Virus record (IMG/VR): IMGVR_UViG_3300033571_018110
Location: 1 to 46,167 of that record
Direction: 5' to 3' (one strand)
Source of the DNA: a virus
Length of the DNA stretch: 46,167 nucleotides
Under the pieces are notes generated by a model. That model worked only from the letters and a program-made list of their open reading frames with translations, was not told where the DNA came from and did not search any database. Position numbers and translations under genes: made by a program. Every line of letters starts with the position of its first letter. Positions within the stretch are counted from its first letter, which is position 1. Of this stretch, positions 1 to 46,167 are shown one piece after another.

Positions 1-558
1 ACAGAAGCAGAAATAACGAGCGAAATGGATAAAATGCAAAGAGCAGATGGGGCTAAACTATTAGCAAAGTTCTGTCGTAAGGTTGCCAATGTTATTCCAG
101 TAAATAAAAATATTGTTATTGGTATTACTCATCTTATGGGAAATCCTACTGGATATGGGGCAGAATTTAAAGAAAAGAGTGGTCAGGCTATTGCTTATCA
201 AACAGATATAAAATTAAGAGCAAAAACATTTAAGCCTTGGACAACTGGTGCCGATGGTACTCAAATAGGACAAGAGATAGATTGGCAAGTAGTATGTTCT
301 GCTTTGGGACCACCGGGAGGAAACATTACCAGTTATATTCGTTATGGTCAGGGAGTTGACAAATACATGGAGGCTATTACACTAGCCTCTGACATGGGGA
401 TTATTCATAAAGGCGGAGCGTGGTATACTTTAACCAGTTTAGAAGATAAGCCCAAATTTCAAGGAACAGAAAAGGTACGTGCGTTCCTAACAGAAAATCC
501 AGAAGCATATCAAGAACTTGTGAAGTCTATTAAAACAACCATGGGTATAAAATGCTAG
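1..558 (+). CDS. recA: RecA/UvsX-like recombinase, C-terminal part (5' end outside window)
   Basis: The reading frame is open from base 1, so the N-terminal part with the Walker A motif lies outside the window. What remains matches the second half of a RecA core: a hydrophobic strand ending in GITHLMGNPTGYG, where RecA has its 'INQIR..IG' segment, then a region resembling loop L2, and a tail with 'ASDMGIIHKGGAWYTL', which is the RecA 'LGIVEKSGAWYSY' signature. RecA-family proteins form filaments on ssDNA and promote strand exchange. The gene overlaps the next by 7 bases and heads a recombination and replication operon. A phage RecA/UvsX relative is very likely. The family branch cannot be settled without the missing part. 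Confidence 0.85.
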   Translation, partial: TEAEITSEMDKMQRADGAKLLAKFCRKVANVIPVNKNIVIGITHLMGNPTGYGAEFKEKSGQAIAYQTDIKLRAKTFKPWTTGADGTQIGQEIDWQVVCSALGPPGGNITSYIRYGQGVDKYMEAITLASDMGIIHKGGAWYTLTSLEDKPKFQGTEKVRAFLTENPEAYQELVKSIKTTMGIKC

Positions 559-956
559 TTAAAGATTTAGATAGCAATGCACATAACTGGATGTTAACTG
601 GTAATATGGCTAAAGGAAAAATTACTAATAAATCTTCGTATCATTTAAGAGCTAGAGCAATAATAGCAGAAGCTTTTCCTACTCTGCAAATCTTAGAAGA
701 AGTTCCAATTCCTCTTAGAAAAAACGAAACGCTTTACTTAGACTTTTATCTTCCTTTAAAGAAAATTTGTATAGAAGTGCATGGCGAACAGCACTATAAG
801 TTTATTCCATATTATCATCAAAATATTTTAAATTTTCTGAAATCTCAAAAAAGAGATAGAGAAAAAAAAGAATGGTGTGAAAATAATGGAATCACCTATA
901 TAGCTCTGTCTTATAACGAAGAAAATACATGGAGAGATAGCGTTGTCAACAACTAA
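552..956 (+). CDS. Vsr-like PD-(D/E)XK endonuclease
   Basis: A protein of 134 residues. The core has the restriction-endonuclease-like pattern: an acidic residue in LYLDFYLP (D64), then strand KICIEVHGEQHY with E75, H77 and H81, then a basic helix KSQKRDREKKEW and a hydrophobic strand GITYIAL. This resembles Vsr-type mismatch nucleases and DUF559-like proteins. The start at 552 overlaps the recA-like stop. An internal start at 606 is possible, but the segment HNWMLTG before it looks like part of the fold. Its position between recA and the helicase suggests a recombination or repair role rather than free mobility. The target is unknown, and a homing endonuclease is the main alternative. Confidence 0.65.
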   Translation: MLVKDLDSNAHNWMLTGNMAKGKITNKSSYHLRARAIIAEAFPTLQILEEVPIPLRKNETLYLDFYLPLKKICIEVHGEQHYKFIPYYHQNILNFLKSQKRDREKKEWCENNGITYIALSYNEENTWRDSVVNN

Positions 957-1431
957 AGAACAAGTAGAACAGTGGGATAGGGTATTAGACGAATATGAAT
1001 CGTCTATAGGACTAGGTAAATATAGTGATGTTCATGGCTTTACAGAAGGAGAGCTTAATGAATATTTCACTATGAGTAGAGATGTTATCGAAAAATTAAC
1101 GCCAGAAGATTGTGCTCAAATATCCTACCGTCTTGCTCAATATGCCTTTTTTATACAAAGAACTTTAAATAGAGAAATAGCCAGACACAATTGGGCTGAA
1201 GAAACTATAAAGGAAACCATTGCGGACGAAATTAATACATATAAAGGATATGGTTTTTTAGAAAAATCTTTGCAAGCGATAAAACATAATGACAAAGCAA
1301 CTAATTTGAATAAGATTAAAAAGTATGCCCAGCAAAGAATGGACAGATTAAGTTATTTGGCTAACAGCATAAAAAATCTATCAGACATTTTACTCTCTAT
1401 TCAAAGAACAAAGGTGAAACATGGGTCTTGA
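943..1431 (+). CDS. helical hypothetical protein, possible recombination mediator
   Basis: A protein of 162 residues starting at a TTG codon. The choice is supported by GGAGAG at 931-936, 6 bases upstream, and no ATG lies nearby. The sequence is almost all amphipathic helix. It has a central segment with a YKGYGF turn and a C-terminal helical stretch, and I see no catalytic motif. Size, helical make-up and position beside a RecA/UvsX-like gene recall T4 UvsY, the loader that helps UvsX displace SSB. This is inference from context only, as there is no clear residue-level match. The gene overlaps its neighbours on both sides, so it is co-transcribed and probably translationally coupled with the recombinase. 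Confidence 0.45.
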   Translation: MSTTKEQVEQWDRVLDEYESSIGLGKYSDVHGFTEGELNEYFTMSRDVIEKLTPEDCAQISYRLAQYAFFIQRTLNREIARHNWAEETIKETIADEINTYKGYGFLEKSLQAIKHNDKATNLNKIKKYAQQRMDRLSYLANSIKNLSDILLSIQRTKVKHGS

Positions 1432-1789
1432 TCAAGACGATATTAAGGCGTTGATCGCTATTTTACAAAAGGGGCTGGATGACTCGGATGAGCCTACTAC
1501 TCCTACTCTAAAGACTACAACCACCAAAAAAAGACAGCAATCGAAACAGACAAAGCCTAAGCCCAAGACAACAAATAAATTTGAACAAATGCCAGAATTT
1601 AGTATGTGCAAAGAGGATTTGTTGTTTGACCAAAAGGTTATTAAGCCTACTCCATCGGCAAGGATTAGAGATTATGAGCCAATAAAAGTTAAGTGTAGGG
1701 TTTGCGGAAAAAGTGAAAAAGTTGCGCCGTCGCTGGTTGAGTCTATTGAAAGATACAAATGTAACAAGTGTTCTACAGGAGCAGGCTGA
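1421..1789 (+). CDS. small zinc-finger protein with Lys/Thr-rich linker
   Basis: A protein of 122 residues. A short N-terminal helix is followed by a disordered stretch rich in Thr, Lys and Pro (about residues 28-52). A C-terminal zinc ribbon has two CxxC pairs, KCRVCGK and KCNKCS, about 25 residues apart. The start is preceded by AAAGGTG. The stop TGA overlaps the helicase start (TGATG), which implies coupling with dnaB. The basic linker plus zinc ribbon suggests nucleic acid binding, perhaps an accessory factor or loader for the helicase, but no known family is recognised. The function is inferred from position only. Confidence 0.6.
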   Translation: MGLDQDDIKALIAILQKGLDDSDEPTTPTLKTTTTKKRQQSKQTKPKPKTTNKFEQMPEFSMCKEDLLFDQKVIKPTPSARIRDYEPIKVKCRVCGKSEKVAPSLVESIERYKCNKCSTGAG

Positions 1790-3243
1790 TGATTTTGTGT
1801 GATCCCGCAGCCGAAAGGGCTGTTTTGGCAGGAATTTGTACATATGGCGAAAATGCCTATTTGGACGTTGCCGATATAATACAAGAAACATCTTTTACTA
1901 TTGATAGTAATAATGTTATATTTCGTTGTTTAAAACAATTATTTGACAACGATTATAAGGCTAAGGTGGATATAGCCTCAATATACTCATCTGCCCAAGA
2001 ATTAAATCTGGCCCACATTCTAAATAAAAAAGAAGAGGCCCAGCATCTCAAGGCCATTATGGATTTTCCCGTAAGCGAGGAAAACGTAAGAAAATTTGCG
2101 GCCAAAATTCGTAAACTAGAAATAGCTCGTTTATTAAGAAAACAGCTAGAGCAAACACAAGATAAAATTTTAGAAGTAACTGGAAACGAACCAATATCTT
2201 CTATTATTGGAATCGCAGAAGATAGTATATTTAATTTTACATCATTGCTAAATGATAGCGATAGCGGCCCAGAGCAGATCGGAATAACTGTTGATGAATA
2301 TCTAGAAAATTTAGAGAAAAATAAAGTTGATCAAGTAGGTATTCCTACAGGCTTTCCCATTTATGACCAAGCAATAGGTGGCGGTTTAAGAAAAGGTACA
2401 GTTAATGTTATTGGTGCCAGACCAAAAACAGGTAAAACTTTATTGTCTGATAATATGGGCAAAAATATTGCTGCACTAGGGATTCCTGTTCTAAATATGG
2501 ACACCGAAATGAATAAGGAAGATCATATCAATAGACTATTAGGTATGATGAGCGAAACAGAAATTAATGCTATTGAAACCGGCAAGTTCGGTGAATCTCC
2601 CGAAAAAAGAAACAAGGTATTAAAAGCAGCCAAAGAACTTAAGGAACTAAAACTTTATCATAAAAGTATAGCGGGTAAACCATTTGAGGATCAACTTGCT
2701 ATTATGAGAAGGTGGCTAGTTAAAGAGGTTGGACTAAATGATGATGGGACCGCCAAAGACTGTGTTATATTTTATGACTATCTTAAACTAATGGATAGTG
2801 CTGGCATTAGTCAGGATCTTAAAGAATATCAACTTCTAGGATTTATGATGACAAGCCTACATAATTTTGCAATAAGATATAAGGTGCCTATCATGGCATT
2901 TATTCAGCTAAATAGAGATGGCATAACAAAGGAAAGCACAGACTCAGCAAGCGGTTCAGATAGAATTATTTGGCTATGTAGTAACTTTACTATTTTTAAG
3001 CGAAAGAGTGACGAAGAAATAGCAGAAGATGGGTCTTCGCATGGCAATAGAAAATTAGTGCCGTTAATTAGTAGACACGGAGGAGGATTGGATGACAATG
3101 ACTATATTAACTGTGATATGAAGGGTTGGTGTGCTAAGATTATAGAAGGCAGAACAAGACTAGAAATATTGAATAATAACCAAACAGACAGCGAAGGCTT
3201 TGTATTAGATGACAATGATGACGACCAAATACCATTTGAATGA
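1789..3243 (+). CDS. dnaB: replicative DnaB-type DNA helicase
   Basis: A protein of 484 residues, the usual length for DnaB. The start at 1789 gives MILCDPAAERAVLAGI, which matches the N-terminal DnaB helix (AE..VLGG). AGGAG at 1777-1781 supports it over the ATG at 1768. The N-terminal helical domain is followed by a RecA-like ATPase: Walker A GARPKTGKT near residues 209-217, the acidic strand NMDTEMNKED, Walker B VIFYDYLKLM, and the strand PIMAFIQLNRDG with its downstream arginine region. It unwinds the fork 5'-3' as a hexamer. It lies directly upstream of and overlaps the primase, so helicase and primase are probably made together. Confidence 0.92.
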   Translation: MILCDPAAERAVLAGICTYGENAYLDVADIIQETSFTIDSNNVIFRCLKQLFDNDYKAKVDIASIYSSAQELNLAHILNKKEEAQHLKAIMDFPVSEENVRKFAAKIRKLEIARLLRKQLEQTQDKILEVTGNEPISSIIGIAEDSIFNFTSLLNDSDSGPEQIGITVDEYLENLEKNKVDQVGIPTGFPIYDQAIGGGLRKGTVNVIGARPKTGKTLLSDNMGKNIAALGIPVLNMDTEMNKEDHINRLLGMMSETEINAIETGKFGESPEKRNKVLKAAKELKELKLYHKSIAGKPFEDQLAIMRRWLVKEVGLNDDGTAKDCVIFYDYLKLMDSAGISQDLKEYQLLGFMMTSLHNFAIRYKVPIMAFIQLNRDGITKESTDSASGSDRIIWLCSNFTIFKRKSDEEIAEDGSSHGNRKLVPLISRHGGGLDDNDYINCDMKGWCAKIIEGRTRLEILNNNQTDSEGFVLDDNDDDQIPFE

Positions 3244-4360
3244 TCAGGCTAAATTAAAAGTGGTTTGTGATGATATTTGTGACAATATTGAAAAACTATT
3301 GGACACGTTTGATATTGATTATAAAACCAACCACAAAATGATAAGCATGTGTTGCCCCATACATGATGGAGACAATCCATCTGCTGTAAACTTGTATCCT
3401 GAAGGAGAATCTTATAGGGGTAACTGGAAATGCAGAACACATAATTGTGAAAAAATTTTTAAGGGCTCAGTATTAGGCTTTATAAGAGGAGTTCTATCTA
3501 GCAAAAAATATGGCTGGAGAAAACAGGGTGATGATATGTGTTCTTTTAAAGAGGCCATTGACTTTGCCACCTCTTTTATAAATAAAGATTTATCAGATAT
3601 TAAAATCTCTAAATCTGAAAGAGAAAAAAAGCAATTTGCCTGTGTTGTTAATTATTTGAATGTTCAAGAAATCTTTAATGATTCTCAGATAAAAAGAGAA
3701 CAGATTATCTCCACACTTCAAATTCCCGCACAATATTATTTGCAAAGAAATTTTTCATCTGAAATACTTAAAAAATATGATGTGGGCCTTTGTACAAATC
3801 CTAATAAAGAAATGACAGATCGTGTAGTAGTTCCTATCTACGATCAAGAATATAAATTCATGGTTGGATGTACTGGTCGTAGTATTTTCGAAAAATGCGT
3901 AAATTGTCGATCATACCACAATCCTAATAACTCGTGTCCAGACAACGACAATAAATGGAAATGCTGTAAGTGGAAACACAGTACAGATTTTAAGAGTCAA
4001 AATTGTCTTTACAATCTATGGTTTGCCAAAGACCATATACTAAAGAGTAGTACGGTTATTTTAGTAGAAAGCCCAGGCAATGTTTGGAGACTAGAAGAAA
4101 ATGGAATACATAACAGTGTTGCTATTTTTGGTTCTTCTCTAAGCGATAAGCAAAAAATGCTATTGGATTCTTCTGGTGCTATGAATCTGGTTATTTTAAC
4201 AGATAATGATGATGCTGGTAGAAAAGCAGCGGAACAAATTAAAACTAAATGTCAAAATACTTATCGGGTATTTATTCCCCAAATTAGCAAACCAGACGTA
4301 GCAGATATGACCTCTGAAGAAATAGAAAACGAAATCAAAACCATATTAGGAAAAATATAA
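3209..4360 (+). CDS. DNA primase with CHC2-like zinc finger and TOPRIM domain
   Basis: A protein of 383 residues. The N-terminal CHC2-type zinc motif is C49-x2-H52 followed by WKCRTHNC (C75, H78, C80). The C-terminal TOPRIM domain has the acidic VESPGN motif (about residue 287) and the metal-binding ILTDNDDAGR motif (about 330-338). A second cysteine cluster, KCVNCRSYH to KWKCCKW, sits near residues 230-255 and looks like an extra zinc finger not found in standard DnaG. The protein makes RNA primers on the lagging strand with the overlapping upstream helicase. It is shorter than bacterial DnaG and lacks a separate helicase-binding domain. Starts at 3209, 3215 or 3218 are all possible. Confidence 0.88.
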   Translation: MTMMTTKYHLNDQAKLKVVCDDICDNIEKLLDTFDIDYKTNHKMISMCCPIHDGDNPSAVNLYPEGESYRGNWKCRTHNCEKIFKGSVLGFIRGVLSSKKYGWRKQGDDMCSFKEAIDFATSFINKDLSDIKISKSEREKKQFACVVNYLNVQEIFNDSQIKREQIISTLQIPAQYYLQRNFSSEILKKYDVGLCTNPNKEMTDRVVVPIYDQEYKFMVGCTGRSIFEKCVNCRSYHNPNNSCPDNDNKWKCCKWKHSTDFKSQNCLYNLWFAKDHILKSSTVILVESPGNVWRLEENGIHNSVAIFGSSLSDKQKMLLDSSGAMNLVILTDNDDAGRKAAEQIKTKCQNTYRVFIPQISKPDVADMTSEEIENEIKTILGKI

Positions 4361-4935
4361 TGCAGACTATTATAGCCTTTGCTGGTAGAAAACAATCGGG
4401 TAAGACAACATCGGCAGAATTTATAAGAGATATAATTAATAGTCAAAGTAAAATCTATAATTTTGCAGATCCTCTTAAGAATCTTTGCATGGAAATTTTA
4501 GGACTAGAATATAAACAGTGCTACGGATCTGATCAAGATAAAAATGAAAAAGTTGATTGTTATTGGGATAACCAGCAATTAACAGCCAGAGAAGTTCTAC
4601 AAATAGTTGGTACTGATATGTTTCGTAAAATGCAAAAAAACGTATGGTCTGATGCTACAATAAGACTAATTAAAAAAGAGGCTTATAATGTTGCTATTAT
4701 AGCAGACTGTAGATTTCCAAATGAAGTAGAGGCGATCAAGGGTGCTGGTGGAATAGTAATAAAACTCAATAGAAATCCTTACAACTCTTCACACGCAAGC
4801 GAAGTTGCTTTAGATAGTGAATATTACAATCAAGATAATTTTGATTTAGTAATAAACAATAACGATATGACCATAAATGAACAAAATCAAATGATTCATT
4901 CTTTTCTTCAATACAAAGGACTATTACCATTATAA
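4360..4935 (+). CDS. deoxynucleoside monophosphate kinase
   Basis: A protein of 191 residues that starts in TAATG, sharing one base with the primase stop. The P-loop AGRKQSGKTT lies at residues 8-17. It is followed by NFADPLKNLC and the segment TAREVLQIVGTDMFRK, a hallmark of the T4 gp1-like dNMP kinase family, then IIADCRFPNEVEAI and the basic lid-like region LNRNPYNSSHASEVALD. Such enzymes phosphorylate dGMP, dTMP and modified dCMP to diphosphates for phage DNA synthesis. The place within the replication operon fits precursor supply. The nucleotide specificity cannot be read from the sequence. Confidence 0.88.
   Translation: MQTIIAFAGRKQSGKTTSAEFIRDIINSQSKIYNFADPLKNLCMEILGLEYKQCYGSDQDKNEKVDCYWDNQQLTAREVLQIVGTDMFRKMQKNVWSDATIRLIKKEAYNVAIIADCRFPNEVEAIKGAGGIVIKLNRNPYNSSHASEVALDSEYYNQDNFDLVINNNDMTINEQNQMIHSFLQYKGLLPL
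4915..4931 (+). promoter_or_regulatory. ribosome binding site and ATT initiation codon
   Basis: AAAGGA (4915-4920) is followed by 8 bases and ATT (4929-4931). It lies within the 3' end of the dNMP kinase gene. Conserved-looking coding sequence continues upstream of the first ATG of the RecB/Cas4-like gene, and this site would explain it. An ATT start would also lower expression, as known for infC in E. coli. Confidence 0.5.
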
Positions 4936-5972
4936 TTACATATTTAAGAAGTAGTTCATATGGCACACACTCTATGTGCCCTCAGCAGTATATGCTAGAA
5001 TATGTACTTGGTATTAGAAGTCCATCAAATAAAAAAGCTGATAAAGGGACAATATGCCATAAGGTTTTGGAAATTTTGGCCGGTATAAAATTGATGGAAC
5101 AGAACAGAGAAAAATACTTTCAGGATGATATTCTTGGCCAAATTAATATTAAAAACTATAATTTAGATCAAATTATTAAAGATATATACTCATACTATTC
5201 GGGCCAGTTTAAACACCACATATGGGAAAACAAGGATTTAAAAGACTGCCACAAATGGGTCTATAAAGCAATTGAAGAGTACAATGGCGCTTTCGATCCT
5301 AGAAACAGAAATATCGTTCAACCAGAGCAGCATTTCGATATAGTAATAGAAAAGCCCTGGGCTAAATATAGCTATGAGACTAAAGAAGGTTTATTGGAAG
5401 GATATTTGGCCATTAAAGGCACCATAGATCTAATTACTAAAGTTGATGATAATACTTATGAAATTGTAGACTGGAAAACAGGCAGAAGATTAGATTGGGC
5501 AACGGGCGAGGAAAAAACACTTGCTAAACTTCAAAATGATCCGCAACTACGCATATATCATTATGCTGTAAGTATGTTATATCCAAATATTGATCACATC
5601 ATTGTTAGTATAAATTTTATTAATGACGGTGGAGCATTTTCTATTTGCTACGATAAAAGCGATCTTCTAGAAACAGAGAATATGATTCGGAAAAAATTTG
5701 ATGCTATAAAAAATACTAAGGTGCCACACCTAAATAAAAGCTGGAAATGTAATAAGCTATGCCATTTTGGTAAAACCACATTTGAAAACAGTCATATCCA
5801 ACCAATGGTTGAGTATAGAGACGGTCAAGTTTGTAAAATAGATTCTACCATGACAAAGTGTGAACAAGTGAAACATGACATAGAGCTAAAAGGTATGAAA
5901 GTGGTGGTTGACGAATACACTGTTCCAGGTTACACTATTGGTAAGTACAAAGCACCCGGAAGCGCAGAATGA
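4929..5972 (+). CDS. RecB/Cas4-like PD-(D/E)XK exonuclease, probable ATT start
   Basis: The first ATG is at 4974, but the frame is open upstream to 4881 and encodes ITYLRSSSYGTHSMCPQQY, the expected N-terminal helix of RecB/Cas4-like nucleases. No ATG, GTG or TTG exists in that stretch. AAAGGA at 4915-4920 lies 8 bases before ATT at 4929, so an ATT start is proposed, giving 347 residues. The nuclease motifs are IKGTIDLI and YEIVDWKTG. An N-terminal Cys (SMCP) and a C-terminal KCNKLC plus further cysteines suggest an iron-sulfur cluster as in Cas4/AddB. It probably resects DNA ends for the RecA-like system. If the ATG at 4974 is used, the protein has 332 residues. Confidence 0.8.
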   Translation: MIITYLRSSSYGTHSMCPQQYMLEYVLGIRSPSNKKADKGTICHKVLEILAGIKLMEQNREKYFQDDILGQINIKNYNLDQIIKDIYSYYSGQFKHHIWENKDLKDCHKWVYKAIEEYNGAFDPRNRNIVQPEQHFDIVIEKPWAKYSYETKEGLLEGYLAIKGTIDLITKVDDNTYEIVDWKTGRRLDWATGEEKTLAKLQNDPQLRIYHYAVSMLYPNIDHIIVSINFINDGGAFSICYDKSDLLETENMIRKKFDAIKNTKVPHLNKSWKCNKLCHFGKTTFENSHIQPMVEYRDGQVCKIDSTMTKCEQVKHDIELKGMKVVVDEYTVPGYTIGKYKAPGSAE

Positions 5973-7840
5973 ATTATATACCGCTACATTGTCATAGTAT
6001 GTTTAGTTTGCTAGATGGACTATCTAAGCCCGAACAAATAGCAGAAAGATGTAAAGAAATTGGTGCTACGGCATGTGCATTAACTGATCACGGAAATATA
6101 GCCGGTGCTATTAAGTTTTATTTAGCCATGAAGAGTGCCAAGATTAAACCGATCTTGGGTTGTGAGTTGTACATATGTGCAAATGATCCTAAAATTCAAG
6201 AGAAAGAGAATAAAAATCTCTCTCATTTTATAGTCTTATCAAGAAACTATAATGGGTGGAAAGATCTTATTCGTGTTGTTTCTGAGTCTAATAAACCAGA
6301 ACATTATTATCATAAACCAAGACTTGATCTTAAAACTTTGTCTGAATTAGACAGTGGAGATCTCATAGTCATTACCGGACATTTAGGATCAACACTAGCA
6401 GATGAAATACTTGATGGTTACTCATTAAAAGAGAACTGGCAAGAACTAGGAGTTAAGCATGTGGAATATTTAAAAAATAATTTCACAAATGTTTTTCTTG
6501 AGGTCCAATTGATGGACAAGGAAAATCTTCCTGTACAAATAGAACTTACTCAAGCAATAAGAACAATTGGAAAGATCACTCATACAAAAGTTATTTGCAC
6601 ACCAGATGCCCACTATTGCAAAAAAGAAGATGCTGTGGACCAAAGAATTTTATTGTGCAATAATTTAAAGACAACCTTTCCAGAAATTAGTCGTAAACTT
6701 TCTAGTGGACAAGACGCTCCAATGGGTTGTTTTTTTACTTCTGATAATTATCATATTCTTTCTCAGGAAGAAACTAAAGAATTATATACAATAGAAGAAA
6801 TAGAGAATACACAATATGTTGCTTCCTTAGTAGAAGAATACGACATTTTAAGTAAGCCAAAACTGCCTCCGTTTGATTGTCCAAAAGGCTATGACGATGC
6901 AGAATATCTGAGAGAATTGTGTCGTAAGGGCTGGAAAGAAAAAATTGCTAATAATATACCAAAAGAAGAACAGCAAAAATATATAGATCGTATAAAATAT
7001 GAACTAGATGTTTTACAAGGTGCTGGGCTCAGTAGTTACTTTTTGATCGTTCAAGATATTGTTAATTATGTGCGTAAGCATAATTGGCTTCCTGGACCAG
7101 GAAGAGGAAGTGCTGCTGGTTGTCTAGTATCATATCTGATAGGAATTACTAGTATTGATCCAATTAGATATAACCTATTGTTTGATAGATTTTACAATGC
7201 TGGTCGTAATACCTCAGATAGAATTAGTATGCCAGATATTGATGTTGACGTTCCGATTAATAAAAGAGAAATTATTATTGCTTATATTAAAGAAAAATAT
7301 GGCGTAGATAAAGTTTCTCAAATGGTTACTTTTAATACCATTAAGGGTCGAGGAGCGTTAAAGGATGTTCTAAGAGTTTATGGCAATATTAGTTTTGAAG
7401 AAATGAATAAGATTACAAAAAATATACCTGATGAAGCTAAAATTGCTGATGAACTTCAAGAAATGAAAGAAGAAACTGGAGAAGCATCAATTATCAGATG
7501 GGCTCTAGAAAACAATGGAGACAAACTCAGAGAGTGGTGTTATTTAGACGATAATGGAGAACTACAAGGTCCGCTTGCAAAAAGATTTGAGCAGGCTATT
7601 AGACTAGAAGGAACCAAATCAAATCAGTCAAAACACGCCGCCGGAATAGCAATAAGTTCTGAACCATTACACGAATTATGTCCAATGGTATATGACAGCA
7701 AAAACGAACAACTCATCGCCGGTATGGAAATGCAAGATTTAGAAAATATTGGAATTATTAAATTTGATATTCTGGGCGTAGCAATGTTAGATAAAATTAT
7801 GACAATTCAAAATTTATTATCAGAAGGAGTAGAAACATGA
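5969..7840 (+). CDS. dnaE: DNA polymerase III alpha subunit, N-terminal half (PHP and palm)
   Basis: A protein of 623 residues, about the first half of DnaE. The PHP domain begins at residue 4 with PLHCHSMFSLLDG, then ALTDHGN, GCELYI, ITGHLGS and PDAHYC, so most metal ligands seem present. The palm has PGRGSAAGCLVSYLIG and PDIDVDVP. The catalytic aspartates correspond to D425 and D427, with the third at D600 in IIKFDILGV. The frame then stops at residue 623, before the fingers. The missing part is encoded by a separate gene at 8708. The two proteins must associate to polymerise. The start overlaps the upstream stop (ATGA), and the stop overlaps the next start. No intein-like residues are seen at the end. 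Confidence 0.9.
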   Translation: MNYIPLHCHSMFSLLDGLSKPEQIAERCKEIGATACALTDHGNIAGAIKFYLAMKSAKIKPILGCELYICANDPKIQEKENKNLSHFIVLSRNYNGWKDLIRVVSESNKPEHYYHKPRLDLKTLSELDSGDLIVITGHLGSTLADEILDGYSLKENWQELGVKHVEYLKNNFTNVFLEVQLMDKENLPVQIELTQAIRTIGKITHTKVICTPDAHYCKKEDAVDQRILLCNNLKTTFPEISRKLSSGQDAPMGCFFTSDNYHILSQEETKELYTIEEIENTQYVASLVEEYDILSKPKLPPFDCPKGYDDAEYLRELCRKGWKEKIANNIPKEEQQKYIDRIKYELDVLQGAGLSSYFLIVQDIVNYVRKHNWLPGPGRGSAAGCLVSYLIGITSIDPIRYNLLFDRFYNAGRNTSDRISMPDIDVDVPINKREIIIAYIKEKYGVDKVSQMVTFNTIKGRGALKDVLRVYGNISFEEMNKITKNIPDEAKIADELQEMKEETGEASIIRWALENNGDKLREWCYLDDNGELQGPLAKRFEQAIRLEGTKSNQSKHAAGIAISSEPLHELCPMVYDSKNEQLIAGMEMQDLENIGIIKFDILGVAMLDKIMTIQNLLSEGVET

Positions 7841-8019
7841 TCAAAAAGTTTAATGAACTAGAAAATGGTCAAAAGTTTACGTTCAATGGAATCGAGTATG
7901 AAAAGATGGCGGCTGTTAAGGTAAGTTGTTGTCGCAGTATTAATGCTAAGAATATATCAAATGAACAGCAGCAGACCTTTATTGCACCAAATCAGGAAGT
8001 AGAAACTATCGACCAATGA
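7837..8019 (+). CDS. small conserved-looking phage protein
   Basis: A protein of 60 residues with a strong AAGGAG ribosome site at 7824-7829 and ATGA overlaps on both sides, so it is probably real. The sequence has the pattern F-x2-L-x2-G-x2-FTFNG followed by VSCCRSINAK and FIAPNQEVE. I recall this layout from small phage proteins of unknown function. The fold may be a small beta barrel. It sits between the two polymerase halves, just before the exonuclease, and could be a polymerase accessory peptide, but nothing in the sequence proves this. Confidence 0.6.
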   Translation: MIKKFNELENGQKFTFNGIEYEKMAAVKVSCCRSINAKNISNEQQQTFIAPNQEVETIDQ

Positions 8020-8711
8020 TTAATTATAATAAAATTTGTGTTTTTGATTTTGAAACCGATGGCGTAGACCCTACCGTATGTAGTCCGGTTCAGATTGCTG
8101 CTGTAATGGTGGATCCTTTACAGTTAGAAATTATAGAAGGTTCGGAATTTAATACGTATTTTAAGCCGGAAACTTTAGAACAATCAGAATCATATAAGTA
8201 TGAAACTGATGTGTTAGATTTTCATGCTAAGGTCAAGGGGTGTCAGGCTGATGATATTTTAGCAGAATGGAAGAAGTATCCTAAGCAAGAACTATCCTGG
8301 AATTTATTTATTAACTATTTAGATAAATATCACACTAGAACTTCTAAAAAAAGTCAATTTAGTGCTCCTATAGCGGCTGGGTATAATATATATCGTTTTG
8401 ACTTACCTATTATTAATAGGCTCAGCAAAAAATATGGCAATACTAATAAAGAAGGAAATAGTGGTATTTTCTTTCCACGAGATGTGGTGGATACCATGAA
8501 TTTAATCTTTTATTGGTTTGAACATAATAATGATCTTAAGAGCTATACTTTAGATAGTTTAAGAGACTATTTTGGAATAGATAAGACAGGGGCTCACGAT
8601 GCTCTAAAAGACGTAAAAGATACGGCGGAAATATTAATAAGATTTATGAAGCTGCATCGAAATATCAGTAAAAAAATTAAGTTTAAAAATTCTTTTAATA
8701 ATACCATATGA
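8016..8711 (+). CDS. DnaQ-like DEDDh 3'-5' proofreading exonuclease
   Basis: A protein of 231 residues. All three exonuclease motifs are visible: Exo I FDFETDG (D11, E13), Exo II GYNIYRFDLPII (D129) and Exo III HDALKDVKDTAEIL (H194, D199), so it is a DEDDh enzyme and should be active. It presumably removes mismatched 3' ends made by the polymerase encoded on both sides of it. It overlaps the 60-residue gene upstream and the polymerase C-terminal half downstream. Co-translation of N-half, exonuclease and C-half is therefore likely. An oligoribonuclease-type role is a less likely alternative. Confidence 0.9.
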   Translation: MINYNKICVFDFETDGVDPTVCSPVQIAAVMVDPLQLEIIEGSEFNTYFKPETLEQSESYKYETDVLDFHAKVKGCQADDILAEWKKYPKQELSWNLFINYLDKYHTRTSKKSQFSAPIAAGYNIYRFDLPIINRLSKKYGNTNKEGNSGIFFPRDVVDTMNLIFYWFEHNNDLKSYTLDSLRDYFGIDKTGAHDALKDVKDTAEILIRFMKLHRNISKKIKFKNSFNNTI

Positions 8712-10324
8712 CAAAAAAGTTTGCTTATCCTTGCGGATGTTCATTTAATTTGGTTGAAGCCAATGGTCTACATAAAATAGAATTTGATCCTAACATTGAT
8801 CATATTAATTTAGAGTGTGATAGAACTTGGCAAATTATTTCTGATGGTAACACCAAGGGTTGTTTTCAATTAGAGAGCCGTCTAGGCAGAAGTATGGCTA
8901 AAAAGCTAAAGCCAGAAAATATAGAGCAACTATCTGCTCTGATTAGTATTATGAGGCCAGGATGCTTGGAAGCGGTAAGAGATGGAAAAACCGTTAGTAA
9001 TCATTATATAGATAAAAAGAATGGACTAGAATCTGTTGATTATTTTCATGAGTGTTTAGAGCCAATCTTAGGAAACACCTATGGAGAAATGGTTTATCAA
9101 GAACAGGCAATGGAAATTACAAAAGTTATTGCCGGATTTAATTTGCAAGAAGCAGACATGCTTAGAAAAGCTATTGGTAAGAAAAAACCAGAAGAAATGG
9201 CAAAGGTAAAAAAGAAATTTTTAGAAGGTGCCAAGCAGCTAAATATTGTTACAGAAGATGAAGCTGATCAGATATTCGGATGGATTGAAAAAAGCCAAAG
9301 ATATTCTTTCAATAAGTCTCATTCTGTAAGTTATGCTATTAATGCATATTTATCAGCGTTTACAAAAGCGCATTTCCCCAAAGTATTTTTTGCATCATAT
9401 TTAAGATTTGCTAAAGACAAAATAGATCCACAGGCAGAAATTAAAGAGTTGGTACAAAATGCTGCCGAAATGGATATATCTGTAAACACTCCTGATATTA
9501 GAAACTTAAATGAATTTTTTATACTTAAAAATAACAAGATTTATTTTGGACTAACAGACATAAAAGGAGTAGGAAGATCTGTATTTGAAAAAATAATGAG
9601 CCTTTGTCAAACTATCTCTTTGGAAAATATTACTTGGCCTCAAATGTTATTTTTGATACTCAATAATATTAACTCAACAGCCGCAAAAGCATTGATACAA
9701 AGTGGTGCTACCAATTTTTTTCAGAAAACCAGAAATAGTATGTTATATGAATATAATCTTATTAGTGGATTGACTAAAAAAGAAGCAGAACATATTACAA
9801 GCTATATTGGTTCTATTAAAGATATTAAGCAGGGTTTAGAATTACTATTAACAATGCCCAGGGTGAGCCAAAAAAGAAAACAGGTTATACAGGATCTTAT
9901 TAATTCTTATGTTAATCCTCCTCACTCGTTAGAGGATAGCCCAGAGTGGTTGGCCGATTCTGAAGACTCATTGCTAGGGTGCTCAATTACCTGCTCCAAA
10001 ATAGATATGTATGATATAAGTATGACAAATATCAACTGTAGAGAATTAAAGAATACTACTCAAAAAGATAATCTTATTCTTGCTGGAGAGATAGATTTTA
10101 TTAATGTTACTAAAACAAAGAGTGGAAAAAAGCCAGGAGCAGAAATGGCGTTTGTTACTTTGACAGATTCATTTGGTTCTGTAGACTCAATAGTATTCTT
10201 TCCAGAAAAATATACAGAATATAAAAATTTATTGTTTCCCAATAATATTATTATTGTTAAAGGAAACAAGTCTAAGAACGGAGATGGCCTGATTGTAGAA
10301 AAGGCTTATATCGCAAAGACTTGA
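8708..10324 (+). CDS. dnaE: DNA polymerase III alpha subunit, C-terminal half (fingers, HhH, OB)
   Basis: A protein of 538 residues that continues DnaE where the gene at 5969 stops. It opens with a short segment containing PCGCSF, then CDRTWQIISDGNTKGCFQLES, the DnaE fingers entry. ISIMRPG, YGEMVYQEQAMEI, FNLQEADMLRKAIGKK and YSFNKSHSVSYA follow, all typical DnaE motifs. A helix-hairpin-helix (FGLTDIKGVG, about residues 280-290) and a C-terminal OB fold (about 455-535) complete it. No catalytic aspartate of the palm is in this half. The tau-binding tail of bacterial DnaE is not evident. The site used by the cyanobacterial DnaE intein (FNKSHS) is intact here and is not the split point. The start overlaps the exonuclease stop (ATGA). 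Confidence 0.9.
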   Translation: MTKKFAYPCGCSFNLVEANGLHKIEFDPNIDHINLECDRTWQIISDGNTKGCFQLESRLGRSMAKKLKPENIEQLSALISIMRPGCLEAVRDGKTVSNHYIDKKNGLESVDYFHECLEPILGNTYGEMVYQEQAMEITKVIAGFNLQEADMLRKAIGKKKPEEMAKVKKKFLEGAKQLNIVTEDEADQIFGWIEKSQRYSFNKSHSVSYAINAYLSAFTKAHFPKVFFASYLRFAKDKIDPQAEIKELVQNAAEMDISVNTPDIRNLNEFFILKNNKIYFGLTDIKGVGRSVFEKIMSLCQTISLENITWPQMLFLILNNINSTAAKALIQSGATNFFQKTRNSMLYEYNLISGLTKKEAEHITSYIGSIKDIKQGLELLLTMPRVSQKRKQVIQDLINSYVNPPHSLEDSPEWLADSEDSLLGCSITCSKIDMYDISMTNINCRELKNTTQKDNLILAGEIDFINVTKTKSGKKPGAEMAFVTLTDSFGSVDSIVFFPEKYTEYKNLLFPNNIIIVKGNKSKNGDGLIVEKAYIAKT

Positions 10325-10348
10325 CATTCTATGGGTTGTCCATATAAT
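10321..10348 (+). promoter_or_regulatory. consensus sigma70-type promoter for ssb
   Basis: TTGACA at 10321-10326, a 16-base spacer, and TATAAT at 10343-10348: both hexamers are perfect matches. The -35 box overlaps the polymerase stop codon. Transcription would start near 10355, giving a leader of about 40 bases before the ssb ATG. Confidence 0.8.
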
Positions 10349-10393
10349 ACCTTGTGTTGGAATTTGGTTTTTTACTTTTATAAGGAGTTGCTG

Positions 10394-10762
10394 ATGAATA
10401 TTGTAATGTTAAGAGGTAATCTAGCTAGAGACCCAGAACTTCGTACAGTGGGTTCCGGAGATAAGCAGACAGCAGTAGTAAATTTTACAATTGCTACATC
10501 TCGTGAATTTACCAAGGCTAATGGTACACAAGATAAGATTACTTCGTTTATCCAGTGCGAAGCATGGGATAGTGGTGCCGAGGCTATTGCTTCTTCTTTT
10601 AAGAAGGGTGATCTAGTAATGGTTGAAGGATCGCTTCGTAATGATAGTTGGGAAAAGGATGGCGTAAAGCATTCGACTCTCAAGGTTCGCGTTAATAATT
10701 TTGGTAAGATTGTTAAGACCAAAAGAACAGAAAAGACCACTGAAGAAACCGTTGCCTTCTAA
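10394..10762 (+). CDS. ssb: single-stranded DNA-binding protein (SSB)
   Basis: A protein of 122 residues starting at 10394 after AAGGAG (10382-10387). The ATG at 10331 would add an unrelated leader and is rejected. The bacterial-type OB fold is clear: MNIVMLRGNLARDPELR, VVNFTIATSREF, FIQCEAWDSGAEAIASSFKKGDLVMVEGSL and DGVKHSTLKVRV. It coats ssDNA at the fork and during recombination. The C-terminal tail is only about a dozen residues and ends in EETVAF, so the acidic tip that recruits partners in bacterial SSB is reduced. It is unlike the rest of the operon in having its own consensus promoter and a strong terminator, which implies high independent expression. Confidence 0.93.
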   Translation: MNIVMLRGNLARDPELRTVGSGDKQTAVVNFTIATSREFTKANGTQDKITSFIQCEAWDSGAEAIASSFKKGDLVMVEGSLRNDSWEKDGVKHSTLKVRVNNFGKIVKTKRTEKTTEETVAF

Positions 10763-10774
10763 TAACTTAAGAAT

Positions 10775-10819
10775 CAAGTTCTCTAGTACATTTGTGTGCT
10801 AGAGGACTTGTTCTTTTTT
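10775..10819 (+). terminator. Rho-independent terminator after ssb
   Basis: A 15-bp stem (10775-10789 with 10796-10810, two G-T pairs) has a 6-base loop and is followed by a T-rich tract (10811-10819). The stem ends 27 bases before the glycosyltransferase start, so transcription of that block depends on read-through or an unseen promoter. Confidence 0.85.
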
Positions 10820-10836
10820 AAAACTAGGATTATAGT

Positions 10837-12483
10837 ATGACAAAAAAAAGACTATTTATTGCTAATGATGCCAGTTATTTGGATACTGGATATGGAGTAT
10901 ATGGTAAAGAATTATTGACAAGATTACATAATAGTGGAAAGTATGAAGTAGCCGAATTAGGGTGTTATGGAACAGTTGATAATCCTAGCAACAAAGAGAT
11001 TCCATGGAAGTTTTATCCTAATGCAGTAAATAATAATGACCAAAGGTCAAATGCTTATAAGTCTAATGTCTTAAATCAATTTGGCTTGTGGCGCTTTAAT
11101 AGGGCTATTCTTGATTTTAAGCCGCACATAGTTTTTGACATCAGAGATTATTGGATGTTTGCTTATCAAGAAATGAGCCCCTATAAAAAATATTTTAATT
11201 GGGTTGTAATGCCAGCCACAGACTCTGCTCCTCCAAAAACTGATTGGATGTATACTTATGCAAATGCAGATATAGTTATGCCATATACTAGATGGGCTTT
11301 AAATACTCTAAAGAATTATGGTGGTAAAAAATTAAATATTTTTCCAAAAATAGCAAATGCCGGAATTAATCCGACAGAATTCTATATATTAGAAAATAAA
11401 AAAGACTTCAAAAAACTGTATTTTGGTAGATCTGATGTATTGGTAACAGGCTTAGTTATGAGAAACCAAAAAAGAAAGCTTATATGCGATATGTTAATTG
11501 CATATAAAAAATATCTAACAGCTCTTAAAGAATCAAAGCTAGATGATATATATGATAGATCTATTTTATATTTTCATACTTCTTATCCAGAAGAAAACGG
11601 CTGGGATCTTCCTGCTCTATTAATAGAATTTGGACTATTAGATAAAACATATTTTTCTTATACTTGCAAATCTTGTAATGAATTTTTCCCAAGTAAATTT
11701 CAAGGTGGGGCTAAGATTTGTGAAAATTGTAAGCAACGATCATCATTTATTGTTAGTCCAACTAATGGTGTTAAAACATCAACCCTAAATATCATATATA
11801 ATTTATTTGATATATATATACAATATGCTATCTGTGAAGGCTTTGGTATGCCTCAAATTGAGGCCGCCGCTTGTGGTCTACAAATAGCCTCAGTTGACTA
11901 TAGTGCGATGACGGAAATATGTGAAAATGTACATGGCGTCAAAATACCTGTTAATAGAACATTCAGAGAATTGGAAACTAATGCTGATAGAGTATATCCA
12001 GATAATGATTTTACAGCCAGTATGCTATATCGATTTTTTGTTAACACGCCAGATGAGATTAAACATCATAATAGCTTAAAGATTAGAGAAGCCTGTATTA
12101 ATTATTATACTTGGGACAACGTATATAAGGTTTGGGATGAATGTTTTGATTGTATAGACATTAAAAGCAAAAAAGATTGGAATGATCCAAATATTGATCA
12201 AACATATCATACACAGGTCAAAGTGCCAGATAATCTAAATAACAACGACTTTATAGAATATATTTGTAGAAATATTATTAACGAACCTCAGCTTAGTCAA
12301 ACAGCTAATATACAAACCATAATCAGAGACTTAGATATGAACTTAGTATCTAGAAATGGATTATGTATGTTATTTAATAGAAATCATGCTATTGAGTCTT
12401 TAGATGGATTGCTATCTAACAAAGTTGCATGTGAAAAAATGAGACTAGAACCAAATTTTGTAACCAAAGAAGACTTCCTATGA
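10837..12483 (+). CDS. GT4-like glycosyltransferase with zinc-ribbon insertion
   Basis: A protein of 548 residues, GT-B fold. The N-terminal Rossmann domain begins RLFIANDASYLDTGYGVYG. The C-terminal domain has the family signature CEGFGMPQIEAAACG, with the E-x7-E pair E334 and E342 that binds the sugar-nucleotide donor. Between them is a zinc ribbon, CKSC and CENC (C277, C280, C295, C298), not part of the usual GT4 fold. The last 100 or so residues form an extra helical domain. It leads a run of overlapping genes that includes a nucleotidyltransferase-like protein. The acceptor is unknown: virion protein, host surface or modified DNA base are all possible. Confidence 0.82.
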   Translation: MTKKRLFIANDASYLDTGYGVYGKELLTRLHNSGKYEVAELGCYGTVDNPSNKEIPWKFYPNAVNNNDQRSNAYKSNVLNQFGLWRFNRAILDFKPHIVFDIRDYWMFAYQEMSPYKKYFNWVVMPATDSAPPKTDWMYTYANADIVMPYTRWALNTLKNYGGKKLNIFPKIANAGINPTEFYILENKKDFKKLYFGRSDVLVTGLVMRNQKRKLICDMLIAYKKYLTALKESKLDDIYDRSILYFHTSYPEENGWDLPALLIEFGLLDKTYFSYTCKSCNEFFPSKFQGGAKICENCKQRSSFIVSPTNGVKTSTLNIIYNLFDIYIQYAICEGFGMPQIEAAACGLQIASVDYSAMTEICENVHGVKIPVNRTFRELETNADRVYPDNDFTASMLYRFFVNTPDEIKHHNSLKIREACINYYTWDNVYKVWDECFDCIDIKSKKDWNDPNIDQTYHTQVKVPDNLNNNDFIEYICRNIINEPQLSQTANIQTIIRDLDMNLVSRNGLCMLFNRNHAIESLDGLLSNKVACEKMRLEPNFVTKEDFL

Positions 12484-13238
12484 ATCAGAGTATAAACCCG
12501 ATCCATACACCTTGCAAAAAGTGTGTATTCGCTAAATATGAGAATAAGACACAGATAGACTGTGAACTAAAGTATCTTGATATTTATCGTAATAAAAACA
12601 TAGAAATTTTAGAAGCTTATGATGAAGATCTAGAGTTTTATGTAATAAATCAAAAAAAATGTATTGGCTATAGAGAACCAAAGTGGTTTGATATGGTTGG
12701 TTTATCTAATTCTACTTTAGAAGAAAAAATTACTAAATATAAAGAATTAAATAAAATTCATTATGCTTTAACTATTGATACTCTTAATATGACGGTAGAT
12801 AATTTTGAAAATATTATAAAAAGTGTGTCAGGGTTAAGTATAAAGCCACAAAAATTAATTATTATTAGACACTTGGTAGATAACCACCAACTACCATACA
12901 ATATTATTGAATCAACTTTTAATAAGTATGATATAAAGAATATTTGGCGCATTAAAACGGTACTAGATACAGAATTATCCAGAGGAGACGTTCTTCATCA
13001 AGTAGTGGGTGAAAATAGCAGCTACAGGTTCATCGCATATACTAATGACTGTGATGCTGATCTTAATAAATTAATTGAAAAGGCTAATTCTGTTGTGTAT
13101 GAAAATTTTGACCAATTTAATATACTAACCTTAGAAACAGAAGCCAAGACCATTATCTTTAGTGTGGGTGTCTATAGATACACAAATGCTATGGGCGCAT
13201 CTATACTAGAGAATCAATCAAACTATACTGTAATATGA
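12480..13238 (+). CDS. Cys4-motif protein of unknown function in glycosylation block
   Basis: A protein of 252 residues with ATGA overlaps at both ends. The N-terminal region has four spaced cysteines (C12, C15, C28, C61), in TPCKKCVFA, TQIDCEL and KKCIGYRE, which suggests a bound zinc ion or iron-sulfur cluster. The rest alternates strands and helices, for example KIHYALTIDTLN and KPQKLIIIRHLV. It is loosely reminiscent of a GT-A-like domain, but no DxD motif is convincing. Tight coupling to the GT4 gene and to the nucleotidyltransferase-like gene suggests a role in the same modification pathway. The function is not recognised. Confidence 0.5.
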   Translation: MNQSINPIHTPCKKCVFAKYENKTQIDCELKYLDIYRNKNIEILEAYDEDLEFYVINQKKCIGYREPKWFDMVGLSNSTLEEKITKYKELNKIHYALTIDTLNMTVDNFENIIKSVSGLSIKPQKLIIIRHLVDNHQLPYNIIESTFNKYDIKNIWRIKTVLDTELSRGDVLHQVVGENSSYRFIAYTNDCDADLNKLIEKANSVVYENFDQFNILTLETEAKTIIFSVGVYRYTNAMGASILENQSNYTVI

Positions 13239-13849
13239 ATATTATTATTATAGCCGATAAATTCCAAAAAAGAATGAAATCCAAAGGTTGCGTCGGCTTA
13301 ATAAAAGATAAAAAAAATAAATTCCTATTTCAGAAACAATACGAGTCATTAAAGAAAATTTTTCCCGAATCAAATATTGTATATGTTTATGGTTTTGACG
13401 GAAAAAGAATGGATTCTTATGTAAACAAATATGAAAAGAATTTTTTAGACACTACCTTCATTCATAATGAGCACTATAATAACTATAATACTGCTTATAG
13501 TGTTTATTTATGCAAAGAGTTTTTGAATAACGATTGTTGCATATTATTTGGGGATAATCCTGTACACAAGACCACTTTTAAAAAGTTTGATCCTACAATA
13601 GGTTCCCAGATTTTTTTATCTAATAATGCCCAATCTTCGCTTGGTTCTATAATAAAAGACAATACTATACAGAATATAGCATATGATCTGGATAATAAAT
13701 TATCTGAAATATATTTTTTACAAAAAGATCAAGCATTGTCTCTTTATAATTGTATTGAAACCAAGCAATTTCATCAATATTTTTTATTCGAACTAATAAA
13801 TAAGCTCATAGACAACAAACATAAACTTTATTCTTACAAACATAAATAG
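13235..13849 (+). CDS. nucleotidyltransferase-like / GT-A-fold protein
   Basis: A protein of 204 residues. The N-terminus MNIIIIADKFQKRMKSKGC, followed by a QYESLKKIFPESNIVYVYGFDG segment and then CCILFGDNPV, resembles the Rossmann-like core of sugar-phosphate nucleotidylyltransferases: strand, basic loop, Q-x-L helix, and a GDN acidic motif that binds metal. It is shorter than typical enzymes (240-290 residues) and its catalytic lysine is unclear. It may supply an activated sugar to the neighbouring glycosyltransferases, or may have lost activity. Its start overlaps the upstream stop. Confidence 0.5.
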   Translation: MNIIIIADKFQKRMKSKGCVGLIKDKKNKFLFQKQYESLKKIFPESNIVYVYGFDGKRMDSYVNKYEKNFLDTTFIHNEHYNNYNTAYSVYLCKEFLNNDCCILFGDNPVHKTTFKKFDPTIGSQIFLSNNAQSSLGSIIKDNTIQNIAYDLDNKLSEIYFLQKDQALSLYNCIETKQFHQYFLFELINKLIDNKHKLYSYKHK

Positions 13850-13857
13850 GTTATTAT

Positions 13858-14223
13858 ATGGAATTAGCTATCTATACTTCTAATTTTGCTCAATTCGAAA
13901 ATCTTATTGATTCTGTTCGTACTTTTTTTCATAAAGAATATACAGATATTTTTATCTGCACGCCATTCTTCAATTCTCCTCGTAAAGAATATGCGTGTTT
14001 GCATCCTTTTTATTTGACATTTTTCAAAGGAACTTCTTTATTTTTAACTTTAGAAGATTATATAGAATATAAAGATAATATCATAGGAGAAAAAATTTTG
14101 TTTGTAGATAGTAATATACAAAATAATATTCCAATAGATAGATCAATTTTTAAAGAGTGTAAATTTTTAACATATGACGACAATAAGCAATTAATTATGG
14201 TGAACAATTATGCTATACGATAA
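13858..14223 (+). CDS. hypothetical protein in glycosylation block
   Basis: A protein of 121 residues, unrecognised. It has the look of the first half of a Rossmann or GT-A domain: MELAIYTSNFAQFENLIDSV, then DIFICTPFF, and later KILFVDSN. Part of it may be a cut-down glycosyltransferase. No signal peptide or membrane segment is seen. The stop lies inside the start of the downstream endonuclease gene. Confidence 0.45.
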   Translation: MELAIYTSNFAQFENLIDSVRTFFHKEYTDIFICTPFFNSPRKEYACLHPFYLTFFKGTSLFLTLEDYIEYKDNIIGEKILFVDSNIQNNIPIDRSIFKECKFLTYDDNKQLIMVNNYAIR

Positions 14224-15004
14224 AATGACAGATAAAGACAAAAAAACTTTAATCATTAATGAATATGAAAAAAATAAAAAGTCATTCAAGGATATAGCAG
14301 AAGAGCGTGGCACATATGCCAATAAAATTCGCCGAGACGCTATAAGATTTGCTATATCTATACGAACCAAAAGCGAAGCACAAAAAAATGTTTTATCTAC
14401 TGGTAAAGCAGAACATCCCACAAAAGGCAAGGAAAGAACACAGGAAGAAAAAAATAAAATAGGCCACGGAGTCATGAAATCTTGGGATGAACTTGACGAA
14501 GTTACTCTGCAACAACGAAAAGCAAAAGCCAGAGAAAATTGGGAAAAATTATCAGATGATGAAAAAGCAAACATACTCCATGAAGCTAATATGGCAGTAA
14601 GAGAGAGTAGCAAGCGTGGTTCTAAGTTAGAACTATACTTACTTAATCATTTGATCAAAGAGGGATACAAAGTAGATTTTCATAAAGAGCAAAGCCTACT
14701 AAATACCAAGTTGCAGATCGACCTGTTTCTTCCTAAACTAAATGTAGCAATAGAAGTTGATGGACTAAGCCACTTTGAACCAGTTTGGGGAGAAGATACT
14801 CTAAAAAAGAATCAGAAATATGATAATAAGAAAACAGGACTAATTTTAGGTAAAGGCTTGGTTCTTATTAGGATAATTCAAAAAAAGGACTTTTCTAATT
14901 CAAGAGCACAAGTTATATACTCTCAACTTATCGAACAGCTTAAACAAATAGAACAACAATTTCCAAATAAAGAAGATAGGAATATTACAATAGGAGACAG
15001 ATGA
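14210..15004 (+). CDS. NUMOD3/HTH Vsr-like endonuclease
   Basis: A protein of 264 residues. The N-terminal helix-turn-helix-like segment (SFKDIAEERGTYANKIRRD) is followed by a basic NUMOD3-like stretch (HPTKGKERTQEEKNKIG), a DNA-binding module typical of homing endonucleases. The C-terminal Vsr-like PD-(D/E)XK domain has LQIDLFLP (D171) and AIEVDGLSHFEP (E182, D184, H188), then a helix and the strand GLVLIRI. It is probably a free-standing homing-type or repair nuclease. It overlaps the preceding gene by 14 bases and splits a run of modification genes from a run of DNA-metabolism genes. A start at 14225 is possible. Confidence 0.7.
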   Translation: MLYDKMTDKDKKTLIINEYEKNKKSFKDIAEERGTYANKIRRDAIRFAISIRTKSEAQKNVLSTGKAEHPTKGKERTQEEKNKIGHGVMKSWDELDEVTLQQRKAKARENWEKLSDDEKANILHEANMAVRESSKRGSKLELYLLNHLIKEGYKVDFHKEQSLLNTKLQIDLFLPKLNVAIEVDGLSHFEPVWGEDTLKKNQKYDNKKTGLILGKGLVLIRIIQKKDFSNSRAQVIYSQLIEQLKQIEQQFPNKEDRNITIGDR

Positions 15005-15717
15005 TGGCTAAAAATAAAAAAGAGAACGATCAAGAAATAACAGAGAGCCCCAAGACTGTATCACCCAATGATCTGGAATGGACTGATCATGTGCTAAGTT
15101 TACTTAGTGATGATGAAAAAATAGCTGGTAATCCTACAACAGATGGACTAAGGCGTATTTTTGAAACTGCTCTAAATTGTACGGTTATTCGGGCAGAATC
15201 TTCTGTGGCTCAGTCTCCTTCTGTAGATAATGAGCGTAGGGCCACCGTAGTTCATTCTCTGACCTACATTTTAAACGATGGGTCTGTTGATGATGGAACT
15301 AAATTTCGCACCGTCAGTGGAGCGGCAGACGTTTACTGGGGAAACTGTGATAAGATTTATAGAAATCATCCTGTGGCCGTTGCTGAAACACGAGCAGAAG
15401 GAAGAGCTTTACGAAGAGCCCTTAAATTACGCAAAGTAGTAGCCGCTGAAGAATTAGCAAAAGAAATAGATACTGAACATTTAGAAGAAAATAATATTGG
15501 TAAAATTAATAGCACACAGATAAATTTCTTTGATGTTTTTGGTAAAAGGTTAGATATTAATATTCCTAAATTGTTAGAAAAACTTGCTATCGATAATAGA
15601 AATATCTATAATATTTCGTATGACGATGCTGTTAAAACTATAACAACATTATCTAGTTATCAACAAAGTAATGATATTCCTTCTGATATTAAGGGATATG
15701 ATTCAAACTGGAAATAA
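15004..15717 (+). CDS. putative ssDNA-annealing or recombination-associated protein
   Basis: A protein of 237 residues from ATG 15004. An adjacent ATG at 15001 is too close to GGAG (14993-14996). After a charged N-terminus comes a globular domain with DGLRRIFETALNCTV, ERRATVVHSLTYIL and a helix PVAVAETRAEGRALRRALKL. The AETRAEGRALRRAL helix resembles the core helix of phage Rad52/Erf-type annealing proteins, where a TRAxGRAL pattern is common. That match is short, so the assignment is tentative. The C-terminal 80 residues may be a separate domain. The gene overlaps the upstream nuclease and is followed by a zinc ribbon gene. Confidence 0.4.
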   Translation: MAKNKKENDQEITESPKTVSPNDLEWTDHVLSLLSDDEKIAGNPTTDGLRRIFETALNCTVIRAESSVAQSPSVDNERRATVVHSLTYILNDGSVDDGTKFRTVSGAADVYWGNCDKIYRNHPVAVAETRAEGRALRRALKLRKVVAAEELAKEIDTEHLEENNIGKINSTQINFFDVFGKRLDINIPKLLEKLAIDNRNIYNISYDDAVKTITTLSSYQQSNDIPSDIKGYDSNWK

Positions 15718-15727
15718 GGAGTAACAA

Positions 15728-16057
15728 ATGAAAGTAAAGTATAAGGTTGGCGAAAAATTAGAATTTGAATTAGAAGGCGCTGGTCAAAAAGAAATATTTA
15801 AAGAGCTAGCTCTTATACAAGAAATCTTTGGCGAAGAAAAGTGCGGACTGTGCGGTAGTGGTAACGTCAAGTTTGTTGTTAGAAATGTTGAAGGAAATGA
15901 TTACTATGAACTACGCTGTTCTGACTGTGGTGCCATATTAGCATTTGGTCAACATAAAAAGGGTGGTACTCTTTTTCCAAAACGCAAAGATGATGATGGC
16001 AACTATCTAGCAAATAAGGGTTGGCATAAATGGAGTAAAGACTCTAAGGATAAATAA
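15728..16057 (+). CDS. zinc ribbon protein of DNA-metabolism type
   Basis: A protein of 109 residues with a strong AAGGAG site at 15717-15722. A four-cysteine zinc ribbon, KCGLCGSGN to LRCSDCGA (about residues 39-64), is followed by the basic segment GQHKKGGTLFPKRKD. The acidic N-terminal helix contains QKEIFKELALIQEIFG. This composition suggests a small nucleic-acid or protein-binding adaptor. I recall similar small phage proteins of unknown function. The stop shares a base with the following start (TAATG). Confidence 0.6.
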   Translation: MKVKYKVGEKLEFELEGAGQKEIFKELALIQEIFGEEKCGLCGSGNVKFVVRNVEGNDYYELRCSDCGAILAFGQHKKGGTLFPKRKDDDGNYLANKGWHKWSKDSKDK

Positions 16058-16707
16058 TGTCCCCTCTTTATTTACATAATGGACAATTAATTGCTAAGGG
16101 TGGGGCACTAGGAATAGCACAAGCTTGTTGTTGTAGTGGTGAGTGTTGTTCCAATTACTCTAATTGTACTATTACTATTACTGAAAATTTCAGAAGCTCA
16201 CCACCTAATACTGCAATTTATCAGAGTGGTCAATTTATAAATGATACATTCTTAATTGGTTCATTTAGTATCGAAGGATGCGTATTTTCCTATAGTGCCG
16301 CAGATACTGGAAGTACAGGAGAAAATTGTTTTTTTACTTGGAATTATTCAATATCAAGATCAATCGATTGCGAATGTTGTGCCAACTCATGTTCTAAAAA
16401 TTGTTCTATGGGGGATATTATTTCTGAAGATTCTTATTATGATGAAACTGAAGGATGTGATCAAGAATTCGGTATAGACAGTATTGATGTGGACATTGAT
16501 TGTGAAGCATGTTGTTGTCCTGACTGTGTTGCTCCAGAGGGCGAGATAGCCGAGTGTTGCGACGGAACTTGTAAAAATACGCGCGACGACACAGGATTAT
16601 GTACTAGAGCCGATGGATCGACATTTGAAGCAACATATTCTGATTGTGGCAGAGATGATCAGTCTAATTCCTTTACTTTATGTATACCAGAGAATCCTTT
16701 ACCATAA
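16057..16707 (+). CDS. cysteine-rich protein, possible virion or secreted protein
   Basis: A protein of 216 residues, very rich in Cys. The pattern of clusters (ACCCSGECC, CECCANSC, EACCCPDC, ECCDGTC) recalls disulfide-rich or metal-binding knots. The N-terminal segment LYLHNGQLIAKGG looks like a short beta-hairpin. Only a weak hydrophobic stretch follows, with no clear signal peptide. It is not like the DNA-metabolism neighbours and may be a surface or virion decoration protein. The function is unknown. The cysteines would be reduced in the cytoplasm unless they bind metal. Confidence 0.5.
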   Translation: MSPLYLHNGQLIAKGGALGIAQACCCSGECCSNYSNCTITITENFRSSPPNTAIYQSGQFINDTFLIGSFSIEGCVFSYSAADTGSTGENCFFTWNYSISRSIDCECCANSCSKNCSMGDIISEDSYYDETEGCDQEFGIDSIDVDIDCEACCCPDCVAPEGEIAECCDGTCKNTRDDTGLCTRADGSTFEATYSDCGRDDQSNSFTLCIPENPLP

Positions 16708-16717
16708 AATTATTATT

Positions 16718-17134
16718 ATGAAAAATGTAATAAAATGTGATAAAAAATTTTTGGAACAAAGATGTGGAGAAAGAGGCTACCTCTTAGAAGAGGTTATGGA
16801 TTGTGTAATATCCACAGATGGTGATATTTGGTCTATTGATACGCAACACCCGGCATATCCATCCAAGTCAAAACCGGGCAATTGTTTAGTTGGCACAGAA
16901 TTAAAAAAATTATTAGCAAAAATTGGAATAAAAGCATCTCCATCATGTTCATGTAATAGTCGTGCTAAGACAATGGATAAAAATGGCGTAGTGTGGTGCG
17001 AAAATAATATTGATACTATTGTTGGCTGGCTTAAAGAAGAGGCTAATAAAAGAAAACTACCCTTTATAGATTATGCTGGTAAACTCTTAGTCAAAAGAGC
17101 AATATCTAATGCAAAGAGGCGAGCTAATGGATAG
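16718..17134 (+). CDS. protein with duplicated Cys/basic domain, copy 1
   Basis: A protein of 138 residues from ATG 16718. The longer frame from 16613 would run through the previous gene and is rejected. The first 50 residues hold CGERGYLLEEVMDCVIS with GDIWSIDTQHPAYPS. The second part, from about residue 57, is a domain with GTELKKLLAKIGI, SPSCSCNSRA, GVVWCENNIDTIV and KLLVKRAI. The same domain starts the next protein, so it arose by tandem duplication. Three cysteines in CSC...WC may bind metal. No function is known. Linkage to two glycosyltransferases suggests an adaptor role. Confidence 0.55.
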   Translation: MKNVIKCDKKFLEQRCGERGYLLEEVMDCVISTDGDIWSIDTQHPAYPSKSKPGNCLVGTELKKLLAKIGIKASPSCSCNSRAKTMDKNGVVWCENNIDTIVGWLKEEANKRKLPFIDYAGKLLVKRAISNAKRRANG

Positions 17135-18599
17135 GGGATTTCCTGGCCAAGAATTAAAGAAGCTTTTAAAAAAAATTGGTATCGTTGCCTCTCCTAACTG
17201 CCCATGTAACAAAAGAGCTAAGTTTATGGATATGCAGGGGGTTGAGTGGTGTGAAGAAAATATAGATACTATTGTTGAATGGCTTCAAGAAGAAGCAACA
17301 AAACGCAAGTTGCCATTTGCGCAAATGGCTGGTAAAATATTGGTGAAGAGAGCTATTTATAATGCGAAAAGGAATATTAAAAATATGAATAATAAAATTT
17401 TTGTACAAATTGCAAGCTATCGTGATCCTGAGCTAATACCAACTATAGAAGACGTAATCTCTAAAGCAAAAAATCCAGAAAATTTAACTTTTGGTATATG
17501 TTGGCAGCATGCAAAAGAAGATGAATGGGATAATCTAGATAAATTTAAAAACGACCCAAGATTTAAAATAATCGATATAGACTGGAAAGATAGTAAGGGG
17601 TTGTGCTGGGCACGTAGTGAGATACAGAAACTATGGAATAAAGAAGATTATACTTTGCAATTAGATAGTCATCACAGGTTTTTGCAGAACTGGGATGAAG
17701 AATTGATCAATATGCTTAAGATGGTAGATTCAGAGAAACCTATTATCACAACATATGCTGGAATGTATGAACCTAAAACAAATAAGCTATTAAATATTGA
17801 GCCATATAAAATGGTTGCTTCTAATTTTACACAATCTGGTACAATATTATTTAGGCCACATGCTATTGAAGAATGGCAAACTCTAACAAGGCCAATTCCG
17901 GCAAGATTTGTAAGTGGACATTTTTTCTTTACTATTGGTAAACATTGTGAAGAATATAAATATGATCCTAATATATATTTTGCTGGAGATGAAATAAGTT
18001 TAAGCATTAGGTCATATACTCTTGGTTATGATTTGTACCATCCTCATAAAACAGTAGTATGGCATGAATATACTAGAGAGGGTCGCACAAAACATTGGAC
18101 AGATTTTAACTCAGAAAATAAAAAAAAGGGATTGGTAGAAAAGCCTTGGCATGAAATGGACGCCTCTAGTAAATTTAGATTAAGACATATGCTAGGTGAA
18201 GAAGATAATAGTTTGGACCTGGGTATATATGGTTTAGGGCCTGTTCGTAGTCATTCAGACTATGAATTATATGCAGGCATTAATTTTAAAAATAGAAAAT
18301 TACATCCAGAAACATTATCGGGTAGAGATCCACCAATTAATGATAATAGTGAATGGTACAAAATACAAGAACAAACATATAATATATCGTTAAATATACC
18401 AGAGCCAACAACAGAATTTAAATTTATTTATATTGGAATAGAATCAGAAAATGGTAAAGTTATTTTTAGAGAAGATTTGAATAAGTATAAATCGTCAATA
18501 AATGCTAAGTTTAAATCTTTTGCCGATCCATATAAATGGGTATATTGGATTGTTCTACCTGATGGAACGTGGGGAGTAAGGCAGGATACTTTACTATGA
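17127..18599 (+). CDS. GlcNAc-transferase-like glycosyltransferase with N-terminal duplicated domain
   Basis: A protein of 490 residues. The ATG at 17127 is used because it follows an AGGCGAG site and overlaps the upstream stop. Residues 1-85 repeat the Cys/basic domain of the preceding gene (GQELKKLLKKIGI, SPNCPCNKRA, GVEWCEENIDTIV). From about residue 90 comes a GT-A enzyme resembling the GlcNAc family PF11397: IFVQIASYRDPELIPTIEDV, then YTLQLDSHHRF with the metal-binding D180-S-H182. A C-terminal domain follows. The enzyme would transfer a sugar, perhaps GlcNAc, to an unknown acceptor. The fused domain may target it. Confidence 0.8.
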   Translation: MDRGFPGQELKKLLKKIGIVASPNCPCNKRAKFMDMQGVEWCEENIDTIVEWLQEEATKRKLPFAQMAGKILVKRAIYNAKRNIKNMNNKIFVQIASYRDPELIPTIEDVISKAKNPENLTFGICWQHAKEDEWDNLDKFKNDPRFKIIDIDWKDSKGLCWARSEIQKLWNKEDYTLQLDSHHRFLQNWDEELINMLKMVDSEKPIITTYAGMYEPKTNKLLNIEPYKMVASNFTQSGTILFRPHAIEEWQTLTRPIPARFVSGHFFFTIGKHCEEYKYDPNIYFAGDEISLSIRSYTLGYDLYHPHKTVVWHEYTREGRTKHWTDFNSENKKKGLVEKPWHEMDASSKFRLRHMLGEEDNSLDLGIYGLGPVRSHSDYELYAGINFKNRKLHPETLSGRDPPINDNSEWYKIQEQTYNISLNIPEPTTEFKFIYIGIESENGKVIFREDLNKYKSSINAKFKSFADPYKWVYWIVLPDGTWGVRQDTLL

Positions 18600-19408
18600 T
18601 AAAAATAGGTGCTTTTTATCAATCAGGACATAAACTTGTAGCCTGTTATATGGCTCTTTATCAATTAAGAAAAATATATCCAAATATACCAGTAGCTTTA
18701 TATGAAGATGGTAGTGATATATTACAAAATGTTGCTAAAGAATTTAATTGTGAATATAAAAAAACAAATATTATAGGAGAAAACCATAAATATTCAGGCA
18801 GACCAGTCAAGGATTTAAATTCTAATCTTGCTTGGTTAAATAGAATTAAAGATTCTTGTGAAACAACTTTAAAAGATTGCGAGTGGATATTACACTATGA
18901 GGATGATGTCTGGTGTAAAAGACCTATTAAAAGATATCCAAATTTTGATTTAGCTGGAGCAAATGGTCCTTATTATACCACTGATCTTGCTGATTATTTA
19001 TTTAAAAGATTTGACACAACCAAAAAAGAAAGAGACCATTGGAGTACTTTGGGTACTCTGGAGAGTTATCAGGCTTGTGGTGGAACGATATTTAATAGAG
19101 AAAAATTTATTGATGCATATCATAAAATAAATGAGATAGACTGGAATATTATATGTAAATTAGATAGTAGAGTATGTGAATGGTCTGATGCTAGTCTGTC
19201 GTTTATAATGCAACACGCTGGGTATTCTTGTGGAAAATGGTCAGATTGGTCACAATACGACTCAAAAGGTACCGGAAAATGGTATGATAAAACAGGATGG
19301 TCCGTATCTATGGACGAACAAGAAGACACAGCATTTGTTCATTTGTATAAGCATTTTTACAACTATCAAGATGATGAGTTAGAATTAGCGAAATCTAAAA
19401 TAGTATAA
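18596..19408 (+). CDS. GT-A-fold glycosyltransferase
   Basis: A protein of 270 residues starting at the ATGA overlap at 18596; the upstream ATG at 18569 is rejected. The N-terminal IKIGAFYQSGHKLVACYMAL and IPVALYEDG form the nucleotide-binding face. ILHYEDDVWCKRP (E102-D103-D104) is the metal-binding acidic motif. ACGGTIFNREKF and CEWSDASLSFI recall the acceptor region of GT-A enzymes. Together with the upstream enzyme it forms a coupled two-enzyme modification unit. The last gene of the plus-strand block, it ends 81 bases before the converging tail gene. Confidence 0.72.
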   Translation: MIKIGAFYQSGHKLVACYMALYQLRKIYPNIPVALYEDGSDILQNVAKEFNCEYKKTNIIGENHKYSGRPVKDLNSNLAWLNRIKDSCETTLKDCEWILHYEDDVWCKRPIKRYPNFDLAGANGPYYTTDLADYLFKRFDTTKKERDHWSTLGTLESYQACGGTIFNREKFIDAYHKINEIDWNIICKLDSRVCEWSDASLSFIMQHAGYSCGKWSDWSQYDSKGTGKWYDKTGWSVSMDEQEDTAFVHLYKHFYNYQDDELELAKSKIV

Positions 19409-19489
19409 TATTTAATAGATTAGGACTTTTATTTTGACTCACGTCTGCAAATATAGGTGATAGTAATTTGTTTATATATTTTTTTAATA
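19409..19489. other. convergent intergenic gap
   Basis: An 81-base AT-rich gap between the plus- and minus-strand blocks. A T7 run occurs at 19479-19485 on the plus strand, but no clear GC-rich stem precedes it on either strand, so no strong terminator can be called. Confidence 0.5.
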
Positions 19490-22414
19490 TTATTGTCTAT
19501 ACATTAGAACCGCAACTGCCCTAACAGTATCACAACTACTTGTATGCTTCATTGGGTTCTTTACATAGATACTATCTCCAATACTTATATCACAGTCTGT
19601 ACCAGTCAATCCCTCTATCGTTAAGTAACCATCTACGCTAGAAAGACTGGAATATAATCCATATATCATTGGTGTGGTTTGGCTCTCGTAGTCTTGTAAT
19701 ACTATATATTTATTGGTATGAGTATCATAATAGGCATATACTAATGTACCGGGTTTATGACATTTGCCTAGTCTATCTACAATATTAATAAATGCATCTG
19801 GTTGAGATCCTGGTGGCTGTGGCGGAGGGAATGTTGTTGTTGGCTCGGGTGTCGGTGTTGGCGTTGGCGTTGGTGTAGGAGTATTCGTTGGCGTTGGTGT
19901 AGGAGTATTCGTTGGCGTTGGTGTAGGAGTATTCGTTGGCGTTGGTGTAGGAGTATTCGTTGGCGTTGGCGTAGGAGTATTCGTTGGCGTTGGTGTAGGA
20001 GTATTCGTTGGCGTTGGGGTGGCTGTTGGAGTCGGCGGTGGCGTGTCAGTAGGTGTTGGCGTAGAGGTTGGGGTCGGCGATGGTTGACAATCAGTAACAG
20101 GTATGCTAATTGATCCACCACCACCAGCACTTAAAACTACTACTTCTTGAGTTGTAAATGTTAAACCTCCACCATCCAAAGATACGCCAGTGATCACAGT
20201 TACAGTTTGACCACATCCTAGATTACATGGAGTTTCTGTTGATGTAGGTGTCGGTGTTGGCGTTGGTGTAGGAGTATTCGTTGGCGTTGGTGTAGGAGTA
20301 TTAGTAGGTGTTGGCGTAGGTGTAGGTGTTGGTGTAGGAGTTGGCGTAGGAGTCTCCATCTCGCAAGTGCCATTACAATCCGGATTACTAAAAGGACCAG
20401 TACAATGAAAACTAGCTATTATACCAGGATCAATTTCTCCAGTATTAGCATCAATTAAAAATGGATCATCCGCCGGAATACAATGGCGACCTTCTTCAGG
20501 ATTAAAACTAATATCACAACAATAGTATTCATCACTACCAGCGCCAGAACATTGACTGAGACTAGTAACTATCCATTGACGTATTCTGGCGCTTTGTTCA
20601 ACGTCGCAACCCGCAGAACTACTATTCGAAATCTCATTACCTTCTTGATCAAATATTCTCTTGCCATAATTAATAATACTAGCTAAGCCTTCACCAAAAG
20701 CATTTACGCTTCTAACAATCTTAGCTACAACTATTTTATATGCTTGTGGACTTACCCATAAGCCACGCTCTCTATCAAATCTTAAATCAACAGGAGCAAC
20801 TGGCCATGTGGATGGTTTTTGTAACCAGTTATTTAAGAATTTGTCTTTAAGATTGTTTTGTGTAAATTGACCAGTTTTTGCAGATGATTCCGTATCGGAT
20901 AGATTGGGTACTGGTTTGCCGTCTAAGTCATAACCCCAACTATGAAGAACTAGTGGGCCTCTTAGTCCTAAAAATCTATAATCGCTAGAATATCTGCTAT
21001 CATCATCAGGTCGATAAAAATTGGTAATTAAACCGCCTTCTGGCACCTCAGTTTCTCTACCAACCATATCTATAACATGACCTTCACCACCCCCATCATG
21101 ATGATATTCGTTATTATCAAATTTATTAATGAGTGGATTAAAATGCTTTTGTGTTAACTCAAGATTATAGGTATCATTAGTGGCCGAATAACAATTACCA
21201 CTTGTTGATATAGGAGGATGAGGAGAAACCGGAGAAGAATTATGATCAATATCTTCTGGTTTAGGAACGGCAAATCTTGGTAAGCCTCCTCCACCATTAA
21301 TAGAAACAGGTCCGAATAAACCATCAAAACTCATATATGCTTTTTTATCATAAGCATATACCATTTCTGCTTGTGCTTTAGATAATGTTGCTGTTCCTAC
21401 CACTGTTCTTTGAGAGGGGTTATTATCAGTTCCTTGCCAATCGTATATTTCTCCAAGAACAACTCTTTGTAAAGAATTCTGATTAGCAGGAGCGTTGTTT
21501 TTTGATCTGTTGTCGCCAGTTCCACGAGTATTGGCAATAGTTCTAACTTTACGACCAATCTTATTTTGTATAATTTGATTGGTTCTTAACATTTTTAACT
21601 GTTCTTGTCTATTTTTAGCAATAACTTTAAACTTAGTTATAAAATGCTGATTAAGATCTCCAAAACGAGGAGTAAATGTTCTAAATTCATATGAGGATGT
21701 AATTCCGGATGATCCATAACTAAATGTTATCCCTGTTAGATTTGGTCCACCAGAATTAACAGTAGCTCCTAGCCCTACTAGATCTGGCAATCCCGGAATA
21801 GTCACACTACCAGTTTCTGCCCTATTCAATCCTATTGCAGAGGAGCTGACTATAGAGTTTGCGGCTTCGTTCATAGCAGCAATTGATCCAAAAACCCATG
21901 GAGCAATATCTGTGTCTACTGATACTTGAGTTCCTCCACCACTACTTCCAAAATTAGGAGAAGCATAAGGACCATATAATTTAACATTGCTTACCATAGG
22001 AATTACAGCAGCAGTGGGCATAATTGCCGCTGGTTGATATCCTAAGCTATTAGTTCCATGAGAATCACTAGAATTTTGTGCTGATAAAAATTTTTGAAGA
22101 TCTGCTTCGTCAACGCATGAATTTTTTGCTTTTTGAGTATATCCATTTTGGATATTAATATTAGTAACATTAGAAGAAGCGTTAAGAGCAGTGCCCGCAT
22201 TGAATAATAAGGCTTTAACGAGCCCCATTTCATCAGGACAAACAGCAGTTTCTGGAGCGCTACTAAACTTGACTACAACGCATGGAATGTTTCCATTAAC
22301 TATATAAATTTTCTCATCAACATCGCCCTTCATCCATAGCACATCGCCTATAGAGATAATCTCATCTTCTGGTAATTTGGTTATATCTATTTGTCCACAT
22401 TCTATTCCAGCCAT
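19490..22414 (-). CDS. tail-tip or fibre-like structural protein with Thr-Pro repeats
   Basis: A protein of 974 residues, preceded by AAGGA. The N-terminal 90 residues ([20 protein letters not shown] and a following beta region) may attach to the tail. A long mixed region follows, rich in Gly, Ser and Asn, with [20 protein letters not shown] near the middle. A Cys-rich patch precedes two blocks of [10 protein letters not shown]-type repeats flanking a short CNLGCGQTV domain. A 115-residue C-terminal domain ([20 protein letters not shown]) ends the protein. Thr-Pro repeats form extended stalks and are possible O-glycosylation sites. Last gene of the tail operon, it is a good receptor-binding candidate. 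No family match is claimed. Confidence 0.65.
19846..20357 (-). repeat. 24-base coding tandem repeats (Thr-Pro stalk)
   Basis: On the plus strand, GTAGGAGTATTCGTTGGCGT recurs every 24 bases about six times between 19874 and 20015, with degenerate copies at the edges and a second block at about 20244-20357. Encoded on the minus strand, each unit reads NTPTPTPT. Near-identical units imply recent slippage, so copy number may vary between relatives and change stalk length. Confidence 0.85.
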
Positions 22415-22426
22415 AAAATTTCCTTA

Positions 22427-24043
22427 TTATACCATTGCTTGGTCTGGAGGAGGAGTATCTGGTAAATCAACAACATTTTGTATTTCTGGTGAATATGCAC
22501 TTCCTGTTCCTTCATCTAACTCGGTAGAAGATGGTGGAGATCCATCGGTATTAAAAATAGCAAAACAACCAATTCTTCCATCGTCCGATTTAAATAGACT
22601 TAATTCGGGCTCTACTAAATCTAATACACTATATCCAGGATCTACCCAACCACCAGCGTTGGTTGGTAAGTCCGTAAAGTTTTTTTGTGTATTTTCATCT
22701 GTTTGGTACCAACATACATACTGATTTAATGGAGTTATAAATTGTTTACCATAGTATGTTTCTCCAAGACTTTTCACAAAATTCCATACTTTCTGTAAAT
22801 CTTCATTTTGCAAATCTTCATTACTTTTTACACTTTTTCTTGTTGGTTTATTCATAGCGTCCGCTACAGGAATCTTACCCTTTGTTACTCCCGCAGAAGC
22901 GTTCATTGCTGCTCCGCCATTTTTTACTAAATCTTTAACACCACCATCAATTGAAGTAACGGCAGTTGGCCAATTTGCTCGTACTGCCGCATTAAATGTT
23001 CCTGGCACTGTGGTAGACATAGCTCTATTGCGCCAAGCTTGTTCAGAGGCCATAGCGCATCTAATATCGATTTCATGAATAGTATATGGCCCATTGGTGG
23101 CTAACGGGGTAGTTAATGATAAATTTAAACTATCTACTCTTTTATTAATCCAGAAACCGCATTTATCTTTTCCATAAGGTATAACAGGTACTAACTGTGT
23201 GCCATATTGATCTTCGCCAAAAAAATGATTAAATTGATATACTTGACTTAAATAATGTTGTTTTTCTCCAAATAAAATAGCCTTGGTGACATCATTTCTT
23301 AATTCTTGACCATAACTAAGTTCTGTAGCATAACCTTCATAAGCATTAATAATATTTGCAAAAGAACCAGGAGCAGTCTTAAGATTTATTAGTCCTATAT
23401 TGATTGTATTAACACCACCAATTAAATTCATATAAACATAAAATTCATATCCTGTAACATCACAGACTTCTTGCAATAATTGCAAAAGAGTTGTTCCTGG
23501 TCCAGTGACCCTATACCACTCTGGTATTCCAGTAGGAAATGAATTAAAATTAACTCTATATTGATATCCTGTTGGAGAATATAATGTTGGATTGGATGCG
23601 GCTAAAGCACTAATAACTTTTTGATATGGCATCCCTCTTTCATTAGACGAAGAAGAACCAAAAGCAGCACAATTAGCACTTAAAATACTAGATTCATAAT
23701 ATGCATAGGCATTAAAATAATTAACCACTGAAATAGGTTGACCTAAATACGAGTCAACAATTACAGTAAAATTTTCTAAAAGCTGACGAGGATCAACAAC
23801 TTTCACATTATATGTTAATCCAGAACCGCCCTGACTTTTTGTCCAACTACTTAATACTCCACCAAAAATAAATGAACCAGCTTGAAAATATACAGGACCA
23901 CCAACCGCAGGACTATTTGGAATATCATTGGCTTCACAGTCTGTTATCAAATCCACAGACAGACTACTTTCCGAAGAACCTAGTCCTAACTGAGTATTAA
24001 AAGATAAAACGGTTAATCCTAAAAATTTAATTGGTGATGTCAT
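22427..24043 (-). CDS. baseplate hub-like / tail-tip protein
   Basis: A protein of 538 residues. The N-terminal part (KFLGLTVLSFNTQLGLGSSES) is followed by FIFGGVLSSWTKSQGGSG and TYNVKVVDPRQLLENFTVIV, typical of the beta-barrel hub domains of gp27-like and phage tail 'late control' proteins. A central LLQLLQEVCDVTGYEFYVY segment also fits. The last 150 residues are a less-ordered extension ending in an acidic Pro-rich tail. It is preceded by two paralogous tail genes and the tape measure gene, the normal position of a hub or distal tail protein. Start and upstream stop share one base. Confidence 0.65.
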   Translation of the reverse strand: MTSPIKFLGLTVLSFNTQLGLGSSESSLSVDLITDCEANDIPNSPAVGGPVYFQAGSFIFGGVLSSWTKSQGGSGLTYNVKVVDPRQLLENFTVIVDSYLGQPISVVNYFNAYAYYESSILSANCAAFGSSSSNERGMPYQKVISALAASNPTLYSPTGYQYRVNFNSFPTGIPEWYRVTGPGTTLLQLLQEVCDVTGYEFYVYMNLIGGVNTINIGLINLKTAPGSFANIINAYEGYATELSYGQELRNDVTKAILFGEKQHYLSQVYQFNHFFGEDQYGTQLVPVIPYGKDKCGFWINKRVDSLNLSLTTPLATNGPYTIHEIDIRCAMASEQAWRNRAMSTTVPGTFNAAVRANWPTAVTSIDGGVKDLVKNGGAAMNASAGVTKGKIPVADAMNKPTRKSVKSNEDLQNEDLQKVWNFVKSLGETYYGKQFITPLNQYVCWYQTDENTQKNFTDLPTNAGGWVDPGYSVLDLVEPELSLFKSDDGRIGCFAIFNTDGSPPSSTELDEGTGSAYSPEIQNVVDLPDTPPPDQAMV

Positions 24044-25866
24044 TATATGTCACATCCTTCGGAACAGATATAGCTTAAATTAGCAGTAAAACTTCCGTCT
24101 AGAGGATTAGATGTATAAGTTTTATCTGTAATAATAGCTCCATCAGGTATAGTAACTGGAAAATATTCATCTGAAAAGCAATTACCACAACTAATTAAAC
24201 TAGCTAAGTCTAATGTTGTAGGTTGGCCATCTTCACTTAAGTCTATCCCCTCTATGGTGATATTAACTGTAGCCGCTGTAAAAGTTGACAAATCTTGTAT
24301 TAACGGACAACCCGCACTATCAGGAATATTAAATACGGCCACCACTTTAGTAGGCATATTAGTTTCAATACTAATATTTTTATATGTTCTACCACACACC
24401 ATATTATTAGAATTATATTCTATACTATAATTAATAGATCCATTAAAATAATCATGAGTTAAATTAAAGGATGCTGGGTGAGGAGCATCTGGAACAGCAT
24501 CAGAAGGAGATGAGGACGCACCCAAAGCGGTGGAAGTTATGTCCAATAAAGATTTGAATGATGGCTTCAAATCTCTTTTACCATTAGCTCCTGTTCCACC
24601 ATTATAATCTAAAGGACTATAGATTTTATTTAAAACAGTAAGGGCATTATCATATTTATTAATATATGAATTATTATTATGTATAAATAAAGCGCCCTTA
24701 TTTGGTAGTTGTATTGGTTTACTACTATTAATTAATCCACCCTCTACTAAACCCTGAATATTACCTTCTAAAGAAATTGTATGTACTGGTATTAGCGAAG
24801 AATTATCTATGCTATGACTTTTTGTTATAGTGTGTTTTGTAGCAGAAGATCCGTACGTTAAATTGGTATTTTGTGTTTTTACTATCGAATTATAGGTCGC
24901 AGAAAAAGAGCCATCAGATTCTGATACTTCACAGGTAATAGTCTCATTATATACTTTGTACGTGGATAAATCTGTTAAAATACCATCAGTACCGCCGGGC
25001 TGATCTAAATCAGCTAACTCATCTCCATCTGTGCAGCCATCAGAATAAGTGTTTTTAAGCACACCCCTAATCAAATTGGTAACTTGACTATGTAATCTAT
25101 ATTGCACAAAGTTTTTGGCTTGTTCCCATGCTGGTAATAATAAAGAAGTAGAATTATCATCTGGATTAGCATAGTCATAATAATGTTTACCAACAGCAGA
25201 TATATTATAAGATATATTAAAACTACTATTATTAATATTAAATATGGCTCCAGAATCCAAGTAATAAGATCTTTCAAAAGCCTCGTTCTCATCAAAAGTG
25301 AAAGACCAACTATCATTAAAAGATTTTATCTTAAATTTATTAAGATTAACAATACCAGCATCATCATTACTAAATGTATTAGAATCCAGAAACGTAGAAC
25401 ACGAATCATTATCAGAGCCAAAATCCACACTATCAAATTCGATTGTTGCAGAATATGGGGCGTAATATGTCCAATTATTAGAAGATTCATCAAAAGTTAA
25501 TGATCGTAATTTGCCGCCTTTTGCCCTTAATATTGTGGAGTTGTCTGAACCATTTACCACATAAAGAATATTACCATTTTGACTTAATAGTTTACGTATT
25601 TTATGTAAATGATTAATAACACCACCAATTCTATCATCTGATACTGTGTCTGGATTATATGAACTTCCATAGTTAACACTACTAAGATCTAGTGCTGTGG
25701 CATTTCCATTAAGAGTAAGACTATAAGTATATCCAACAATAGTATCGTTACTATATGTATATTCTATGTTAATATTAAAATCTGGGGCTGGCGTTAATCT
25801 ATAGTTATTATCGCCTTTAATTCCATAATATACAATAGTTTGTGGTTGATATAAAACATTCGACAT
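24043..25866 (-). CDS. tail structural protein, paralogue B
   Basis: A protein of 607 residues, mostly beta-strand, preceded by AGGA. The N-terminal NINIEYTYSNDTIVGYTYS is matched in the upstream gene by NISPEIYYANESIIGYTYN. Shared elements follow: an INHLHKIRKLL / IDHIGDIRNIF segment, NNWTYYAPYSATIEFDSVD against NKWVNYAPYTVELEFNEVD, an EVSESDGSFSATYN / DTSESDGTFSITYN pair and a ThrSer-rich tail. The two are therefore paralogues. They probably build the tail tip or distal tail ring, but the exact role is unknown. It ends with a five-Cys tail (CSEGCDI). Confidence 0.6.
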   Translation of the reverse strand: MSNVLYQPQTIVYYGIKGDNNYRLTPAPDFNINIEYTYSNDTIVGYTYSLTLNGNATALDLSSVNYGSSYNPDTVSDDRIGGVINHLHKIRKLLSQNGNILYVVNGSDNSTILRAKGGKLRSLTFDESSNNWTYYAPYSATIEFDSVDFGSDNDSCSTFLDSNTFSNDDAGIVNLNKFKIKSFNDSWSFTFDENEAFERSYYLDSGAIFNINNSSFNISYNISAVGKHYYDYANPDDNSTSLLLPAWEQAKNFVQYRLHSQVTNLIRGVLKNTYSDGCTDGDELADLDQPGGTDGILTDLSTYKVYNETITCEVSESDGSFSATYNSIVKTQNTNLTYGSSATKHTITKSHSIDNSSLIPVHTISLEGNIQGLVEGGLINSSKPIQLPNKGALFIHNNNSYINKYDNALTVLNKIYSPLDYNGGTGANGKRDLKPSFKSLLDITSTALGASSSPSDAVPDAPHPASFNLTHDYFNGSINYSIEYNSNNMVCGRTYKNISIETNMPTKVVAVFNIPDSAGCPLIQDLSTFTAATVNITIEGIDLSEDGQPTTLDLASLISCGNCFSDEYFPVTIPDGAIITDKTYTSNPLDGSFTANLSYICSEGCDI

Positions 25867-25878
25867 AATAAAATCCTA

Positions 25879-27594
25879 CTAAGTTGACGATGTACACATA
25901 TATTCTAGTGAAAAACTGTATGACCCATCAATCTTATTCACTGAACGAACATCCTTAGTCTTTAACCAAGAATTACTCATATCTTGTACTAGACTACTTA
26001 ATGACGCCGGTAAATACGGCAAAGAAGTTCCTCCACAAGCAGCAGATATACTACATCCTTTGTTATTTATATCTACACCATCTATATTAATAGAAACTGT
26101 TCTTGGATTATACATATTAAGTTTTTGAATAATAGGACCAGATGCTCTTCCAGGAATAATAAATTCTTGTATAATTTCTGTAGGATCTTTCCTAGTTACG
26201 GATATATTTGTAAAACTATTTTGTAGATTTCTTTGATGTCTACTCGAATAAGTTGCAGTATAATCTATGGCACCAGTGAGATAGTTATGATCAAGACTAT
26301 AAGAAATAGGAGTGGGATAAGACACTGGATTTTTCATGGCCAATGCCGAGCCAGTAACTCCTAATAAACTTTTAAAATTATTTGTTAGATCTGTTGTACC
26401 ACCAACAAAATTTGAAAAGTAATTTTTGGCATTAGTATATCTAGTGTCGGCGCCATTGTACGGTACAATAAATTGTCCATTTCTTGGTAAATCAAAATCT
26501 TGTTGATTGGTATATTTGATAAAACCACCCAAAGTTAATCCTTGAACTGTACCCTGTACTGTGATTGTTGTCTCTGGTGATGCGTCATTAGTATTTTGCA
26601 TATTATGAGTAAAGGTATGTTTAGCAGCATAGGCATTTCCGTATTTTAGTGTTGCATTATATGTAATAGAAAATGTTCCGTCTGATTCTGATGTATCGCA
26701 AGTAATAACCTCGTTGTAAACGCCGAGCCCGCTGTCAAATCCAGATAAAATATCACTGCCACTTTCATTATTATGAATACCAGTAGGAGACACTGTAGCA
26801 TCACACGCGCTCATACTGCTGGAGCTAGTTAGTGTTGTTGGAGAATTAATTAGTCCAGTAACTTGATCATAGAGTCTATCTTGCACAAATAATTTAGCCT
26901 GTTGCCATGCGGGTATGGTTTGATTGTTAACATAAAAGTTTTTACCAGTTGCAGACAAAGTATACGATACCCTCATAGCTTTATGGTTTTCTGTACCATA
27001 TGTATTATAAATATCATCTTCAATAGTAAATGTCCATTTGTCGCTAAATTCTTTTATTTTATATTTTTTCATATCTACTAAATTGTCTGATACTATCTTG
27101 TTAGTAGACTGCATTGGTGCGTGAAAAATAGTAGAAGCACATGCTATAGGGGAATTACCAGAACATCCTATTAAATCTACTTCATTAAATTCTAGCTCTA
27201 CTGTATATGGTGCATAATTTACCCATTTATTATCAGAATTATCAAACTGTAAACTTTTAACGGTACAGCCTTTGGCTACTAATACATTTGATCCACCCTG
27301 ATATTTAATAGTTAAGTTACCACCATTAAAGTTAAAAATATTTCTAATATCACCAATATGATCAATAGTTCCACTAAAAGAAGATGCTGTATTTGATTCG
27401 TCTACTTCTTTTCTTAAAGAATTCGCATAACCATTTAATGTAATATTATATGTATATCCTATAATACTCTCATTAGCATAGTATATTTCAGGACTAATAT
27501 TAATTTGTGGTGCTGGAGCTATTCTGTCTCCAGAGTTTGGGCTACTATCTTGTCTATGATAATAAACTTCTATATTGGTTGTATAACTTGACAT
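25879..27594 (-). CDS. tail structural protein, paralogue A
   Basis: A protein of 571 residues, paralogous to the 607-residue protein downstream (see the matched segments there). It is the first gene after the tape measure and shares one base with its stop codon (TAATG). The gene pair occupies the place where siphophages encode the distal tail protein and tail-associated proteins. An N-terminal NIEVYYHRQDSS strand is followed by repeated beta domains and a central GTVQGLTLGGFIKY segment. No enzymatic motif is seen. The duplication may give a hetero-oligomeric ring, or each copy may act at a different level of the tip. Confidence 0.6.
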   Translation of the reverse strand: MSSYTTNIEVYYHRQDSSPNSGDRIAPAPQINISPEIYYANESIIGYTYNITLNGYANSLRKEVDESNTASSFSGTIDHIGDIRNIFNFNGGNLTIKYQGGSNVLVAKGCTVKSLQFDNSDNKWVNYAPYTVELEFNEVDLIGCSGNSPIACASTIFHAPMQSTNKIVSDNLVDMKKYKIKEFSDKWTFTIEDDIYNTYGTENHKAMRVSYTLSATGKNFYVNNQTIPAWQQAKLFVQDRLYDQVTGLINSPTTLTSSSSMSACDATVSPTGIHNNESGSDILSGFDSGLGVYNEVITCDTSESDGTFSITYNATLKYGNAYAAKHTFTHNMQNTNDASPETTITVQGTVQGLTLGGFIKYTNQQDFDLPRNGQFIVPYNGADTRYTNAKNYFSNFVGGTTDLTNNFKSLLGVTGSALAMKNPVSYPTPISYSLDHNYLTGAIDYTATYSSRHQRNLQNSFTNISVTRKDPTEIIQEFIIPGRASGPIIQKLNMYNPRTVSINIDGVDINNKGCSISAACGGTSLPYLPASLSSLVQDMSNSWLKTKDVRSVNKIDGSYSFSLEYMCTSST

Positions 27595-30500
27595 TAAGCT
27601 TGTCCTTGTCCCATTGAGGTATTAACGTCTCCTCTATATCCCATCGAAACGCTAGATTTTACTGCGCCCTTTGTGGCTTGAGATACTTCGTCTCGTAGTT
27701 GGTCTAACTTGGGTCTGATAATAGCTTCGGCTACGCCTTGCATTTCTTTACTTAACCCCTCAAAAGCAGCAGCACCAGTGATATTAATATTAAGATCATA
27801 ATTACCAACTAATTGAATTTGACTTGGTATAGTAGCGGCTACGGTAGATAATTTATCAATATAAGAATTAAAATTACTAAATATATTAGTAAAGCCATCT
27901 AATAATGCCTGAGCACTAGGATCAACAGTAATAGTTGTAGCAGATCCCATGGCCCCGCCACTAATAGCTGCTCTGTCTCCTGCTACGCCACCATCTAATG
28001 ATCCTGCTCTTATATCGGGCAGTGCTGATGGAACTGGTTGTGTTGTTCCTGGGGCTGGTGGTGCTGGAATCGGTGATAAGCTATTAGGATTATTGCTAAA
28101 CGCTGCAGAAATTTCTTGTGCGTCAGCTCTAATAGATTCCTGTCTTGTCATTCCTGGTCTAGAAAATGATCGTCCAGCTATCTCGGCAGCGGCAGCCGTG
28201 GATTGATTAACACTTGATCTTACATTACGACCCAAAGCTTTAGAACCATTATTTATATCTGCTTGATTCATACCTTTATTAATTAAAGCTCTATATTCAT
28301 TTTCTTCTTGTGGTGTTCTACCAATAGGTAGTCCTTGTTCACTAATTCTTAATTTGCCTTTATTTTTAAGTTCTCTTTCTCTAACTTTAGCAGCTAATTC
28401 AGGATTAGAATTAAGCTTGCTTTGTCTAAGATCTGAGTATTCTTTTTCTTCCTCTGGTGTTCTGCCTATTGGTAATCCATCTTCACCAACTCTTAATTTA
28501 CCTTTAACCATTAACTGTCTAAGACGTAAAGACTGTTTTTGTCCAAATTTTTCAGATAATGTGCTATTATTAAGTTTACCAGCAATCATATCAGTACTGG
28601 GTAATGAGCGACTTGTTAATAGTGTTCCAGCTCCCGTTCCCTTAGCCACTGTTGACTTAATCTGATCAGCAACTGCTGCTGCTGTTGTTTGTGTTGGTGC
28701 TACTTTGCTAGTCGCTTGAGCAGTGGTGTTATTCGCTGGTTTTGTCTCTGTTGAACCTTTTTTAAGCTCGGCTAAAATTTCGCTTAAAATTTTGCACTCA
28801 CAGGATTCATTAGATACTGGCGATAAAGTATCAGACATCTGTTTTATCTTATTAGTATCGATAGTCGCAGTTTTACTTAACTCAAAACTACCATCAGGCA
28901 ATTGTTTAAGCTGAGATGGAGCAGAGGCTAGTGCGCCTTGAACATCTTCTATCCCATTTAGTCCTAATGATTTAAGATTTTTAGAGAATAAATTACCAGT
29001 AAGATCATCTACCTGTTTCATTATTCCTTCAAAGTCTGGTAATAATTTCTTTAATGATTCAACATCAATTGGCATTTGTTTAGTTGTGGCTATTCCATTA
29101 TTGAAAACCGCTTTTTCCATCATGCCAGATATTTGTGCTAGTCCATTTGTAGCAAGAGTTGGTAGATTTTTAGCAGTTTCTATTGCTGAAGATACAATAG
29201 TATTAGGATCTGCTGAAACTTTATCTCCAAGTAAATCTTTCATTAGGGCTTCTAAATGAATATCGTGGGTGTAAATACTGCCAGGAGTCATTTGCTGTTC
29301 TGCTGCCTGTGCAGCAGTTTCTATGGCTGGTTTTTGATCTTCTATGGCAATAGCAGCGTCACTTTCTGCTTGACGAGCAACAGCTTCTGCTCGGATTCTT
29401 TCCATTATCTCGCTTATCGCGGCTTGTGGTATTCCGGCAACTTCAGATGCTCCAAGATCATTTCTTGTTTGTTTTAGAACTTCGGCACGATTCTCTTCTA
29501 ATGTTCCTACATTGAGTGTGTTGCCTCCAGTAATGTAATCTAAATCTTCTTGAGTAAGGTTATTTTCTCCTCCTCTGGCAGAAATTTTTTCGTCTAATCT
29601 CTCTCTTTGTAAAAGAGTGGCGGCCCTGGCTTTGGCACGAATCTGATCCTGAACATTAAGCTTATCGTATGTACTAGTATCAACTCCTGCGGCCTTGCTT
29701 CTGGCTAGTTCTGCTTTTTTCAGATCTACTTCCATTTTTGCTGCTTTTGCAGCTTGTTTTGCAGCATCTGCTTGTGCTTTTCTCAGTTCTCCAATTTCAC
29801 CGATAAATAACAAGGTATTTTTAGCGATATCTCCTAAGAACCCTAACATAGCTCCAAAAATTGCTCCTTGACCACCACCATACTGATAGCCTATGGCGGC
29901 ACCTCTGAGACCAGCTTCTAATGTTCCTGCTAATTGATCTCCAACGCTATTAGTATCAAAACCCAATAAATCAGAAACAAAAGCTCTACCAGAATTACCG
30001 GTAAGAGCCCCAGTAGCCATATTAAATGCTGTTCCAGCCCCTTCTCCCAACACATCAATCGAAGCTTGATTAGTTTCGGTATCGGCTAGTCCAGTACCAA
30101 CACCTCCTCGTACTAATTCTACGCCAGCAATTACTCTACCAGCAGCAGGTAGTGCTCCACGAAGAGTATTAATAACGCCGCCACCACCAGGAGCGCCACC
30201 AGGGACAGGAGCACCACCAGCACCAGGAGCACCACCAAGAGATGGGATAGAACCGCTTACGGCATCTGTTAATCCTTTATAAATAGAACTCCCCATAATT
30301 ACTTTTGCCAAATATGCTAGAGCAACTACCAGCGCTCCGGTAGCACTTACTCCAGCTATTAGATCTCTCATTGTGGTGTCAAGAGTATTTGCTGTTGTTG
30401 TATCGAATCCTAAAGTTGGTAAATCTCCAAATAATCCCGCTCTTGCTTTATCAATTTCTTCTTGAGTCATAACTAATTGAACAGTATTATCTTTTTCTTC

Positions 30501-33500
30501 AGTTGCTGTTTTTTCAGGTGGTTTATTTGCTTCTTCTGCTTGTGCCATCGGTTGTGTAATGGTGGCAACCTTATCTAATGTTTCTGTTAATTTATTGGCA
30601 AAAATATCTGCTACTGCTACTGCTGCTAAGGCTAAGTTATCTGCGGCACTAGCCTGTCTTTCAGTAGCGGCTGTATATGCATCAATATATTGTTGTTGAG
30701 CAGGGTCAATGCCTCCTTCCATCATGGAGAGTGTTTGGTCAAATGTTAACTGTTGTCCATCAGGACCAATTGCTCCTGTAGTTTGTTGTAATAGTTGCTG
30801 GCCGCCAGGAGTAGACTCAAGCATTGCTCTGGTCATCTTGGCTTCTAGTTGTTTACCTAAGCTTTCTGGCATCATACTGCTAACCATATCAAGGCCAGCA
30901 AAAGCGTTTTGACGGAATTGTAAGCTATTAACATCCTGAGTAGTAGCCTGACCACTAATAAGTTTAGTATAGTCAGTTAGCTGCTTGTTCATATCTATCA
31001 GATCTTTACTGTCTGACGTTAAGGCTTTACGCAAAAAGTCTACTGATGCTCCTGCAATTTTATTTAATTCACTTAATTTTTGAAGGGCTGCTGAAGCTCT
31101 ACTACTGTCATTAGCTAATTCTTCCAAAGCTTTATTAGCATTATTAATTTTATTATTTTGTTCGGCTAGTGCTTTCGCCTGATCAGCAACAGCCTTTTGA
31201 GCATTTTTATCTTCTGGATTTGCGGCTAAAGTATTTTGTTTTTGCTGAAGTTCAGCTTGCATAGAGTCTCTAGTCTTAGTAGCATCTATCATAGCTTGAT
31301 ATATTTCATTAGGATCAACGCTACCACCAGCAACAACGCCTCCGCTTAATCCTCTTATTCTATTTTCAAATGGAGCAGCTTGTTGGTCTATAGAAAGATT
31401 TCTTCCTAAAGTTTCTGCTAATTGAACATCTGCTCGTGATCTAATTTCGGCTGCTTTTAATTGTAATTCTGTGGCTTGATTAAGAGCCTCTCCATATTTA
31501 TTAGCAAGATCATTTGCTTGTTGCATAGCGTTAGCAAAAGCTTGTGCATATTTAGCCGCTAAAGCCAGAGCTTCTGCCGATACCTTTGATGCTGTGCCAA
31601 CAAGATCAAGCTCATCAGCTATCTCTGATAAAGGAACTCCTTCTCTATCTCCAATTTTTTCCCCAAGACTTTGCTCTAGTTCATTAAATAGCCCTTCTGG
31701 AGCATCTATTTTTAGATCCTTAAATATACCTTTAAGTTGTTCTGTAACGGCCCCTACGTCTTGTCCGGTTGTGTTTCGTAAAATAGTCGGTAATTCATCT
31801 TGAATAACTTTAGCGGCAACAATTTGGCTTTCTAGTTTGGCTCCGCCATCTCCGCCAGCAAGCGAACCAACTCTAGAAGCGACTGCCTGAACCTCTTCTT
31901 TACTATATCCAGATATGTTCCCTAGTACTTGTTCATCATCTCTTTTTACAGATCCGATTGTGGCTCGTCCACTTAATGCCGCAGCCTGCTCTTCGGCTTG
32001 CACTCCAATTTGCGCTAATTCATAGTTAAATCTCTCTAGTCCAGCAGAGGCTTTTCTAAAAATATCTAATAGATTTTCTACTGATTTATTGGTCTGTCTC
32101 ATAGCATCAGACAATTGCTGTTGTTTGAAGGCCACTTCAGCCGATACTGCGGCGGCATCTTTGCCAGCTTGAATAACATCATCCATACTCATTGCGGCAA
32201 TGTCTTCTTCGCTTTTACCTTGCTGCTTTAGTGCTTGTCTACCCATTGAGCCATAAATATCAGTATCTGTATAGCCTTGACGAGCCATTTGCTGATATGT
32301 TTGATTAGCCTGAGCATAAACATCTCTTCTGGCTTGTGTACCAGCCTCAGTTCCTGGTCCTCCAGCAGCTTTTTCTGCTTCCGTAGCTCTATTTATAACA
32401 TCTTGAACTTGTTCTAATGGAGCCCTACTAAGTTGTCGTTGTCCTACTCTTTCAAAATTACCCAGTACCATTTGTGCTCTATTGTCTAGGGCGCGTACTG
32501 CTTCTGGTCTTTCAGCAGTACCCATGATAGAACCTATTACTGGTAATTGACTTAAAGCATCGACAATAGCTCTTGCTGTAGTTTTTTCCCCATATTGAAC
32601 TTGTGCTTGTTGAGCTAAATCCTTTATGGCCCCTTGGCCACCCATAGATTCTTTAATTAAAGCATCAGCAGTCTCGTTTGATTGATTAAGCTCAAACTCT
32701 TTAAGAGCAGTGGCGGCCTTATTAGCAGACTCTTCTAGTTCTTCAAGATTTTTGGCTAGTCTAGCTTGATTGAAAGCTTTAAATGCACCATCAATACCAC
32801 CAATAACAGCACCTGTGATACCACCTATCATTGCTCCAACAGGACCAGCAATTTGACCACCTAAAACAGCGCCACTAGCTAATCCACTTCCAGCCCCACC
32901 AATACCTCCTACTAATCCAGCTGTTCTAGGATCTTTTATTCCGTCAAATGCTCTATTTATTTGATCAGCAGCAACAGCAACAGCACCACCCAAAGCAACC
33001 ATTGGTCCACCAAGAGCGTCTATTTTTTCTCCAATAAAAGTACCAGCAGCACCTAATCTTTTTTCCAAACCAGCAGTTAATCCCTTACCAGCAAATATAT
33101 CAGCAGCTTTCATAGTGCTTTGACCAGCTGATGTTTTACTAAATTTTTCAAGCATATCAGGAGCAAATTCAGCAGCTCGGCCAAATTGTTGACCAGCCTC
33201 ACTTTGTATAAATTGTTGTCTACCAACATCTGCACCAGACAAGTTGCCTTCAAGTTGATCAGCACTCATCTCTAATTTTTCAGCAGTCTGCTCTATAGCG
33301 ACTCTAAGAGCCTCAGCAGCGTCAATATCGGAAGTAAATGCTTTTTCTAAAGCACTACCAGATGTATTGATGGCATCATTAACACTCTTTCCATCCATCA
33401 TTGCTTTAACTAATTCTTGAGATGCTCTTCCTAATTCTTTAGGACTTAATGATGGAGCAATTTCTTTAATTTTACTAGTAGCTTCTTCAATAGCCTGCCT

Positions 33501-36500
33501 ATATGCATCATTAAATTTTTGTCTATCTGCTGACGATCCAGAGGCTTTAGACTGAGCTCGTAAACTGCTAAGATTTTTGCCTGTTGCTGTTGCTTGACCT
33601 TGAAATTCTCTTCTTACTTCTGTTCTGCGTCCTTTTTGATTCTCCATGATTTCTTTTTGAGTAATAGCAACTTGTCTTGTAGCATCAGATCTGTATCTTC
33701 CAACTGTTTTGCCTGCTTTTTTCGCTTTATAGGCAAAAAATTCTTTATCATCTTCAGAGGCAAGTCCGTATCTGGTTCCTGGTGGAGGAGGCGGAACAGG
33801 AGGTACGGGGGGTGGAGTTGGTGGAGGAGTTGGTCCGCTTGGAGGAACTGTTGGTGGAGTTGGCGGTGGCGGCACAGGTGGAACGGGTGGCGGAATAACA
33901 GGTGGCGTCGGTCCGCTTGGAGGAACTATTGGAGGAACAGGAGGTGGTGGAATAGGTGGCATACCTGTGCTTGCAGAGACCAAATCAGATGCTTGCAATC
34001 CAGCAAAAGTATGACCAACAGCACCTAAATGTTTAGCTAAATCTTCCATTCCAGTTTTAGCATCAGTAGTTGAGGTAATTATAGCCTTAACATCTGGAGA
34101 AGCATGTGAATAAAACTCAGCAAATAATTCTGCATTGCTGGTTAAGTATTTCATCATTTTTTCAGAATAAAGTCCACTATCTCTATATGCTTTTTCCATA
34201 ATTGGCTTAACTTTTTCTGCCAATTCAAATTGGAAACTTCCCTTTTTCTCACTAGATAATCCTTTTCCTGCTCCTAAGGCAGTATCTACTAAATGTCCAG
34301 TCTCGTGCGACACAACACTACTTTTAGCAGCATATTTACCGCCTAATTGTAATGACATTAGTGTTTCGGTTTGATTTCCAGTTCGTCTGCTCGTTGCCAT
34401 CCCAAGATTAGTTTTACCAAATTTATTTCCGAAAGCTGTTCTGCCTCCGCCAACCACTTGCTCTATACCTTTAAAGTTTTTTAATACTTCTTGTTTTAGT
34501 GCGCTACTTAGTGATCCTAATGACATAGCAAAGATTTTCTCTGCTTCTTTTATGTCTTTTATTTCAGAGCCATATAATCTATTAGCTTGTTTGTCTGCTA
34601 CTCCGCCCTCAAAGAATCTTTGTACATTTCCAACAAAACCACCCTTATTATATCCTTGTATTTTATCTGCCTTATTCATCTTATGAAGTTTACTATATCC
34701 AATTTTTTGTGCAGCTTTTTTATTTATAACAAATTCACCAGGAGTTAATAATGCTGGTACTGTATCTTGTGCTGATCCTCCTTTAGCAAATTTAACTGTA
34801 TTCCATTTTGTATCCTCAATAGATTTTTTTCTTTCAAATATTTCAGCAAGTACTGGTTTTAGTGGGTCGGATCCTACATACTTGATAGCCTGATCTGGTG
34901 CGAGTTTATTAAAAAAGTCTTGTTCAAACTCATTATAGAAATCAGGATCAGACGCTAATAAAGAACTAGTTAATCCAGCCAAAACTTCTGCTGATCTGAC
35001 ATCACCAGAAAAATTAGCTAATGTTCTTTCTACTCTTTTACTATCTTCTGCAAAAGATACTCCTACTTTTCTAACTTTTGATCCATCTCCATCAGCATAC
35101 TCATCATATTTTGCATCTAAAGAAAATTCTTTTAATCTATTTTGGATTTTTTGATTTTTTGATTTTTCTAATGCTTCTTTGACTCTTTCATAGTTTTTGT
35201 AAATAAAATTAACAACATCAGCATTTTGTAATTCATAGTCTAAGTCCCAATTTTTACTATCTAATTGTTCAGTAAATTTAAATGCTACTGGCTTACCATT
35301 AGGATCAGCAGCATTAAGAAATTCATCAGAACCACCTTCTAACGATAAAGCTCTTGATAAAGCCCTTGATCTACCGCCATAAACATAAAATCCACTACCT
35401 TGTCCAAAGCCCGTAGAAATATTAGATTTAGCACCCTGAGTTTTAAATGCTTCTAGTACACTATCATCTTTACCAGTAGTTGTTCCATGCCATACATCCT
35501 TAACAGGACCGCCAGCAATAAATTTTGATTTTTTCTTTAATAGAGATGGATCAATATTTGGGCCGTATTCATACATCAGAGACGATGCCATTTTATCTGC
35601 CATCTCTTGTAGTTGAGACAGATTACCCGGCTGTTTAAACTCAGCATAATTACCAACATTATCTCCTTCTTGTTTTAACCCGCCAAGTAGATTATAGCCA
35701 CGACTTCTTTTGCTCTTAGTAATTCTAAAATTAATATCTGGATATTTATTTAAAATATCTTTTTTAACTTTTTCAAAGTCTGATTCGCCAACTTTTCCGC
35801 CAACAGCAAATCTCTCAAGAAAATATCTTTGAGCCTCGCCCCATATTCTGCTAAGAGCACTACCATCATTAGTACGCTTAGTATCCGTGGGCATAGTAGA
35901 TTTTATGCCCCACTTACTAGCACTAGCACCAAGGCCATTTGGATAATCGATTGGTCGATTTGGATCATCATCGTCTTTGGCTATACGAACACCCAAGCTC
36001 TTAATCATTTCTTCAAGGGCATATCCTTCCATACCAGCCATGCTCTTGCGAGACGATGCGTCAGTAAGATCTATACCTCTTGGTTCGCTATATTGTATAC
36101 CTCGTTTACCACCCTTTAATACGCTTTGAATATTTGCTAAATTATCATCTATAAGAGTTTCCATCTCTGATAGATTATTAACTTTATTTAAACCTCCACT
36201 AACACCCGTAATTTTACTCTCTGGTATTGGTAATCTTAGTTCTGCTAATTTTGAAGCTAATAAAGGAGCATTGCTCTGTGGTCGTGCAGTAAGGACTCTG
36301 ATATTATCCATTAGTTGTGGATAATCTATAAGTCTTTTTGCTAATTCTTTACCTAATAATGTTAATTCAGCATTGGCTAGTGCTTCTTGAACTTTTGCTA
36401 AATCATTATATGCTCTGATATCAATTCCACCATTAGCAGCATAAATATCTGCGCCTTTTACTAATGTGTCATCAAAATCAAAAGCTAATGGTCCACCAGT

Positions 36501-39500
36501 TCCAAATATATCAGTATATTGAACCCTTTCTGCTGCTCTACTAGGTATACCAGCAATATCAGCCTGCATTTGTTGGATAGCATCAGCATATGTTGTTGGC
36601 AAACTTTTACGAACTATTTGAGTAAGAAATTTTTCACCATTTTTACCAGTTAATTCTTTTGCGTCACTAAGTCCAGAATATCCTAATTCGCCATTTGGTC
36701 CAAATAAACTAACTAAACCAAATTGATAAGCTCCACCAGCAGAAGCCCTCATATTTCTATCTAATTGTTCTCTAGCGGCTGTTTCCTCTCCTTTTTTTCT
36801 AGCCTCAGCAGCAACTAATACTTTTTCTAAATATGGAGCCAGTCTTGCGCCATTAGGATCTGCTTTTAATGATCGACTATCTAATAATTTACCACTGGTT
36901 CTTACTCCTGAACTTTTAACGGCCTCTAAAACTTCTTCTGCTGCTAATCTTTTAACTCCTGTTGGGCCACCTAGTTTTTGTAATCTTTCTAAGATACCTT
37001 CATCTATTCTTCCTGATGTTTCTGTAACTCCACCCGCCATGAATCTTTGAACCATACCCCCAATAGCCATTTGTTTGGCGGCAAAGTTACTAATAAATTT
37101 ATCTAAATTGGCACCAGAATAATCAAAATCGTCATATTCTTCTAGTGCTTTATTTACTGCTTGTCTTAAACGAGTATTATGAAATGTTTTTGCTAATGCT
37201 CCACCGCCACGTACTGTTTTATAATCACTTAGTATTGGATCTTGTAATGATCCTAATAAATAATTATCTATAGCAGATCCGCTTCTTATTGATGTCCATT
37301 GTTGTTCTCGTGCTGCTACTTCATCAGAATACTTTGACATTTGTGCAGCAAGGGCCTCTTCTTTACCCATTTTTGAAAGCTGTTTTGCTGATGGTCCCGA
37401 TGACTTTGGTTGTATCGGTTGTCCAAACGGAGCCACTATTTCTTTCCAGAAACCTCTCTTGCCCCTATAGGTTACAAGATCTTTATCTAATTCGGGAGTG
37501 ATTCTTTCTGCTGGAACTTCGATAAATTCATTCCCCACAGCCATTCCAGAACCACCACTACTAAATATATCCAAAGCTTGTGCCTTGGCATACATTATTA
37601 GATCTGAGGTACTTAATTCATCAAGTTCTTTTGCGTCTAAATCTCTGAGTCTTCTTCGAGCACCTAATGCTTTACCTCCACCCTCAAATTTTTGTACTAG
37701 TCCTCCAATAGCAAATCTACCCCATTTATTTTTTGTAGTTTTGCCAATATCAAGACCTCTAGATATCGCTAATTCTTTGGCTTTTTCTTGAGAGTGACCA
37801 GCATCAAATAGTATTCTTTTTGGATGATTATCATTTCCTTCAGACCATATGCCTCTGCCTTCTTTTTGAGCAGTTTCTAGTTCTTTTGAATATCCCTTTG
37901 TAAATCTTGAGTCTGGAACACCGTAACCCTTAGAAACTAATGCTTTAGCAATCTGATCATTTTCAAAAAGACCTCTTCCATAAGCTCCGCCGCTTGATTT
38001 TACAATACTATTAATTAATTGACTCTTATTATTATTTAAAATCTTTTTTGCATCAGATCCATATTTGGTTCCAGATTCTACGGCATCAACACTTCTTAAT
38101 CTATATTGTTTATCTGTTATAGCTTCTGCTGCAAATGTATCTCCATCAACAATATTTTCAGATCCATAAGATAATATATCTTTATCTTTTTTAACTTTAC
38201 CACCGACAGCATACTTATTCATTCTTTGTAAATTACCAGCACCAATAGTTTCAACAGCTTTCTTTCTGATAACAAACTCGCCAGGAGTTAACATGGCTGG
38301 AACAGTGTCTCTATTACCACTTCCTGGAACAACACCACCACGAGCAAATGCTCTTACTTTACCTCCAGCATTTAGTCCTTTTGCGGTTCTATCGTTAAGA
38401 GTAATAGTATTATCGTTAACATTTTTAGAAAGATTATTGATTGCTGTTGTTAAAGTTTGAATAGCAGAAGTATTTTTACTTATAGCGGCAGATGCTTGAT
38501 TCATAGCATTTTGCTGCTGCTTGGCATTAGATCCAGAAATGGCGCCTCCAATATTTTGACCAGCACCGCCTGGACCACCACCCTTCTTTAATCCTCCAAA
38601 AAAGCCCGTAGCAAATTGACCTATTGCACTAACACCCTTAATAGCTCCCATTATTGAAAGAATGGGTAGTATTGGTTTAAAGGCACTAGCTAGACTAATC
38701 AGTCCACTTGTTAAATTTGTTACTAATGTAAATAAGGATTTAAAGCCAGTACTTTTTCCGATATCTCTTATTAATGCTAAAAATTGTTCTCTAACTTTTG
38801 CTATTTGATTAGCCAAGCTTTTTTGAGCAATAGTTTGTGCATCTATTAAGCTGCTCTGTCCTCTCTGTGCAACTTTTAGTGCTTCTTGAGCAACGCTGAA
38901 CTGCTGAATAAGAGGAATAACTTTACCGATTTGTCTAAAACCACCAAGCTCTTCTACAATTTGTGAAAAGCGTAAATCTCTAGGATCAAGTTCTCCTAAG
39001 ACTGCACTAAGTCTTTTAACAGCTTCGTATGGGCCAACGAATTTTCCTTCTAAGTCTGTAAGTTCTACTCCGAATTCTCGAAGTTGTTCTATTGTACTTC
39101 CTCGTTGAATTCTAGTGAAGATGGTTCTTAAACCAGTCGCAATAGTTTCTGCACTTTCACGAGTTGTTTGTCGAACACTAGTAAAAATTGCAATGAATTC
39201 ATTTAAAGCATCAGATCCTTCACTAACCCCTTTACTAGCAGCGGCAAACACACCACCGGTTCTTTGAATAGCACTAATAATGTCTTTAGATTCTACAGCA
39301 AAGGCAGCAGCCACAGCATTGATACTACCTAAAACACCTTCTAATTCTGTTGCCTGTAAACCGAACTGTCTGATAGCGGCGATAGCACCTTCCGTGGTGT
39401 CTGTTAAATTATCGAAAGATGGAGCAAGTTCTGTTTTTGCTAATGCCGCTAAAGCTATACGAGTTTCTTCTGCGCTTAAACCAGCCTGAGCTAATGTACT

Positions 39501-40109
39501 AGCAACGCTGATTAAACTTTCACTACTAACACCCAAACTTGTTGCAAGATTAGTTATCTCTTTCTCTAATGAAGCGATACCGGCAGCACCTTGGCCTGTA
39601 ACTTGCTGTAATTTGATAATCTCTTTATCGAAGCTAACGAATGCTTTAAATCCAGAATTTACAGCATTAACTAAACCATAAATGGCTGTGCTAACTATAC
39701 TAAAAGCGGCTAATCTTCTAATTGCCAAAGCAGATTGCTTGCCGAACTCCTGCATTTCTGTTCCGGCTTGTTTAATACTTTTTGCGGCAGATTGAGCGGA
39801 TGCTGCTGTCTTATTTATAGAAGAGGATGCACTACTTCCACCCTTTCCTGCTGAACCTAAGCTTTTACCAAGGGCACTCAAGGCGCTATTTAAATTATTA
39901 GTATTAGTTTGAGCCTGAACTAATACAGCATTCATCATCTGCAATTGTTGTGTAATATTACTTACATTTTTACTAGCTTTTGGATCTATATTAAGCTTAA
40001 CATTTGCAGTAATACCAGATAATTGCTTTTTTATATTACTGACTATGGGCTTTAGATTGGTTGGTCCCTGTAGATTAATTTGAGCAGTAAGATTGAAAGC
40101 TTTGGCCAT
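27594..40109 (-). CDS. giant tape measure protein with enzyme-like cargo modules
   Basis: A protein of 4171 residues, preceded by AGGAA. Residues of about 120-470 resemble the TP901-type tape measure domain (FVSFDKEIIKLQQVTG, ELGGFRQIGKVIPLI). Residues 583-637 are a Gly-Gly/TPGEF linker. About 637-766 is a nuclease-like domain, 1195-1345 a HAD-like domain, 1531-1765 an ADP-ribosyltransferase-like domain, 1780-1808 a second TPGEF linker, 1830-2033 a metallopeptidase-like domain with HETGH (1935-1939), and 2045-2113 a Pro-rich hinge. A glycine-rich membrane-like region and long helices follow. Tape measure proteins set tail length and leave the virion with the DNA. The modules may be injected effectors. 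Confidence 0.9.
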   Translation of the reverse strand: MAKAFNLTAQINLQGPTNLKPIVSNIKKQLSGITANVKLNIDPKASKNVSNITQQLQMMNAVLVQAQTNTNNLNSALSALGKSLGSAGKGGSSASSSINKTAASAQSAAKSIKQAGTEMQEFGKQSALAIRRLAAFSIVSTAIYGLVNAVNSGFKAFVSFDKEIIKLQQVTGQGAAGIASLEKEITNLATSLGVSSESLISVASTLAQAGLSAEETRIALAALAKTELAPSFDNLTDTTEGAIAAIRQFGLQATELEGVLGSINAVAAAFAVESKDIISAIQRTGGVFAAASKGVSEGSDALNEFIAIFTSVRQTTRESAETIATGLRTIFTRIQRGSTIEQLREFGVELTDLEGKFVGPYEAVKRLSAVLGELDPRDLRFSQIVEELGGFRQIGKVIPLIQQFSVAQEALKVAQRGQSSLIDAQTIAQKSLANQIAKVREQFLALIRDIGKSTGFKSLFTLVTNLTSGLISLASAFKPILPILSIMGAIKGVSAIGQFATGFFGGLKKGGGPGGAGQNIGGAISGSNAKQQQNAMNQASAAISKNTSAIQTLTTAINNLSKNVNDNTITLNDRTAKGLNAGGKVRAFARGGVVPGSGNRDTVPAMLTPGEFVIRKKAVETIGAGNLQRMNKYAVGGKVKKDKDILSYGSENIVDGDTFAAEAITDKQYRLRSVDAVESGTKYGSDAKKILNNNKSQLINSIVKSSGGAYGRGLFENDQIAKALVSKGYGVPDSRFTKGYSKELETAQKEGRGIWSEGNDNHPKRILFDAGHSQEKAKELAISRGLDIGKTTKNKWGRFAIGGLVQKFEGGGKALGARRRLRDLDAKELDELSTSDLIMYAKAQALDIFSSGGSGMAVGNEFIEVPAERITPELDKDLVTYRGKRGFWKEIVAPFGQPIQPKSSGPSAKQLSKMGKEEALAAQMSKYSDEVAAREQQWTSIRSGSAIDNYLLGSLQDPILSDYKTVRGGGALAKTFHNTRLRQAVNKALEEYDDFDYSGANLDKFISNFAAKQMAIGGMVQRFMAGGVTETSGRIDEGILERLQKLGGPTGVKRLAAEEVLEAVKSSGVRTSGKLLDSRSLKADPNGARLAPYLEKVLVAAEARKKGEETAAREQLDRNMRASAGGAYQFGLVSLFGPNGELGYSGLSDAKELTGKNGEKFLTQIVRKSLPTTYADAIQQMQADIAGIPSRAAERVQYTDIFGTGGPLAFDFDDTLVKGADIYAANGGIDIRAYNDLAKVQEALANAELTLLGKELAKRLIDYPQLMDNIRVLTARPQSNAPLLASKLAELRLPIPESKITGVSGGLNKVNNLSEMETLIDDNLANIQSVLKGGKRGIQYSEPRGIDLTDASSRKSMAGMEGYALEEMIKSLGVRIAKDDDDPNRPIDYPNGLGASASKWGIKSTMPTDTKRTNDGSALSRIWGEAQRYFLERFAVGGKVGESDFEKVKKDILNKYPDINFRITKSKRSRGYNLLGGLKQEGDNVGNYAEFKQPGNLSQLQEMADKMASSLMYEYGPNIDPSLLKKKSKFIAGGPVKDVWHGTTTGKDDSVLEAFKTQGAKSNISTGFGQGSGFYVYGGRSRALSRALSLEGGSDEFLNAADPNGKPVAFKFTEQLDSKNWDLDYELQNADVVNFIYKNYERVKEALEKSKNQKIQNRLKEFSLDAKYDEYADGDGSKVRKVGVSFAEDSKRVERTLANFSGDVRSAEVLAGLTSSLLASDPDFYNEFEQDFFNKLAPDQAIKYVGSDPLKPVLAEIFERKKSIEDTKWNTVKFAKGGSAQDTVPALLTPGEFVINKKAAQKIGYSKLHKMNKADKIQGYNKGGFVGNVQRFFEGGVADKQANRLYGSEIKDIKEAEKIFAMSLGSLSSALKQEVLKNFKGIEQVVGGGRTAFGNKFGKTNLGMATSRRTGNQTETLMSLQLGGKYAAKSSVVSHETGHLVDTALGAGKGLSSEKKGSFQFELAEKVKPIMEKAYRDSGLYSEKMMKYLTSNAELFAEFYSHASPDVKAIITSTTDAKTGMEDLAKHLGAVGHTFAGLQASDLVSASTGMPPIPPPPVPPIVPPSGPTPPVIPPPVPPVPPPPTPPTVPPSGPTPPPTPPPVPPVPPPPPGTRYGLASEDDKEFFAYKAKKAGKTVGRYRSDATRQVAITQKEIMENQKGRRTEVRREFQGQATATGKNLSSLRAQSKASGSSADRQKFNDAYRQAIEEATSKIKEIAPSLSPKELGRASQELVKAMMDGKSVNDAINTSGSALEKAFTSDIDAAEALRVAIEQTAEKLEMSADQLEGNLSGADVGRQQFIQSEAGQQFGRAAEFAPDMLEKFSKTSAGQSTMKAADIFAGKGLTAGLEKRLGAAGTFIGEKIDALGGPMVALGGAVAVAADQINRAFDGIKDPRTAGLVGGIGGAGSGLASGAVLGGQIAGPVGAMIGGITGAVIGGIDGAFKAFNQARLAKNLEELEESANKAATALKEFELNQSNETADALIKESMGGQGAIKDLAQQAQVQYGEKTTARAIVDALSQLPVIGSIMGTAERPEAVRALDNRAQMVLGNFERVGQRQLSRAPLEQVQDVINRATEAEKAAGGPGTEAGTQARRDVYAQANQTYQQMARQGYTDTDIYGSMGRQALKQQGKSEEDIAAMSMDDVIQAGKDAAAVSAEVAFKQQQLSDAMRQTNKSVENLLDIFRKASAGLERFNYELAQIGVQAEEQAAALSGRATIGSVKRDDEQVLGNISGYSKEEVQAVASRVGSLAGGDGGAKLESQIVAAKVIQDELPTILRNTTGQDVGAVTEQLKGIFKDLKIDAPEGLFNELEQSLGEKIGDREGVPLSEIADELDLVGTASKVSAEALALAAKYAQAFANAMQQANDLANKYGEALNQATELQLKAAEIRSRADVQLAETLGRNLSIDQQAAPFENRIRGLSGGVVAGGSVDPNEIYQAMIDATKTRDSMQAELQQKQNTLAANPEDKNAQKAVADQAKALAEQNNKINNANKALEELANDSSRASAALQKLSELNKIAGASVDFLRKALTSDSKDLIDMNKQLTDYTKLISGQATTQDVNSLQFRQNAFAGLDMVSSMMPESLGKQLEAKMTRAMLESTPGGQQLLQQTTGAIGPDGQQLTFDQTLSMMEGGIDPAQQQYIDAYTAATERQASAADNLALAAVAVADIFANKLTETLDKVATITQPMAQAEEANKPPEKTATEEKDNTVQLVMTQEEIDKARAGLFGDLPTLGFDTTTANTLDTTMRDLIAGVSATGALVVALAYLAKVIMGSSIYKGLTDAVSGSIPSLGGAPGAGGAPVPGGAPGGGGVINTLRGALPAAGRVIAGVELVRGGVGTGLADTETNQASIDVLGEGAGTAFNMATGALTGNSGRAFVSDLLGFDTNSVGDQLAGTLEAGLRGAAIGYQYGGGQGAIFGAMLGFLGDIAKNTLLFIGEIGELRKAQADAAKQAAKAAKMEVDLKKAELARSKAAGVDTSTYDKLNVQDQIRAKARAATLLQRERLDEKISARGGENNLTQEDLDYITGGNTLNVGTLEENRAEVLKQTRNDLGASEVAGIPQAAISEIMERIRAEAVARQAESDAAIAIEDQKPAIETAAQAAEQQMTPGSIYTHDIHLEALMKDLLGDKVSADPNTIVSSAIETAKNLPTLATNGLAQISGMMEKAVFNNGIATTKQMPIDVESLKKLLPDFEGIMKQVDDLTGNLFSKNLKSLGLNGIEDVQGALASAPSQLKQLPDGSFELSKTATIDTNKIKQMSDTLSPVSNESCECKILSEILAELKKGSTETKPANNTTAQATSKVAPTQTTAAAVADQIKSTVAKGTGAGTLLTSRSLPSTDMIAGKLNNSTLSEKFGQKQSLRLRQLMVKGKLRVGEDGLPIGRTPEEEKEYSDLRQSKLNSNPELAAKVRERELKNKGKLRISEQGLPIGRTPQEENEYRALINKGMNQADINNGSKALGRNVRSSVNQSTAAAAEIAGRSFSRPGMTRQESIRADAQEISAAFSNNPNSLSPIPAPPAPGTTQPVPSALPDIRAGSLDGGVAGDRAAISGGAMGSATTITVDPSAQALLDGFTNIFSNFNSYIDKLSTVAATIPSQIQLVGNYDLNINITGAAAFEGLSKEMQGVAEAIIRPKLDQLRDEVSQATKGAVKSSVSMGYRGDVNTSMGQGQA
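28287..28507 (-). repeat. two-copy repeat near tape measure C-terminus
   Basis: KGKLRVGEDGLPIGRTPEEE and KGKLRISEQGLPIGRTPQEE, about 48 residues apart (28,426-28,507 and 28,287-28,364). The bases have diverged at silent sites, so the duplication is old. Confidence 0.7.
33770..33975 (-). repeat. Pro-rich hinge in tape measure
   Basis: Residues of about 2045-2113 are almost all Pro with Gly, Val, Thr and Ser (PPVPPVPPPP-type repeats). It separates the cargo part from the long helical C-terminal half, so it probably acts as a flexible or extended spacer. Confidence 0.8.
34010..34620 (-). other. zinc metallopeptidase-like module within tape measure
   Basis: Residues of about 1830-2033. SVVSHETGHLVD gives an HExxH motif at 1935-1939, and SNAELFAEFYSH, about 50 residues later, offers a third metal ligand, as in gluzincin-type enzymes. 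It could cut host or phage proteins during entry. Confidence 0.6.
34684..34775 (-). repeat. TPGEF linker copy 2 in tape measure
   Basis: Encodes DTVPALLTPGEFVINKK and AAQKIG, near-identical at the protein level to copy 1 at 38,220-38,325. It lies between the ART-like and the metallopeptidase-like modules. Confidence 0.75.
34815..35520 (-). other. ADP-ribosyltransferase-like module within tape measure
   Basis: Residues of about 1531-1765. The WHGTTTGK motif (H1541) is followed by GFGQGSGFYVYGG (Y1575) and, near the end, QAIKYVGSDPLKP. The order His-Tyr-late acidic/Gln fits the ART fold, and the HGT plus GxGFYV pair is the best signal. The third catalytic residue is not certain. Confidence 0.5.
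36075..36530 (-). other. HAD phosphatase-like module within tape measure
   Basis: Residues of about 1195-1345. Motif I is FDFDDTLV with D1211 and D1213, motif II is RVLTARPQ, and motif IV is LIDDNLANI. A basic loop with Lys (GGLNKVNNL) lies between. The set fits a HAD-superfamily phosphatase such as a nucleotidase or polynucleotide phosphatase. The substrate is unknown. Confidence 0.6.
37800..38200 (-). other. staphylococcal-nuclease-like module within tape measure
   Basis: Residues 637-766 of the tape measure protein. The expected catalytic set is present: VDGDTF (D657), YRLRSVDAVE (R670 and E678, spaced 8 apart as R35 and E43 in staphylococcal nuclease) and YGRGL (R712). The usual end motif GIWSE is also there. 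An active Ca-dependent nuclease is plausible. Confidence 0.75.
38220..38325 (-). repeat. TPGEF linker copy 1 in tape measure
   Basis: Encodes RDTVPAMLTPGEFVIRKK and the following AVETIG segment. It is matched by the copy at 34,684-34,775 (DTVPALLTPGEFVINKK). The two copies bracket the first three cargo modules. Confidence 0.75.
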
Positions 40110-40121
40110 ATTTTATTCCTA

Positions 40122-40165
40122 TCTAAATAAAATTCCCCACAATACCATTAAGATACGGTGGGGAA
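40122..40165 (-). terminator. hairpin with T-run between tail assembly gene and tape measure
   Basis: An 8-bp stem (TTCCCCAC with GTGGGGAA, 40133-40140 and 40158-40165) has a 17-base loop and is followed on the minus strand by TTTTATTTA. It may attenuate tape measure expression relative to the abundant upstream tail proteins. Confidence 0.5.
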
Positions 40166-40195
40166 CTTAAAGACAATATTAATATAATACACAAA

Positions 40196-41083
40196 TTAAC
40201 TTGCTGCTGTGTCTTTTGTTTCCTGCGGCTTGTCTTCTTTGGTTTCTTTGGTTTCTGGTACAACATTCGTGGTTTCCTGTTTGGGCTCTTCCAGCTTTAC
40301 TGGTTGACCATCATCGTCCAAAAATGGCTTAAATTCAAAGATGTATTCACCATCTTGATCGACGGGATTACCGTCCTTATCAACAAATTGTCCATTTTCA
40401 TTGATGAATCTACCATTTTCATCTATTAATCGTCCATTTTCGTCTACGAGTTTACCATCTTTATTAATCAGACGCAGCTTTGAATCAACAAACTTATACT
40501 GCTTAAGGAATTTATTTTCTGGTAGTTTATCTTCATAATCACTATCTAGACCATATAACATACCAGCCAAATTTTGAGCCGCTAAAATTGCTACAGGATC
40601 GGTTGACTTATTATTGTATTCCTCGTAGTTCTTAAAGTATGGCTCATTACTATCTTTATACACCGTACAAGCTGAAACTAAATAATTAAATCTAGCATTA
40701 TCGGCTTGTCCTTCAGCAGTATGAGTGTCTAGTGTGGTCTTTACAGAAATAAGCTCTCTTAGATCTTCTCTGATTTTCTTCATATTTAGAGCAATATTTT
40801 TAGCTTCCTTAAGTGGAATACCACCCTTAGCCAGCTTTCGTTCATTCTCTAAAATTTCAGATTGTAGCTGTGTAAATTTAGCTTGCTTAAAAGCATCCCA
40901 TAAACCTTGATCTACTAAAAGATCATCTAGTTTAGCCCTGACAACAGCCTTTGCCTTTAATGCTTCACTAAAAGTTTGGTTGTAATATTTTGTGGCTTCT
41001 CTTTGATCCTGTAGTGAAGGAGATCTAACTATTAGTTCTCTATCTTTTCCGTCAACTAGTGCAGTAAAAGCTCTTGTCTTCAT
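40196..41083 (-). CDS. tail assembly protein with C-terminal heptad repeats
   Basis: A protein of 295 residues. The start ATG overlaps the upstream stop (ATATGA) and has GAGG upstream. Residues 1-195 are helical and charged, with an NYLVSACTV segment that resembles tail assembly chaperones of other phages. Residues of about 207-248 are six copies of a 7-residue unit, consensus (D/N)-E-N-G-R-(L/F)-(I/V). The tail is rich in Glu, Lys and Thr. Its position immediately before the tape measure gene is where tail assembly chaperones lie. No slippery frameshift is needed, because the upstream partner is a separate gene. Confidence 0.6.
   Translation of the reverse strand: MKTRAFTALVDGKDRELIVRSPSLQDQREATKYYNQTFSEALKAKAVVRAKLDDLLVDQGLWDAFKQAKFTQLQSEILENERKLAKGGIPLKEAKNIALNMKKIREDLRELISVKTTLDTHTAEGQADNARFNYLVSACTVYKDSNEPYFKNYEEYNNKSTDPVAILAAQNLAGMLYGLDSDYEDKLPENKFLKQYKFVDSKLRLINKDGKLVDENGRLIDENGRFINENGQFVDKDGNPVDQDGEYIFEFKPFLDDDGQPVKLEEPKQETTNVVPETKETKEDKPQETKDTAAS
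40340..40465 (-). repeat. 21-base / 7-residue tandem repeat
   Basis: Six adjacent units encode NKDGKLV, DENGRLI, DENGRFI, NENGQFV, DKDGNPV and DQDGEYI. The regular D/N-x-D/N-G spacing resembles acidic metal-binding or beta-solenoid repeats. Confidence 0.8.
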
Positions 41084-41370
41084 ATATCATCCTCTTTTCT
41101 ATTTTTATAAAACCTATATGTATATTTAGTATTGCCAGAACATTTGTCAAGATCCACTAACGCTTTACGTAATTGATTATTTCCATTATTTAGAACCTGA
41201 TTTCTTGCAAAATCCCATCGATCCAAAAAGTCTAATTCTTGTTCTGTTAAGGAATCTTCGTCTTTATCTTGTCCCCATAAATGCCCGAATGCCTTTTCAA
41301 ACTCAAATAATGCTCCAATCATTGTGGTCTGAAATCTTTTTGTTAAAATTTGTTTGTGGTTTTCATCCAT
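41080..41370 (-). CDS. small tail assembly protein
   Basis: A protein of 96 residues preceded by AAGGA. It is helical and acidic, with EFEKAFGHLWG and QELDFLDRWDFARNQVL, then a basic YTYRFYKNRKEDD end. It overlaps the next gene and lies between the tail tube gene and the tape measure, so it is probably part of the tail assembly chaperone pair. No known family is recognised. Confidence 0.5.
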   Translation of the reverse strand: MDENHKQILTKRFQTTMIGALFEFEKAFGHLWGQDKDEDSLTEQELDFLDRWDFARNQVLNNGNNQLRKALVDLDKCSGNTKYTYRFYKNRKEDDI

Positions 41371-41380
41371 ATATTAATCC

Positions 41381-42418
41381 TTATTTTTTGATTTTTTGAC
41401 TCATTTGATTCATTAGTTCTCTTTGAGCATCTGGTAGCTGAGAAGCATCTACAGATTCAACAGAGCTAATTATCTGATTTCTTTCTCTTATTATATGTTT
41501 TTGAGTATTATCATTCAAGTTATAAATATTATTAGCTTCTTCTTGTGAATTTGCTACTAAAAATACCTCACCAGCTTTTCCTAATTTTTTACCCTCTAAC
41601 ATTTTTTCTGTGCGGTGTTTATTTTTAAGTTTTTCATTTTCTCTTCTTTGATGTATCATCCACCCATCAAACGAGTCATCATCTTCAAATATATTATCTG
41701 GGGGGCATTCTGGATGTTGATAAGCATTGTCATACATCTTAGTTAAAACCACCAGGGTTTTTTGCTCGTCTGTCCAGTCAACTGTAGATTTAGCAAATAG
41801 CGTTTCGTTATTAGCCGACCAATAATTTTTCCAAAGATCACTTCTGGCTATCTTTTTAAAAACAGATATATCTATAGAATTTTGATTAATAATAAAAGCT
41901 AATTCTTCTAAGTATTGATAGTCTATACTATTAAAATCATTAAAAATGAGTTTATTGTTTTTATCATATATACTATGCGCTAAGATATAGTAGTTTTTTA
42001 ACATCATACTATATCCTTCTGGAGTATATTGATCTAACGAATGTCTTAACGCATATTTATGATTATATGTATTTTTAGTATTATCTAAATTTTTTCGTAT
42101 ACGTTTAATTTGATTAGGATTTAATACATTTTTATATAGATCAACTTTTAAATCCTCTATTTGTTTTTCTAAGCTAGTAAGATTAGTGTCTCCATTATAT
42201 GTCCAGACGCCCATTGCAACAAGAGCGTCAACAATAGAATCTTCGTATATCCAATCATTGAATTTATTATTCTCATATTCATCATGAGCATATATCTCTG
42301 CTTCGTACTTGACAGATATGCCTGGATAGATAAGTTTATATTTTTCCCCTTTGTAAGAAAAAATAAAAAATCCAGACAAAATTCTAGATAAATAAATTCC
42401 TAGTAATCTTTGATCCAT
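41381..42418 (-). CDS. tail-region helical hypothetical protein
   Basis: A protein of 345 residues from ATG 42418. The frame is open to a TTG at 42457, but neither site has a strong ribosome site. A weakly hydrophobic N-terminus (LLGIYLSRILSGFFIFSYKG) is followed by long charged helices with many Lys, Glu and Asn. No motif is recognised. The gene follows the tail tube gene and precedes the two tail assembly genes. Its position suggests a tail assembly factor or chaperone. The hairpin at the end of the tube gene may separate their expression levels. Confidence 0.5.
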   Translation of the reverse strand: MDQRLLGIYLSRILSGFFIFSYKGEKYKLIYPGISVKYEAEIYAHDEYENNKFNDWIYEDSIVDALVAMGVWTYNGDTNLTSLEKQIEDLKVDLYKNVLNPNQIKRIRKNLDNTKNTYNHKYALRHSLDQYTPEGYSMMLKNYYILAHSIYDKNNKLIFNDFNSIDYQYLEELAFIINQNSIDISVFKKIARSDLWKNYWSANNETLFAKSTVDWTDEQKTLVVLTKMYDNAYQHPECPPDNIFEDDDSFDGWMIHQRRENEKLKNKHRTEKMLEGKKLGKAGEVFLVANSQEEANNIYNLNDNTQKHIIRERNQIISSVESVDASQLPDAQRELMNQMSQKIKK

Positions 42419-42473
42419 AGTCCGTATACTGTTCCATAGTCTTTTTATACAAATCAATATCAGCTACCAACAA

Positions 42474-42495
42474 CACCTACGCTTATGCGTAGGTG
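42474..42495 (-). terminator. hairpin spanning the tail tube stop codon
   Basis: CACCTACGC and GCGTAGGTG (42474-42482, 42487-42495) form a perfect 9-bp stem with a TTAT loop. The tail tube stop codon (42483-42485) lies in the loop. No long T-run follows, so it may be a partial terminator or an mRNA 3'-end stabiliser. Confidence 0.6.
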
Positions 42496-43583
42496 CTATT
42501 GGCTAGTCTGCTATAAAAATTACCGCCTGAGTGAGCAACATATAGATCGTTATATGTAGTATAACTATATGTTACTGTGACGTTACCACCACCAGTATCA
42601 CCACCAGCATAATTAACACTGGTAAGTTTATTCTTGGTACCAAGATAAATTCTTGTGCCTTCGCATGTCTCAAGGAAGATAGTTTGATCAAGAAGATTAT
42701 GGCGACCACCGCAAGCAGTAACGTTGCCAGTTGTAGCAACAGTTGTGCCTGTTAGACCAACATAATAACCTTCTTCTGTGGCATTGATCATATCTCCACT
42801 GATAGCAAGAACTTCGAATTCACTTGTTACTTCTACTGGGAATGTTACAAAACGATGATATGGAGCAAAAGTACCTAGCTCTTGGATAGCTTCACGACCA
42901 AAATCACAACTAACAGTGATGTTTTGGAAGTGTGCGCCAAATCCACTACCACCACCAATTGCAGCATTGACTCCGGTAGCACCGATGCCTGGAATCTGTG
43001 TTGGGAAACGACAAGCAGCCATATTAAGGAATTGTCTACGACCAACACCTTGAGGGGCTAATGGAGCGTCATCATTATTGAAAGAACCTGTGGCTGTTGT
43101 ACCCCATACTTTGTTATTTCCAACTAGTGTAACATCCTCTGTAAAATTACCATCAACAGGGAATGTATAACTTACACTACTTACGTACATGCCAGAGCAA
43201 TTAACAACGCTAACTGGGCTATTGCCGCTGGAGCTTAACTGAGTATCTGGGAAAACTGCCATCTGCATATCGCAGCGAGCGTTTTGGCGACCAGGAATAC
43301 TAGGATCAACAGCAGTAAGACCAGAGGCTATACTTGTACCTTTTTCTGTAGCGAGAGTATAAACTAATGGATATCCATCAAGAACTTTATTAAGTGTTAC
43401 TTCAATGTCGGGAACATTCTCTACGTTCTGATAAATGGCCAATTGACCCATTTCAAAGACTTGTTCTAGATTAAAATTAGTTGTAATACCAACACTTTGT
43501 AGACCATGAACGGGTACAAGAGCACCGTTGCCTGGGCCTAGTTTAACCTGTTGAATTGCGTAATAAATACGATTATTGGGCAT
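42483..43583 (-). CDS. major tail (tube) protein
   Basis: A protein of 366 residues, mostly beta-strand. The opening RIYYAIQQVKLGPGNG with VPVHGLQSVGITTNFNLEQV recalls tail tube proteins. Later segments such as SVSYTFPVDGNFTEDVTLVG and NITVSCDFGREAIQELG fit the two beta-sheets of the tube fold. The C-terminal domain (about residues 290-366) is probably a surface decoration. The leader has GGAG before the ATG. A separate promoter-like site upstream and a 9-bp hairpin around the stop codon would suit a highly expressed protein. No sheath gene is adjacent, which favours a siphovirus. Confidence 0.75.
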   Translation of the reverse strand: MPNNRIYYAIQQVKLGPGNGALVPVHGLQSVGITTNFNLEQVFEMGQLAIYQNVENVPDIEVTLNKVLDGYPLVYTLATEKGTSIASGLTAVDPSIPGRQNARCDMQMAVFPDTQLSSSGNSPVSVVNCSGMYVSSVSYTFPVDGNFTEDVTLVGNNKVWGTTATGSFNNDDAPLAPQGVGRRQFLNMAACRFPTQIPGIGATGVNAAIGGGSGFGAHFQNITVSCDFGREAIQELGTFAPYHRFVTFPVEVTSEFEVLAISGDMINATEEGYYVGLTGTTVATTGNVTACGGRHNLLDQTIFLETCEGTRIYLGTKNKLTSVNYAGGDTGGGNVTVTYSYTTYNDLYVAHSGGNFYSRLANSTYA

Positions 43584-43631
43584 AATTAATCTCCACTATA
43601 CTTAAAGTGATTTGATACAATTGTCTTATAC

Positions 43632-43637
43632 ATTATA
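43632..43637 (-). promoter_or_regulatory. candidate -10 box upstream of the tail tube gene
   Basis: TATAAT on the minus strand (43637-43632) lies within the 72-base gap before the tube gene. No good -35 box is found at 16-18 bases (CTGATT at best), so this is only a candidate promoter. Transcription would start about 40 bases before the ATG. Confidence 0.3.
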
Positions 43638-43655
43638 TACACATAAAAAACCAAA

Positions 43656-44615
43656 TCAGTTAGAAATTATTTCAATTGTGGCTCTAGCCGCACCTTTAAA
43701 TAAATTAGGTGTAGCAGATTCCATTTCAAATAGGCTAATATTTTTAATGAAACATTTTCTCCAAGAATATTGAGATACAATACTAGGATAATTTAAATTA
43801 TTATTTTTATCCCCTAAATAATCTAATGGATAATTATCGTCTTGAGCTAAACGATTTGTATCAAAAAGCTCTATTGTAAGGTCTTGTTGCAGTCTTAATA
43901 TATCTAGGAGTTTATTTCTGTCATTCTTATTTTCTGCTAAAACATAAAATCCAATATCTTGTTCTATCCATAAATTATCATTGCCCAATTCAAATGGACG
44001 AGATCTGGATCTGGGTATTGATTCTATAATTATTGCTGGTAGTTGGATTCTATGCTGACTACCTATAGACCATTCGCCATTAGATAGTTGTTGTATATCT
44101 GCGTTGGTATTATCTAGGCTAGGATATTGTATTTTATTAAACCATGGACTATCACTTGATCTATAAACTTGAACATATCTATAGCTATAATTAACATGTA
44201 TATTACTAGTTTTAGACTTAGCGGTGTCAAATACTATGCGCCCTTCTGGATAATTAATATGAAAGGTATTTCCAGAATATGGAACAAACGCATTATTAAT
44301 ATAGCATCCACTGATGTTTATAGGGCTGTTGCCCGAGTACGATACCCCACTTTCCCAAACCCAATCTTTTCTAATACTTTGCCATACTTGTCCAGCGGTA
44401 TACGAGGGATCGTCAACTAATAATAATTTTGATGGTGGGTTAGTGGTGCCATACACAGTTCCACTATTTGGAATTGTAGCATTAAACCAAGCTCCTATAT
44501 TTAGGAATGCCCAATCAAAAAAAATTTTAAAATTATTTTCTAATATATTTAATAACAAATCTTCTGAAATATTCTTGACGCCTTTAAACTGTGTATTATA
44601 GCCGCAATTACTCAT
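43656..44615 (-). CDS. neck or tail-completion structural protein
   Basis: A protein of 319 residues from ATG 44615, which overlaps the upstream stop (ATGA). The longer frame from 44681 is rejected. The sequence is beta-rich, with ISEDLLLNILENNFKIFFDWAF at the start, VWQSIRKDWVWESG, and FHINYPEGRIVFD in the centre. The order of genes (connector, neck, this protein, tail tube) fits a tail terminator or tail-completion protein. No residue-level match is claimed. Confidence 0.5.
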   Translation of the reverse strand: MSNCGYNTQFKGVKNISEDLLLNILENNFKIFFDWAFLNIGAWFNATIPNSGTVYGTTNPPSKLLLVDDPSYTAGQVWQSIRKDWVWESGVSYSGNSPINISGCYINNAFVPYSGNTFHINYPEGRIVFDTAKSKTSNIHVNYSYRYVQVYRSSDSPWFNKIQYPSLDNTNADIQQLSNGEWSIGSQHRIQLPAIIIESIPRSRSRPFELGNDNLWIEQDIGFYVLAENKNDRNKLLDILRLQQDLTIELFDTNRLAQDDNYPLDYLGDKNNNLNYPSIVSQYSWRKCFIKNISLFEMESATPNLFKGAARATIEIISN

Positions 44616-45247
44616 GATAGTGCTCCTTCTAAAGTATCCATAATATCCTGAGATACGCTGTCTATGGCTCTTGTAATCCAATTATCTGTTATAGTACCAG
44701 CAAACTCTGGCGGAACTCTCCAGTTGTTATTGCTAACTCTCATTAAAGCTAGTCCTGTTCTAGATCTGGTATTTGGTCCTACTACCACATCATATTTAGG
44801 AACAATTATTTTTGATCCATCTAAAACCAACCACTCTAACCAGTTTAAACTATATCCTCTAGCGGAATCTATTACATTAGCAGCATCTGATCCTAAAACA
44901 TCAGAAAAATCTGCTTTAATCATTTCTATACTAAAACTACTTTTGATTTTTGAACCAGTTATAACTGGTGGACTATATGTAAATTGCATATGACTGATCC
45001 AAAACTCAATAAGTTCTGCTACTTTAGTATTAGCATCCGGTATACCAAACTCTAGTCTTAATGAACCACCAATTAAACTCTGATATTCTGGTGTTTTATA
45101 TATTCCTTCTGACACAACATACGGAATAGTATTTTTTAGATTAGAAATAACATTTCTCATGAAAGCAATACAATCTGGAAGCATAGCAGCCAAAATTGAT
45201 TTTTGTATTTGGCTTTCACTTTCTAATATTTTTAATCCGAGTCTCAT
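44612..45247 (-). CDS. neck protein, HK97 gp10-like
   Basis: A protein of 211 residues from ATG 45247 (ATGA overlap); the GTG at 45259 is rejected. An N-terminal helix (RLGLKILESESQIQKSILAAM) is followed by an IPYVVSEGIYKTPEYQSLIGG segment, and a C-terminal TDNWITRAIDSVSQDIMDTL helix. This organisation of a helical head with a beta core resembles head-tail joining (neck) proteins of HK97 gp10 type. The gene lies between a zinc ribbon protein and the tail-completion-like gene. The evidence is mostly position and size. Confidence 0.5.
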   Translation of the reverse strand: MRLGLKILESESQIQKSILAAMLPDCIAFMRNVISNLKNTIPYVVSEGIYKTPEYQSLIGGSLRLEFGIPDANTKVAELIEFWISHMQFTYSPPVITGSKIKSSFSIEMIKADFSDVLGSDAANVIDSARGYSLNWLEWLVLDGSKIIVPKYDVVVGPNTRSRTGLALMRVSNNNWRVPPEFAGTITDNWITRAIDSVSQDIMDTLEGALS

Positions 45248-45753
45248 AAGCTTTTCCACATAGATATAATATAATTTGAATCACCCAAACCAACAGGAGT
45301 GGGATCTGCGTATAATGAATATTTAGGGTTCTCTCCGCTAGGATTAATAATAATTGTTATATCTTTACATTGTTTAAATTTATCATAATATGTTTTTTTA
45401 CAAATGATTTGAACTAAGTTATCTTGTATCGCAATATCTGGCGGTGGATTAATCCATTTTTTATTATCTGATATAATAGCGAGATATGCTGTTTCATTGG
45501 TTTCTTCTCCACTCCATCCAGCGCCATAACAGTATGGACATAGTTGGCCAAGAGAAAAAGGAATTGGTCCTCCGTTTTTATATTTATTAGAAGATTTTTT
45601 CAAACCTGGATCATATATACAATTAGGACAAATTTGTCTATTACTTATTCCATAATTAAGCTGACATTCCGTAGTAATTCCCGTACTACTTAAAAGTAGA
45701 TCCATTTGAGTATTATAAATATTTTGTAAATTAGCAAAATTAGGATATGCCAT
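45244..45753 (-). CDS. neck-region protein with zinc ribbon
   Basis: A protein of 169 residues. Two cysteine pairs, QICPNCIYDP and LCPYCYGAGW, form a DnaJ-like four-cysteine zinc ribbon near residues 42-80. The C-terminal half is beta-rich (IIINPSGENPKYSLYADP). It lies among head-tail connector genes and is probably a virion component. Zinc fingers are unusual in neck proteins but occur in other phages. The function is unknown. Confidence 0.5.
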   Translation of the reverse strand: MAYPNFANLQNIYNTQMDLLLSSTGITTECQLNYGISNRQICPNCIYDPGLKKSSNKYKNGGPIPFSLGQLCPYCYGAGWSGEETNETAYLAIISDNKKWINPPPDIAIQDNLVQIICKKTYYDKFKQCKDITIIINPSGENPKYSLYADPTPVGLGDSNYIISMWKSL

Positions 45754-45755
45754 AA

Positions 45756-46167
45756 TTAATTATAAAAATCGTTATTGCCTAGATTTCTAAAAGGACCAAT
45801 ATTCATATATCTTGGATCAAACTTATTACTAACAAATGGAGACAATACAGCAGCAAAAGCTGTTGCATTTTTAACATCCCAATGACTTGTTAACTCATCA
45901 TACATAGCACAAGCACCATGATCAATAATAGATTGCCATCCTGCTAAACTACCACCAAAACTTAAACTGGCCGGTCCTAGTGCTGTTCTAATGCCTTCCA
46001 TAGCCGCTTTAGTTCTAAGTGTTCCTTGATCTATAATACAAGCAGCTTTTAAACACATAAGACTAGTAAAAATCTCATCGCCATTCTCTGTTGGATCAGG
46101 AGTAATATTTTTGTAAACAACATCAACAGTATATTTTTGACCCAATTCCACATCAAACTGCACATAT
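45756..46167 (-). CDS. head-tail connector-like protein (N-terminus outside window)
   Basis: The frame is open through the right edge of the window, so the true start lies outside. The visible 137 residues include KAACIIDQGTLRTKAAMEGI and ALGPASLSFGGSLAGWQSII, then HGACAMYDELTSHWD and a C-terminal FDPRYMNIGPFRNLG. The helical pattern is consistent with a gp6-like connector that joins portal and tail. Its position at the upstream end of the neck and tail operon supports this. The portal and capsid genes are presumably further right. Confidence 0.5.
   Translation of the reverse strand, partial: YVQFDVELGQKYTVDVVYKNITPDPTENGDEIFTSLMCLKAACIIDQGTLRTKAAMEGIRTALGPASLSFGGSLAGWQSIIDHGACAMYDELTSHWDVKNATAFAAVLSPFVSNKFDPRYMNIGPFRNLGNNDFYN

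Follow-up and report, generated by a model that had tools for sequence, protein, structure and literature searches.

Descriptions of mucin-type O-glycosylation come from animals and protists. The GT60 enzymes are presented as peptide alpha-GlcNAc-transferases and kin of the animal GT27 family (PMC8724618, PMC6939170). The GT60 enzyme of T. cruzi is reported to start mucin glycosylation on Thr, with KPPTTTTTTTTKPP as acceptor and a requirement for Mn2+ (PMC3769586). As for GT27, the metal motif is described in the DxH form, and the ideal peptide for one of these enzymes is given as PGPTPGPR, with Pro at positions -1, +1 and +3 of the Thr (PMC6994419); GT27 enzymes are also reported to favour Pro beside Thr (PMC4245494). 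Among phages, the virion glycans of mycobacteriophages (Freeman et al., 2023) are said to affect immune recognition (via PMC12619734, PMC12894461), and the report on the cultured phage XacN1 mentions at least two glycoproteins, the identities of which are not given in its accessible text (PMC5852040). Our literature search returned no report of mucin-type glycosylation by a phage among the matches listed, which is not proof of absence.

We analysed a stretch of 46,167 nucleotides (the window; positions 1 to 46,167 of the virus record IMGVR_UViG_3300033571_018110), for which the original prediction had proposed a single sugar-modification block at 10837-19408 with three glycosyltransferases. 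All three enzymes were recovered by profile searches and structure prediction, namely a GT4-type enzyme, a GlcNAc-type glycosyltransferase of family PF11397 (gene A) and a third glycosyltransferase (gene B). The sugar genes are real, but they are split into two islands, which behave unlike each other across related records. Between the islands, the interval 14210-15004 has PHROGs matches to HNH/homing endonucleases, at E 4e-13 for the best, and no sugar-gene match was found at 15001-17134 with Pfam and PHROGs (16613-17134 by NCBIfam alone). On the minus strand, 10 of the 13 ORFs (all but the last and those of 974 and 4171 aa) gave zero PHROGs matches, and ten gave weak Pfam matches at most.

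Island 1 (10837-14223, plus strand) adjoins the replication genes, a position that is the same in three related records. It opens with the GT4-type gene (10837..12483), identified by PHROG 2170 (E 5e-22) and by Pfam Glycos_transf_1 (E 7e-6), the latter scoring 26.0 bits, slightly short of the 26.4 bits of the curated cut-off. The protein carries a CxxC...CxxC insert, which is missing from the homologue in the related record L338. Three small genes follow (12480..14223); we scanned them with Pfam, PHROGs and NCBIfam, and their sister phage homologues share 38, 37 and 44% identity. The first (12480-13238) and the last (13858-14223) have no family match. The middle one (13235-13849), predicted to be nucleotidyltransferase-like, is weakly GlmU-like: its NCBIfam matches are to sugar-1-phosphate nucleotidyltransferases, with E 8e-4 and 2.5e-3, both far under the cut-offs, so that this assignment is plausible rather than proven. 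The GT4 gene keeps its place in L338 and in a second related record, L339, neither of which carries a (Thr-Pro)3-Thr repeat, and for this reason we do not count it with island 2.

The proposed acceptor lies beyond island 2, on the opposite strand. The presumed tail operon has at its far end the gene of a 974-aa protein (19490..22414, minus strand), which carries, near its C-terminus, a Thr-Pro block (19796..20356) in which two repeat runs flank a small spacer. The block counts 187 residues, of which 68 are Thr and 57 Pro, and is a Thr/Ser- and Pro-rich tandem repeat domain of the kind expected in a mucin-type acceptor. The coding pattern for (Thr-Pro)3-Thr has 18 exact matches in the window, all on the minus strand in 19851-20353, as compared to 0 in 100 shuffles; the Thr-Pro stalk named in the prediction is therefore real. 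The homologues of the 974-aa protein in the sister phage and in L339 are without a (Thr-Pro)3-Thr run.

Gene A (17385..18599, plus strand) consists of a catalytic domain and a C-terminal strand-rich domain, and is preceded by an in-frame N-terminal extension (17109..17384). The ORF including the extension (17109-18599) matches phrog_24687 (E 7e-108) and PF11397 (E 4e-68), a family which we take to correspond to CAZy GT60; the PF11397 gathering cut-off is passed by a wide margin (230.7 bits vs 21). The extension is a Cys-rich 'CxC...WC' domain of ~75 residues, which is repeated at the C-terminus of the ORF preceding A; similar stretches occur in the sister phage. The aligned homologues of A have ORFs starting at, or within ~20 residues of, its Met 93, and translation may start at Met 17385.

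The structure predicted for A (AF2, pLDDT 93) was compared with solved structures. With VIA, ranks 1-29 are polypeptide GalNAc-transferases only (Z 19.3-23.0, 263-285 residues superposed, rmsd 3.3-3.7), and Z falls to 17.1 at rank 30; with Foldseek, rows 1-37 are likewise all polypeptide GalNAc-transferases, at a modest TM of ~0.5. The GT-A catalytic fold of the model is thus nearest to that of the peptide GalNAc-transferases. In these GT27 rows, the alignment stops at residue 308-328 of A (most listed rows span 1-327), before the strand-rich part (residues 330-403); the C-terminus is where a GT27 enzyme would have a ricin-type lectin domain. Searching PDB sequences with A, singly and as a profile, gave no glycosyltransferase match. 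A DSH triplet (codons 17664-17672) is invariant among 34 sequences; it has the DxH form of the GT27 metal motif and, as a candidate metal motif, we count it for a peptide transferase. His227 is also invariant in the 34 sequences, and its presumed equivalence to the later His ligand follows from order alone. On the predicted model, A is best read as a peptide O-glycosyltransferase that would place the first sugar on Thr.

Gene B (18596..19408, plus strand) begins with an ATG that overlaps the TGA stop of A (ATGA). The ORF tool offers GTG 18569 as an alternative start (18569-19408); most aligned B homologues start at or beside Met 18596. Pfam, PHROGs and NCBIfam returned no informative match for B, and a PDB sequence search no glycosyltransferase match. 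Its predicted fold is GT-A-like (mean pLDDT 74, VIA Z up to 12.5), and an EDD motif is invariant in 18 sequences. B could not be assigned to a single GT family, the VIA rows at Z 10-12.5 spanning many families. A sits directly upstream of B in 29 of the 30 B loci, while B is found in 29 of the 48 close and 0 of the 25 distant A loci, so that the two genes do not always occur together. B is probably the second step after A.

The nearness of A to Thr-Pro repeats recurs elsewhere. Among 48 close viral A loci, fetched by A or B and not by repeats, 41 have a Thr-Pro ORF within 3 kb; the independent events behind this figure are few, because a single backbone accounts for 37 of the 41 and near-identical records were kept in. 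The (Thr-Pro)3-Thr run is absent from the whole records of the other seven (L029, L031, L068, L078, L080, L083 and L085), of which L029 and L031 are short. The border between close and distant loci was set by us at 55%, and no value falls between 47 and 57. Within 3 kb of the distant loci, the run occurs in just 2 of 25, and the idea that every A gene is paired with Thr-Pro repeats was therefore rejected.

The reverse search started from 79 records holding (Thr-Pro)7 (79 of 80 loci, drawn from the first 120 stretches listed; the omitted one lies on a record already included). PF11397 was present in 14 of them; many of the other 65 are fragments. It was present in 0 of 50 (Glu-Pro) records (the first 50 of 80 loci) and in 1 of 50 records with an arbitrary pattern (50 of 80 loci, longer records being preferred by us). 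The density per Mb is 4.0 in the (Thr-Pro)7 records vs 0.27 in the controls (P 3e-4). In 9 of the 14 records A lies within 2.6 kb of the repeat (2.0 expected, P 6e-6), and in 6 of 11 once backbone I is removed (P 0.001), at a cut-off chosen post hoc with the distances already seen. At 1.5 kb, the counts are 5 of 14 (1.3 expected, P 0.005) and, without backbone I, 4 of 11 (P 0.012).

The sister phage is otherwise colinear with the window, and in it the Thr-Pro block and A occupy another site, side by side again, in another orientation to each other and with A inside the presumed tail operon. Its A groups as sister to the window A (100/92) in an analysis that omitted identical rows as well as A fragments of <280 residues at loci from the A and B searches, the 130-residue G073 being kept; label counts in this grouping are not unbiased, because loci fetched by A or B are mixed with records fetched by repeats. 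The A of L339 is a distant one, and the record is free of (Thr-Pro)3-Thr. Cultured phages with A relatives are XacN1, RAS14 and CM1. Repeats were examined in XacN1 and RAS14, where the Thr-Pro runs are short and lie ~9 kb from A. In XacN1, the A relative is ORF334 (40% identity over 76% of the query), the short runs belong to the giant protein ORF325, and gene B was not found in the record.

Taken together, A and B likely form a phage cassette for mucin-type O-glycosylation of its own Thr-Pro stalk. A is shaped like the enzymes that start animal mucins and often lies beside Thr-Pro repeats of presumed particle proteins, and part of the particle is therefore probably sugar-coated in a mucin-like manner. 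The Thr-Pro runs give the Pro spacing of the ideal GT27 peptide, which we count for A acting on them. We infer that A, expressed in the cytoplasm of the infected cell, would use a UDP-sugar, most likely that of GlcNAc or GalNAc, and attach the sugar in O-linkage to threonines of the block. B, probably translationally coupled to A, would then lengthen or vary the glycan, and the finished particle would bear the block, probably on the tail, as a stiff rod covered with sugars. The predicted glycosylation of the stalk is in this way supported, short of proof, for island 2 by fold, proximity against controls and the sister phage; nothing ties the GT4 gene and its followers to the stalk.

A and B could instead act on another substrate, such as a different Ser/Thr-rich protein of the virion, a protein of the host or a glycan on the host surface, with the Thr-Pro block as a neighbour in a variable hot spot of tail genes. 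This would account for the 7 close and 23 distant loci devoid of a Thr-Pro ORF within 3 kb, for some distant A genes lying (as judged by eye) among other sugar-enzyme-like genes, and for the numerous A relatives in bacterial genomes (134 confirmed; of 80 kept, 8 have Thr-Pro repeats within 6 kb, a count without a control). However, PF11397 is enriched in Thr-Pro records over both controls, block and A are again together at a different site and in a different orientation in the sister phage, and the predicted fold of A indicates peptide acceptors; we therefore hold this explanation to be unlikely. It is very improbable that A glycosylates hydroxyproline after a prolyl hydroxylase has acted, like the Skp1 enzyme. 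The block is indeed Pro-rich and one GT60 enzyme is reported to act on hydroxyproline (PMC6939170), but a search for a PF13640 2OG-Fe(II) oxygenase, positive in 2 of 14 control genomes, gave no match in 39 records (38 of the close clade plus the window, all fragments), although a host hydroxylase could serve.

Modification of DNA has to be considered for each island. That island 1 modifies phage DNA, with island 2 separate, is possible but doubtful: island 1 follows the replication genes both here and in the three related records, and a dNMP kinase lies upstream of it, but a search of 4 records (the window and three relatives, all fragments) gave no thymidylate-synthase-type hydroxymethylase. 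No other base-modifying gene was recognised among the window ORFs scanned. For A and B themselves, we give next to no credence to DNA as substrate. Phage glycosyltransferases that glycosylate DNA are known (PMC12619734), but the folds nearest to the A model are peptide glycosyltransferases, the sister phage A lies within the presumed tail operon and the hydroxymethylase result applies here too.

Coming back to the cassette acting on the stalk, we see about an even chance that it represents a portable phage mucin unit, in which a GT27/GT60-like transferase, with an optional second transferase, would serve a Thr-Pro block borne by differing virion proteins according to lineage, stalks being sugar-coated in the bacterial cytoplasm without a secretory pathway. 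If the stalk reading is true, low-complexity Thr-Pro repeats in presumed virion genes would find a reason, phages could make part of the tail stiffer, more hydrated or hidden, and glycoengineering would gain a compact enzyme-acceptor pair that works in the cytoplasm. This reading is open to test in the cultured phages XacN1 and RAS14.

The mycobacteriophage virions of Freeman et al. (2023) resemble the proposed case in bearing glycans on particle proteins, but these are said to be located C-terminally on the subunits of capsid and tail tube (via PMC12619734, PMC12894461). XacN1 has the A relative ORF334, Thr-Pro runs in ORF325 and reported glycoproteins; it differs in the ~9 kb between A and repeats and in B not being found in its record, and in the accessible text its authors connect ORF334 neither with mucin-type enzymes nor with Thr-Pro repeats (PMC5852040). 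The GT27 polypeptide GalNAc-transferases are the closest solved folds to the A model, and DSH is a putative metal motif in common, whereas identity is ~15% and no GT27 sequence match was obtained in PDB. Finally, A belongs to the Pfam GlcNAc family PF11397, which we equate with GT60, the family of the peptide alpha-GlcNAc-transferases of T. cruzi, Dictyostelium and Toxoplasma (Gnt1); GT60 acceptors include a Thr-rich mucin sequence with flanking Pro, and the window has its Thr-Pro block. Unlike these enzymes, A is phage-borne, presumably cytoplasmic, carries a C-terminal strand-rich domain in the AF2 model and often adjoins a Thr-Pro repeat gene.

The sugar genes of the 46,167-base virus record, predicted to form a single block, lie in two islands with a homing-endonuclease-like ORF (14210–15004; PHROG E 4e-13) and other genes between them. 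The plus strand, up to 19408, carries replication genes (a RecA C-terminus, DnaB, a Toprim protein, a dNMP kinase, a PD-(D/E)XK nuclease, a split DnaE and an exonuclease-like gene), followed by the sugar genes. From 19490 onward, 13 ORFs occupy the minus strand and are taken as virion genes; by order and length only, they are taken as tail genes, including a 4171-aa ORF resembling a tape measure, and a PHROG search of 10 of the 13 gave no match. The two DnaE parts (PHP plus NTPase, 5969–7840; fingers, 8708–10324) have the exonuclease-like gene (8016–8711) between them, an order shared with the sister phage (record of locus L003) and with the relatives L338/L339.

Island 1 consists of a GT4 glycosyltransferase gene (10837–12483) and three followers (12480–13238, 13235–13849 and 13858–14223), all on the plus strand. 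It is in place in the colinear, 59.9-kb sister record (GT4 62%, followers 38, 44 and 37%), while gene A of island 2 is absent from the equivalent position there. In L338 and L339, which with their almost equal values may be one kind of phage, the GT4 gene (40%), the endonuclease-like gene and the next two genes are all in place. The HNH/homing-endonuclease-like protein has 62–67% identity in all three related records. In L338, a further gene of GT4 type (9590–10690; PF00534, E 5e-8) comes after the one of island 1; the window has none at that place. Island 1 is separate from island 2.

Island 2, also on the plus strand, comprises two genes, A (17109–18599) and B (18569–19408). A is assigned to Pfam PF11397, which we take to be equivalent to GT60. 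Its AF2 model, built from 34 sequences, has a pLDDT of 93, and a second comparison over Foldseek's top 1000 PDB chains placed only polypeptide GalNAc-transferases at ranks 1 to 29 (Z 19.3 to 23.0; rmsd 3.3–3.7 across 263–285 residues), with a drop to Z 17.1 at rank 30; the Foldseek TM-scores were modest, about 0.5. The predicted fold indicates that A is a peptide-glycosyltransferase-like enzyme. B (pLDDT 74) is, as modelled, a GT-A-like enzyme with fold matches of Z 12.5 and below, spread over many families. Its probable start codon overlaps the stop of A, and A lies directly upstream in 29 of 30 B loci, the exception being the most distant one, on a 4.9-kb contig (L097). In L068 (10010–11922), a UDP-galactopyranose mutase gene (PF03275, E 8e-73) comes next after B and overlaps it by 4 bases, which suggests a galactofuranose-containing glycan, a hint on sugar type limited to that phage. 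In L038 (11254–12443), A is followed directly by genes for a Gly_transf_sug (DXD) glycosyltransferase and a member of the sulfotransferase family. A Cys-rich domain (~75 residues, CxC...WC) is present in two copies in the window (16613–17384), one closing an ORF and the other opening that of A; it occurs twice in the sister (contig 15521–15751 and 17315–17539) and once in L048, ~7 kb from its A.

The association of A with Thr-Pro repeats was followed from both sides. Among 73 A loci (one per record, near-identical records retained), a Thr-Pro ORF lies within 3 kb of A in 41 of the 48 close loci (at least 55% identity) versus 2 of the 25 others. Thirty-seven close loci share one backbone, in which the gene just after A, or after the A-B pair, always carries the repeats (37/37). 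The positive close loci outside it are L003, L036, L037 and L038, with the genes around A common to L036 and L037; the remaining seven have no Thr-Pro repeat anywhere on their records. Conversely, PF11397 occurs in 14 of 79 records retrieved by a (Thr-Pro)7 DNA pattern (6/40 + 8/39; three in this backbone), versus 0 of 50 (Glu-Pro) and 1 of 50 arbitrary 14-mer records (Fisher P 5e-5 against pooled controls; 4.0 vs 0.27 per megabase, P 3e-4); one of the 50 arbitrary-pattern records contains the (Thr-Pro)3-Thr pattern. A lies within 2.6 kb of the repeat in 9 of the 14, against 2.0 expected from random placement (P 6e-6), and in 6 of 11 against 1.6 with the backbone removed (P 0.001). This cut-off was chosen after the distances were known; at 1.5 kb the counts are 5/14 (P 0.005) and 4/11 (P 0.012), and at 3 kb they equal those at 2.6 kb. 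In the remaining five, the distance is 7 to 73 kb. Bacterial genomes gave 134 confirmed A-relative loci, of which 80 were kept (best 55%, in Verrucomicrobium); in an uncontrolled count, four (L487, L491, L492, L498) have Thr-Pro open frames within ~500 bases of A, and some of these contigs could be phage.

In the window, the Thr-Pro block lies in the 974-aa stalk protein (19490–22414, minus strand), with A and B on the opposite strand, facing the block. The sister homologue of this protein has no Thr-Pro run. Instead, the sister homologue of 43656–44681 is a 908-aa protein whose Thr-Pro block and further domain begin just past the end of the window protein, and 36 bases beyond its gene, in the same orientation, lies A; B was looked for in the sister record and not found. 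The two A sequences are mutual closest relatives in the tree (100/92). Block and enzyme are therefore together in both phages, at different places and in different mutual orientation; one relocation of an intact segment does not readily account for this. Since the stalk C-termini align poorly beyond the conserved part, our claim is limited to the block being missing in the others. The tree of 67 A sequences includes some rows chosen because of their repeats, and a number of its long branches are uncertain. On it, "Thr-Pro repeat near" as a label takes 10 changes against a shuffled mean of 22, and starred branches force at least 7 of them; the distribution of the label is clustered, with several changes along the tree.

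The fold of A, the proximity of Thr-Pro repeats relative to controls and the sister phage support the direction of the original prediction, protein glycosylation, for island 2; island 1 stands apart from it. From the counter-cases (7/48, 23/25, L339 and 65/79) it follows that use of a Thr-Pro block by A need not be universal, and neither need the presence of A alongside such a block. A search of 50,697 phage records with A gave only three matches, the cultured phages XacN1, CM1 and RAS14. Short Thr-Pro runs lie ~9 kb from A in both XacN1 (~150 to 220 residues before the end of the 3313-aa ORF325, which adjoins a gene annotated as baseplate wedge) and RAS14 (near the end of WAX21643). At least two glycoproteins are reported for XacN1, in a main text that does not name them (PMC5852040). 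For island 2, the prediction can be sharpened to putative mucin-type O-glycosylation of Thr-Pro repeats. A's D-S-H motif, invariant among the 34 aligned sequences, has the DxH form described as the manganese-binding motif of GT27 (PMC6994419), a family to which GT60 is reported to be related (PMC8724618); GT60 is also described as including the T. cruzi enzyme that initiates mucin glycosylation on Thr (PMC3769586, PMC6939170).
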